Made by a program: the position numbers and the translations under genes. A stretch of 64,000 bases of DNA from Linyphia triangularis (taxonomy: Eukaryota > Arthropoda > Arachnida > Araneae > Linyphiidae). The notes beneath the pieces were generated by a model that saw only the letters and a list, made by a program, of their open reading frames with translations, was not told the DNA's origin and searched no databases. Below are positions 1 to 64,000 of this stretch, in pieces; the stretch's first letter is position 1, and each line of letters opens with the position of its first letter. The stretch covers positions 24,562,688 to 24,626,687 of the forward strand of contig OZ021732.1 in assembly GCA_963978545.1 (NCBI GenBank). Direction: 5' to 3'.

Positions 1-23
1 GCCCCTTGGAACGTGTCCAAATT

Positions 24-287
24 TACATGGAAAATTGTGGTATTTCTAGAGCTAATCCTTGCAATCCAGAGTTCCGACCAGATGAAAGGTATGCTTTAAT
101 ATTAGATTAAAACCAATCCGTGGCTCGTTCATCATTATTATATGATAAATCTGAATAACTTTTTGCCGATAGTTTAACCGTAGTGCCCACGATAGTTCTT
201 TCAAATGTCTGCCTTATCAACTGTAGGTTCTGTGACTACTGGGGTTGTAATGGATAAAGGGACACCAGGTTTGGATTCCGGAGAAGG
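24..287 (+). pseudogene. Degraded 18S rRNA fragment
   Basis: The stretch follows the 5' domain of eukaryotic 18S rRNA in order: a TCTAGAGCTAAT block near 48, GAGTTCCGACCAGATG near 69, AAAACCAATC near 109, AATCTGAATAACTTTT near 150, TGTCTGCCTTATCAACTG near 208 and GATTCCGGAGA near 275. Many substitutions, missing helix segments (for example after TATCAACTG) and the loss of rRNA identity after about 288 mark it as a dead copy, not part of an rDNA array. The upstream part is cut by the window edge or already lost. Confidence 0.85.
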
Positions 288-314
288 TTGGTTGATTGTA
301 GTTTAATGTCACAA

Positions 315-400
315 GGGGTCGTTCAAATATTACGTAAGCATGTTTTTGGTAATTTTTGACCCCCCCCCCCCAGGTGCTTACGTAATATTTGAACGGCCCC
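315..400. mobile_element. Short hairpin element (MITE-like)
   Basis: Two inverted arms of about 27 bp (315-341 and 374-400) share the core GTTCAAATATTACGTAAGCA with one mismatch near the tip (TCG versus CCG). They enclose about 32 bp containing a run of C. It sits directly after the 18S-like remnant. The structure fits a tiny foldback or MITE element; no clear target duplication is visible. Confidence 0.65.
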
Positions 401-1198
401 CAAGGGAAACACGAGTTAATCCTTGCGATAAACTTATTGAATTGTTGTATTGGCATCGGTCCTTGATAACTGCAAAATTTCAAATAAATCCAACGTTTTG
501 AAGTGGTCGAAAATCGAGTTCAAATATTCCGTTACATAGATACATACGAAGCTAATAAAAGGGTGTTAAAAAACTGACTGTGCCAATACTGCTGTCCTAA
601 GCAGAAATGCAATTTTGTCAGAAAATGCAATTTTTTTCTTTTTTGATGGGCCACCTATTTAAAATTCAATGTTTAAACTTTTTATATTAGTAGGGAGTAT
701 TTTTGATGCTCTACAATATGGATGAATAAAATTATACAATTTTTGAAATTTTAGTCTGAATTGGCGGTTACTGCATTTCAGCCTAGTATTTCCTGATTGG
801 TGTTAGGCAAAATTGCTGTAACTATATCAATCAGCTATTGAAGATACATTTTACAACCCAGAGGTAGAAAGGGGCTGAAAACCAATCATATGTTTATGTA
901 CACATTTGCTTATGATCTTGGAAGCACAAAAAATCACAATATATAACTCACAATCGACAAAAAGTGTAGTTACTGTATTACTGCGTTACGACAGCAGAAT
1001 AGGAAGCATCTCTTCTGTTTAATCAACAAGATTTTTTTGGGATCTAGTAATATAGTAGTTTTCATACAGTAAATAATGTACGATTATTTGACACATTTTT
1101 CCAGTAAGCCAATGAATATTTAGGCAAAAATACATGGTTACAAGCATTCCATGGCTACTTTATCATAAAAAAAAACAAGACTATTATAAAAAGAAACT

Positions 1199-1293
1199 TT
1201 TATTATCACAAATAAGTACATTGTCAAGAGCATTTATGAAAATGAGGTAAAATGGAATACCAATATACCTTTTTATTTACATAATACTTTATT
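1199..1293 (-). terminator. Candidate poly(A) signals of LAMP
   Basis: Three AATAAA hexamers on the minus strand (1293-1288, 1277-1272, 1204-1199) lie 350-450 bp past the LAMP stop. Which one is used cannot be told from sequence. The stretch 401-1198 downstream is A+T-rich with no recognisable feature. Confidence 0.45.
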
Positions 1294-1644
1294 CAAATGC
1301 ATTAACATAACATTTTAAGCTAAAATGTACAGAAAGAGCTTCAACAAAAGTGGATTTCTGAAAGCCCAAAGAGAATACAAAACACTAAAATTGATTTTTT
1401 AGGCCATTTCTAATAGGAGTTCATATTTAATAATTATCAGACAACATTTGAGCACATTTCTTCTGGTGTAACAGGAAGGAGCATATTCACTATGAAAATA
1501 TTGCTTCTGTGTTAAAACAAAGCTAATTTTCTAAGCATTCGAAAAACTAGAGTGACTAAGAACTCAAGAGCATCTCTGCCTCACATCACTGTTAGTAGTC
1601 TTCAGAGGCTTCATCATATATGTTACATATGTGCAAAACTTTTT

Positions 1645-1790
1645 TCACACAGAAGTGTAACCTGTCTGACGGACTCTTCGGCGTCCAATCAGATATGCTA
1701 TCAGTACAATAACAATCAAACCAGCCAATGCACATGATACTGCAATGGGTACCACATCGCTTACACTATCATCCAATTCGCATTCCTCCG
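1645..1790 (-). CDS. Lamp1: LAMP coding exon 5 (membrane helix and lysosomal tail)
   Basis: Acceptor TTTTTTCCAG at 1791-1800. Encodes EECELDDSVSDV (fourth cysteine, 231), a hydrophobic helix from VPIAVSCALAG to VLIAYLIG, then RRRVRQTGYTSV and TGA at 1647-1645. The 3'UTR follows toward lower coordinates; AATAAA on the minus strand occurs at 1293-1288, 1277-1272 and 1204-1199, any of which could end the transcript. Confidence 0.95.
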
Positions 1791-4700
1791 CTGGAAAAAA
1801 GAAATTGCCATAATGAATCATAAAAGAAAGTACAGAATGTTAAATAGAATATTTTATGTGAAGTGTTATCTGTAATTTTTAAAAAAGTGACAATTTTGAA
1901 ATAAAGTTGAAACAAAATGAAATAGGCTCCAGAAATCTATTTTTTCCATTCCTTAAAAAACACGGGAGTCCAAAAGTAAATAGCTACTTTTGTGAATATA
2001 AGGCAGAATGAATTACAATTTGAAAGGGTTGGTTAGACAAGTCTTGCAAATGGAGGTTGAATGGAAAAGACAAGAGAGAGAAAACAGAGAAAAAGGGAAT
2101 TGCCTGTCACTAATTAGAAAAGAAAATAGCTTTAGTTATTTTAACATCATAAATACACTGGCAATTAAAAGTTAATATCTATTTTTGTAAATACACGAAA
2201 AAAGGAAAAAAATGTATTGAAATTCAAATAGGTGATATAAAAAGCTATCGATTATAAATACAGTAATTTTGAGTGAAAAAGACAAAAAAAAAATAATCAG
2301 AAAACAGAGGAAAAGTATCTACAGTAGAGTACTTTTGAGCTCAGCAATGTGCCTTGGTGAAACTTACAAATTATAATCTTATGCCCAAAAGCAATTTGTA
2401 CCTGTTATACAAGCTTTAAGCATTGGGATTATGCTGCCCATACATAAGTTGAGTATCTTTACTTTCAAGAAGTTTCTCTACCAATGTAGCCTTGCTTTTC
2501 TTCTTCACAAACACTGAATTATGATTCACCAGGAACGCTCAAGAAGAATTCAGTTGAGAAGGTTAGCTTTACTGCAAACTTTTGTTCCAGAACTTTTCAA
2601 CCTGTTACATCATGCAGGGTTCATACTCATTTTCAGAAAAAAATTTCGCGAGATTTCCATAGACGCGTTTGCCACCACAGGCTTAATTACTTTTAGCCGC
2701 ATAAATATATTCAAACCTTGATTACAGAAATTCTTCCGATGACTCAAAAAAAGTCTTTTCTTTAAGAATAACTTTCTGCAAGTCTATCTCATCAAATAAT
2801 TCTGTAACTTCCAACTCCTCAAGTTGCGGTTAAACAATAGCACCGATGAGTAGGATTTTTTTCAAGAGTAACAATGACTTTTCCAGATTTTAGGGGGTAT
2901 TTTTCTCTTTTCCCTGAGATTTTAAGGCTGATTTATTTTCCGAGTTTTCCAGGTTTTTCCAGAGGTGTATGAACCTGTCACATGTTTCAGTCCACAGCTT
3001 CAGCTGGATGTTGAATAAATTTGCTTTCATCACAATGTGGCCTCTTTTTTTTCATGTTCGCAAGTACTGAATTCATTAGAGAACATGCTATCATAACAAC
3101 TTATGTACAATAAGGATATTCTAAACTGCCATAAAGAGAAGTACAAGAGTATAGCAGATAAATAGGAGGATGCCCATTACACTTGCCACTTTCAGCAAAA
3201 TTTTTAGTTAATGATGTACCAGACGATTGCCGCTCTTCTGGCTGCAGCTTCAGGCAGTGGTACAGGGTTCATACTAAGAAAAAAAATTCCCTGAGATTTC
3301 TCTGAGTTTTCAAGAGTCGTGTTCTCCATTACAGAGTAAATTATTTTTAGCCACATAAATATAATCAAACCTTGATTACACAAATTCTTCAGATAACTTG
3401 AAAAAAGTGTTTTTTCTTCAAGAATAACTTTCTGCAAGTCTGTGTTATCAAATAATTATATAAACTTCAATTCTTCGAGTTAGGGTTAAACAAAGAGCAC
3501 CGAAGAGTGGGACTTTTTCCCTGAGTAACAATGACTTTTTCCAGGTTTTAGAGGAGATTTTTCTTTTTTCCCGAGTTTTCCCTGAGGCATATGAACCCTA
3601 TGGTATGACAGACAACAATTTTGTACAGTTGGAAGTAGGAAATAGTTTTTGAAACAATTAGACCTTCTCAATCTATCCTTTACACAGTCTTATCTTTTGC
3701 AGGATGTTTGAAAACATCTTCAGTATCAGTGCTTTGGTTCTTTCTTCAGTTGAGCACAACCTCACATTCAGTACTTATGAACATTTGTTCCATCTTTGAC
3801 CACTCCTTATAAAAGATTTAGTCATTCTAAAAGAAGTTGATTCACTATCTCTTTGGACAATAATATATTCTTTTTAAACAATAAAAGATAAATAATAAAA
3901 CAACAATTTCTTCATCAAAATTAGATTTGCAAGTAAGAAATTAATAGTTATCCATAACTATGAGTTTGCTATTAATTTAACACTTTAACAACTCAATAGC
4001 TACGAAACCCAGCTTTGAATACGACTAAGTAATACATTTGAAAACAGATGGTAGCTATACCTTTTAATCTAATTTATGAAATACAAAAACTATTACAATT
4101 CGCTAAAGATTTTTAATAAACTCATCGGATCTCAATTCAATGTGTTTTTTGCGCATTTTCTTTTCTTAATATTTAAATAACTAATTTTTTTAAAGTACTT
4201 TTATTTGAATATTTAGAATCAGAAAGAAATTCTTTATAAATATAAGCCAATTTCATTCATTTTTAAAAAATACAGGAACTGTCCATTGCCTAAAATAGTC
4301 ACATGCGAATATTGAACTGTGCTATACATATTTGTAATATGGAAGTTTTGGTAAATGGATAGCAAATTGATCCCCTAGAAGGTTCAATATTGTGATCAAA
4401 AATAAACTCCTCGATCAAATGCCAAAATGTGCGAGACAACTTTGGCTCGATTCCCAATGTCACAAATACGCAATACCTATTTTTAAAAATTATAGTAGAT
4501 ACAACTCTGATTACAGGACCAATATTATTGTTCTAATTATGAGTTATCAATTCGAGGCTTCTCCCATTCAATACGAAATAAGTTAAATTTTATTGAAGCA
4601 ACCAAAAATAAAAGAAGTTCAAAAACATATCTAAAAATAACAAAACATGGCTTGCGTGGTACTCAAGACAATTCAGAAAGACACAAAAACACAGACATTA

Positions 4701-7700
4701 GACAATTATTACAAACTTAAGTAAAAAATATAGGAAAGGATTGAATTTACATAAAATGTATCAATATCTGATAACATACTGATTTGACAAGTTTGTAATT
4801 CTTACATAAATTTCTATAATGATTTACTTAAAAAATACAAAAAATCGTAAAAAAAAAAGTTTTATTAATAAAGCTATGGGGTCCGCCCACTGCTCGTCAA
4901 AACTCAACAGGTCTAATGCAAATTTACAATACAAATGCCAGATAATATCAACAACAAAAATTGAATTAAAAAAAAAAATTCTAATATAAATAACATTCCC
5001 ACTCAAATCACAGAATGAAAATCAATGACTTTTAAGGACCTAATTAATGTTTTTAAGGACCTTTGAAAATTTGTTTTCAGGTATCAAATCATGTCTATTT
5101 ATAAATTTTTAATAAAGTATGTTTTGCCAAACAAGTTATAAGTTGGTGGATGCGTAATACAAATATGTCGGAAAATTCTGATACGGTGCAGATAAGTGGC
5201 GGTCACGCGGGGATAGCAAGTTCGAGTTGTATTTTTATAAATTTTGCAGTTGGTCACACATCTGCAAAAATTAAGGACTTTTATGAACCTCTAAGCATTT
5301 TCAACGACTTTTAAGCACCTCAAAGCATTTTCAAGCACTTTCAAGGCCTTGAAAACAAGTTCAAAAATATTAAGCACTTTTAATGACTTTCAATGACCGT
5401 GGGAACCCTGATAAAGGAAATGGGTATTATGCATGGTGTTGCATTGTCTTTAAAAAATGATTTGATGGAAACTAATATTTTTAACACTTTAGCTGCCCGA
5501 TCTGAAATTAGAATGCAAAAACTACCCATGTTTAAAATTTCAGAATTATCAGAACACAAGTTTGCTGCTATAGCATGGCAAACTTGTACAATTCACTATC
5601 ATAGGATTTGCAAATGTCTATATATTAAAAAAAGTAAGGAATCAAATTTTGTCACGTGTATCAGACGAAACAGTCGTTTTGCCGCCAAACTTAAAAAGGC
5701 AGAAACGACAGTAAGTATCTATTCTCTGCACAATTTCCAGCGAAAAAGCCGAAATTGACTATTTTCTAGCGTGCTTACGGAACTTCACATAATTATACAA
5801 AAAATAACATCTATTCGTCTCAGTAATATCTTTTAAAGAAAAAAAAATTGAGTACCTAGGATAAAACACAACAAAGAAAAAAATTATTGAAATTTCCAAA
5901 ACGAAATAAAAAAAACAAGTTCTAGTCAGATTTTGATGTAAAAAATTAGGCAAACGTCCAGCCCTAACTAAGCTATAGATCTTTAAGAGGATTGAATCAT
6001 AGGAGGCGAAGCGGATGGGAGAGGAACTTAAATTTTAAAAATAAACTAAGTAAGCATACATTCTTAAGCGAGTCACAACCGAGAGTTGTAATCAGAGGTT
6101 GGCCATTTTTTTATATCACTATGTTGGTGGCTGAAAATTTCCATCATGTTTATGATTTTTTAATTGCAAGAAAGTGTTTGTGTTTTTGAGGTTGGTGGTT
6201 TTCTTACTTTTCAAAAGTGTTTTTTTTTTGGGAGATCTCAATTTCTGGTTCAAGGAGAACTGTGAAATTTTAAACACAAGTAGTTTCTGCATTCATTTAG
6301 TTTCAAAAGAATTTTTTTTTAATTGTTAATTAGTTTTTTTTTAATTAAATTTTAAAATTGGCTGTAATGGTAATCCAATGGGAATTTTTTTTAAATCACT
6401 AAAACTCATTTTTCGTGCTCCTTTCCCCGTTCAGAAACCCATTTCCTCCTTTTAAAACGGGTGAAGGGGAGAGGGTGGAGGAATTATGACGTAATTTAAC
6501 AAGGTCGCATGCATAAGCTCCAAGTGTGATATCGTGAGATTATAATGCTCAATAATGCTTTTAATTGACTTTCTGGCCAAAAACTGTCTTTTGGTATTTA
6601 CTTGGTTGAATTTTTAATTAGTTTTTTCATTGACACATTTTAGAAGTATGCAAAATCATTTTTCTTGATGTCCTTGAGTTCTTTTGTATTTTTTAATTGG
6701 CAACAATCAGTTATTTTAAAATCGGCCAATTAACACTACAATGTGCAAGGTCATCATTGTTTTAATTTTTGGGAAGAATATTCCAGAATTTTTTAAAGTT
6801 CTAATAACAAAAATATATTCACTGGGCTGAGTGCCATTTCGGTAACCGCTTGCTGGAGACGACAATTTAGTTAGTTTATGTAAGCTTTTGTGTTCTGACA
6901 AGGGGACCTTACAGTCTCAGAAATTCAGATCGGGATGAAACTCGGCAGATTGGTAGTATACCTTAAGGGTATCCACACAGTGAAGCAATAAAGAGCACCA
7001 GCCAGAAGATTCTGAGAAAACAGGCTCTAAAGTGTTACGCGCAGCTTATATACTAGTAGAGATTTTTGCTCTGCAACTGCAAATAAAGTATTATCTTTAA
7101 TTGAAATTTCTATTAGTTGTAACAGTAACTTTATAAATTGAAGAGAAAAAAAAACCTCACTAAGTATCGAGCAGGGGGGTTAGTGAGCAGGGGGCGGAGC
7201 CCCTAATTATAAAAGTTAATTAAAAAAAACTAATTATGTTTAAAATTTCAGACCTATAGGTGAAGAAATGGTACCATGATGCAAAAGTACAGATTTGAAT
7301 CCCTTTTTTTTATAACACACCATAGAGATAAATTTCTTAAATCAACCTATCTTCTTTAGTTTAGTGAAACATAAGAAAATAAATATGATCTAATTAAAAT
7401 ATTTTACTAATGTCAGACAATACTATTACACAACAATTTTAAACTGACAATATTAAAAAAGTATAATTAAAAACAAATTTTATTTGAAAAGTCGATCTAT
7501 TGAAAAGTTTGATTACTTTTATTTAACTTATTGAAAAATTTTATAGACAATGTGGTTTACAATAAATATTTTTTAATTTTTTTGTTTGGCTATAACTAAG
7601 TATGCATATGCAGTTATAAGATACCTTAAATATATTTTGTATTGCTTTTAATAACCAAATACGTTCATTACATTCATTTCTAACTAAAATATTTTAATCG

Positions 7701-10700
7701 ATTTCAATATGTAATTTTATTTTTTTTGTGTAAATTTTTAATACATTTTCCAAGTGTTTCTCATTAAACATAAAATTATTTATCAATTTTAGCATTCATG
7801 CCACATTAGTGCTTACAAAGTTATGTTGCTGTATAAAAATAATAACACTTTAAGTACTTTTCTCAAACCCTTAAATTTTGCATTTCTTAATTTTATTAAC
7901 TATAATATATAAGTTAAGTTTTGGATCTTTAATTGGGATGTGTGCAAAGTTGCCACATCATATAAAATATTTTAATAAATTTTTAAAAAACTTCTTTCCT
8001 GATTAAGTTAATTTTATATTAGTCTTTTGTTAAATCCGAAACATGCTTTGACCTGCCTTGCATACATTTTCACTTACTAGAGATATGTTTTACAACATAT
8101 GGTACTAAAATATATAGAGTAAATGGAATCTTCTGCTGCTTCCGCGACCTCCTCCCAGAATAAAAATGTGCAAGTAGTAGAAAATTGTTAGCAAATCACA
8201 TTGGGGCAAACAACTTCATTTTCCGACTTTTAGAACCAAAGGTATGGTCAATGTTTTTTTTTTTCATACTGTACAGTAGATGAAAATAAATCAGAGTATT
8301 GGCTGTTTATAAGTTTTAAGTTTTTCAGTTATAAGTTTTAGGATTAAGCTGTCCATACTCACAATGAAAAGCCAAGTGATTAAGGGATGACCTAAGATTG
8401 CTTGAGACAGATACATCAAAATTAACTGGTTAGGTTAACTAAAAGCCCTTAAAAGTAAGGTTATTGCAACAAAAAGTAAAGTCATGTTTTTAAAAATAAA
8501 ATATATACATACCTTTCCTAAATGTAGTTTCATTAGAACTTCCAAATGCTTGGATTTGGATTTTAAAAATGTACATGGTGGCATTTCCAAGGGGTACCTC
8601 CTCAGTTGATTTGCACAAATACGAATTACCATTCTTTACCAGGAACAATTTTGTGTCATTGTAAAACATAACTGAAAAATTGAGAAGGTTAATGAGGCTG
8701 AATTTATTCTTAGTTTAACTATGGCAAGAATATACTGAAATTAAAGTTAAAAAAAAGTATTTGGAGAAAACATTGCTTTCAATGTGAACGAGATCAGATT
8801 ATTTGAGAGGTCCAGTTACAAAAAGATGTGTTGTACTTGGTAGTAAATTTGCAGGTAGAGAAACAAAAAGAAACTTTAGTGCAAGGGTCTAGAAGCTCTG
8901 GAATTGGGATTTTCATTTCTTTTAATAAGGTAACAATGAAGAAAGGTTGCCAAGGCAATAGTTAGTGAAAACAATTTGCACAAATGGGTATAAAATTCTA
9001 ATAACCTTCAGTTTGAATTGTAATGTTTGTTAAAAAGCATTTTAATTCAAATAAACACATTAATAAAATGATTTTTTTTTTTTTTTTAGTACTAACTTTT
9101 AGGCTGATAAAATGCAAATATGTTTGTCACTAAAATTGTTGCTTAGCTTATCAATACAAGATATTTTTTTTTTTTACTCAAAATTAACAAAAATCGGTAA
9201 ATTAGTTAAATTACCCATTTTATTCTTAATTTTTTACAAATCAAAATTGCTTTCAGCTAGGCTTGTAGACGTTACTTTACAGTATTAGATCTGACAAGAT
9301 TAATCCATGGATGTTACCACACACCAGGACACAAGCTAAATACTTTATATAATTTAGAGGTTAAAAAGAATACATTTTCTATTAGCATTTAAAAACAGAT
9401 TTTAAACATTTTGCAGTCTAAAAAGCATTTGATATTTTTTTATGACTGCTATAATTTAATAGAAATTCACAAATTAACAGCTTTAAAGTTTTCCCATACA
9501 CAAACAATAATTATTACAATTACAAAAGGAATCTTTAAAAACAAATTAGTGTCAAATTTTTGCTTTCCAATTCTGTGATAAGAGCACTTTATTTTTTAAA
9601 AACATTTTTCATTTGAAAATATCTAATGATCTGAAATGCATATTCGAAAATATCTCTTCCCCGTAACATGGGTTGCTTCCAAAATATATCGCGGGCCAAA
9701 TCTGGTCCGCAGGCCGCGTAGTGGCTAACGCTGATTTAAATGTTATACACAGGAAAATATCGAAATACCAAACTATTCTTTAAAATACAAAACAATAAAA
9801 TTACTTATTATAAAGAAAATTATGGAAAAAAGATTATATATATAATAACAACAAAGTACACTCTTCTGGCTTAAATGACTTAACTTTATAGAAAAGAAAA
9901 ATTTAACAGTTAAATTAAAATAGTATTAAACAATATAATTATGCTTTTAAATATATAAGTGGTGGTTTTATAACTAGAGTTAAAATTACTCTCATTACTT
10001 ACCCTATTCAAAAAGCAAATTTACAGACCATTCCCACATAATTCTTTCATATTATATAACCATCTAGTGATAATATGCCTAGGTCTGGAGTCTCACACAT
10101 TCACAGGACAAACATTTTTAGAAACTACACACTTAATTTGTTTCCACAAAAGAAGTACCTCTGCCACTACCTAATAAGGCAAACAGTCAGAATATTCATT
10201 ATCCAATTAATGCCAAACATTTTAATCTCTACAAACTCTTGAATAAATGACATTGGTTCCCCAACTTCTAAACCCTTTACTTCAGGTTGGAAGAGGATAA
10301 TCAGCAGATGATACACCCTGAACTAAAACTTATCTTAAGAACAAGTTTTATGTGATCCTTATTGCATGCACATTCAGACTACGGCCATAGAAAAAGAACT
10401 CAACTGTATATTTGGGTCATTCTCCACAGAACACACTATTTCAGCAACAAGAGAAAAAAAAATTAAAATCATTAAATGCTTAGAATTTTTTTTCTCCCAC
10501 AGAACTTTTTAATTACAATTCAATTACAACATTAGCAAAGATCATCTGATAATATATAGAGATCATTCCATGATTGTTCCATGGATTGATGCCCATGCAC
10601 AAGACATAAAAAAAATGATGATTTGCTTGTTATTGTTTAGTTCTGAACGGAACTTTAGGTTTATAAATATAAGATTACTAAATTGATATCTGTACAACTA

Positions 10701-13700
10701 ATACTATCAAATAAGTCATTAACAATAAATATTTAATTATTTTTATCTTGAGCACAAACATGATGGTATATCTACAGATGCATCTATTTCACATGTAAAT
10801 AAAAAAATATAATTCTTGTATTGAAAAATTGAACACTCAACGTATATTGGAAGCAAATTGGTTACATTAGACTTCTTTGCCTGTTGTCCCCGGACATGAC
10901 GCGTCCGTCTTGCGACAAGAGATATTACATTAATTGTACTGAAAATACTAATCATAAAAGCTTTATACACAGGCATAATTAACAAACCTTAATGTTAAAA
11001 ATAAATAAATATAGACATCCAAGGAAATATGAAGCGAAACTAAAATACTAATAAAACAAGCAACAATGAGATTGAGACAGTCAATATGGACACGATGTTG
11101 GACGTACTTTTTTAGCCAAAAAAACATTTAAAAATTTATATTACTTGTTTTGAGGAGTCTGGATTGCATTAAAATATACTCCACGATTAACAGAAATAAC
11201 CAACTTATCTAGTGGTGAAAAAAATTGCTGCGACAAGCTTTGGTGTGTTTTACGGAGAATGATCCAGGGGATCTCCAATTTTTTTTGCAATACATCCTTC
11301 ATTTTCCACAAACTACTGGAAAGTGATTGAAGAAAAACTAAGGCTTCTTTTGCAACTGGTCAATGGAAAATCAAGAATTATCAATATTTTTTATATAATC
11401 CCGCACAATTCATAAAATGATCTGGCAATTTTCTTAGGTATTACACAGCCTACAATATACAACTAAAGTTCTCAACATATCTTACCAGTTTCATCGGAAG
11501 TGTACGAGAAAGTAATATTCCTCACAAAAGTACTGGTGGAATCTTTTTCAAACTCAAAAGCCAAGACATAGTTTTCATACTCCAAAACTAATGACTGGGT
11601 ACTGTTTGTGAGATAGCAGTTACTTCTCTCTGAAGTTGCCAACGGTGACAAGAAAATACTATCATTGAGGTTCTGAAAGGAAGAAATGTGATAAAATAAC
11701 TTCAACAAATAACATACCCATCAATTAACACCACAAAAGCTTAAAACTTCTTATTCATAAGGTATTAAATTTTAAATACATATTCAAAACTATAAGATAA
11801 CTAAAAAATCACATATCTAGTTATTTAAGTCCATTATCTACATAAAACAAATTTTTAAAAAGATATTTTTCTCTTCGAATTCACTCACAGTTCATTTATT
11901 AGATATATTGTCTTATAACTTGTAGGTCAAAGTTAAGTTTTTAAATCAAAGAAATTTAATAAATCCAAAAGAGGAATTCTCAATTATTGCTTAATTTATT
12001 AAGAGATAATCTAAAATCTAAGAATATATTTGAAAAGTCAATGAATTCGAAACAAGTATAACATTTTATGCTCAACATATACATAACAACCTACTTTAAA
12101 CTGCATTGCAGTTGTCTTTTGCTTTAAACTTCAAAATTCAATGAAATGAACAAACAGACTGTTTTTAAGAATTGTCTATAGTAGTACAGAGTAAAATAAA
12201 AATAGAGGAATACTATAAAATTTTAAAAATTCAACTTGAAATTCTAACTGATATTAAAAGAATTTAGATGTAAATTAACTGAATTTTTTCCATCCGATAA
12301 CAGGAACTTAAACATCTTTCTAACGTGTCAATCTTTCACAACACCAATGCTGGTACAGAACATCACAACTACAATAAGTGCAGTGAGTTAATGGCCTGTA
12401 TAATGAAATACATTAAATAAAACCATCATATATGAAATTAAAACATCAATGACAACCACATCCAAATTATAGGTATTTACCAACTGAATACCACACGGAT
12501 AACTGATTACATAACAACACACATAATAGAATGGCTTTTTCTGGACGGTTGGTTGAAGTCATAATTTTAAAAATAGGCTTAAACAAGATAATTCGTTAAA
12601 ACCAGAAAAATATACAGTAATGGAAAATTGTTCACATTCCATTTTAATAGAAATTATCCTAACAAACTAATTAATAAAAATAAATATAAGAAGTAACTCA
12701 CAGGAACTTTAAACTCAATAGCCAGGTCTGCTTGAATGCACGTCACATTTCCATCGGTGACATTCCAAGACCCTTCTTCTGGCCCTGAAGGAATAGTAGT
12801 TGTTGGAACATTGGTAGTTTTGGGCATTTCTGGAGTTGTACTAGTAGGGACTTCAGATGAGCTACTAGTAGGTGGTTGAGTTGTGCTGCTACTTTTTGAT
12901 GTGGTTATTGAGACCGATTCATTTGTTGACGATTCTGTAGCGGAAGTTGGCAATATAGTTGTGCTTTCTAGATCTGGTGTTTTTTGGCCAAAAGCCAATC
13001 CAATAACTAAAAATAATTAAATACGTATATGGGAAAAGAAGTGACTAAACAACAAAAAATCTATAATAAATAACAAAATAAAGTCACCTAGTTTCAAAAC
13101 CAACCAAGTCTAAAAAAAGTTGGGGTTTTTTAATATTTTTTTTATTATTTAAAGTCGCACATTCTGCAGAAGTTTCAAATTCTTAGTAACCTTTTGGTAA
13201 ATTCCTAGTTCACGTTTATGGGTTGGAGCACTTTTGAAAAGTTGGCGACAAAGCCAGAATGTCGCCAATTCGGAATTCCAACATGAAAAATTGAGAAACG
13301 AACCAGCTCCATGATTTGTGGTATAGAAAGGTTGAAGCCAAAGCACGTCAATAAAAAAAACGGGGTTGCCAAATTTAGAAATGTATCGCCTACAAAACAG
13401 CGCCAAATCGGCTTGGCGATATTTTAACGTCAACTAGGAATAGACCACCTTTTTAGTTGGTAATATAAGGGGTGTCATAAAATTTTTATTAAAAAATATG
13501 CATTTTTTGTGGGATTTCAACAAACGAAGGCAGAATATGTCTGAACATGTGAATGAGACTTGAGGATTATTTATACAACTCTAACGAAATTTGGCGCAAA
13601 AGTAAATATGTAAAACAAATTTAGGGTAAATTGAACTGAAGTTATAATCTTGCCAATATAGTGGCAAGATACCAAATATTGGTAGATAATTAATCCAAAT

Positions 13701-14676
13701 ATTATAATAAGCAAACTTGCTATAGAGACAAACCCCGTTAACATGAAATCCTGTTTAACACGAAATCAATTCTCCAATTCACTCTCCATTTTACATGAAA
13801 TTTCGATTAACACCCCATAGATTTTGCATCAATGGGGTTTAAATTGTAAAACAGAAATGGCTATGCCAGAAGTCTTTTGTTCGACTATACAAAACAATGC
13901 CAATGCGTTTTGGTCAAGAAGAATAGCAGAGGGCACAATGAGTTTTCTAAAAAATTAGGTAGGAATTTTAAACATAATTCCGAAAATTTCAGGGATAATT
14001 CCTAAAAACTTAGGGATATTTCTTAGGTTGTACGGATTCTGAGCTAAAAAATGCTTACATGAATTCGCGCTAAATTATGGCAACCATAGGCAGTTCCCTT
14101 GACATTAAAAAAAAATGGTGGGGGCTGCCATTTTTTGCGGGAAATCACCTTGGCATAGAATCCGTACCGGACTTGGAATTTTAACCATTTCTTTAAGAGC
14201 TAACACAGGCCGCTATGACATTCTTCTAAAAGAAGTTATTAAAAAGTCTAAGGTTCCATATCACTTAGATAGAATTGCCAAATTCTCGGACATTTTTAAT
14301 ATTCCCTGACATTTCCATAATTCCTTGAAGTGGACTGAGCGAGTTTAAACTATGTTCACCAAAATGAAATCGGTAATTAATTAAAGTAGATATTTATGCT
14401 TTAAATAAAACCAAAGAAAGTTGCTATTTCCCAGGACCCAATAGTGCACCTTACACGACATAAGTGAGCTTTTATAATCAAAACAAATACTATAACTTGT
14501 TTTGATGGATTTCACAAGGATAGAATCACTAACATTTTATGAAGAAAGTGTCCTATTGTAATGTGCCTGGGCCCTGGGATATAATTATGCTCGATTACAA
14601 TGTGACAAATTCATATAAATAAGAGTTAAATAACTATAAACTTACCAAGAAAAACTAAGGGATTGAATACCTGCAT
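1645..14676 (-). CDS. Lamp1: Lysosome-associated membrane glycoprotein, LAMP family (5 coding exons)
   Basis: Spliced by eye: exons 14646-14676, 12702-13006, 11486-11672, 8513-8671 and 1645-1790 sum to 828 nt, giving 275 residues and a TGA stop, with GT/AG borders and matching phases (1, 0, 1, 1). Residues 1 to about 18 form a signal peptide (MQVFNPLVFLVIGLAFG). Residues ~20-85 are a Ser/Thr/Pro mucin-like stalk. Residues ~90-235 form one luminal LAMP domain with four cysteines (100, 131, 194, 231), as in the family's two disulfide pairs, and many N-x-S/T sequons. A helix at ~240-262 is followed by RRR and a short tail ending GYTSV, the GYxx-hydrophobic lysosomal sorting signal of LAMP proteins. 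The single luminal domain resembles CD68 and invertebrate Lamp1 rather than vertebrate two-domain LAMP1/2. Role by family: heavily glycosylated coat of the lysosomal membrane, involved in membrane protection and fusion. Fit to family is very strong; orthology to a named insect gene is inferred. Confidence 0.95.
2615..2977. mobile_element. CAGGGTTCATAC terminal-repeat element, copy 1
   Basis: Starts CAGGGTTCATAC and ends GTATGAACCTG, an inverted pair with one deleted G. The interior matches the element at 3263-3600 along nearly its whole length (for example AGCCGCATAAATAT, CTTGATTACA, GAATAACTTTCTGCAAGTCT, AGTAACAATGACTTTT). Flanks show no convincing duplication. Small noncoding DNA transposon. 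Confidence 0.75.
3263..3600. mobile_element. CAGGGTTCATAC terminal-repeat element, copy 2
   Basis: Same orientation and order of internal blocks as copy 1, about 650 bp downstream. Ends TATGAACCCTA opposite CAGGGTTCATA. TGGTA occurs just outside both ends (left of 3263 and right of 3600), a possible partial target duplication. Confidence 0.75.
4991..5410. mobile_element. hAT-like noncoding element A, copy 1 (uninterrupted)
   Basis: Right end reads CGTGGGAACCCTG, left end a decayed ACATTCCCACTC, together an inverted CAGGGTTCCCAC terminus. The interior is rich in TTAAGGACCT, AGCATTTTCAA and CACTTTCAAGGCCTTG. A second copy at 23380-23893 aligns end to end except for one insertion. CAGGGTTCCCAC termini are common in metazoan hAT-type small elements; no intact target duplication is seen here. 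Confidence 0.75.
8513..8671 (-). CDS. Lamp1: LAMP coding exon 4
   Basis: Acceptor TTTTTCAG, donor GTATGT. Translates as MFYNDTKLFLV, then GNSYLC (Cys194), EEVPLGNATMY, IFKIQIQAFGSSNETTFRK. The G-x-SY-x-C and the I-Q-x-QAF segment are typical of the second half of the LAMP domain. It reads in a frame with no initiating ATG requirement, so simple open-frame lists miss it. Confidence 0.92.
8672..11485 (-). other. LAMP intron 3 (2.8 kb)
   Basis: Between the exon 3 donor and exon 4 acceptor. Mostly A+T-rich; holds a 3' terminus of the hAT family seen at 38.6 kb (about 9690-9733). No gene seen. Confidence 0.8.
9690..9733. mobile_element. hAT element C, 3' terminal fragment
   Basis: The block GCGGGCC, then GCAGGCCGCGTAGTGGC, then TAACGCTG matches the right end of the element at 38563-39248 (GCGGGCCGCGTAGTGGCTAA). 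Reverse complement gives CAGCGTTAGCCACTACGC, the same terminal repeat. Upstream identity fades quickly, so only the end survives. Confidence 0.7.
11486..11672 (-). CDS. Lamp1: LAMP coding exon 3
   Basis: Acceptor CTTTCAG and donor GTAAGA flank 187 nt encoding residues 113-174 of the LAMP domain, including Cys131 and sequons NDS, NST and NIT. The exon ends in phase 1 and joins exon 4 as DET-V-MFYND. Confidence 0.92.
11673..12701 (-). other. LAMP intron 2
   Basis: About 1 kb, A+T-rich, GTGAGT donor and CTTTCAG acceptor on the minus strand. No repeat or gene recognised. Confidence 0.8.
12702..13006 (-). CDS. Lamp1: LAMP coding exon 2 (mucin-like stalk)
   Basis: Begins after a T-rich TAG acceptor (13008-13007), ends before GTGAGT (phase 0). 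Encodes the end of the signal peptide, a stalk dominated by Thr, Ser and Pro (residues ~20-85), then WNVTDGNVTC with the first LAMP-domain cysteine (residue 100). The open frame runs past the donor into intron and should not be read as coding. Confidence 0.9.
13007..14645 (-). other. LAMP intron 1
   Basis: GTAAG donor at 14645 and TTTTTAG acceptor at 13007. Contains repeat F (13845-14060). A stretch 13730-13835 with three AACACGAAAT/AACATGAAAT-like blocks resembles the ends of pogo/Tigger-type transposons, but only weakly. Two open frames (13149-13433 minus, 14115-14309 plus) show no family features. Confidence 0.75.
13845..14060. repeat. Dispersed repeat F, copy 1
   Basis: Shares, in inverted orientation, the blocks CACAATGAGTTTTC, AAATTAGGTA and AGGGATA-type motifs with 29335-29520. 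Two old copies of one unidentified repeat. Confidence 0.6.
14646..14676 (-). CDS. Lamp1: LAMP coding exon 1 (start, signal peptide)
   Basis: The ATG at 14676-14674 opens a hydrophobic leader; the exon ends at 14646 before a GTAAG donor in phase 1, splitting a Val codon completed by exon 2. The start is chosen because it is the only ATG giving a signal peptide in frame. Leader continues upstream as 5'UTR; an AG at 14736-14735 could be the acceptor of this exon if a further noncoding exon exists. Confidence 0.85.
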
Positions 14677-14870
14677 AATTGATATTAAATCTACTAAACC
14701 AGAACAGAACTTGGAACAATAACTTTATTTACATCTGCAAGTTACTCTATTTGCATCAATCCATTAGGTAGTCGGAAGTGTTACTATTTTATTTTCAAAT
14801 AAAATTCTTTTTGGATCTAATGCGAAATTGAAGGATATACAGAGCAGCAGCAGATTGCAATTTTGTTCAA
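14677..14870 (-). promoter_or_regulatory. Presumed LAMP 5'UTR and promoter region
   Basis: The sequence immediately upstream of the LAMP start must contain the leader. There is no clear TATA box or initiator that I can place with confidence. An AG at 14736-14735 preceded by a purine-mixed tract is a weak acceptor, so a separate noncoding first exon farther upstream cannot be excluded. Confidence 0.3.
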
Positions 14871-15604
14871 AATGTCACATGATACATGATCACAGTTACA
14901 CAATCATCATAAGATTTTTTTTCCTCCTTTTTTTTAAATAAATAGATAAATAAAAAAAAAAGATTGAACTCATTTCAAGCGCTCTAATGCCAACCAACAC
15001 AGTGCCAACCAACAAAATCAAGTTTTGAAATGAGACTTCTTTAAAAATTAATCAACAGGAAACGATAATAAATAAAATATACGATATATCTTATAAAAAT
15101 TTCAGATTAGTGTATGTCAGAAAGTTTGAAAACATGTCCATTCTTTTTAGAACATAGTTAGCGAGGGACGCTGGTGGACAAAGAAATCGAATTCACAGGT
15201 ACTCTGTGGTTGTTATCCGAGATTTGCCAACAAGTTTTAAATATAACATCATTATGATTTTTTTTTTTTTTTTTTTTTATAAAATGTAGAGATTACAGAT
15301 TACTATGTGTGTTGTAAAAATGTAGCAGAAAGTATTAAAAAAAAAACGATTCTTAATAGGAATAAGTTAAAATACAACCCCCTAATACTTTTTCAATGTG
15401 TCCTAATTCGATAATTAATCAGGATTATTTAATGGTTAGGAACAAGAAACACTTTAATTTTTAATGAGGAAAAGAAGAGTGGATATTTGTCAGACAAAAA
15501 TTGGTTGTTGTCAAAGAAAAAAAAATCCAATTATAGAAAACGAAAAGTTATAATGTTTATTTTTCGGATAATTAAATGAAAAATTTGACAAATGCATCAA
15601 ACTA

Positions 15605-15853
15605 CTACCTATTTAAAACAATTTGATGTTTTATATTGCGTATCAATAAGAGGAGAGAGGTTTCTAATGCTCTTAACTCCTCCGTATGGGATTTGAAGGA
15701 TGTATCATTGTCATCGATGTCAGTAGTATTGTCATCATCTTGAACTACATCGGATGACGGCTTTGATGCTTTAGTCATCCGGCAAATTCTCTTGCTGAAG
15801 ATCTTAGTCAAAGCCCAGTCACTCTTCCACGTCTTTCGTATCAATGCCCTCAT
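15605..15853 (-). pseudogene. Acidic open frame, possible transposase remnant
   Basis: An 82-codon frame contains a basic start (RKTWKSDWALTKIFSKRICR), an acidic Asp-rich centre (VQDDDNTTDIDDNDTS) and a Leu-rich end (ELRALETSLLLLIRN). An acidic linker followed by an amphipathic helix resembles the C-terminus of CENP-B/Tigger-type transposases, but no catalytic motif is visible. The upstream part is interrupted by the hAT-like insertion at 15864. I do not claim a function. Confidence 0.3.
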
Positions 15854-15863
15854 ATGCCCTAAG

Positions 15864-16489
15864 CAGGGCCTATTCTAACGGGCAGTTGTGGCCTATTTGG
15901 GCAGTCGTAAATTGTATTTGGGCAGTCGTAAATCAGATATTGGGCAGTCGAAAAAAATAGAAAAACAAGGAAATTAAAAATATGATTTTATTAAAGGAGT
16001 GCAATTATTATTCATCTTTTTGAATTTGAGTATAATAAAATTTAAAACGACTTTTTTATTTGTTTATGCAACCATTCCTTCTTTGAAGTTTCAACTTCAA
16101 GAAAAACTCTTACCAGGCAACCCAATAATTGGCATATTTGACATAATCGAAGCTATTCTGGCGGTTATTCGTTCCCTTAACACCTCGAATTTAGTAGTGT
16201 TTTAAGTTAAATAATTAGGTTTAAATTTTAACAACTTTGTGTTAAATTTAAAAACTTGGAAGACCTGAAATTATAAACGTATAAATGGGGACTTATGGAT
16301 CGACAACATGGCGAATCACAATTTTAAATTCCATACATAGGAGGCGAAAATATCCTTATGAGACTGCTTAATAGGCCTATTTTTTTAATTTTTTTATTCT
16401 CTGTTTAGCGTAATAATGTTTGTAATGTCGGGGGGGGGGGGGGGGATGGAAGTTTGGGCAGTCGTAAAAATTCCTTAGAATAGGCCTTG
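15864..16489. mobile_element. hAT-like element with intact 8-bp target duplication
   Basis: Terminal inverted repeats CAGGGCCTATTCTAA (left) and CAAGGCCTATTCTAA (right end, reverse complement) bound 626 bp. GCCCTAAG lies immediately outside both ends (15856-15863 and 16490-16497), an exact 8-bp duplication, the hallmark of hAT transposition. Near the left end TTGGGCAGTCGTAAAT-like units recur three to four times and one more lies near the right end in the same direction. A G-run (about 16430-16445) is internal. No transposase frame, so non-autonomous and probably young relative to its neighbours. Confidence 0.9.
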
Positions 16490-16914
16490 GCCCTAAGATT
16501 TTTAAGTGCCGATACAAAATTGTCTGTAATATACATTGCTACGAAAGATTTGTGGATGATCTGAATTAAAAAGCATTTGTGATACTGTAACAGTATTAAA
16601 GGGAAAAGCTCTAGGAAATTCCTTTTGTAAAGCTTTTAATTTATGCCCTTTTTTTACGCTTATTAATTTTAAACAATTCGACTTGTTAAACCAGAGATTC
16701 AGGTTAAACGGAAGCTGGTTAAGAAGGGTTATATATAGTAATAGTAGGTGTGAATTAATATTCTGTTTAAATGGGTAAATTAAAACCCATATTATACTTC
16801 ATTTCTTTACAGAGAATACTACCACTTTTCTCCTTTTTATGTCTAATTGTCAAAGGCTGGGAGGTGCGAATGCACCCGTTTGCAACGCCGCCTCCCGGTT
16901 GAAAAAATAATCAC

Positions 16915-17195
16915 AAGTAATCTCACTGGTTTCTCCTCTGTTTCACAAAGGATAATGTAATATTTATCGAAGAAGAAAAATCGCCTATATTGCAATTTTG
17001 GCAGTTTCGTTTCTTTCTTTTTGTTTTTTTCAATGTAATTGATATTCCAAAAATATCGCCAAATTAGTAACATTTTAAATTAAGTAACATATGAAAATGA
17101 AAATAGTAACTTACACCAATTCACGGGAAATATAAATGCAGTGACGAGTATTGCGTATAATTGAAGGTTGTATGATGTTCCACATCCCTTTGTCA
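16915..17195. repeat. Dispersed repeat D, copy 1 (partial)
   Basis: TTTCTCCTCTGTTTCACAA, then AATATTTATCGA, then a terminal ATGATGTTCCACATCCC match repeat D at 49230-49865 in the same order and orientation. The 5' half of the family is missing. Confidence 0.7.
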
Positions 17196-17664
17196 TGTTT
17201 GATGATGTTAGTTATAGACAATACGATACAGCGTAAGAAATAGTGTAAAAAAAAAAGTATTTCAAATTCTTTGAAAAAAAATTGAAAACTGATTATTGAA
17301 TGATAACTAACAGGCCCACAGGACACATAAAGCAAGGAGTAGGGTCAGTAATCAAAATTGAAAACTCAATTTTTTCCAGTTATTGTTTTTCTTGGGAAGA
17401 TATAAAAATACACAAGCATACATCAATAAAATCATATTCAAACTCTGAATCAGTCGAGTTGAATGTAGGGTAAATGATGACCTATTAATTTACTGTTACT
17501 GTATCACAAATTATAGTTCATTGAATCATTTGCTGATTAATTACAAACGAAAGTCTTTTGACATTATATTTATTATATTTGAACGGTCATGAATACATTG
17601 TTTCATGACGAATATAATGATGGAATCACTTCATTTTTGGAGTGGGAAAAGATCTCCTATTGTC

Positions 17665-18060
17665 AGTGGCGGCTCGTGCACTACAGCCAGTGCAACCGGG
17701 CTGCATCTAAATTTATGGGTTCAAAACCAAAATTATATACTTTACAATTTTCCAAAATGAAGATCCAATTTCTACGGTAAATGTAAAAAAATCCGATAAA
17801 CAGTAAACTTCTTGCCTCAATACTCAATTTACTACGGAGGAAAAAAACGTTCCCAATCAAGGTGATCTTCCTCCCGACGGCAGCCATTTGTTCCTGACAC
17901 TCGTTTTGGCTGCAACGTTGCCATGGTAACCAAAGGCATTCAATAGTCTTCCTCCCTCGTAATGTGTAACGAGGCAGCCAGATCAATGCTTTTCCGACTT
18001 CGGCTGCCCTTGAGAATGTCTGCTTTAAAATAATCTCTAGATAGAATTTTTGCAAGGTAA
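17665..18060. mobile_element. Possible transposon end, CAGTGGCGGCTCGTG
   Basis: CAGTGGCGGCTCGTGCACTA at 17665 looks like the terminus of a DNA transposon. The following ~390 bp hold a 124-codon minus-strand frame (17681-18055) without recognisable domains. No matching inverted end was found. Confidence 0.35.
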
Positions 18061-18235
18061 TGGTATCATCTGAAGGCTAGAGAGTTATTTTATTAGTTTG
18101 AAAACTATTTTGTTCTGAAAATAAATTTGAATATTTTAAACTCATTATCCAAAAAATCGTGTTTTTGACTCATGAAACTTCATTTAAACAGTGATAACTG
18201 AAGTTTGATATAATCTTTTTGAAAAATTATTTAAG

Positions 18236-18860
18236 AACTAGCTGAATACCCACGCTTCACCACGAAATTTTACCATGTGCAATATTTTAGCCAGCTGTGA
18301 GGCCCCGCGTTGCAGAAATCCGTCATTGGTGTAGAGGCCCCAATTTTTGGCGCTTCGCTCGCAGGAAGGTTCATCACAAACGCAAAATTGAGCTCGCTTC
18401 ACTCACTAAAATCTATAACTGTTACGTAAAGTCTTAATGTTAAAATCCCCCTACCTTGTAGAGAAACAATAAAAAAAATTCTCCGTTAATAACTATAATA
18501 CAACACACCTTTAAGAATATTTTAACACGTGATGTTTGTAAAAAGCAAAATTAGAAGGTCAAAAACTACTTATGTTGAAACTTTCAGAGCTCTAGCCCTA
18601 TTAGAAGTCGCTTTTTGTGAAAATATTAATTAAAAATTCATTAAAAAACAAATTAAAATTTTAATGTTCTTTTTGTCAAAAGTCCAATTAGAAGGCCAAA
18701 ACTATTTGTGTTGAAAATTTCAGAAATGTAGCCCAATTTGAAATCGTTTTGTAAAATATTTATTTATATAATTAATTAAAAAACAAATAAAATCTCAAAA
18801 TTCTGTTTTGCGGATTTTTTTAATTAAAGAATATTAGGAAATAAATTTTCGCGCACAATG
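18236..18860. repeat. Dispersed repeat with internal ~110-bp duplication
   Basis: Opens with CTAGCTGAATACCCACGCTT, a start seen in widespread arthropod repeats. Inside, two related units follow each other: AGGTCAAAAACTACTTATGT near 18557 and AAGGCCAAAACTATTTGTGT near 18692, each followed by GTTGAAA, a TTTCAGA block and a TAGCCC motif. Non-coding. Confidence 0.55.
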
Positions 18861-21480
18861 AATCCTATAAACCTAAAAAAGAAAATTTTGCTTAAGATCC
18901 TTAAGAATGCAGTATTTATAAATCTCACGGAACAAAATTAAAAAGTGTGTTAGGAAACCTGTTTGAAACAACAACAATGTTGCAAAATTTCCAACTAATT
19001 TTGAAATTAATTACTTCATTTCACATCCGATTAGATAACGCATGTCTGTCTGTATTTCAGGTCATGACAAATTATATTTCAGTTAGAATTAAACCATCTT
19101 TTAGCCAAATCTTCAAATAGACAACTTTTTGACACCAAATTGACACTCAGCTAGTAAATTTAGCTTATATATTTTGATATTTAATTTCGTCCAGAATATC
19201 ACCAACTTCTATAAACTAACTCTCCCCCCCCCCCCCCCTATCTTATCCATATCTATTACACACCAATTTTTTCTCCTTTGACGTGGAAATTCAGAGTTTC
19301 TCTATGCGGCTAATTTTTGAAAAAGAGAACCCGTATGAAAATAAATACCTAGATTTTAAGAAACGAAGGCAATGCAACTTTGTGAATATTACACAACTAT
19401 ATATACAACGAATACTTTGTGAATATTATACAACGAATATAAAGGCAACTTTGTGAATATTACATAAAAGTCCAGCAGTAAGAAAATGATCCACTCAGAT
19501 TTGTAATGCACCGTATTAAAGATACATAACGTTTTAAGTTCGAAATGAGCCTTGACCTTATATTTAAAAGTCTATTTATCTGCAAGATCTCAGCTTTCAG
19601 AACCAAAATAAAATTATTTTAGAATCAGTTGCTAAAGCTTCAAGATATAGATAACTTTGCTACTAATGCCCCGCACATATTTCATCCTTCACTTTGAACT
19701 TTGAAGCTTGCAATTACAGGGTATTAATGTAGAATTTAGGAAAATTCCGCCTTCGTTTGCGAGCTAATTGAAACGGATGGAGGCACACAAGCGCTGACAG
19801 CTTCAATAAGCATCAGATAAGATTACGCGACTGTAAATGTTTATTTTCCATGATCCCGAAATGAACCAATCATATGAATTTTAGAAAACTTGAGCACCCG
19901 AGAGTGCAACTGCGTCCGGTCTTTTTCATTAATGACCTTTTACAATAAGCAGCTCATTGGCCAAGGTCCACTTCAGAGAAATCTTCGTCAATGAGTATGC
20001 TCTGATTTGTTATCAAAATTCAAAATACATGATGCCGGTTGGAAGACTCACTCCTTCGACAGCACTTCACGTGAGTAAAAGTTTTGTTTGCATATGATTT
20101 GTAGCCATATCAAACATGTGACAGTTGGGTGCCACCTTCCCCCCCCCCCTCCCCCTCGTCCCAATTCCTCCTGAAAAGTGATAGTGATTATAGAGGAGGC
20201 AAGGAGGATGGGCAGTCCTCCTACTCTTAGAAATGTTGGGTGACTAACTATAAAATCGTTTTAATTTTGTGGTTTGTCCCTTCACTTTTGAGATTGCCTC
20301 TTCACTAATGGCACCTAATACTGACAGCAGTTTTATGTTCATTGCATTTTTTTAATAACTAATTGTGTTAAGTACTTGCAAATCGTATGAATCTGATACA
20401 ATGGCGTTCTCTTAACAAAGAGAAATCTACATAATATGGAACAGGTGTAGAATAGAATGTTTGGCGATCAAACAAAAATTCAAAATCGAAAATACTTCAA
20501 CTAAAGCCATATAAAAACTAAAATTAAAATATAAATACTATTAAAATTAGTTTGAAGTATAAATAATTCAATTAAAATAATTATAAAACACAGTTAAAAT
20601 ATAAATAATAGTAAAATTAAAGTACAACTTAAAATGAAATACGCTGTCAGAAGCTGCATTTATCCGAAAAAGACAGCCAAATAATATCATGCAAAAAAAA
20701 AAAAAAAAAAATCATGTACCCCATATTATTTAGTAAAACTTTTTTTCCATTTAATGTGTTTTTTTTTTTTTTTTCTATAAAAATTATTACCTTCAAGATA
20801 TGTTGTTTTATTTTTCTGCTCAATTGTTTTATCAAATACTACACAGTTGTCGGATTTTAAGTTGGTGCAGAAATACATCAAACAGAAAAACAATAATTTG
20901 TGTCCTATAGAATCTTGTTATTTTTTAATATATTTTATTTTATTCGCATATTTATTGTGTTGAAATTAAATTAAGATAGCAATAATTTTTGGATTGTTAT
21001 TTATGTTTGTGTCTCAATGCTGTCTCGGTGTTAATGTAAATGTTTTATGAAAAGTGCCTTAAATAATGCTTTCAAAAATAATGGTAATTGCATACATACA
21101 GGGTCTTTTAGAATGGGCAACGTTGAAATGGCATGTTGGCTGGACAAGCATGTAATTTCAAACACATGGGTTTTATAAAATTACTTACAATATTTGAACG
21201 TGACTACAAATTGTTGTAATATCTGAATATAACGGTATGAGTTTATAGTTTCCCTCATGGAAAAGGGCCATATGGTTCCTATACCGCAGTAGCAAAAATT
21301 CGCTGACCATTATCGGCTCGACACTGAACAATCCAGTTGCTACGGATCTTGGCCAATCTCGCTCAGTATACTGGGTAAAATATACTAGGAGTTTCGAAAT
21401 GTTGATGCAGAGTTTTAAAATTAAAATAGAGTGTCATAAGTAAGGACAGATGGGTAAAAAATATGTTTTGGGATGGGTTT
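18861..21480. other. A+T-rich intergenic stretch
   Basis: No gene. Holds a short tandem array (19372-19468), C-runs near 19225 and 20141, and low-complexity TAAAATTAAAATATAAAT around 20510-20630. Confidence 0.6.
19372..19468. repeat. Degenerate tandem repeat, ACTTTGTGAATATTA
   Basis: Three units containing ACTTTGTGAATATTA followed by CACAAC, TACAAC or CATAAA lie in tandem with spacings of about 30-45 bp. Confidence 0.7.
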
Positions 21481-21484
21481 GGCT

Positions 21485-21486
<2 letters not shown>

Positions 21487-21515
<29 letters not shown>
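21487..21515. repeat. T-run of 29
   Basis: Uninterrupted T stretch; could be a relic of a retroposon A-tail in minus orientation, but no element body is recognisable next to it. Confidence 0.6.
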
Positions 21516-21519
<4 letters not shown>

Positions 21520-21589
21520 ATCGTTTATTTTGGAGCGATGCTCGGGATTCGGCATGAACTGGAAAATCTCTCCCCTCATTTTTGCAATT

Positions 21590-21960
21590 TTCAAATTCCT
21601 AAGGGGTGCAAGCATACCCTCTTGAACACTTCCGGACGGCGCCTATGCAAGCACCTAACCAGGAGGAAGATTTTTAGTATCAGAATCCCTTCTTCTCTAG
21701 AACCCCAAAATCCTGATATTTTCTCTGATAAATGAATAACAAGCACTTAATAATAGTAAATAATTTCAAAAGAATACGTTTTTAATTTTTTAATTTACTA
21801 TCATTCAAATAGAATAAGCTTACCGTATCACACTTAAGTATTTATTAGGACCAGGAACTTTTTGAAACAAATACCCATTTGTAAATCTCAATGTATCAAA
21901 AAATCGTTATAGTATATTTTTGGTCTTCTTAGGTCTAATATTAACTAAGAACAACAACAA
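21590..21960. repeat. Dispersed repeat G, copy 1
   Basis: From about 21725 the blocks TAAATAATTTCA, ATACGTTTTTAATTT, CCGTATCA, ATTTGTAAATCT and TTTTTGGTCTTCTTA recur in the same order at 50505-50720. Upstream lies a GC-richer lead-in with GGGGTGCAAGCA. Confidence 0.6.
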
Positions 21961-22087
21961 AGGAAATGAATTAAAATATATTGTTATGAATTTTCCTCAG
22001 AAGCAATGATGGCACAGTTTTTATTAGATAAAAACTATTATTAATTCACTTCAAAAACTCACAAAAATTTATTCTAAGGCAATAGGG

Positions 22088-22192
22088 CAGTCACTCTCAA
22101 GCCAATCACTCTCAAGCCTCAGTCACTCTCAGTCACAAGCCAATCACACTCAAGCAGTCACTCTCAAGCAGTCACTCTCAAGCCTCACTCTT
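22088..22192. repeat. Tandem array of CAGTCACTCTCAAG units
   Basis: About seven imperfect units of 10-16 bp (CAGTCACTCTCAAGC and variants such as CAATCACACTCAAG). Spacing and variation fit a minisatellite; there are no spacers of the kind seen in CRISPR arrays. Confidence 0.85.
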
Positions 22193-22298
22193 TACCAATG
22201 CCAACTACACTTTTTCAAACAGTGCCCGATCGGTATAAAAAGTATAATTTTAGTAGGCTAAATAATAAAATAGATTTTTTAGAAATGAAAATGTTTAG

Positions 22299-22330
<32 letters not shown>

Positions 22331-23379
22331 TTTATTTATTTAGAAATGATTTTAGGTTTAATCCATGATTCATGCAATTGATAGATTAACATTGACACAA
22401 AACGTTAGATTAGGTTAAAGTTTGCTTACTTATAGACTTCTTTTTAGAAAAAAATTCGTGAAATTATTCAACAATAAACTAATTTTAACATATGAGTTAG
22501 GTAATTAAAAGAAATTATTTTGATTAAAAAATAAACCAACGAGAATTTTTTTTTATCAATATTAAATTAATTAGTTTTATTTAGAAGAAGAATAAGCATA
22601 TAAATTTATTTTAAAAGTTCAATGTTAATAAAAAAACTAAATTTTGAGACAATTTTTCGATACTTTTCGATTTGGCGGGAGCATCGAAAAAGTTGCCAAA
22701 AATTATATAACCAAAGTCACACAGAATATCCCCGCTGGTAACCTTTTACTGCCATATTTTCAAAACAAGCCGTAGCTCTTTCTAAAGTAAATTAAATTAA
22801 TTAATATAATCTGCTTGGCGAGATTTGCAGCATTATTAATTTTTTGTATGTGTATACTGTATGTTATCGCCAATAAAGGCTGCTTGGCAAGATTTGCGTC
22901 TGCGAAATGAAAAAGTATCTATTTTTTTTTTTTTTTATATAAATGAAACAAATGCCAAAGTGTTTATTAATAGTGTAAGGGAAATTAAGTTTCCTTTTAA
23001 TAAAACCTTGATCTCCTTATCTATTAGAATTAAACATTAGTTTACTATACTTGTAGGTATTAGTAGTTATATATAATGTCATTAATATGCGTGATTATGA
23101 AATTTGATTATTGAATTTACAAAAAATACCGCGCAATTAAAGACAAAATACAGCGCTGTATAATCAGCATAACGTGAGATTCGCCTCTACGCTTTTCAGC
23201 CATTAAGCCGCGCGCAATACCCACTATACAGGCGCTTCCGAGCAGTTTGTGTTAAAAAATTTGATTAAATACGGTAAATGATGCAAATCCACGTCAGTAT
23301 ATAGTGTAATTGAAAGTTGTGAGATGTTCGACACCCCTAGTTTTTTTTTTTTTTTTCACGAAAATAACTCGAACAAAAT
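22193..23379. other. A+T-rich intergenic stretch
   Basis: No gene. T-runs near 22302 and 22921. At 23318-23339 the words GAGATGTTCGACACCCCTAG resemble the terminal sequence of repeat D, without the rest of that family. Confidence 0.5.
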
Positions 23380-23893
23380 CAGGATTCTCACTCAAGTCAC
23401 AGAAGGAAAATCAATGATTTTTAAGGACCTAAATATTGTTATTAAGGACCTAAATATTTTTTTAAGGACCTTTGAAAATTTGCTGTCAGGCATTATGTCT
23501 ATATATAAATTTTTAATAAAGTATATTCTACCAAAAAAGTTATTGGGCGCAGTATAGTCCACGTGTTGCCCTTGCGCCTTTAAACTCCAACCAACCAACC
23601 AACCAACCAACCAACCAACCAACCAACCAACCAACCAACCAACCAACCAAAAAAGTTACAAATTGGTGCATGCGTAATACGAATATGTCAGAGAATTCAG
23701 ATACGGTGCGGATAAGTGACGGTCACACGGGGACAGCAAGTCTGAGTAGTATTTTTATAAATTTTGCAATTGGGCACAAAACAATCGCATAAATTAAGGA
23801 CTTTTAAGGACTTCTAAGCATTTTCAAGTACTTTCAAGGCCTTGAAAACAAATTCAAAAATATTAAGCACTTTTAATGACAGTGGGAACCCTG
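23380..23893. mobile_element. hAT-like element A, copy 2 (interrupted by a later insertion)
   Basis: Left end CAGGATTCTCACTC and right end CAGTGGGAACCCTG form the inverted CAGGGTTCCCAC terminus. Interior aligns with 4991-5410 throughout, including GCATGCGTAATACGAATATG versus GGATGCGTAATACAAATATG. The only large difference is the CCAA-tailed insertion at 23543-23646, so the first copy serves as an empty-site reference. Confidence 0.85.
23543..23646 (+). mobile_element. Tiny CCAA-tailed retroposon-like element, copy 1
   Basis: About 43 bp of unique sequence (GGGCGCAGTATAGTCC, ACGTGTTGCC, CTTGCGCCTTTAAACT) run into (CCAA)n of about 60 bp. CCAAAAAAGTTA stands directly before (23531-23542) and directly after (23647-23658), a 12-bp target duplication. 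The uninterrupted sister repeat (near 5120-5140) has CCAAACAAGTTA only once, which proves insertion. GGCGCA and TGCGCC can pair as the base of a stem. No coding capacity. Confidence 0.9.
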
Positions 23894-23964
23894 TAAATTA
23901 TTGCTAGAGTAGCTTTCCTTCTAATTCAAAAAACTCTAAACATTTTTATAACATTTATATTAAC

Positions 23965-24470
23965 TTCGATTTTGTGTGTATGTGTTGATTGGAGACAAAT
24001 CTGAGGACGCCTAATTATCCCCCTTGCCGTCATCCAATCTGGCTGAAACTTGGCAGATAGGTTTGATGTCGATGACAATGCATTACAACAATTTTTAGGG
24101 CTGTTACTGTCACTAAGAAGTCGTTTTTATGGAATACTAATAAACCAACTTGCCATCATCCAATCGCATAAAAATATCATTGAACCGACCATTGTTGAAC
24201 CTCTTTCCTGCTGCCAAATTTTTTTTAATAAATAAATAATAAAATTACTTGAATCAGAATAAGTAAATGATATTTGAATGTGAGAGCATAAATTCACGTT
24301 AATTTTTAATAAATAAATTTCAAAACGTAGTTTGCCGCACTTTTTGATATCAGCGTTGTGTTAATGAATATAAAAATTGACAATGTATACAATTTTTTTT
24401 TAATAAAAACTCAGTTTTATGAGTTATATTATTATTGAATGACATTCATTTTCTAACTGAATAGTGATCA
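23965..24470. repeat. Dispersed repeat B, copy 1
   Basis: AACTTGGCAGATAGGTT, GATGTCGATGACA, GGAATACTAATAAACCAACT, ATAAATAAATAATAAAATT and CGTAGTTTGC appear in the same order in reverse complement at 40800-41375. About 500 bp, non-coding, no terminal repeats found. Confidence 0.8.
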
Positions 24471-24649
24471 AATTAAGTACAGCATCTTGAAAATACAACG
24501 TCCATAATTTACATTTTTAATGATTTATGATTCCTCCAAATAACGGGAATTAAAGAAGAGAAAGAACCCGTACAATTGTACCAGAAAGAACTGGTACAAT
24601 TGATTAAGAAGAAGCAGAACATTGTTTGATCTTCATAAAGTTACTTAGG

Positions 24650-24692
24650 TTGGATTGGATTTCTGGCGCAAGGGCTTCACGTGTGCCATACT
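24650..24692 (-). mobile_element. Tiny CCAA-tailed retroposon-like element, copy 2 (5'-truncated)
   Basis: In minus orientation the 43 bp read from AGTATGGCACACGTG through GCGCCAGAAATCC to a short CCAATCCAA tail. It lacks the first ~8 bp (GGCGC) of the full copies. TAAAGTTACTTAGG flanks both sides (24636-24649 and 24693-24706), a perfect 14-bp duplication. 5' truncation with an intact tail is the signature of target-primed reverse transcription. Confidence 0.85.
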
Positions 24693-24706
24693 TAAAGTTA
24701 CTTAGG

Positions 24707-26030
24707 CCAAATCGAATACACATAACAACATCCTCTTTATAAAGATATTCTAGAATAACAACATAAATGTCCAATCAGCAGGGTTGTTGGATTATGTATA
24801 TGTTATTGAAAATTGATTTCATTAAAAATTTTAAATATCTGAATGCGCCCATGGTACGTTTGACGCTACCTACAAAAAGTAGTTCGTACGGTGTCTTTTA
24901 GTATCGCATTTTACTATCGAACAAAACTTGTGGAATTTATACTATGGTAAAAAATTCCTTCTTAAAATGATATAAAATATATTAGTATAAAGTATTTCTT
25001 AAATGATTAAAGTATATATCTTTGTCCAACTGAAGGCGAGCGTACTGATTGTCTCTACTACAAGTATGGCAACACATAAATATTTAGCTCATTTGTGATT
25101 AACTTTGAATACAAAATACCGTTCATTAGCTAACTCCTAGGTAAAATAGAACAACGAAGGATAAACAAAAATATATCTCAATAAGTTTAAACTATTCTTA
25201 GACTTAACTTAGCATTGGTATTTGGTAATTGTGCAAAATGCCATTGACAATCCATGGTGTCATATGTTTTTGGTTTTGATCGCCTTGGTCTCGCATTCCA
25301 AAGGTACAAGACACGGATTCCATGTTGGTATGTAAGTTCTGTTCCCATTATAAATCCATGTTGGATCACATTCTCCTGCTAAGGTGTGCCAGGTGTTATA
25401 GATGAATCCTCACAACCAGCTGACGTTTTCATATTAACTATCTAACAACAAGGTCCTATTTGACTCTTGAGAAGGAAAATGTCTTCTGTTCCACATAGAT
25501 TGAAAATAAGATGTCGCAACGACCGATAAAGTTGTCCATCATCGTACTTCTATAAAACTCCGATTATTGCGTAGGAAAGTAGTCCCACTAAGAAAGATAA
25601 CTTCCCTGTTAAAAGAAGCCAATACGTTTTAAGTAAACGTTTTTTAAACATAGAAGCCATCTCTGAGGTATCAGATCGGGTATCTTTGACCATCTATCTT
25701 AATGGTAACACAGAGTAGTTAATTCACTTCTCAGTCGTATTTTAGTTTCTCACTGAATGCTTATCGAATGTGACGCAACCAGACAATTTTCCAAGGTGTG
25801 TGTGTGGAGAAAATGCCTTGGATGCAGTTTCTTTGTGTATTTAAAGGTTTTGATATAATTATTGCCTTGTGAAATTGGTCATATGTAGTGCAGATGTATA
25901 ATTCAAATGTAACAATAACAAATGTAAAAGAATAACAAAAGTTCATCTCTCGCGAAAGAAAAGAGGAATAAGGCTTCGGTTTTGAACGTAATAGAGAAAA
26001 GAAGTTCTGTTTTAAACACTCGAAAAAAGT
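24707..26030. other. Intergenic stretch without recognised feature
   Basis: Slightly less A+T-rich than its neighbours with several short frames on the minus strand (25187-25369, 25761-25946). None has domain-like sequence or good splice borders. Nothing supported. Confidence 0.4.
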
Positions 26031-26038
26031 CTAAGAAG

Positions 26039-26096
26039 GGCGACGCTGTATGGCCCTAGTGTTGCCCTTACGCCAGTAAAGTCAAACAAACCAATC
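26039..26096 (+). mobile_element. Tiny CCAA-tailed retroposon-like element, copy 3
   Basis: GGCGACGCTGTATGGCCC, TAGTGTTGCCCTTACGCC, then AGTAAAGTCAAACAAACCAA. CTAAGAAG flanks both ends (26031-26038 and 26097-26104). Relative to copy 1, the head has small changes and the tail is degenerate, suggesting an older insertion. Confidence 0.8.
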
Positions 26097-26104
26097 CTAA
26101 GAAG

Positions 26105-27233
26105 CTACAATGTATTATTTAGGTGCTATCAGGTGACAGGTAATACCCGACCAGGGAGATAATCCTTATCATGCGCGTTATTAAATTTGATTTCGAGGAG
26201 GTTCCTTTCTTTTTAAACCCTAACCTACCTTCATATCAAAATGACGATGTTCTGAGAATGGAACTTTCACTGATTGCTGCTCGAAAATGATTCTAAAATA
26301 ATTTTTCTTCGACTCGGTTTGATTTCGAAATAGTATAAAAAAGCAACTCTAGAATCTAGACTACCCTGAGGATGGAATATAAAGCTTACCTTACAATAGA
26401 GAGGGTGTACAAATAGCTGAAATATCACTCATTCATCACTGACAGATGTTACCATTTCCTTAGTACACTAATCCACTTCAATACCTACAGTAGTTACTTT
26501 ATAAGGCAAACAAAAATCTCATCCTAGTTGGTTCAACAATTCTCAAGTTTGAAAGCCTTATGCAGATAGGCCTTATATTTCTTATATCATAACATGGCAA
26601 TCAAAAAATACAAAAAGTGTGTAAAACTGAGATGAAGGGTTACTCTACGAAATTTTGACAATATTGCCATCAGAAGCACTAAGTGTAAAAAGCGAGGAGT
26701 CCTCATCCTCAGAGACTGATTTATAATAGGGCTTTCGTTGCACTTGCCCAGGGTCCCGATTTTATGGGCCCCTAAAAATGTTTATAAAGATAAAGAGGAA
26801 TTTATTAATTAATGAATTTTCTTATCCTTTATTTTTTTAATTACTTAGAAAAAAAACACCCATATTTTACTGTTTTATCCAATCGAATCAATTTCATGTT
26901 TCCTGCATGTGTTCATGATAAAAGTAATTTTTTGCATTATCACTGCCACAAACTTGTAATCTGTTTGTAGCGTAAACTATTTTCACTTGGATTTGTCGTT
27001 TATGCATACTTTTTCCTATTCTATATTTTTTGATATTGTAATTATTATTTGTTATAAAATATCCAAGACATACCCATTGGTCTACTAAAACGTAAGAAAG
27101 AGCATGAGAAACGCGTGAGGGTCATTCAACTGAACTATAAGGTTAGATATAATTAAGAGTAATAATACTAATATAGTGATTGAGATAAAAAATAATAATA
27201 ATAATAAATTATTTTTTACATTATAAAAAGTAC
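26105..27233. other. Intergenic stretch
   Basis: No gene seen. GGTCCCGATTTTATGGGCCCC near 26752 looks like part of a degenerate repeat. An AAT microsatellite lies at about 27191-27208. Confidence 0.4.
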
Positions 27234-28492
27234 TGTCCACGAAAGTGACATGAAGTATAAAAGGCAGCAGAGAATTATTTAATGCAGATAAATTTTAAAT
27301 AAAAAGTTATAAAATATAAGTATCATTATTACTTTTAAAAGTGGTTAAATATTACACAACTTAAAATGTGACAAAGTATAATAATTTATTGTATATATTT
27401 GCTTTTCGTAAGATTTTCGGAAGTAATATTTTGACTATGTTTATTTCTGAAAAATAACTTAAATAGAAGAGAACATAGCATTGTGGTGTGTGTCACCTGC
27501 TGAAGAATTTTTTTTTTTTTTTTTTCAGTTCTAATACTACAAAGAATTAATTTCAAGTTTCAATTCCTCAATAGATAGATGCAAAAAAGATATTTTGAAG
27601 GAGAAAGTTGTCTTATTTCATCTTTTAATTGACTTCAATCAAAATTAGTAATAAAAAGTTGGTTGAACAACAGTTACTTTTAAAAAAATCAAGTTTTTGA
27701 ATAGAATGATATTTATTTAAAAACTCAAATTTGCTGTAAACCGACTTCAAAGCATTTAAAATCAAATATACAAAGCAAAAATAAAACAAAGGGTACATAT
27801 AATTTATGTTGTTTAGTGTTTAAAGATGCTTTTGCTATATATAAGGCTGTTTATTGTTCAGAAGTATGAAATTTCAACAAAAGTATTGTACCATTCGCTT
27901 TCAACCATGGACAATTAGTTCTATGGATGTGATGGACATCCACGGAGGTGACAAAACGATAGTTTTTTGCAAGTGGTAAATTCTTAAGATTTTGTTTCAT
28001 GATTTTTGAAAATAAATCTATTTCATCATGTATTACAGATTTAAACAATTATTTAATAAATTTAATTGATACTGTCAATTCTATTGAGTTCCACGGATGC
28101 GACATCTCATCTCAACCTTTTATATATCAAGTCCAATAACTTTATAAAATCATTCATAAATAACTTAGTCTGTAGTTTGTTTTTTGCATCTAAACAAAAA
28201 ATCGGCTTAGCATCTGATTTCTTTATCAAAACAGTCAATAGCAAGGAATTAATGACACTTTTTTAAATGTCCACGAGTGTGACATATTGATCTGGTTTCA
28301 GACATTAAACTTGAAATAAAACTAACATAAAACTTATACTTGACGTACAAGTATTAGAAAAGTGTTTTAAAGAATTTTCTTACCTTTCAACCTAAAAATG
28401 CAGTCTAAAACATTTTAAGAGCGTTTAATTTATAAAATATTACCCTAGAAAAAGTCATAATATTAAGAAGTGACGTTCCACGGATGTGACAT
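27234..28492. repeat. Cluster of five TGTCCACGnnnGTGACAT motifs
   Basis: Near-identical 17-18-mers occur at 27234-27251, 27936-27953, 28088-28105, 28269-28286 and 28474-28492: a T/A-x-TCCACG half, three variable bases (AAA, GAG, GAT, AGT, GAT), then GTGACA or GCGACA. The halves TGTC(C)AC and GTGACA are reverse complements apart from one extra C, so each motif is an imperfect dyad. The last four are 130-210 bp apart. Intervening sequence is A+T-rich and not itself repeated. Meaning unknown. Confidence 0.75.
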
Positions 28493-29334
28493 TTCTCTAT
28501 TTGGGAGAAAAATTTGAGTAATATTTACAATATTTTATTGCAATTTAAAATTGGTCGTCGTATATAGGTCGTTGAGCGCACAAACTTATAAATGATAATT
28601 TTGACTTAAAATTGTAACACTTAACATGTTCAATTATATCTGAAATTAAAAGAGTAGAGTAATTCTTAAAATATAATCTTTCCGCAGTATTTAACACTTG
28701 CATAGATTATGTTATTTTACGTTGTGCGCTTATACATAAATTTAGCCACTTTATTTCATGGTATATCGGAAGGCCTTTGAATGTTATAAATACGTAAAAT
28801 ACGAATTAGTAAGTTAAAATGGATCACCAATCTTTGCTCTTTGACCAAATGTTTTATTGTTTTTGGTCACAATATCTGTTATTTTTAATAACATTTTCTG
28901 TAAAAACACAGTGAAAAGTTTTTAAAAACTGACTTAAAAAGTAAAATAATAATAATAAAAAGATGCTAATTATTTTCCTTTCAAAACTTGTTAATGGTCT
29001 CTTTATTACGGTTGTTATATGCCTGGTGTATAAATTGCAGGAGTCACATTCGCCCAAAAAATTCCTACTCCCTAAAATTCCTAAAATTGTACTTAAATTT
29101 TTCAATAATTTCTAAAAAAAAAAAAGTGAAAAACCCGGAAATTCTCTTATTTTCAATCAAATCCCGCCACCCCCCCCCCCCCTCCCGATGTTCCTCCAGA
29201 TTATGAAAGTGGATTTAATTAAATTCGCATGTTTGGTCAAAATAGTATAATTTCTTAATTATATAACTGTTATTGTTCTAAAAAATTTTTAAGCAAAACA
29301 AGCTTTGAAAAGAATATATCTGTGTTAGAGGCCT
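28493..29334. other. A+T-rich intergenic stretch
   Basis: No gene. Contains a C-run (about 29172-29183) in CCACCCCCCCCC context. Short frames at 28854-29206 overlap on both strands and look like chance. Confidence 0.45.
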
Positions 29335-29520
29335 ATGTCAGCTTCAAAAGAAACATCCCTAAATGTTTTTCAATTATCCCTAAAATTTAAGAATCAACCC
29401 TAAAATTAAAAAAAAAAAAATATCTCTAAAATTTAAAAAATTATCCCTTAAATTCTTACCTAATTTTTTTTGAAAACTCATTGCGTCCTCTGAAATTGAT
29501 ATTTTCTAACAATACATCGG
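29335..29520. repeat. Dispersed repeat F, copy 2 (inverted)
   Basis: Reverse complement matches 13845-14060 (GCAATGAGTTTTC, AAAATTAGGTAAGAATTT, several AGGGATA blocks). Here AATTATCCCTAAAATTT-type units are themselves repeated three to four times. Confidence 0.6.
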
Positions 29521-31246
29521 CAGATCTTGTGTTAAGCAATAGGTCTTATGGGGCAGGGTTATAAGCCCTTAAGTTACCTATTTTTCGTACAATTTGCCAT
29601 TGACACTGAAAAGCCAACGAAACTGTGCGGAAATTGGAATTAGAATGGAAGCTCTAGAAATTGCCTTATTTTTCGGAAGCGCAACAACTTATTTATAATT
29701 GACTCACTGCGTGCTTTCTCAAAAGACAACAAGTGTCCCTTTCATTCCTCTATATCTGCCCTTTCTTAGATTCTTGATGGAAAGAGTTGTTTGACTTCGG
29801 AAACCTTTTCAAAATTGTCGCCATTTGAATGAGCCTTATCTATTCGACCTTGAAATGCCGACCATCGCACATTGTAACATGGACAAATCACGTGAATTAG
29901 TTTATTTATTATTCGTAACAAACTTGGTTTGTAGAATGCCGACACAATTGCAAATAACAATTAAAGTCATAAATACGATAATTTTAAGAGAAATATGTCA
30001 ATAATGAGGAGACATACATACTAAACTGTTTTCAAAGAAAAGTAATTTTACTTGATCCTCAAAAAATATTACATTTTCGTTAGAAAATTGCTAAAATATT
30101 TTGTTGAATATGTTATAACCATTAAAATAAATTAAAAATTGTTTTTAATGAAATATTTATATTTCTACATCACTACCAGAATTAAGTTAGAATGAAAAAA
30201 ATTAATTACGAACTGAATGCCAACAATACTTAAAAACTATATTGTCGATTGTCTGGACGAAAAACTGAAAAACTCAAACACCGCAAAAACTTTAAAATTT
30301 CTAAAACATAAATCTTTAAAAAGTACACTTAAACAATTTATTTATATTACTTGTATATTTTTGCTGTGTTTGTGGAATTGCAATGAATGCTAAACATGGT
30401 CTTTTTCACTTAAAAACAACCCTACTTTTTGCTTTTACTTTAAAAAAAATTACTCTATAACTATTTAAAAATTTCAAAAACATAAAATCACTCCTGTATT
30501 GTAAATATGGGTAATACAAAAAGTTTGTTCGCCTTATAACCAACATTTTCGTTTATAATTTAATCTAGACGTAACCTATGAACACATTATCAACTGTCCT
30601 TGTTTTTAATTTGCTGATCAAAGTTTAATGAACATTATTATTAAACTCTTAGGATATAAAAATAAAACTATCATATCTTTAAAAACAAGCAAAATAGCTT
30701 AAAATAATGAAGTGATAAAGAATAAAAAAAAAAAAAACCCAGCTAAATTCGTGAAAATTTGCTGGGAAAAAAGTAGGCAAGAGATGTAATTTTTCTGTCC
30801 GGATCATTATAGAGAAAAATAAAGCATACAAACAAAAACCTACAAACGTTAAAATTATCGAGAAAGGTAAAATCAATAATCTTGGATGTTAATGTTCAAG
30901 AATAAAGAGGCTTCAAAACTTAACTACAGCAGTCTCTTTCAGTGGTGATTGTAAAGGTTTTTCCAAATATTTGTATAAAACTTCCGGTGAAAGTAAAAAT
31001 TATATTTTTTACAGACCGTATGGCCTTACTTTCGCATAAAATTTTTACTATGTTTTTACCTTTATAAATGTAACTTTAAAAATTATCACATGCCTCTTAA
31101 TAAGTAATGTATGTAATCAGATAAATCTAGTATAAAAATGTAGTATTAATAATTTTTTCGAAAAATATTTTAATTTGAACCAATCAATTTACCCACGCTC
31201 ATATACTACAGTTTAGAATTTTCAAATTCTCCAACTATTCTATTTG
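29521..31246. other. A+T-rich intergenic stretch
   Basis: No gene, terminal-repeat element or array recognised. Confidence 0.4.
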
Positions 31247-31254
31247 CATACAGT

Positions 31255-32239
31255 CAGTTCTAAGTGTGGGTAGAAGCGGGGTGACGCGCCCCTCCACTTT
31301 TTAAGAAAATACCCATGCTTCTCCCCACTTCTAAAACCACTGAAATCCATCCCTCCAATTTTAAAAACATTCAATCCGTCTAAAAACTAGTAAAGAAAAT
31401 AACTTTAACCTTGTTGTTATTTCTGATTTCCCTTTTTGATTGATTTTCTGGTTATTTTTTTAATTGAATTTTTCTTGGAACTTGGTGACGAATTTTGGCT
31501 CCTGTTGTCTGAGATTATTGAGGAGTGTCAACTCAAGCCAAATGAATTTCTTCTAAAAATATGTCATTTCAATACCAAATAGAGCGATCAATACTAGAGC
31601 GATAAAGTCACTTTCTCGCACTCCTCGCGATAAAGTGTTATTTTCGCCACGATTTCTGATTAAAAAAGGTTTAATTTTTGACTTGTTATAAGAAATTTAT
31701 TTAAAATTTTCAAATACAAAAAAAAAAAAATATGGTATATATGTATCATACTGTTGTAAAAATGTATTATACTACTTAGGTATACAGGTTTTTTTTTTAT
31801 TTATAAATACCGTTACATTTGGTTAACTTTTAACTTTGGAGGAACTTTCGTTTAATTAAAATTTCTAATGTTGTTTCATATAAAGACAAGGAATTAAAAA
31901 AAAAAAAAAAAAAAAAAAATTGGAATTCTCTATTTATTTAATTTGATAAAATTATGATAATTTAGAGGCACTATTTAAATCTAAATAAACAGTTATGTAT
32001 ATATTTTTGATTATTTACTCTTATTTCCAAGTAAAAAAACTACAGTCGCTGAATATTCATTAAAATAACAATAAATTTTGGACCCTTGTTCATTGTTTGT
32101 GTTGGGAAGTATAAATTATTTCCTTAGTAGTTAAATTTTTTTATAGGATACGAAATTATAAAATTTATCGTTGGTGAAGGGGTACACTTGTCACCAACTT
32201 TTGGGCATCCCCCACTTTTTCCCCTCACTTCTACCACTG
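31255..32239. mobile_element. hAT-like element with 8-bp target duplication (985 bp)
   Basis: Left end CAGTTCTAAGTGTGGGTAGA, right end (reverse complement) CAGTGGTAGAAGTGAGGGG; the two agree if the left end carries a ~9-bp insertion after CAGT. CATACAGT flanks both sides (31247-31254 and 32240-32247), an exact 8-bp duplication. Inside are GC-richer ends (GGGGTGACGCGCCCC near 31279) and an A+T-rich core with an A-run at 31897. No transposase frame; non-autonomous. Confidence 0.8.
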
Positions 32240-32247
32240 CATACAGT

Positions 32248-35044
32248 TATAATTTATACCGTTGCTTTTATGTTCAAAATAACCCACTCAAAATTCCTTT
32301 CAATGTTATAATGAGGTAATGTTTTTAACTCTCAAATCGCATTGAAAAAGAGGAGTATGACAGAGAAGCCAACAAATGAGTTCACGGTAGGTCAACGTTT
32401 TAATTTACTTTACTTTTTACGATCAATATGCGTGCAGTTTGTTACCAAGTTGCAGACATAGACATTGGCAATTGGCCAAAGAGTTTTCACTCGCTTTGAA
32501 TTACTTGGAAGTATACAAGGGGACACAGTTTCAAAATTGCATAAAACCTGGAACAAATCCCTTTTATTTAATACCAAATAAAATCCCCTGTCTGTCTGTC
32601 TCAAGAGAAAAAGCTTTTAACGGTATTCTGCAGATATAAAAAATATTATTTGTTTTAGAATTCTGTAAGACAACGCTGAGGTTTTTTTTAATATGAATTC
32701 TTCTTCTTCTTTTTTCAGTTAAGCACTTTTCGTGCTGAAAAAAGCAATTTTCCATGTCACTTTACACACTTTACCAACTGTGCAATAAAATGAACAATTT
32801 TATCTTGAAAAATGTTAAATATTACCTTGTTTTATGTTTTGTTACACGTTTAAGTCCGGTTTATTGAAAATATTTGAAAACAATATTGCTTTTAACTCTT
32901 CTTTGACAATTGAAATTTCGCCATCCTAATATTATGATGCAATATTAATAAAATCTTATAAAACGTATTGGAGCTCTTTACAATGTTTAATGTTTTTGTC
33001 TGCACAAATGCATAATTGAGAGCTTTTATGACTGAATGTATCCGTGTTCTCATTTTTTCGCACTTTATTGCAGCAACTGCTAATAGCAATAAAGAGAAAA
33101 TTGAAAAATAGCACATTAAAGCCATGTGAATACCTATAGCGTTAAAATATATTTGAAGGATTAATAATTTAAAGCTAAATATAAACTCTTTTGAGTTTTC
33201 AACTGTAACTTAAAAAAAAAATTCTCTTTATTTACAACAACCTTTTAATCTAAAATATTTTAGCAATTTAGCAACTAAAAGCTTACACTAATGTTAGAAT
33301 ATTTTTAAACCTTCAGAGATTATTAACATGGTAGAAAAACATGGCAAAATCAACCTTAATTAATTAACTAAATTTACTCATGTCATCTTCTCTTAACAAT
33401 GGCAGTTTTTTTATTTTAGCCTCATGTTTCATAGAAAATAATAACGAATAATTAAATCTAGCTAATTTAAAAACAGGATTTCTTCTATACATATAAGATA
33501 GAAGAGAGACAGTAAAATTAAATTCATAGTTAGTGAATTTAAAAGTAAATTAAAGGACACACAATTTTCATTTCATCAACATTCATAGAACAAACTAATT
33601 CAATTTAGTTTAAGTCGATCTTGTTATAAGGACCTTTAAACTTTAAATCATGCAAATTTGTCGTGAAATGTGAAAAATAAAGGAATCTTTTAGTTTTAAT
33701 AGCAAACGAATTTAAACAATGAAGAAATTAATATTCAATTTGAAACTACAACCCCATGAGATCGTAACTGGACTTTCATTTCGGGAGAGAGGTTTTGAAA
33801 AAATATTTCCACGCATATACTCAAAACTGGAAAAGTTGTGAAACACCAGCCAGTCAATGGCCATTGTTTTTATTAACAATTTCGAAATTCATGTATGTCC
33901 AAGTATTTTCATGTATGTAATTTAATGTATAATACATAACGGAAAATATGGAGGGGGATCCTATTACCCTCCCCCCCCCCTGTATACGGCCCTGAACTCC
34001 ACAGCTAAAATATATTCTAGTTTCTTTATGAAAAATATAATGATGCATAAAAATCTTTTACGCTGTTCTAGCATGGCTTGCCAAATCAACCTGAATTTTA
34101 TTAGTTTTCTTCAGGTTAATGAAAAACGTCACTTTGTGTTTAATTAATAATTATTAAATTAATACCAATTATTAAGTTTAATTAATAAACATTGTATTCA
34201 AAAGAGTTGAAAATAACTGAAAATAATTCACAATTTCTTCACTGGTTAAAAAAAAAGCCTGCCCCTAATTTTATTTTATTTACTATGAAAAAAAGTTTTA
34301 AGCTCAATCATATTTCTTTTATTTATAATATTTATTACACATCTTTTTTTTAAGTTGTACTATTTTCTTCATCTCTTGCATAGTTTTAAAATTAGTAGAG
34401 AATGCCTTTGACTCTATTTTCTCATAAAGAACAGATATTCTATAGAAAATTAATAGCTTAAAATATTTCTCTTATCTCGCCAAAAGACGATAAAGATGTT
34501 AACCTAGTAACCTTTATCTGTGGAATGCGGCACGGCGCGCATTGAGATCCCAGTACAAATGATTTCTTTCTCCAATGTAATCAATAGATCTAAAATGCGA
34601 ACTTTATTAAAAGAATGTCGAATAACTAATTAGAAAACATTAATCTGTAGTATTTTAACAGTTTTTGACGGAAATTTCAGCCTTTATTTTTTAATGGGAT
34701 ATTGAATGATTTTTTGAAATTCTGTTTTTTTTTACAAATTTCAATTTGAACAGGCAGCTCTAGCAGATGTTATACCTTTTAGAGTTCTTCGAACTAAAAC
34801 TTGAAGATTTTCATTTGACCGTACCACTTCAATAAAAAATAAATATGCCTGACATTTTTTGTACCGTAATTGAGGGTATCATATCAAAGATAATTCAAGG
34901 TGACCATAAAATCAATAGAAAATCATACTGATTATACATCAATAATTCATTATTATTATTATTATTATTATTATTGACTAATGGGATTATTTGTAAAATT
35001 TATATTGGGTACAATAATTTAATCAAAATAATGTTATCAATCCA
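32248..35044. other. Intergenic stretch, repeats only
   Basis: No gene. A block near 33950-34010 (CCTCCCCCCCCCC then TGTATACGGCCCTGAACTCC) resembles the end of a common dispersed element. ATT microsatellite at about 34949-34976. Confidence 0.45.
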
Positions 35045-35640
35045 CGATTAAACTAGGAGTGTGGAACATCGCATAATTTTAAATTGTATTTAATACCCAT
35101 TGCAGTTAGCCTTGGACTGGTGTAATTTACAGTTTTCATTTTTTATATTTTTATTAATTTAATATATATAACCCCGTTAGGTGATAATTATTTCATTGGC
35201 CAAAAATAATAATAATACAAAAAAAAAAAAAAAACTGTCGTCAAAATGGTGATATGATTTTCGATAAATATTACGTTATTATTTCTTGTAAGGGAAACAG
35301 AGGATGAACAGTTGTTGATGAGCGATGCTCAAAGAAAGGAAACTGTTACAGATATTCGTTTTTCACTTTTTAAACTTTTATCGCATTTTCATGGGAATTT
35401 CGGAGGAAGATATGTTTAGAACACCTTAAAAGGTAATACCACATCGATTTTGATCAAAATCGTTAGAGCCCGTTTTTTATCAATTGCGGAAAAGCATAAA
35501 TTTTAACCCACAAGCAAAAGTTAAACATCGTAGGACAATTAATTCGGGAGTTATGCTGACCATGGACAAATACAAAGAAATTTTTTTATAGACCACTTTA
35601 TTGAGCTCAGCTCGTTCCAAAACGTGTCGAAACGCAAAAA
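35045..35640. repeat. Dispersed repeat D, copy 2 (inverted)
   Basis: Reverse complement of 49230-49865: GTGTGGAACATCGCATAA at one end, then GATAAATATTACGTTATT, GGGAAACAGAGGA, GATGAGCGATGCTCAA, TTTGATCAAAATCGTT, GGGAGTTATGCTGACCA. Order is conserved along about 600 bp. Family not recognised. Confidence 0.75.
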
Positions 35641-36178
35641 GAAAAAAAATTTGCTCATATGAATTGCAAATTAGCAAGTTTTCCCAAAAATAAATCTTTT
35701 GACCTAAAACTAAAAAAAAAAAACTTTTTAGACTAATCATCAATGAGAATTATTACGAATACAGGGTTATTATAAAAGTTACAAATCCAAAATAAGCTTC
35801 GATATCATACAATTATACGATAACATTGCATTTGACAATTGGACGTTGGGAATAAAATACAACAGGACGGCGTATTGCAAAAACCTAACAAACGCCGAAA
35901 TTTTTGAAAACAGAACTATGTACATCATTGGTTTCGCATTGACATTCTGTATCGAAATGGAAAGTTGTATAGCACTCTATTTAAAATTGACTACACTAAC
36001 AGTAAAATAAGTAAGTTACAGAATATTATTCTCGATTACAAGATATATGTGTTTCGAATTTTCTGAAGAAGCGGTAATCTATCGTTTGCCTGGTTTTTGC
36101 TTATCGCCGTCCAATTACAAAAACAACTCTCCATATTCTTTTAAATGTGCTATTGAAAAACTTACTTTTACTTGGCTG

Positions 36179-36230
36179 GTTGGTAGGAGTTTAACGCCGC
36201 AAAGGCAACACATGGGCCATACTGCGCCAA
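36179..36230 (-). mobile_element. Tiny CCAA-tailed retroposon-like element, copy 4
   Basis: In minus orientation: TTGGCGCAGTATGGCCCATG, TGTTGCCTTTGCGGCGTTAA, ACTCCTACCAAC. The 52-bp body is flanked by TTTTACTTGGCTG (36166-36178) and TTTAACTTGGCTG (36231-36243), a 13-bp duplication with one mismatch. Head and length match copy 1, but the tail is much shorter. Confidence 0.88.
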
Positions 36231-36412
36231 TTTAACTTGGCTGACTTTCGCATGTTTAGAATTCCTCTCCATATTGAAATCCTGAATTTTAGCTAAATAC
36301 AATTGCTCTACACAGCATCGGTTGCAATGATCTTAGTTTGTCCGTGGTTCTTCCTTTCATTGCCGTGAAAGCCTTTTAACAAGATTATCATAAGCTTGTG
36401 AAGGGACTAGGG

Positions 36413-37090
36413 CAGCGTTCGCCACAACTTTTAGAAACTAACTGTACTATTTACTTTGAGCTTTGCGCGGGCCACAGATTTATACCGAATACGCCGATAT
36501 ACATCTTTAATTACTATATATTTCTGCAATATTAAACTTTCTGAAAACTGAAAAATTTATTAAAATTTTATTTAATCTTAATAAAATTACAATTGATATT
36601 CGAGTTTTTTTTTTTCCAAATAATTAAAAAAATATAATAATTTTCATTATTACTTCATAAAAGTCTGAAAAAAAAATTAATCCTTTGTTGCATCGTGACT
36701 TGACCTAAATTTTAATAAAGGTATTTAAACCATATACATCCAGATTTCCCCGTTTTCATTCAGTTTCGAGATATTAACGGTAAAAATCTATCACTTTCTT
36801 TTATGATGAAGTTGATGTTTGTCGCAGTATTTTTGTCGTAACCAATCTTAATAAATCGTTCAAATGTGTGAGCGTCAGTTAAATAATTCCTCTATTTATT
36901 CTTAATGAAAGTCATCTTGCTGAAAGTTTCTTCAAAAAGATTCTTCGGGCCACGTTGTGGAGAACGCTGTTACGATGTGGGGAATCACATACTATTTTGG
37001 CAAAATTAAAATTATGTTTAAGAAAAACTCTTACTACGAAATTGGATTTTTGTTCTTCTGTGGAAGCAGAAAAAGCTGTCGTGTGCCGGC
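36413..37090 (-). mobile_element. hAT element C, copy 1 (3' end lost), transposase remnant
   Basis: Starts with the terminal repeat CAGCGTTCGCCAC and follows 38563-39248 block by block until CTGTCGTGTGCCGG, after which it diverges without the GCGTAGTGGCTAA end. On the minus strand around 36790-36975 an interrupted reading gives NLFEETFSKMTFIKNK, a stop, then RNYLTDAH. This resembles the C-terminal dimerisation region of hAT transposases (E-x-x-FSKM-x-x-IK-x-K-x-RN-x-LTD). One stop and frame drift show it is dead. Confidence 0.75.
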
Positions 37091-38562
37091 TTTTGTAAGA
37101 GCTTTGCAGCTTTCATTGACTTTTTGTAGGGGAAGGCGCAAAAGTGGTAGGACACTCTCTTAAAAAGTAAAAAGAGAAAAAAGTACTGACATAACGATAG
37201 TTCTGTGAACATTTTAATTAATATTATACTCAATTCAAATAATAAAAATACTTTATATTTCGCTTTTATAGGTTGCGTTTTTTCTAAGATTTACTGTTTC
37301 AAATACAAAATGGGATAGACTTTAAAATTGCTTGTCCCCCGTCATGTCCCTATAGGTCTAATGCTTAAATTTATTTTTGACCGCAATATCTTCCTAACTG
37401 TAGATATAGAATAATTGAATTATTTCACCCATTAAACGACAGTAATGAAACAACATGAACAAAATGGGAAAGAAACATTATTAGTGGTTTGTGTATAGTT
37501 ATTATTTTTTTGTAAAAGTTTTTATGGGTTAAGTTTATAAAAACTTTTTAAAATGCAATAAAAGTACACTATTATTTTCTCTTTAAATTTGTTAATGATT
37601 TTTTTTAATTACCGTTGTTTTAGGTTTTACATGGTGTACACATTTCTTAAATGGGCTCTCTTTTTTGGAGTTTCTTAATCTGTCATCTATACATATGACA
37701 AAATATTAAAACGGTTTTTGCCCAATATTTGAGTTATACAGAACACCCCAACATGAGAGTTCATTTTATCTGGATCCCGTATTGTTCAAATTATCCAGAT
37801 TATAGATTAATTTGTTAAAAGGAAAGCAAATGGTTTAAGAGAAAGAGTAATAGATTTAGGAGAACGGCCAAATATCAATATCAAGAGCCATGCAGCACTG
37901 AAATACCATTGCAACATTTTTGAAACGAAAACATCTGTATATTTAAGTGTTTTAAATGAAAGTTTATATTAGACTTAAGTAGACTAAAAATAATGCATAA
38001 CGATTTTTTTATGTTATGAAATTTTCAAATCGTTATTTATTTTAAAGTTTTTGGAACTCTCTAATATAGCTGGTTTAGTACGATATAGTAGGCTTACTAT
38101 GTCTGAATGATAATAAAAACTTATTCTTCTGAAATTATTTACGATTACTAAGTTTATTATTCATTCATAAGAAAATACCAGGATGTTGAGTGTCGTAAGG
38201 GGGAGGGTGGTCACTAAAAACCCTTGGTTGCACGCCTGGTAGGGACATGCAGACGATCTATCTTAAGCGGTGGTAAAAACAGTCAAATGCAGAGAGGGCT
38301 CAAAAGTATATCCCCTCCCCCCCCCCCATCTCCAACACCATGTAAAAAGAAAATACTCCCCCGGATCTACTATATCGACAGTTATTTAATCTTAGCTTCT
38401 CTGATCTGTTTAAATAAAAAAATGTTGCGTCTCGATCTGATTTTTTAATTTATTCAAAACTATTGTTAATCAAAATTAGGGTAGTATTATTGATTTTGAT
38501 AAACCTATGAAATGAAAACGCACAAGAGGAGGAGCGATCGAAGCTTAAGAAATCACTCGTTA
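37091..38562. other. Intergenic stretch
   Basis: No gene. C-run near 38318 in a CTCCCCCCCCCCCATC context; overlapping short frames on both strands at 36957-37233 belong to the element edge and chance. Confidence 0.45.
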
Positions 38563-39248
38563 GAGCGTTCGCCACTAACTTTTAGAAGGGGCCATATGAA
38601 TTATGTTGGAGCTTTTCGCGGGCCGAATATACCAATATATGTATCTTTAATTATTATCTATTTAATAATATATAGCATTTTATAAAACTGAAAAAAATAT
38701 TGATTTTTTTTTATCTTAATAAAATTGCTATTGATATTTGATTTTTTTTTTTTTTTAAATAATTAAAAAATAATAGTTTTCGTTACTAGTAAATTAAAGT
38801 CGAAAAAAGAAGCGAATTTTTTGTTACAACTTGACATAGGGACTTGATCTAACTTTAAATAAAAGTATTTAAACTGTACTTCCAGATTACTCCACTTTAG
38901 TCGATATTAATTGTGAGAAGATGGCGATCGAAATCGCTCAGTTTATTTTATGATAGAGTCGATGTATGTCGCAGTACTTGTTGCAGCCAATCTTAATCAA
39001 TTTCCAAATACGATTCAGTTAAACTATTTCTGTATTTATTCTTGATGAAAACCATCTTGCTGAAAGCTGCTTCATATAGTTTCTTTGAGCACATAGTGGA
39101 GAACTCTGTTCTACCTAGTAAACACATACCAAATTACATTAAAAAAAAAGTTCGTATCGTGAAATTTGATTTTTTAATTTTCTGTCCGCGGCAGAAAAAT
39201 CTGTCGCTTGCCAAATATGGCCTGCGGGCCGCGTAGTGGCTAAAGCTG
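38563..39248 (-). mobile_element. hAT element C, copy 2 (both ends), transposase remnant
   Basis: Terminal repeats: GAGCGTTCGCCACTA at the left and, in reverse complement, CAGCTTTAGCCACTACGC at the right; the third copy (9733) shows CAGCGTTAGCCACTA. The length is 686 bp. On the minus strand near 39010-39115 it encodes SKKLYEAAFSKMVFIKNKYR followed by NSLTES, the hAT dimerisation motif, then a frameshift and IGCNKYCDIH. Eight-base flanks (CTCGTTA-type versus CTTTGAAG) do not match, so the target duplication has decayed. Confidence 0.8.
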
Positions 39249-40799
39249 CTTTGAAGGGTAGGGAATTAATTTTAAAGGTTTGCCAGTGTATCATGGAAGA
39301 GAAAGAGGAGGAGGATGTAGCCTCAAGTTGCTAGTAGCCCCTTGGCTGCAGTAATCTAAATCCTCGCCATTCTGAATGGTATTTATAGAAATGGTGCATT
39401 TGGCACACAAAAATAAAGATTCAAGGTTTAGTAATAATTTTGAACGGAAATATTGAGGAACAAATTAATTATTAAAGATCTAAATATTCGACGGCCTAAG
39501 CTGTGAAAAATCTATTTTTATCGAATGATTTTGGCAAGTTTTCCTTTGATATCGCTTTTCTAAATTTTGAGCTTGTTTGACCAGAGATTGAAACAATAGG
39601 AAAAAAAAAAAAAAAAAATTAAAAGAAGGGATTAGTTGCTCATAAAATGGTTTTATTCTATATAATATATTGTTCTGGATCACGTTAAGGATGGAGCTTA
39701 TTTTTAAGTCTTTTTGCACAAAAAAAATCTTTTAAAGTTTGAGTAATATTTAGGGTCTTGAATAAGTTTATGCATTTTTAGATATAGCATCAGTTTAATA
39801 TTTTTAAAATTTCACATTAGTACTGATATACTAACTGAATACTGAAATAGCAATACTTTATCAAATCTATTTTCTATTATTATATTTCTTATTTTTGAGA
39901 CTTAAATAAAGGGATTGTCTACATTTGGAACGTTTAACTCTTTTTTCGATCCCCTGAAAGTTTGTTCATAGAATTCAGAATACCATGCCTTATTAACAGT
40001 CGTCCATAACTGCTAAATTTAAGAATTGTACCTGAAGAAGGAGTCGATATATGATTGATGAGTCATTGAAGGAATGACTGAGTTGAGTGATTTGTTTTTG
40101 CATGAAAGATATTAAAGGAATTTCTTCCATGAAAACTACTTTCGTTTACTGAAGGAAAAACTTTTACTTTATGAAATTCTGAGAGTACTCTGATTGTAAG
40201 TTATCTGACAAACGCCGATACTGTGGCAGCGATAGGGTGTCAAAAAGTAGGAAGACAAACTAAAAAAAAAATAATAATAATAATGCCAAAAGGAAGAATT
40301 CGACCCTACCGCCATCAAAGATGTAAAAAACTATAAAAATGATAGACCACCTCCTCCAACCCTTCCCAATAGCCGTCACTGGAAGGTTATAGCTGATTGT
40401 ACCCAAATCGGCTATCTGTATTTACATACGAACCTTGACTCAATTGATTTTTGAAAACATTAGCATTTGACCCAATTCCAATGCACCCCATCATGCAGAT
40501 TATTGAGTATTTCTGAAACAACGTTCACTGTTCAACAACGGCTTGTTCAAAATTCCCGCATATGTCATATTAAGGTCATCAAAATCAGACTGGTATCTAT
40601 ACCTAATCTAAAGTGAGAATAATGTCTAATCACGAGTTTAGAAATCGGTGGCGCCCACTTACTCAAAGTGTTAAGTGAAATGTATTGATTTCTGTGTTTA
40701 GACGTTGAATTCTGAGACGGTTTAGAAAATACTGTCGATGTTTGTAAACTGAGAATCACAACAAAGCAACATGTGAAGGAGAAGGACTCGCTCGAGAAA
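39249..40799. other. Intergenic stretch
   Basis: No gene or structured repeat recognised; A-run at about 39601. Confidence 0.4.
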
Positions 40800-41375
40800 A
40801 TTTATGTATGTCAACAAATTAATATAACCCATAAAAATAAGTTTTTAATATAAAGCCAATTTATACATCGCCAATTTTTATATTCATTAACACAGCCCTG
40901 ATTCTGTAAACAGCGTGTGCTTGATGTTGGCATGCAATTTTAAAGATCAAAAACATTTCTATCAGCAAAATGTGCTGCAAACTACGTTTCAATTTATTAT
41001 TATTATTATTATTATTTTTTTTTTTAAATCAACTTGAATTTATCACTCACATCTACATATTATTTATTTATTCTGATTAAAACAATTTTATTATTTATTT
41101 ATTAAAAAATTCTTGGCAACAGTAAAGAGTTTCAACAATAGTCGTTTCAATGCTATTTTAACACGACTGGATGACGACAAGTTGGTTTATTAGTATTCCG
41201 TAAAAGCGACCTTTTAGGGACAGTTACAGTCCCAAAATTTAATAGTGTCATCGACATCGAACCTATCTGCCAAGTTTCTGTCCGATTGGATGACGGTAAC
41301 GGGGTTAATTAGGCCTCCGCAGATTTCGTCCCCATCGACAAATAGAAGTTAATATAAAGGATTTAAAAAGTATCC
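40800..41375. repeat. Dispersed repeat B, copy 2 (inverted)
   Basis: Reverse complement matches 23965-24470 through its length (ACTTGGCAGATAGGTTCGAT, GGAATACTAATAAACCAACT, GTGTTAATGAATATAAAAAT). An ATT microsatellite (about 40998-41017) has expanded inside this copy only. Confidence 0.8.
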
Positions 41376-43320
41376 TTATTTACTATTTCAGTATAAAAAA
41401 TTTCATTCATCCACTCGACCGTGACTCATTCAAACTTATAGTCAAGTGGTACAACTGGTATATTCAACTGGTATATTCAACTGGTACGCGCGTTATTCAC
41501 AGTCATCAGGTACTGTATTTACTGATGTAAGAAAATAATTACATTGAGGGCTGTACTTCTTTTTAAACTTTATAGCAGTATTCTGTGAATCTATTTAAAA
41601 CGTTTGGAGTGAAAGACTCTTAACTATATTTAGATTTGATGTAAATTGTTAAATTTTTCTTAATGACTGAAACGTATTTTAAAAGCTCAGACACAATTTA
41701 ACAAATGTAAATTGTTCTCCTAAGTTACATAACTTCACCATAAAACAAAGATGGGGTGCACTCAGACGCTTAGCTAGGAGGGGGGATCCCGAGGCTTTTC
41801 TGTTGGCTATTAGAATGTAAGTTTGAAATGATAAATTTATTTTAAATGTGTTTAAATTTCGAAACCTACATAGAAAAAGTACCAGTTATCTGAATTAAGA
41901 AAAACTAAGTACATTTTGCATTCATAACAAAAGGATTATTATGATTTGTTGACTTGTAAATTCATATCCCCTTCCGAAAAAAGTCACCGGCTATGCTTTT
42001 GGGTACAATCGATGACCAAAACCCAGATTGTATCCACATTTTATAAAAAGCAATCAATTTCACGAATTCCTTCTAAAGTACCATAAAACGTAACAATATC
42101 CGTTAATTTGCGTTTTTGGCCAAACTCGATGAAAAAAAAGGAAACGTAATAATTTTAACTAGTTTGTGTTTTAGCCAAACACGATGTCCATGTTGATTAA
42201 AACATATGCATTTATGCAATTAACATTCTAATACTAACTCGTTATTACTACTTCTTGCAAGTAAACTATAAAATTTAAAATGTTTGCATTGGCCAAAACA
42301 GTGCATGAACAATTACTACATCATTTCGTTAAATAATGTGCTACAGAAATAAACTATTTGGCGACGACTAGTCTAACAACCATGAATACGTTACAACTGG
42401 TGATTCACGCGTGTCTGCCCCATTTAATCAATACAGTAAAAGCTCCCTGAATGAGTGTTTGTGCTAAGGATTAAAAGGGCATGTAGGTCTTCCTAAGTAA
42501 ATGGCGTAAGCGCCTTAAATAGCCGACTTTAATTTCCGTTGAATTCTCTTGGATAGGAAACATATAATTATTTCACAGGAATTGCAAATGATCGCGAAAG
42601 ACATTTAACAGCAATAAACATTTTCCCGAACAATGGATCTCCCTGTAAATATGTTATAATGTACTTCGAAAATGTTTGAAATTGAACCACAGTGATTTGG
42701 CTCTAAATTTACCATTATATTTATCAACTATTGCTAATTGGTGTACTATTTGAATAAAATAAGACAATTTAGCTCCATTTTCACCCTTTCGGGACTATAG
42801 TAGTGCCAAATGGCATCTTTAATGTTTCCAATATATTGTTCTCGCTTTCAATTTTTTTAAAACCATATATGTTATTTAATATGGAATTAACGCATGACTA
42901 GTTAGCAGCTATGTTCGCGGGGAAATGAAAAGTGCATTGTGGTTGGCTAATGAAATGTGAGAATTCCATTTGTTTTTAAAAGTTTGTTTTGATTGGTCGC
43001 AAGCATGTCACAAGTGTTGCCAGCCCAATCAAAATAACCTCTGGCATTAGGTCCAATTAAAAGCAAAGTTAAAGCATCGTTTGCTATTATTAAAAACGTT
43101 CTTTATTGGATTTTTTGTGAAATATTTGTTACAGAACATCGAAATAGCCTTTGGTCTTAAGGGGTTTATAGCTGATTTTGAGATTTTTACACTTTTACTC
43201 TTATTTAGGCCATTAGTTGATGATGATGAGGTGGGGGGGGGGGGGAAACCACCTTTTCAAAATATGTCGTGCATGAGGTGAATTGTTAATTAAATACAAA
43301 TACAAATTTTAAGACCAACA
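41376..43320. other. Intergenic stretch
   Basis: No gene. A three-unit tandem CAACTGGTATATT lies at 41448-41486, and a G-run (about 43232-43244) near the right end. Confidence 0.45.
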
Positions 43321-43683
43321 ACAGGCTCAGGGCCCAACAGGGATGGTCAAGTAAATATATATATACACGTATGTAGAAATAGAAAACAATTTGCATACAA
43401 TAGTTACAGGATCGCACATACAATATACAATAGTTACACGATTATACAATACAATATACATAATACAATATAATATACATAATACAATACAATATACAAA
43501 GCTGACACAGCGTTTGACAATCATACTGAAAAAAAAAAAATGCAATACATAATGCAAGCTGAAAATTTTTATAAAAACCAACAGTACGCAAATATAAGTA
43601 ACCAAATATAGTAACAAAATAACCTAAATTAAATATATACTAAGTACAAAATATAAGTTACTTACCTAGACAGTGTAATCCAA
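43321..43683 (-). repeat. Low-complexity 3' flank of the reverse-transcriptase fragment
   Basis: ACAATATACATAATACA-type microsatellite (about 43420-43500) and an A-run lie directly downstream of the CR1/jockey-like coding tail. They may be its 3'UTR and terminal repeat, but the 3' boundary is not resolved. Confidence 0.45.
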
Positions 43684-44121
43684 TTATTGCCCATTGATGA
43701 TCCCCCAGTGTATATCTAACTGTTTCTTAAAACTCTTTACGCTCTCTGAATTTACAACATTTGCTGGCAAATCATTCCAATCATTGATAATCCTATTGTA
43801 AAAATAGTGTTTTCGTCCTTTCCTATTAAATTGCGATTTGAACAATTTGTACCCATTTCCTCGCGTCCTATTGTCAGTGACAAATTCTGAACCCCTAATT
43901 TCCCCATGTGCAATAAATTTAAATAACTGGATCAAATCTCCTCTTTCCCTTCTTTCCTGCAGTGTATACATGTTTAATTTTTTCATTCTATCCTCATATG
44001 CCATGCCTGTAGTACCTTTAATTATTTTTTTTTGCTCCGTGTTGAACTTTTTCTAGTAAATCAATGTCCTTTTTAAATAAGGTGACCAAAACTGTACTGC
44101 ATACTTGAGATGCGGCCTAAC
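43684..44121 (-). pseudogene. CR1/jockey-like non-LTR retrotransposon, reverse-transcriptase C-terminal fragment
   Basis: The minus-strand frame 44004-43684 reads YEDRMKKLNMYTLQERRERG, then DLIQLFKFIAHGE, NRTRGNGYKLF, RKHYFYNRIINDWNDLPANV and SVKSFKKQLDIHW. These are the conserved final segments of CR1/jockey-type reverse transcriptases (YE-x-RL-x-x-L, RR-x-RGDL-x-x-x-FK, F-x-x-R-x-x-x-x-WN-x-LP). Upstream, in another frame, VRPHLKYAVQFWSPYLKKDI and DLLEKVQ continue the family pattern, so at least one frameshift separates them. The catalytic part is absent: a 5'-truncated, inactive copy. Confidence 0.92.
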
Positions 44122-44804
44122 GTTAACGTTACAAACAAAATTATTTATTAGAATTCAAAGAAAAGTATTTGACTTAACTTTGTACAAGAATAAAAGACAT
44201 GAGCTGCAAAATGTTACTGCAGACCATATAAAAACGTTTTCCACTTATAACTTGTCACAGCTTTCTTCCCTAAGATTTCAAAATGGCTTCCAAAAGAGCA
44301 ATTGGGTGTTGCCACTTACCCAAGTGAGTAAAAAAACTTAGAACTAAACATTATTCATTAAAAGTGGAGTGGTCCTAGGTACACAAGTCTCCCCTACTTC
44401 TTGTAAATTTCCGATTGGCAGTAACATTTAGAGTTAAATTAAATTTTAGAAAAAATATTTCTTAAGGACGTATACATCTCCTAGACCACATTTTATTACT
44501 CTCCTTCTATGGATTTAATTTTGGCCTCTTTTTAATGTGAATTTAATTCAAATTATGGTTTTAACTTACTAAGCAAACGATTAAAAATACGTATTTATAT
44601 AAAATTCGTTTCGTAAGGGTAAGAACAATATTTCTTACGTACAAGGCAGAAAAATGACGAAAGTAGTACGATTGGATAGAAAATATACCGATTTTCACAA
44701 AATAATTATTTTATTAGAGGAATTATGAGTTAATTCTTTTCTGATTGGAACATTACACCACAAAAGAATGTCTCAGTTATACATTTTAATGGCAACAACT
44801 GTAA

Positions 44805-45018
44805 GCGTTCCACCTGTCATAACGCCATGCGATTTTTTCCTTTGGACATTTATAAAAGATCGTGTTCGCCGCTACCTAATGATCTGCCAGAGTTGAGACA
44901 CATAATTGAAGAGTTTATTGCTTCCATTACTACGGACTTGTTAACCAAAGTGTGGGAAGAATTGAACTTAGGTTGGATATGTGCAATATAACTTAAAAGT
45001 GCACTTATTGAACATTAG
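44805..45018 (+). pseudogene. Mariner-like transposase C-terminal remnant
   Basis: TPCDFFLWTFIKDRV is followed, after a frameshift, by PPLPNDLPELRHIIEEF, then ITTDLLTKVWEELN, a decayed ICAI, one stop, and ALIEH. The pattern P-x-DFFLWG-x-x-KD-x-V, VW-x-EL-x-x-R and GAHIEHL is that of a mariner-related transposase family found in arthropods; the Asp in PCDFF is the third catalytic acidic residue in such enzymes. Two breaks show it is dead, and no terminal repeats could be placed. Confidence 0.8.
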
Positions 45019-45588
45019 TAAGAAAAACTAGGTTAGTTTACCTTCAATTTGATTTGTCTAAATTAAACTGCTATAATATACCATTGAAACCGGGACATTC
45101 TAAAACCGACACTCTGAATCGGGGATTCAAATTGCATATGATATTCGAATGTGCATCTGGCTTATAGAATTGGTTTATTAAAAATATATTATGAGTTGAT
45201 TGTTAGATTGTACTTGAGTTTAGGATATCTGAACTACGTTCAAAATATAGGCGCTCCATTAAGATCCTGTTGATATGATGTTCGTTGACATGTCTGATGG
45301 CTGTAGACTTTTGCTCACTGAGAACTTAGTAGTTGTAATTCATACACAATTAAAATATTGGAGTTCGATTTAACACTGTTCTTTTTAACTTTTCTATCTG
45401 GAACTATAAGCTTGGAAAGTATTGCATTCAACGATAAGACATGCAATAAAATAACGGAGTTAATATCCCAGAGTATGTTTGGATTTTTATGGAGCCAGGG
45501 CAAAGTTGTGGTGTTACCATAAAAAAAAATTCTTCCTAGAATATACGTTATGGTTTGCATAACATAATGATAGCATCGTATGCCATAT

Positions 45589-45622
<34 letters not shown>

Positions 45623-46080
45623 TAATGTATTTCTTTATTAACTGAATCCTATTAATCAAATAATATTAGGAGGTTGAAAATACAAAAATTTCTTACGTGA
45701 TTTTTCTAGTTGCAATTTCTAGTATTAAGTTGATAATTTAAAAATTTGGAACGAACATAATATACATTGAAAGAAATAATTTTTCATGCAAGAAAGAAAA
45801 ATAAGTGACGTATGCGCCTCAAAAAATAAGGATCCTAGACAGGGGCCTTGATCAAAAACGGCCCCTTCAATTTCCTGGTATAGGGGTCTCACCGATGAAA
45901 ACAGTTTAAAACAAATGATCTCTGGCATTTTGGTCCCAACCCTTGGAGCCCTAGATAAAACTAAAAATAAAAAGGAACAACGGAATCCTCATCATAAACT
46001 AGGCAATTCGGCGAGAAACCTCCTACCAAAATGTTGTAATCAGCGACTATTTTTGGCTCCACTTGGCGACTCTCGCACTG
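45019..46080. other. Intergenic stretch upstream of candidate promoter
   Basis: No gene. A-run of about 28 (45593-45620). A 114-codon minus frame (45315-45659) is driven by that homopolymer and is not credible. Confidence 0.5.
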
Positions 46081-46084
46081 AGCA

Positions 46085-46242
46085 AACCTAGACCTCTGAC
46101 GTCATCATCCATGCGGAGTGGATCGGAGAGAGAGTGAGAGGGAGAAATGGTCACGATAAAGAAGAGAACGAGGAAGGGATAAAATTCCTGATCTTGTCAG
46201 GAACATTGATGGAGATTAAATATTCAGACGATTTGCACCCAG
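46085..46242 (+). promoter_or_regulatory. Candidate promoter and noncoding first exon of the MCT gene
   Basis: A local rise in G+C holds a perfect CRE (TGACGTCA, 46097-46104), then a purine-rich GAGAGAGAGTGAGAGGGAG tract (46126-46144). About 100 bp further a consensus donor, CAG|GTAATA, ends at 46242. The MCT coding exon opens with an AG acceptor in its 5'UTR (56198), so an upstream noncoding exon must exist, and this is the best candidate in the window. The implied first intron is about 10 kb. Inference only. Confidence 0.4.
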
Positions 46243-46519
46243 GTAATATATTTGTGTTGTTTCAATTTCTTGGGATGGCAATCGGTGGTGGTGTGAAGTG
46301 GTGATGTTCAGTGATTGAAATTGGAATTTTTAGATTTTTGTGGTTGAACGTTGTGGGTTTAGGGGGCGGTGAGATGAGGCTATTGCACAACCGTATCGAG
46401 ATCATGTTATTTTCGATGTTTATTTTTAGCTTAAGTCGCATTACTTGTTTGTCGTAAAAGAGCATAAATCGTAAATGACAATAGAATTATAAATTATAGA
46501 AAGTTGTGTATGATATAAT

Positions 46520-46760
46520 GATAGATAATGAATTATACATAATTTTAATTTTCAAATGATAATTTGCTTTTAATGATAATGTCTACTAAATTATTTTTAT
46601 TTGTATATGATCATTTATTAGAAATAATAATGAATTATAAATTGTCCTTTGCAAATGATAATGAATCAGAAGTTATGAGGAATTAATTGTACATATTAAT
46701 TAATTGCAAACGATAATGAATTGAGTCTGACAGCAAATAGTGAACGACAATGAATGAAAG
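46520..46760. repeat. Degenerate GATAATGAAT repeat tract
   Basis: GATAATGAAT or one-base variants occur at about 46524, 46624, 46657, 46712 and 46746, often preceded by GCAAA and followed by TATA or TTG. It looks like an old, expanded minisatellite. Confidence 0.6.
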
Positions 46761-48272
46761 ATTGGAGGCTAGTAAAATGACAGTGTTTAATTGATAGAAA
46801 TACCAATCAATATTATTTGTCATTTTGCTACCCCTTTTCTTTATTAAAATTTTAAAACATATTTTTTTAGTGATAAGTTTGTTTAAATTATATTCGTGAT
46901 ATCACGTCAATATTTGAATTCGACAGTGTAGGAACTATACTGTTAAAAACTTCATATATATATCGGAAACTTGATTTAATAAATGGATGTTAGCATTATT
47001 GCTTTTTGCTTCAAAAGTGACATTGGATTTATCTGTAGAAGGTTGTTAATGCTATTAATAAAATATAATATAATTATTTATAATGGATTTTTTGTGTGTT
47101 TAGCCATCATGGTAATTTATGGGTATATTTATTCAATAAGTATATTCAAGTATATTTATAGGACAATATTGAATAAATTATAATCGAATATTGTTATATA
47201 AAAACATACTTCATATAGGTCTTTTTAAGTAAAAAAATTGCATTAGTTTTCGTGTTGTAATGGACGAAAAACGAAAATTCCCGGAAATGGTATACCAGTA
47301 TTGACTACGCGCCTGAAAAAGACTAATTGAAAATGTAAAAATCGATACCAAACATAGAAATGTACATCAAAGAATTTATAAATGTAGTTTTGAATAAGAA
47401 CTTTTTATAATAATACAATTAAAATAAAACGATTGCTTTTATATTCGGAAAAAGTCAACAGAACAGTCTATGGTCACAAAAGAACGATAATTCAAGAATT
47501 ATGAAATCACAAAAGCTAAATGAAAAACTCATGACCTTCAAAAATATCTGCTAAATATCAAATGCAAATACGAGTTTGCAATTCGATACAGCTTCTAAAC
47601 CAAAAGCTATGCTGATCTTCTTTGAGATTATTTTGAGAGGAAATCCTCTGAGGGTTTTGTGACCTTTTTACGTCTAGTTAAAATTGAGTCAAAATCTATA
47701 AACTAAATTTGCAAAATCAAGCACAAAGCTACGGGTAATTAACTAGCATTTTATAAATAAAGCAAAATGTATAAGTTATTTTGTAAGAATCTAATTGATT
47801 CGGACTATGAAAAGGGGATATGCTATTTAACAATACCTATCCCCTTTTTTTGTACGAAGTCCAATTCCATCCCCACCCAAAATTATGTTGAATAATTTCT
47901 TTTAATTTCTATTTAATATTGTAAGTAACATTATTTTGGACATTTGTCTGTACAATTGGAAAGTTGATTTTGCGCTCATTATTAACAACTGGGAAAAACT
48001 AATTAATTCACATCTTAGTATTTTATAACACTATTTTATAAATATATTTATTTTTCCTACTATTCACATAAAGCAACAAAGCATGAAATTCGTTTTGCCA
48101 CATTTATGGAAAATGTCTAATTTATAATGACTACAGTAAAAAATAAAATAATAAACGAAACAAACTTATATTACTTGATTTATATCAGCTCACTATGTCA
48201 GTTGTATAGACAATTTGTTATTACGTTGTGTTACTTTAATAATCTACAATTAGAATTTTAACAATTCCTGTG

Positions 48273-48437
48273 GTTGGTTGGTTTTATCAACGGCCTAACT
48301 TCATGCTCAATAAATGCTAATCAGGCTGGTATTACAGAAAGTGTATTCCTAATTACAACAAACATTCATTCCTAACCCAGAATTCGAACCCGGCACTTTT
48401 GGCATGCGAAACTAGAGCGTTAACCACACAGTCATCA
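48273..48437 (-). mobile_element. tRNA-derived SINE with CCAA tail
   Basis: In minus orientation the head has an A-box-like TGTGTGGTTAACG (48430-48418) and a B box GGGTTCGAATTC (48391-48380), the internal RNA polymerase III promoter of tRNA-derived SINEs. A ~100-bp unrelated body ends in AAAACCAACCAAC. AACAATTCCTGTG flanks both sides (48260-48272 and 48438-48450), a perfect 13-bp duplication. The acceptor-stem and anticodon structure is not maintained, so it is a SINE and not a tRNA gene. The tail is shared with the tiny elements at 23.5-36.2 kb. Confidence 0.88.
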
Positions 48438-48592
48438 AACAATTCCTGTGCTTTTTCAAACCACAATTTTTTTTAATTACAAAATAATCATTTCTAGAAA
48501 TCAGAAATCACTTTATTTTATTTCATCTACATATGAATTACAGTGTACATTGTTACGTTAAAAAATGTGTTTCATTGTTTAAAAAAGAAGGA

Positions 48593-48702
48593 TTTTATAC
48601 TATTGTACGATTTTATAAAATTTCTAGAATTCTAGAATTTCTAGAAATTTCTTTTATAAAATTTCTATTTTATACTATTGTACGATTTTATAAAATTTCT
48701 AG
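48593..48702. repeat. 75-bp tandem duplication
   Basis: TTTTATACTATTGTACGATT plus TTATAAAATTTCTAG occurs at 48593-48627 and again at 48668-48702. Between them is a palindromic CTAGAATTCTAG cluster. A frame running through it (48533-48889) is open only because the unit length is a multiple of three. Confidence 0.85.
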
Positions 48703-49229
48703 GATCTTGAAACTTAATAAAAAAGATTTAAAATGGCAAATTAAAGTTTATTTTCTATTTAAACTGAGTTACCAAACCTGTTATTATAGAAAACTATGTA
48801 TAGAAGTGCCATTATGTAATTCCTTTTTAGTTCATGTAAATACAGACAGGCGTCTCCAATCTCTTTTGGGTTGGTATCAAAAGAGTTGATTGTGTGTTAG
48901 ATCTCAACTGCGTTGCTATAGGGAACTAACTACTCGCCTGTTTTTTATCGACGAATTCCACAAGTCTTGCCGTGCAACAACTTGCATACTAATGAAGAAT
49001 ATTATATTCAGCTATTTTCAATAAGTTTTGTTAGCTAAAGAAGTATCTGCTAAAAAGTATTTCGCGCGTGAATTTATCAATGTGTAGTGTTACAAAACGG
49101 TCACGTGCGATACTCTCTCGCCGATTGTTTCACGTGTGAACATTCATTATCACTTTCAATTAACTATATGTATGCATAGGAGATACGGTAAAAAAAAAAT
49201 CGACCCCGCCCCCCCCCCCTCCCTTCTTG

Positions 49230-49865
49230 TTTTTTTTCACGTTTTAGAACATCCTGAGCTCAAAAAAGTAGTCTAGAAAAATTGTGTGTCTGTGATCAGC
49301 ATAACTCCTGAACGGATGACTTACATTGTTCAAATTTTGTGCACGGGTTAGTGGTGGCCAGGGGACATGTCATTAAGGTTTTGGTCAAAATACTGCATGC
49401 GGCATTGAAAAATGTATGTTTTCCAGCAATTGCTAAAAAACGGCTCGAATGATTTTGATCAAAAGCGCTGTGGTAATGCCTTTTAAGGTGCTCTTAAGAT
49501 CCTCAGCTCCAAACTTTCCATAGAAATTGGACAGAGGTGAAAAAGTTGATAAAATGAATGAATGACACAAACTTCCCTTCCCTTGAGCATCGTCTATCAG
49601 CAATTGTTTCTCCTCTGTTTCACAACAAGAAAGGATGACGTAATATTTATCAAAAAACATATCGCCAATTTCACCGTTTTTTTTTTTTTTTTTTTTCTGT
49701 TAATGTAATAATTATTACGAAATATCTCGTTTTACTGGCTATTTTTTTTAAAAAATAATGAAAATATGAAAACGGAAACGGTAAATTATACAAACCCATG
49801 ACAAACTTAATTACAGTGACCAATCAGTATCAAATGTTGTGCGATGTAGGACATGACTTAGTTTT
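49230..49865. repeat. Dispersed repeat D, copy 3 (longest)
   Basis: About 630 bp shared with 35045-35640 (inverted) and, in its right half, with 16915-17195. Landmarks: TCAGCATAACTCCTGAACGG, TTTTGATCAAAAGCG, CTTGAGCATCGTC, TTTCTCCTCTGTTTCACAA. No terminal inverted repeats or coding frame identified. Confidence 0.75.
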
Positions 49866-50504
49866 TATCGTAACAGCAGAATCGCAGGTAGATCTTGAAA
49901 AGCGTTTTCTATAGTTCATTAAAAAGAGTTTTCGCCTTTCACCCGTTGAGTTATTTGGATGCTAGTTCGGACTTAATTCTAAAATTAGTTTTCAAAACAT
50001 ATTTGAAGTTTTAACGTTATAATCGTCCTCCTCCCCCCCCCCCTCTACCAACCCAACGATCGGTTGCAAAAAGAGTATGCAAATAATGAAAAAAAGATAA
50101 AATAAAAAAAGGGGGGGGGGGGGAATATAACGCAATTTTGTAGAGTATCAAAAACAAGAAAAAAAGAGACAAAACTTAATTAGATAAATGTAAAAAACAA
50201 AGACGAAAAGAGAAAAATATTGAACAGAAAATCTAACAAAATTACAAAATGAACGCCTAAAACATTATTAAAGTAGAAATAAGTGCAATTATCTAGGATA
50301 AAAATGAAAAAGTTTTCCTGCATTAGTCTAATTAAAACCCTCTTCGAGAAAAGAAGGCATAAAAGAGGAAGTGTAATTATGTATGCAAATATTATATACT
50401 ATCTTATTTCTGTCATGTTCAGCACAGGAGCGCACCAGGGGAGGGGTTTTAGGGTCACAACCTCCCCAGGATCCCTAACATTCCGGTGTTTTGTAATGAT
50501 TGAA

Positions 50505-50720
50505 TAAGAAACAGCATTCGTAAATAATTTCACAATAATACGTTTTTAATTTATTATTATTCAGACAGAGTTTGTCAACCGTATCATTCTAAAGTAACTG
50601 TATCACGTCTAAGAACTTAGAATAAAATAACGAATTTGTAAATCTTCCAGCCTAAAAAAATGATTAAGCGTTATTTTTGGTCTACTTAAGTTCAATTTAA
50701 AGTGTCGTTTAAAAGAAATG
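50505..50720. repeat. Dispersed repeat G, copy 2
   Basis: Same order of blocks as 21725-21960 (AATACGTTTTTAATTTA, ACCGTATCA, TTTGTAAATCTTCC, TTTTTGGTCTACTTA). The left flank contains ACCAGGGGAGGGG. Confidence 0.6.
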
Positions 50721-52494
50721 TAAAAATATGGATGTTTCAAATGTTGTTATAATTGATATAAGGTGTCAGTGCTACATGCACTTGTATCTCAAGCGTCAAA
50801 AATATATAGTAAAATCAGTCTGATATTGGTATTTGTTCATTATGCTAAAATATTACTCGTTATGTAATTGAATTTAAACAAACTAGGGGGAAAAAATCGT
50901 ATTCATTTATAATTTAGAATAATATGGAAAACATGGGATCTAGATAAAATGTTGTTCCATGTTGGGTTGTTTTGTATAACTCGAAAACTGGACAAAACCC
51001 ATTTCAATATTTTGTCATAATGTAGGTGATAGATTAAGAAATTGCAAAAGTACAAATGGCAAGTGATAAATATGGGATGAGAAAGTTTTACAAGTGTTTT
51101 TTTCTTTCTTCTTTTACAAGAGTTAATTTGAGCAAACTAATCCCCTCCCACAGAAATGCTCTGGTTGCGCCACTGGTTCAGCACCAAAGGATGACAACCT
51201 CCACATTTCTGCGACCCGCAATACTAAAAACTGTATGGTGGGCACAGTTGTCTTTATTAGTTTTTGAAATTTTTGTGAATCTTAATTATTCGTTTAACTT
51301 TGATATGTTAAGTACACTATGATTAAAATGTTAACGAATATAAAGCTAGGAAGATTTTATATTTACTTATTTATAAATATTTAATTTATTTGTGATTTTG
51401 TGTGGATATTTCTGGAATTTTTTTTTTCTTTCAAATATATATTAATCAGAGTTGTTCATTTCATAGCACATACTTTCTTACATTAACCATGAAACTTCAA
51501 TTTATGTATTTTGTTGAGAATGTATGAATCGCTAAATATAAAAAAGGGTCGTGGTCCCTATAGGTTTTCTATGAAATATTATCCCTTTTTATACTTAGCG
51601 ATTGATATAAATAAGATAAAATAACTTTTTATTGGAAATTGCTAATACATGCATATCATTTTGTGTATATTCTAATTTTTGTTCTCAGTTGGCAATCTCC
51701 TCTTTCAAAGTCAATCTCAAGCAGACGAAAAATGCATTTGTGGACTGCACAAATGTTTACAGTAAACAGCAAAAAAAAAAAAAATGTAAAAAAATCAATA
51801 AAAAAATAAAAATAAACATCACGTCACTAATATGGATGAAGTTCTTTATGAAATATAAAACTCTTTAGTTTAAACTTCTTCCTAGCTAGTTCCTTTAAAT
51901 CATTACTTTATAAGCATAGAAGGCAAGGATAGTAAGCGGTTTATCCATGGACACTTAAAGCAAAAAAAATGTCAGGAACTTGAATTGGTCCGCATATTCC
52001 ATTCTTAATAATAGTATTTACGTCTAGATCGAAACTAGCAGATTAGTGAGAAAAGTCAGCAGATAATAGTATGGTGGGAAGAAAAACTTTTATTAAAGTT
52101 TTGGCCAACTATTCCGATAAGAAAATTCCTAAGTTATTTAAACTTGTTATTTTTCACTTTACATCACTGAATAGCGTTCAAATTTTCAATTCAACTTCTA
52201 TCATTGCAGAGAAGTGGAGTATTCTATTATCTGGTTATTGCTGAAATTTCAAACCTACGAAATTAAATTTTCTGTACCAATTTAAGAACATAATATAAAA
52301 TGTAGTTATATTATTTTAAGAGTAACTTTAATATTATTGTACAAGCATTGTAAATGCTATTTACATAAAGAAATCAAATGTCATAAAAGGAATTTATTTG
52401 TGATACTTGGCATTATTGCCACTAAAATGAGTCAGATGACGAATGGTATTCATGTGTGACTTAACTTTTCATATAAATAATTTGATATATAAGA

Positions 52495-52497
<3 letters not shown>

Positions 52498-52538
<41 letters not shown>

Positions 52539-52610
52539 ACGAATTAGAAAATTTAAAATTACAATATTTTAAAATTACAATATTTTAAAACTGCAATATT
52601 TTAAAACTAA
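52498..52610. repeat. 40-base A-run followed by four AATATTTTAAAA units
   Basis: An uninterrupted A40 (52498-52537) is followed by four units of about 17 bp with core ACAATATTTTAAAA. The arrangement could be the tail of a decayed retroposon, but no body is recognisable. Confidence 0.7.
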
Positions 52611-53834
52611 AGATATTAATTTTCGGATGAATAATTCAATTCATGTATATGGTTTCCGCACTTCTTCTTAGCACTATTCTGTTGGGAAAAGACATAGAAG
52701 TATATTTATACAAGAAAACTGAAGACAATGCGATTTTAAACCAGCATTTAATCCAATGCGAATAATTTGTGAAAATCTTTCGATGACGTCACTAAACAAT
52801 CGATTAAAGAAGAAAAGAGGTTTCTAATTCCCCGTTGGTGGATTTGCCACACTGTAACTTTATTTTTGATCGTGATCAGTATAATTTTAAATTTTTTTTC
52901 TAAAATACATAAATGGACATAATCTTGTACATTTTTGGTTTTTAATATTATATTATTGATGTACAGTACCCAAAAAAAAACAACAACAACAAAAAAAAAA
53001 AAAAACAGAACGATGACTATATCTTCGGTTCTAATTATCGTAGAATCTTACGGTTTGCAACAAAATGTTTTGCTTACGATTTTCTATATATCTGATGCAA
53101 TTTTTTTTTCTTGAGGGACCGTTTACTAAGTAAAAGTAACGCTATCTTCGAAAATTTCATTTCGAACCCTTATTTTTTATCATTTCATTCGATTCAGAAT
53201 ACATCATTTATCCTATATACCAAATTTCAATGCATTATGTTGAAAAACACGTCACTTATGAGCGAAAATATTTCGACCATTTTTTGACCGATCTTCAGGG
53301 AGAATTTCCATAAAACGAAAGGTATTTTTAAGGTTCTTCACAGCGGGAGAAATCGAACGGTTAATGTGGCGCGTTTCACGAAGATTAAAAAATACAAGTA
53401 TTAGTCTAAAATTGCATAGAAAGTACTTGGATTTATAGTGTCATGTTTAAGATTAATACAAAAATAGCAAGTAAACGCAAAAGTAACATAATTTATTTAC
53501 AACATTAAAGATGTGCATTCTTCACACGAAATAAATAAAATATCGAAAACTGTAATTGCAGAAATATAACGAATACTACTGATAATTAGAAAATTAATAA
53601 ATATTAAATGTAGGCATTAGTAAACAGTATTTAGCAAAGCATGAATATTTTACAGAAATATTTCACTATAAACACAAATGCAACTAGATGGTTGAAATTA
53701 TTTCTAAAATGAAAAAGTCACATGATTCAGTAAAATTTTTAAAGCATAACTTATTGAAATTGCTTTAAAAATGTTGTTTTAAATAAATGGAATTTAAAAA
53801 AGCAAATTAAAAAAAAAAAATTGATAGTTTACAG

Positions 53835-53965
53835 AAAAAATAATTAATAATTTAAAAAACTAAAAAACACGCCTTAATAGAAAATCAAACTAAAAAGAAG
53901 AAAATAATCAATAGATTAAAAAACTAAGAAACACGCTTTAATAGAAAAGTGAACTAAAAAATAGA
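53835..53965. repeat. 64-bp direct duplication at the foot of the palindrome
   Basis: AAAAAACTAAAAAACACGCC near 53854 and AAAAAACTAAGAAACACGCT near 53918 start two related 64-bp units sharing TTAATAGAAAA, AACTAAAAA and AGAAAATAAT. The second unit runs into the left palindrome arm. Confidence 0.75.
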
Positions 53966-54248
53966 AAATAATTTTAAATAAGTTTGAAATAAGAATAGAG
54001 TGATTAACAAGAAATATTTATTTTATCGTAAAAAAGCGTGGTGTGCTTTTTAAGATATTTTCATAATGGCTCTACTTTTACCAATACCAGTCATTAAATA
54101 TTTACAAAAATTGACATCAAGCACCCCACGCTTTTTTACGATAAAATAAATATTTCTTGTTAATCACTCTATTCTTATTTCAAACTTATTTAAAATTATC
54201 TTCTACTTTTTAGTTCACTTTCCTATTAAAGCGTGTTTCTTAGTATTT
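53919..54248. repeat. Near-perfect 130-bp inverted repeat (large palindrome)
   Basis: Arms 53919-54048 and 54119-54248 are reverse complements with only a few mismatches and enclose a 70-base loop. The innermost 90 bp (TTTAAATAAGTTTGAAATAA, GAATAGAGTGATTAACAAG, AAATATTTATTTTATCG) are virtually identical. Such symmetry is either recent or maintained. A foldback element is possible. No open frame. Confidence 0.9.
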
Positions 54249-56031
54249 AAACTATTGGTTATACGATAATTGAATGTTATGGGATTTTCCACACCTCTAG
54301 TTCACCTTGAATTAATCTTTGATAGTTTTCAAAAGTCATCTACTATACGGTCCCTTAAAGTGAGCGTTTTTTACATTTTCTCTAAAAAATCGAGAACTAA
54401 TAGTCAAAATGGAAAGAAAAAAATTATGGGGGGGTTTTAGACCATGGTAAATCTAATGAAAGCAAAAAAAAATATATGTTTCTATTAATTTTTTTTAATT
54501 GCTTTATTAATTAATAATTAATTATTAAAAAAGAAATTGATTCAAAATCTGATTGCTATTTATGTTTGGCCATTTACAAACTACCTTTTGAAAAAAAAAT
54601 TACTGAAATATATTAATTATTTAAGTATTTATGGCCAAAAAACCAACTTTTTTATTTAACATTAATTTATCATTTTCTTTTTATCATTTAAATTACAAAC
54701 CATTCATTAGAAAATTATGAATTTTTGTATTTCGCATTCTTTTTTAATGCTGAATCCAAATATGGAATAATATTATGAGGTTGTTATTGAACTTTTTAAA
54801 GTTTGGTTCTGTTTTAATATGTAGATGACCCCTCATGATAAAACAAAACTACATACAATTATTAAAAACCTTTCACGATTTACAACGGTACCTTTTGTTT
54901 GTTATTTCGACAATTAGAACAAAAGATATAGCCATCGTTCTGTTTTTTTTTGGGGGGGGGGGGATACTGTACCCCTTCATATCGTATACTGAACTTGGTG
55001 CTAAGCTTAATGGAGACTAAATAATCGCTTTTCAAAAGAGGAATAATTGTTGAGTTAGACATATTCTGATTATCATAAACTCGGCAATATGGCCCGACTT
55101 CTAGCCTAACTAAAGGTTTTTAAGTCTAATTGGAGATCGAGTTTTTCGCTGTTCGTATCGCAAATGGTGCCGAATGTAAATTAATTTCAAATTTCAGAAA
55201 TCGCAACGACTGTTAAAGATGTATTGTATACGATGTATCTTGTGGAGTCGGACATCTTTTCTAAGAGTTTTCTAGATTTTCACACAATTAAACTATAATC
55301 AAAATCCTGAAAGCAATGGAATTCCCTATTTTTTTTTTATTCAATTCTAAATGCTTCGAAAAGGCCACACAAAAATTTCTGCTCACTGCGCTTTTTCTTT
55401 TTTCAATTTGCAACCAAAGTTCGCCTGTACGATTGCATAAGCCACTGATATAATCTACCTGATCTTGTTTCATACCCACTAATCAAAACCCTCGGCACCA
55501 GATACTGCAAAGATCCCATTGACCGATTCAATTTGAATGGGCAGCGATTGAAAATACCTCTTGTTTTTCATAAGGTTAAAGTTTATCTACTTATTCCACA
55601 TGCTTTACGGAATTGTTTATTTAGTTTGTCGAATAATTCTACTGAAGTAAATATACATTAAGAATCAAAAACTACTGCTTATCTCAATGGCGGAGTTTAT
55701 ACCAACTTGACATCTATCTGATGACTAATTCTTGATATAGTCAAAGAAGACCAGAAAAAGTGATAGACTTGCTTGTAAACTCTAGACATCTTTGCGATGT
55801 CTTATAGATTATCTACTTGCCATTTTATATCCACTGCAAGTTCATTCCTTTATACTTTTTTCAGATAACGGTAGAGACAAATTTAAGATTTTGTAGATCT
55901 AGTTGTATTATCTCTGTTTATCCATTTGATAAATAATATTGTATTACTAAAATTAATGGAGCAATTTCACCATTACCCATGTAGTTAATGTTGTGGTGTA
56001 TTTTTAGTTACAGTACAGTACTTATTATTAT

Positions 56032-56033
<2 letters not shown>

Positions 56034-56063
<30 letters not shown>
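56034..56063. repeat. T-run of 30
   Basis: Uninterrupted T stretch about 135 bp before the coding exon acceptor; it lies too far upstream to be the polypyrimidine tract, which is the separate T-rich run at 56179-56196. Confidence 0.7.
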
Positions 56064-56068
<5 letters not shown>

Positions 56069-56198
56069 GAATGATTTAGAGAAATACAGGTTCACCTCAA
56101 CAATAGCTCTACCCTCATTATCCTGTACTTAATACTTCCAAAAAGCAGCTTTGAAAACAATTTCATTAACACACAACCTTTGTTTTTTTCTTTTTCAG

Positions 56199-56550
56199 AT
56201 CTATCCCAAACCTATCTAATGCTACCCTCATTACTAAGCCCACTATCCAGCTAACACCTCGCCGATGACTGCCACCAAGGATCAGCCACCAGGCGGATTG
56301 GCGAGCAACCAGCATGTCGACCAGGAGGCGGAGGATGAGGAAGAAGAGGTGGAGCTGCTAATGCCGGAACCCCCGGATGGTGGATGGGGTTGGGTGGTGG
56401 TCTTCTGTTCCTTCATGATCCATGTTATTGCCGATGGTATCACCTACACCTTCGGAATCTTTTACGTGGAATTATGGAGGTACTTTGGAGAGAGCAAAGG
56501 GGCGACTTCTTGGGTGGCTTCCATCATGGTGGGGACAACATTCTGTGTGG
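56199..56550 (+). CDS. MCT first coding exon
   Basis: TTTTTCAG acceptor ends at 56198; 66 bp of leader precede the ATG at 56265. Coding runs to 56550 (GTG G|GTAGGT, phase 1). Encodes an Asp/Glu-rich N-terminus (residues 19-30), the DGGWGW signature (38-43) and helix 1 (VVVFCSFMIHVIADGITYTF). The start is the first ATG after the acceptor and gives the usual short cytosolic N-terminus. A second open frame overlapping at 56422-56817 is only a shadow. Confidence 0.92.
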
Positions 56551-59500
56551 GTAGGTGGTGTATTTTGTACTAAATGCAATATTCTTCACACCGCGCTGCT
56601 GAAATATTGCTCCAAAACAAATGTTTTTTCATTTGTCTATTTTACTTCACTTGTTTATGTGTTTTCTACGGTGTTTGGACAGCTCGCTTCACAGATTTAT
56701 GCAGATAATTACCGAAGTTGCAGGTTGTTGCAGCTGGTTCTTGGTTTAGCGGTTAAAATATTGTTTAAAGAACAGTTTGATACCAATAAGGCCTTGGCGC
56801 ACGTTGGAGCACATTAGTTATAGCCTTTTATTCATACGAAAATATGATATTGTAGGAATCATCATGAAAAACATATTTTATTACATATTAAAAAAAGATT
56901 TCAACAAAAATCACAGAAAACAGTCTTAAGAATTCATTAGAGTGCGAATATATATTTTTAAAGGTTTATATCCTTAATGGCAAATCGATAAATATTGACG
57001 TCAAAACGAGCTACTTTTTGTGCGGTGACTTTCGGTGAGTGTAAATAAATAAAAATATGTCTATTTAATGTCTAAATTCTGAAATCTTAGTATTCAACTA
57101 TCCTTAAAATTAAAAATGTCAATTTTCATTTCCCCCAAAACTTAAAAACCGGAGTTTTTGCCGTTCCCAGACCACTGTGCGGCGCATATAAGTGAGAACC
57201 CTCTCTCTCACATACACACTCAATTATCTTATTTTTTTAGAGTATTGAAGCATTCGAGCTGAATTCGGTGCGAATTAAAAGAATACAGTCTGTAGGACAA
57301 ATCCACATTAAAAAAAAAACAACTTAATCCTCTTTCTAATCACTAGGGAATTAAAGTTGACACTAGGAAATTTTTGTATAGCATACACATAAATACAATA
57401 TTTATGCGAATACACTAAGCGGTTCTGAAAGTTTATTTCGAGTTTTATTGACATCGATTGTTATTTTATTTCAGGTCCATTTGCCAGTGGTCTGACCAAT
57501 CAGTTTGGGTGTCGGACAGTGACTATCGTTGGTTCTGTGCTCGCGGCCTTCGGACTCATAATCAGCACAATGGCTCCCAACATCACCTTCCTCTATTTCA
57601 GCATAGGGCTCTGCACAGGTAAGGAAGGAAATACTACCACTTACTCAATCACATGGGGAAAGTCAAGGGAATGTACTTGCAATAAAATGGAGAAACGTTG
57701 TACATAGTGGCCACATAGCTTGGAAAAATTGGAAATCAGGGATATGTCAGAGAGCTTTCTGATTCTGGAAAAAATCAGAGAAATGTCAGGGAATTTTTTT
57801 AATTAAAAAAAAATCAAGGAATTTTTTTAAATTTCAAAAAAATCAAGGAATTTTTTTAAATTTCAAAAAAATCAAGGAATTTTTTTAAATTTCAAAAAAA
57901 TCAAGGAATTTTTCTATTGGTTTGAATGCATGTTTCCCCGATCATCAGTATTTTGGCGCCATTTTCCCGGAGAATTGTGATAATCGTAATAAGTTTCATG
58001 TTATGGTAAAATTTAAACTTTTCATTACTGCCAAAACTATTTTTAAAAAATTGGCATATTATTTCTTTGGCATAAATGTTCTATTTGATCTACACATGGT
58101 AGGAAAATGGGAGAAATTTGTGAAAAAAAGTTTTCGTAAAATCAGGGAATTTTTTAGAAATCTATCAGTGATATCAGGAAACTTTTTCCCTGACTTTTCT
58201 CGTCACTCTGCTGTAAATTCACAGATGAAAATGAATATAATATGTATTTAAAATTATTTTGAGAGAGTTAGGTATAAGCAATTAATTTGAGCAGACAGTT
58301 AAGGCCTAACCATTACTTAATACAAGGTGTACCCAAATGAAAAATACTTATACGTAAAGAAATTTTAATAACAATATTATAATTACAGTTCATGTGGAAT
58401 AGTATATCTATAAATAATCGCTTTTGACATTGAAACACTAATTCCAGCGCATAAGGAAGGGAGTGGATGGCTTCAGTGTACAAACTCCTGGGTTGCTGAC
58501 GGATCCAGTTTTCTCATGTTATCCTGCATTTCTTTGTCGCAGGTGAATCTCTGACGTTTCAGAGATTTTTTTTATGGGAACCACATGAATATGGTACGCC
58601 GTGCGAGACACTGCTCTCCATGCACCTCTTTCATCCTGAGATAAATAAATTAAAAAAAAAAAAAAAAACTACGACAAATTCTGAAGTATGCTCCCTTTCT
58701 ACGCGAAGAAATTTGATAACTACTCTTTTAGTGCTAATCCGGAGGAATCCATCATGCAACTAACTGAGGAAACAAGAGAAATAAGGATATCGATGCGAGA
58801 CCATTAACTGCGAAAACCACCACTCCATTTATGGGCTACACATTAACTAACTGAAATTTGATATAGCTAAGTTCTCGTTTTCATTTGGGCAAGCCTTATA
58901 TTCTAGTAGGAAGAAAAATTATTTTTTTCTTCTTCTTTTTGTGTTAAACTAAGATTTGAGCATAAGCCTTACCTGCCTTGCAGTCGATATGTATCCCTCC
59001 TCCCCCTGCAAATAATTCTGCCATTGCCCATGCTTATTTAACGATTCTATACAACGGTGCAAACTGATTTCCGGGAAATAAGTGTAGGATAGTAAAATGA
59101 GTATGCGCTAGGCATATGAGAGTAACTGCATCTCTTCTAACAGTGATTTAAGAATGTTATCACTTCCATCTCGAAAAAAATTAAAGATAGCAAGAAAAAC
59201 AAACGATTAAATACAAAAGTGTAGAGTGTTCACAATTTAGTATGAAGTAGTGTTTTACATGTAAACACTCAAACATTGAAATGTAAATGAATATCAAGCA
59301 AGGTACAATTCATTTTAATATGAAATTCAAATTAAGTGTGCTTGATGTGTTTACCATCAGCAGTAATACACAACTCCACTCGAACTTACAACCTTTTGTT
59401 AAGCACTCTTTTTTATTATACGCTGTGTTTTCTGTGATGCCACATGGATACTTCAAAGCTTCTATTTTAGTTGTTTTTTCCGTTAACTTTAATAAATCAC

Positions 59501-62500
59501 CACTTGAAGTGCTTTAGTCACTTATATGATAGCGTTTATTCGTTTTGCTAAAGGTAGATATATTATTTCACAACTTCAGCTTTATTCGTTTATTCTCTGA
59601 GGCATGGGTGGAGGTAGAATTATTTTCTGTGGGGTGGAGAGGGCACTTAAGGATGTGCAAGGTGGTTAATTTTTAGAATTAACCTTGATTTTTCAATTGA
59701 CTATTTTAATTTATAGTTATGTATTAAATTTGTTATATTTAAAAACCTACATCATACTTATATTACCAGTGAATTGCACCACTTTTCCACTTTACTTTTA
59801 ATTTTAATAATTTAGGCAGTTGCAAGTACATCCTCTTGCACTTTTCTGGCTGCACCCGTAGCTGATGTGTTATTAAACTTCTTGAGTCACATTCTAACAA
59901 AAGATGTTTGATAGCGATATAGTAAGCCCTAGGCATTTAAATATTAAAAAAAAGTTATAGCTCGTAATTTCTAGGAATCTTGGAATTCCCCATTTTCTGT
60001 TGGTTCTTAGCAAAATTATTCGCTTCAATTACAACAATATTAGAGTAGGAACATTTTTCTAAGGAGAAATAACATGTGAATGCCATATTTGTAGTGTCAT
60101 TTGTCAATTTGACAGTTACACCTCTCCTGGTCTATTTGTATATATATATAATTTAAGAATGTATAATAAAAGTCCATTTTAAACTTAAATGACAAAAATA
60201 CGGCTTTGAGATAAAAATTAATTGGCAAACTTCTGTATTTTTCCAAACTTATTGTTTTTCTATTAACAATCAGCGATCGATACATTCCGATGTCCAATTG
60301 TATTAATTGTATTTTAAATATTCACGTTTAAAAATCTAATAGGGATCAGTCATTTATTGGACATCCTGCACGTTCTGTAAGTAACGAACTCAGCTCGTGT
60401 CCGCCTCCTACGTTTGAGAACGTTTTTTTGGATTGAAAGAGAACCCGACTGGACGGAGCCCAACGTAGAAACTACATCGATCGGCACTAGCTAGAGGACC
60501 TCCCAGAGAAGGGAAACCATGAAAATATAAAGATTTATCGTTTGGTGCTTTACTTTGCGAATTGAAGAAAACTATTAGTATCCGATTAAGAAACTCGATA
60601 ATAACCTAAATTTAAGTAATGTAGATTCGGTGCATTTGTATTTCACATCACTCAAATGCAATAGACTATTTCTACAGCACTGAAACTTGATACCGACAGA
60701 AAATTGGTCGCGCTGCAGCTGAAAGATATCGATTTGATATGTTGTCACGAGGTTTCAAGAATAGGCCAGAGTGTACTGTTTCTAATGAAGTATGTTATTT
60801 CATGGAAAAATACATTGTATATTACTATTCATTAGCGATTATCTAGCACAAACAAAAATAAATGTAAGAAAGAGAGATTAAATCATATTTGATATGAAAG
60901 TGTCTTAATAGTCAAACATTTAATAAACACACAGGAAAGTCTTTAGTACACACAGATTCACTGACATTCAGACTCCTGGTTCGGAGGCAGGAATATCGGA
61001 GATAGCGTATGAGAGAGTTAAGGATCTACTCACTGCATTGTATGACTTTTGCAACATGTTATTGAACAAAAAATAAAAAAGGGAGAAAAAATCAGTGATT
61101 ATGACAGTTTGTCTCGCTTCCAATGTTGGGAGATCTGTTGGAAATTTTCCCAGTTTCTTTCCATTCGAGACTCACATGCAAGATAGTTTATTCTTAGAAA
61201 ACTTTTCTATAGAATCCAAGTCTTATGAAATGTTAATTAATGCTTACGAATTGGTACTTTATTCAAAAGAATGATTAAATTCCTATTTGTGCGTTTTATT
61301 TTCCTGCAAATTTTTTTTTTTTTACCCTTTTTTTTCAAATGCCAGGAGGGTTTGTAACTGTAAAAGTAAGAAGTTAAATAACGAATGAAAATTATATTTA
61401 GAAAACTCTTTGAATAAAATGAGTAGTAGCGTAAGAGCTCTTAAGATATTTCTACCTTTTACTGGCTATTTTTCAAAGAGGGTATTTTAATAAGTTCAAG
61501 GGAGTCAAAACACCTACATTATGTTGTTGACGCACAGGTAATAACGTGGGTGTAGAGGAAAACGTATTTATGAAGTTTATTTTTAATTTAAACATGATAT
61601 TTTGATGACATTCAACTAGAGGGGAAATATACTACAAATAAACACATTAAACTGTGTCATTTAATATTACTAAATCCACACTTCTTCACAGGCTATTAGT
61701 TTCATCCATCCGGTCACAACTTTTATCTGAATTTGCGTGTTATTATATCAACAATATTTAAAATTTGACACAGAGAACAAGTGTAACATTTGTAGTTATG
61801 CCGTTCGATTGCACAAGTACTATGTCATTAATCTGAAGTGTAGTAGATGTACGTTATCTTTAGGATTTGTTGCATGATTTGTGCGTATTAATCAGATTAT
61901 TAAACGCCAATACTCCTATTAAATGTCATTTTTACGTAATATTTTGCATTGAAAAAACAGTTTTACAGATATTCGGAGCGGGGGAGAAATAATACTTTTG
62001 CCCTCGTTGTTGGGGGAGCACGGGGGCGACCGCCCCTTTTGCCCATGTGTAGTTGACGCCTATGCGTTAATTCCAGGCCGTTAAAATTTATTTAATTTTT
62101 AGTCACTTCTTTCTATCGATTCATTATAACATTATTTACACTGGTAATACATTCAATTAGCACTGGTATTCCTATTTATGCTTTTTATTTACAAAAGCTC
62201 CTTATTTCGAAACAAATATAAGTGGATTTATTGCCTATTTTAATTAGGACTGCATGCCATTCAGCCGCAAGCTCTCTGCCTGAAGCAACCAAACTGTCAA
62301 CAAGCTTGTATAGAACCAATGTCATTTTCGTGATACTCACAATTCAATTTGTTAAACTATAAAATTAATTATACTTTGCTTTCATTCTACTAACAGGCAC
62401 CGGCTTCGGCCTAATGTACCTGCCAGCCATCGTGTGTGTGACGTGCTATTTCGAGCGTCGCCGCGCCTTCGCCACAGGAATCGCAGTCTGTGGATCCGGA

Positions 62501-64000
62501 ATCGGCACTTCCGTGTTGGCCCCGCTGGTCGAGTGGATGGTCCGGGAGCTAGGATGGCAAGGGGCGATGCTGGTCACAGCCGGACTTGTCCTCAACTGCT
62601 GCGTTTTCGGCGCCCTTTTCCGGCCGCTACAAAAGCGGAGGGTGGTGAAAAAGGTGACGCGATGCTCTGTGTCTTCCAATCCACTTCCGTGTAACGGAAA
62701 TGGATATCTGAGGAAAGGCTCTCTGCCGAACGGTGAGTATGCTGGCCATGGAAGTTTTCGTGTCTTGTTTAGATGTCTGTATCTTCTCAGTCTTTCTAGT
62801 GTTCCATCCCATCAATGTGTTAAAAAAAATTAAACTAGAGTCTTTTCCATTTGTGACTGTTCGTCAGGTAAATTAACAGAAACTATTTTTAAGTCATACA
62901 TCAAGATGCCTATTTTACAATTACGAGATTCAAGGGCTTTGAACTTAAAGAATATATATATAATACACGTTTCGAAGTCGTAAGTCTCTGTTGACCCCTC
63001 TTGCATTTCTATCAATGAATAGAATTTATTAGCCTACAAAATTGATTGTACCTTACCAAGGGTTAATTAAAATTTCTGTAAATTTACCCATCAATATTAA
63101 AATGATAGAGAGTGTTTGACATTGTCTCAGAAGGGGGTGGGAGGGGGAGGTCCAGTTTTGGTCTTTTTATGCGATTTCCGACAGAACTTGGGTTTCAACA
63201 TTTTTCTTTAGAATTAGACTTTCGATGATATATATATAAAAAAAAAAAAAAAAAAAAAAAAAAACTATATTAGTGATTTCTTGGTAACCCGAGGAGGGAA
63301 AAAGTTTAAGTCGTACGGATAGCTTTTAATTAAATTTTGGTTGGCATTATGCCCATTTAAAGGGTGAAGAAACTTAGATGAAACAAACCATTGATTTCCG
63401 ACTATTTAGTTTTTCAGAATTGCTGTTGCAGTTAATTAAACTCTTTAATACAGTCAACAGTCCACGAAGTTTTTTTTTATTAAAATTTAAATGAATTATT
63501 TAACACTATGATTTGGTAAAATAAAGCATAACATGTTACAAAAGGGTTAAGCGATATTATTAATGATCTGATTAATTGTATTAAAACATTAAACTTTTAC
63601 CGTAACGATAATCAGATGAAAGTGCAAATCAACAATTAACAAGCACTAATTAAGTTAATGCGTTGTTTATTTATCGTAGTTTCACTCAATATCGAAAGTT
63701 TTACAAGGCGTTGAGTAAATGATTCCATGAAAAATATTTTCAAGTATTTGATTCCATTATTTGGTAATGAATTCTGTTAAAAATCTTTTACAGCATTACA
63801 ATAATTGCGTAGACAATTTCCACTGAATATTTTCCTCAAGGTTCAGTTCTATAAGAAGAAAATATTCTCCAAACACATCCCGATGCAACCGCTCGAGAAG
63901 ACCAAATCTACTTATACATACAGCGAAGCCAAAAGCAGCTCGCATCACTTAACGGCCAACGCAATGCCGACTGTGGTAAATTATAGTAGTATCGTTAGTA
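56265..64000 (+). CDS. Monocarboxylate transporter, SLC16/MCT family (5' part, runs off the window)
   Basis: Coding exons 56265-56550, 57475-57618 and 62397-62732 join in phase 1 at each border to give 255 residues. A further coding segment at 63841-64000 is likely. After an acidic N-terminus comes EPPDGGWGWVVV (residues 35-46), the MCT signature leading into helix 1. Helix 2 and helix 3 cross exons 1-2. CYFERRRAFATGIAVCGSGI (160-179) is the second MCT signature between helices 4 and 5. Helix 6 ends at FRPLQKRR (about 218-225), and a polar, basic cytosolic loop follows. Helices 7-12, including the substrate-binding Arg known from helix 8 of MCT1, would lie beyond the window. Family role: proton-linked or facilitated movement of lactate, pyruvate or related solutes across membranes. 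Subtype and substrate cannot be assigned. Confidence 0.93.
56551..57474 (+). other. MCT intron between coding exons 1 and 2
   Basis: About 0.9 kb, A+T-rich, no repeat family recognised. Confidence 0.85.
57475..57618 (+). CDS. MCT coding exon 2
   Basis: TTATTTCAG acceptor, ACAG|GTAAGG donor, 144 nt. Encodes GPFASGLTNQFGCRTVTIVG, then SVLAAFGLIISTMAPNITFL and YFSIGLCTG: the loop after helix 2, helix 3 and the start of helix 4. Confidence 0.94.
57700..58205. repeat. TCAGGGAA-type dispersed repeat with 29-bp tandem array
   Basis: Left part AGTGGCCACATAGCTTGGAA, GATATGTCAGAG; right part ATCAGGGAATTTTTTAG and TCCCTGACTTTTCTCG. Phrases such as GTCAGGGAATTTT are typical of an old small-transposon type. 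Between them TCAAGGAATTTTTTTAAATT repeats at 57814, 57843, 57872 and 57901, exactly 29 bp apart, an in-situ tandem expansion. Confidence 0.65.
58321..58899. mobile_element. Mariner/Tc1-type element with ~24-bp terminal repeats
   Basis: The left end ACAAGGTGTACCCAAATGAA and the right end, in reverse complement, ATAAGGCTTGCCCAAATGAA agree at about 80% of positions, and both sides abut TA. The ~580-bp interior holds only broken frames in either direction, so it is non-autonomous or dead. TA targets and short termini of this kind are typical of the Tc1/mariner superfamily. A relation to the transposase remnant at 44.8 kb is possible but not shown. Confidence 0.65.
62397..62732 (+). CDS. MCT coding exon 3
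   Basis: CTAACAG acceptor, AACG|GTGAGT donor, 336 nt, clearly richer in G+C than flanks. Encodes the rest of helix 4 (TGFGLMYLPAIVCVT), the signature YFERRRAFATGIA, helices 5 and 6, and a loop beginning RPLQKRRVVKKV. Frames in other phases over this exon are artefacts of its composition. Confidence 0.95.
62733..63840 (+). other. MCT intron after coding exon 3
   Basis: No exon satisfying the needed phase (1 in, 0 out) was found by eye. A26 run at about 63239-63264; GGGGGTGGGAGGGGGAGG near 63134. Confidence 0.5.
63841..64000 (+). CDS. Probable MCT coding exon in the central loop (partial)
   Basis: After TTTTCCTCAAG (or CTCAAGGTTCAG, giving a start at 63847), an open frame of codon-like composition reads FYKKKIFSKHIPMQPLEKTK, STYTYSEAKSSSHHLTANAM and PTVVNYSSIVS to the window edge. 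A polar Ser/Lys-rich segment fits the long MCT loop between helices 6 and 7. However, this frame needs phase 0, whereas exon 3 ends in phase 1; joining them directly gives a stop after three to five codons. A small unseen exon, another donor or a sequence error must lie between. Confidence 0.6.

Follow-up and report, generated by a model that had tools for sequence, protein, structure and literature searches.

LINE copies that lack their 5' part usually have truncation points that are spread out. In LINEs of the stringent type, such as UnaL2, ZfL2-1, ZfL2-2 and SART1, a 3' stem-loop is recognised by ORF2, according to the available sections of two reports (PMC4176376, PMC5135761). Tailless retropseudogenes of therian mammals, which are 3'-truncated and without oligo(A), have been attributed to L1 with internal priming in the sections available of a third (PMC5322556). 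Among the literature matches listed, no title or abstract describes solo LINE 3' hairpins, and the sequence strings of the module reported here, searched as text, had no match. This module, the terminal hairpin and CCAA tail of a Linyphia LINE, also occurs as solo inserts of ~45-65 bases that mostly begin at the hairpin base. Four of them lie in the 64-kb window, the whole stretch of DNA analysed (Table 1).

All four window copies have the head, core and CCAA-type tail that the first-pass annotation had described, and a covariance model built from 31 aligned sequences, 4 of them the window copies themselves, matches them at E = 1e-17, 3e-17, 4e-16 and 4e-8. Each is flanked by target duplications, exact in copy 2 and with one mismatch in copy 4, where the duplication was read by eye and the script instead chose a chance 11-bp match. 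The lengths of 14, 8 and 13 bp given earlier for copies 2 to 4 hold, and the 12 bp given for copy 1 becomes 13. As had also been noted, the tail always adjoins one duplication, preceding the right one, and one copy is truncated at its head (copy 2, without the first five head bases). Copy 1, with a (CCAA)n array at 23587-23650, sits inside a repeat that has a paralogue without the insert. The model gave 18 matches in the window, 12 of them at E 0.65-4.6; the weak match in Table 1 is followed by one at 20803-20823 on the minus strand (E 0.14). The head 14-mer with <=3 mismatches had 3 window matches, against 0.45 expected from shuffling. A further candidate at 288-317 on the minus strand was rejected, since a foldback repeat lies next to it and the covariance search reached an E of only 2.9 there (293-314).

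Table 1. Solo inserts, their target duplications and related features of the window
Feature	Position	Strand	Remarks
Left target duplication of copy 1, ACCAAAAAAGTTA	23530..23542		13 bp; sequence
Copy 1	23543..23645	+	starts with TTG, then the hairpin unit at 23546, TTTAAACTC and a long (CCAA)n tail
Right target duplication of copy 1	23646..23658		sequence
Unoccupied paralogue of the repeat entered by copy 1	about 4950-5400	+	window comparison
Tail-side target duplication of copy 2	24636..24649		14 bp
Copy 2	24650..24692	-	5'-truncated within stem; covariance model match
Head-side target duplication of copy 2	24693..24706		14 bp
Target duplication of copy 3, CTAAGAAG	26031..26038		8 bp
Copy 3, complete unit	26039..26096	+	sequence, covariance model
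Tail-side target duplication of copy 3	26097..26104		8 bp
Tail-side target duplication of copy 4	36166..36178		by eye
Copy 4, complete unit	36179..36230	-	sequence, covariance model
Head-side target duplication of copy 4, one mismatch	36231..36243		by eye
Possible old, decayed copy (weak)	45476-45523	-	covariance model E 0.029

The module is abundant. Genome-wide, its 33-nt core (<=3 mismatches) had 1,663 + 1,854 matches, at least 3,517, and exact searches found the core 16-mer 1,441 + 1,532 times and the head 14-mer 755 + 834 times, with 0 matches for each reversed-pattern control. A class far under the usual SINE size, as first proposed from four copies, is present throughout the genome. Two scans of viral_contigs found no match to the core. 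Modules with a LINE-B flank number 452 against the at least 3,517 in the genome, a flank count that covers LINE-B only. As far as this count goes, most copies do not run into a LINE; the opposite outcome had been named as the one that would speak against a separate element.

The module nonetheless forms the 3' terminus of an autonomous LINE, with ORF1 followed by an ORF2 that encodes EN, RT and RNase H in that order. Two copies, L169 and L170, both end in it; their target duplications measure 14 and 19 bp, and their ORF2 frame is open for 1231/1232 codons. Over an aligned 4.9 kb they are 72% identical, against 90% over the last 67 nt, and the module is kept though their 3' UTRs no longer align (no blastn match at 1e-10 in the 3' UTR between these two stretches). 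The LINE protein has no relative in viral_contigs and one in genome_contigs, whose 3' end is unusable. Rfam searches of L169 stretches 380-1100 and 6300-6501 gave nothing near a gathering score, and the idea of an already described RNA, such as a ribozyme, was dropped. The genome also has an abundant tRNA-headed SINE, about 175 bp long, whose 3' end is a similar hairpin with a CCAA tail, so that LINE and SINE have in common a conserved terminal module and repeat tail, as stringent-type 3' ends do. Given these two hosts of the module, it is probably not the separate, unrecognised mini-element of the first-pass annotation; the alternative offered there, a LINE 3' end cut at about one point, describes it better.

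The GGCGCA/TGCGCC arms proposed for the stem are present, and a stem-loop is predicted in 4 of 6 folded sequences. Folding energy is unremarkable, and the other two, which derive from window copies 1 and 4, take another fold (z -0.2 and -0.1). Stem cells pair in 90.5% of cases against 89.9% in shuffles; most rows were fetched through an exact 3' arm. At one inner stem pair the LINE has G-C where the SINE has A-U.

Insertion by target-primed reverse transcription (TPRT), suspected from the window, was examined in 168 fetched copies, reduced to 162 by dropping six with identical near flanks; the last 10 of 100 listed sites were read but left out of the counts. A strong target duplication (score >=11) occurs in 50 of 118 sampled events, compared with 6.0 in a mispaired control, and is absent from the other 68. 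The 5' start lies within -5 to +3 of the stem base in 38 of the 50 duplication-verified events (control 0.0); starts spread uniformly over the 264 nt searched would put 1.7 in this 9-nt window. The 12 left over exceed the mispaired null (6) only twofold. Defining a short event by a duplication score >=9 and a start within -6 to +4 of the stem base, and setting aside 37 hand-labelled extended copies (some judged by eye, several of their groups without a visible RT ORF) as well as 38 that belong to two composite repeats, we obtained 55 independent short events. Duplications are perfect in 39, and the commonest starts are -2 (14 events) and -1 (13). The CCAA tail stands directly before the right duplication, the 3' anchoring characteristic of TPRT. 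A nick context of T|CC.A is preferred in the 55 events, as in SINE insertions, and could pair with the CCAA tail. Among 51 off-centre module matches in the ~200 kb around fetched copies, 41 have a SINE head and 10 are headless, and of the latter just one (L043) has a strong duplication where the hairpin begins. With duplications of variable sequence and the empty paralogue of copy 1, the short inserts have the properties of TPRT retroposons, apparently mobilised by the LINE.

Haplotypes bear on where these inserts come from. The exact haplotype of one of 60 longer copies was found in 23 of the 55 short events and, of the 8 haplotypes seen at least twice among short copies, 6 are in the longer-copy set; for 32 events the haplotype is absent from the sampled 60. 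Among short copies there are also 3' boxes from several types of element, as well as the linked variants that LINE-B subtypes carry. Since sequence variants of longer LINE copies recur in many of them, they seem to have been born repeatedly from LINE RNAs, which again speaks against a free-standing mini-element.

We consider it somewhat probable that the short inserts arise by TPRT of LINE 3' RNA fragments that start at the stem base. Each would consist of the 3'-terminal hairpin and CCAA tail of the LINE with the RNase H domain, whose own enzyme would copy them from a template with its 5' end, expected to read (U)UGGCGCAG, at the stem or up to about three bases ahead of it. The LINEs' transcripts would give rise to such short RNAs repeatedly, most likely through 5'-to-3' decay that halts where the hairpin is folded and perhaps bound by protein; what is left would be the smallest RNA still bearing what the enzyme needs. 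The TPRT signature, the match to the LINE 3' end, the preferred 5' end and, for part of the copies, the shared haplotypes are observed; the shortness of the template, its origin by decay and the recognition of the hairpin by ORF2 are inferred.

Abortive TPRT on a long LINE RNA, in which the enzyme copies the bound hairpin and drops off once it is unfolded, leaving a short cDNA, would likewise concentrate 5' ends at this point and give haplotypes in common with longer copies, and the available text on zebrafish stringent LINEs describes ORF2 binding to the 3' stem-loop (PMC4176376). We nevertheless hold it to be rather unlikely. On the SINE RNA, with a similar hairpin and nick, copying passed the hairpin in 41 of 42 copies with a 3' end and flank (23 matches without a 3' end, 9 cut by a locus edge, and duplicates excluded), reached the first 10 nt of the SINE in 34 of the 41, and placed 20 of 24 duplications next to the exact 5' end; the one other copy starts at the hairpin. 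This argues against a hard stop of reverse transcription, although upstream of the hairpin SINE and LINE are unlike, which makes the SINE an imperfect control. Random 5' truncation, with short copies merely noticed first, would account for other break points (L056 at about -33, L123 at about -97, L168 at about -173), but the spike of 5' ends refutes it as the whole explanation, and we give it almost no weight.

A true mini-SINE, with one or a few source genes transcribing the hairpin alone and the LINE giving only the enzyme, seems improbable. It would suit the unmatched events, which include two haplotypes with three short copies each, and a candidate pol III A box-like sequence (TGGCCCATGTG) inside the hairpin, a slight likeness by reading alone. 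Against it stand the several types of 3' box and the linked LINE-B variants, together with the lack, by eye, of any mini-only shared change or B box. The unit begins at the stem base and not with an RNA-gene-derived head containing an internal promoter; the window has no tRNA gene by ARAGORN (bacterial settings) and no Rfam family at gathering score. A U6 or tRNA-Ser origin of the head, resting on what we take to be a weak likeness, was considered and dropped. That the inserts are headless, 5'-truncated copies of the tRNA-headed SINE is scarcely credible: its 3' hairpin and tail are similar and one headless copy exists (L008, without clear duplication), but in short copies both hairpin and box are of the LINE version and unlike that of the SINE, GGCGCATTATAGCC..GACGGCGCCAGATAATC, differences that refute this origin for the sampled copies.

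If templates are indeed short LINE RNA fragments, solo inserts would be about the smallest retroposons possible and would set a lower limit of ~35 nt of hairpin plus tail for natural retroposition by such a LINE. Because LINE, SINE and solo hairpin have one kind of 3' end, they offer a natural experiment on whether 5' truncation stems from template decay or from stopping of reverse transcription. More tentatively, solo inserts may be a genomic record of LINE RNA decay, with exonuclease-resistant 3' hairpins routinely used, very many footprints of the smallest LINE-retroposable RNA stored in the genome, and each LINE lineage making its own set with no mini-element gene. Repeat annotation probably misses inserts so short.

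The Linyphia LINE resembles stringent-type LINEs, as far as the available accounts describe them, in its predicted terminal 3' hairpin; it differs in carrying an RNase H domain. UnaL2 likewise has a short tandem-repeat tail after the hairpin, common to the LINE and its partner SINE, and the UnaL2/UnaSINE1 pair, in the available text, parallels the Linyphia LINE and tRNA-headed SINE in having a common 3' end (PMC5135761). In contrast to those accounts, hairpin and tail are here also inserted alone, fully headless and with a preferred 5' end, their recognition by ORF2 being putative. Ordinary 5'-truncated LINEs arise by the same TPRT from the 3' end and lack the 5' part, whereas truncations of solo inserts pile up at one structural boundary. 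Tailless retropseudogenes, as characterised in the available text of PMC5322556, are similarly RNA pieces that end at defined structural positions and are flanked by duplications, but solo inserts keep an intact 3' end and prefer one 5' end.

All four short CCAA-tailed insertions that the first-pass annotation had reported in the window, each with a target duplication, were found in the sequence at the positions claimed (the 13-bp duplication of copy 4 is a by-eye reading). The repeat that hosts copy 1 has a second copy in the window that lacks the insert, and copy 1 is therefore an insertion event rather than a chance likeness. Copies 1-4 score far higher than all other window sequence under a covariance model, for which the 31 input sequences (24 fetched modules, 3 hairpins of a SINE with a similar end and the 4 window copies) include the scored copies themselves. 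The inserted module consists of a hairpin unit (GGCGC head and core), a 3' box after it and a CCAA tail. In the 1.349 Gb genome (369 contigs) there are at least 1,589 exact matches to a 14-base head, at least 2,973 to a 16-base core, and at least 3,517 to a 33-base unit with up to 3 mismatches, where counts for large families are lower bounds. The reversed patterns of all three, used as controls, gave no matches genome-wide. The window also contains an open frame, read as an exon by translation alone.

Features and their locations in the window or in fetched genomic loci
Feature	Locus	Position	Remark
Second copy of the repeat hosting copy 1	window	about 4950-5400	without insert
Open frame	window	62369-62833	resembles a monocarboxylate-transporter-like membrane protein exon
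LINE 5' motif	L169	416-470	
LINE 5' motif	L170	671-725	
SINE	L186	about 54-240	
SINE	L143	about 1-170	
SINE	L002 and others		
Composite repeat 1	L010, L012, L015 and 21 more		
Composite repeat 2	L011, L017 and 7 more		
Further repeat group	L072, L081, L104, L105, L113, L116, L120		decayed module

Module copies read with their flanks are of three kinds. Many have unique flanks and a duplication adjoining the head, some have longer upstream sequence in common and differ downstream, and others lie inside the conserved flanks of two composite repeats (24 and 9 copies by flank clustering; 38 when assigned by sequence label). Composite repeat 1 runs on into GGAATCGAACCCTGG, which by eye may be a B box of tRNA type read from the opposite strand. 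Members of a further repeat group have upstream ..TTTAAACTGATGTTCACCAATTTGTTT in common, followed by a decayed module, and several are also alike downstream.

The 168 fetched copies were reduced to 162 by removing identical flanks, and to 118 events by collapsing flank-sharing copies of the composite repeats. We scanned 264 nt upstream for a copy of the downstream flank, and as a null paired the upstream part of one copy at random with the downstream part of another. A duplication score of ≥ 11 was reached by 50 of the 118 events (null 6.0), leaving 68 without a strong duplication. Of these 50, 38 begin at -5 to +3 of the stem base, taken as position 0 (null 0.0); the other 12 are partly chance matches, given the null of 6.0. 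Short events, defined by a score of ≥ 9 and a start at -6 to +4, number 55 independent cases, 39 with a perfect duplication. They start at -2 (14), -1 (13), -3 (9), 0 (8) and a few other positions, and the bases ahead of GGCGC (61 copies, uncollapsed) are T (15), TT (10), none (9) or various (27). In a subset of 44 events chosen by the core alone, and so blind to the head, 8 of 12 fall in the same range of 5' starts. The covariance model gave 105 matches in ~ 200 kbp surrounding 65 fetched loci. Of these, 51 are off-centre (41 with a SINE head and 10 without), and one of the headless matches, L043, shows a strong duplication where the hairpin begins. The short inserts arise by target-primed reverse transcription, and a start at the stem base is preferred.

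The module is identical with the 3' end of a LINE. The upstream sequence common to L050 and L054, and likewise that common to L001, L006 and L055, codes for the terminal part of an RT-RNase H protein. Two stretches extended to 6.5 kb (L169 and L170) hold LINEs bounded by target duplications of 14 and 19 bp, respectively, with ORF2 frames open for 1231 and 1232 codons that include EN, RT and RNase H domains. L170 has a 445-codon ORF upstream of ORF2, with cysteine-histidine knuckles seen by eye; the matching region of L169 is split over two frames and was thus not called intact. The two LINEs are 72% identical across an aligned 4.9 kb, and alignment resumes in the last 67 nt at 90% identity; the 3'UTR between these parts has no blastn match at 1e-10. 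Among 120 listed ORF2 relatives, those with animal names are nearly all from spiders (Stegodyphus at 53%, Araneus, Trichonephila, Argiope), the exception being one limpet, Patella. The host is therefore probably a spider or another arachnid, with the reservation that LINEs are able to cross species. A LINE ORF2 that matches this one along almost its entire length (45% identity in the best segment) is also encoded on L171 (JALTVI010000075.1), a contig assigned to a Sulfurovum MAG; the contig is probably of animal origin and misplaced in a metagenome bin. At their 5' ends, both LINEs have a conserved, apparently folded motif (CCTC.GGGGG..). Read by eye, its arms are CTCAC/GTGAG in one LINE and TTTAC/GTAAA in the second, and CGGGCTT..CAA.CCCGAGG follows. 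The L169 motif is not near the gathering score of any Rfam family.

So, did the short copies have one source or many? Haplotypes were defined by the 3' box after the hairpin plus one variable loop base. Boxes of the GTTAAA, ATAAAA, AATAAA, TAATAA and TTATAA types occur among short copies, and all five recur in copies labelled as longer (TAATAA and TTATAA by eye only). Within the GTTAAAC type, T linked to CTCTTACC, C linked to CTCCCACC and T linked to CTCCACTC are each found in both short and LINE-extended copies. An exact haplotype match among 60 longer copies exists for 23 of the 55 short events, and for 6 of the 8 haplotypes that occur at least twice in short copies. This sharing of box types, linked variants and part of the haplotypes between short and longer copies argues for short copies having arisen repeatedly from LINE RNAs rather than from one mini-element master. 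The 32 unmatched events may reflect mutation, small sampling or another source, and would allow the short copies a degree of independent propagation. For LINE-B, one LINE type ending in the module, 452 modules genome-wide carry its flank 10 nt upstream (≤ 3 mismatches), and a segment ~ 170 nt upstream has 122 matches, both versus at least 3,517 modules. The 452/3,517 ratio is a guide only, since the patterns represent a single LINE type and chance flanks are possible at three mismatches. One contig (C10, 91.6 Mb) is enriched in LINE-B: it makes up 6.8% of the assembly but carries 27 of 40 zero-mismatch LINE-B segments and, among the first 100 LINE-B-extended copies listed, 78, the list being in contig order and ending on C10. 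L182 and L183, both on C10, represent LINE-B 3' ends whose downstream flanks differ.

The template RNA itself may begin at the stem base; 5' trimming to within a few bases of the stem would match the starts seen. Alternatively, the hairpin could be a hard stop for the enzyme, in which case SINE starts should pile up at the hairpin as well. This ~ 175 bp element, from loci fetched for other reasons, has target duplications, a hairpin like that of the LINE and a CCAA tail; we read its head as tRNA-like, with box B by eye. Its hairpin has at least 59,976 genome matches (≤ 3 mismatches), and matches in fetched loci have a median identity of 96.6% to the typed consensus; no copy occurs in the 64 kb window at E ≤ 1e-3. 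Of 42 SINE copies in the fetched DNA with a 3' end and enough flank, however, 41 begin before the hairpin (34 of them within 10 nt of the head's 5' end) and one at it, although the SINE is an imperfect control for such a stop because the sequence upstream of its hairpin differs. Among 32 full-length SINEs, 24 have a duplication score of ≥ 10, directly adjoining the 5' end in 20. Nick contexts agree between SINEs and short inserts: T before the nick (20/24 and 38/55), and C at the first (13/24 and 25/55) and second (14/24 and 30/55) bases after it.

Sequence conservation of the module is firmer than its structure. Four of six sequences fold into a 7-bp stem, small internal loop, 3-bp stem and 9-nt loop; the remaining two, modelled on window copies 1 and 4, adopt another fold. 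No folding energy stands out (z -0.1 to -2.8), and a covariation test has little power with most rows fetched by an exact 3' arm; the structure is thus a prediction.

Among the matches listed, the open literature, as far as its text was accessible, yielded no description of a stand-alone terminal hairpin with a preferred 5' end. Stem-loop recognition, LINE/SINE pairs and 5' truncation are already known. In zebrafish L2-clade LINEs, ORF2 is reported to bind the 3' stem-loop (PMC4176376); the ORF2 protein of the LINE described here may bind its terminal hairpin.
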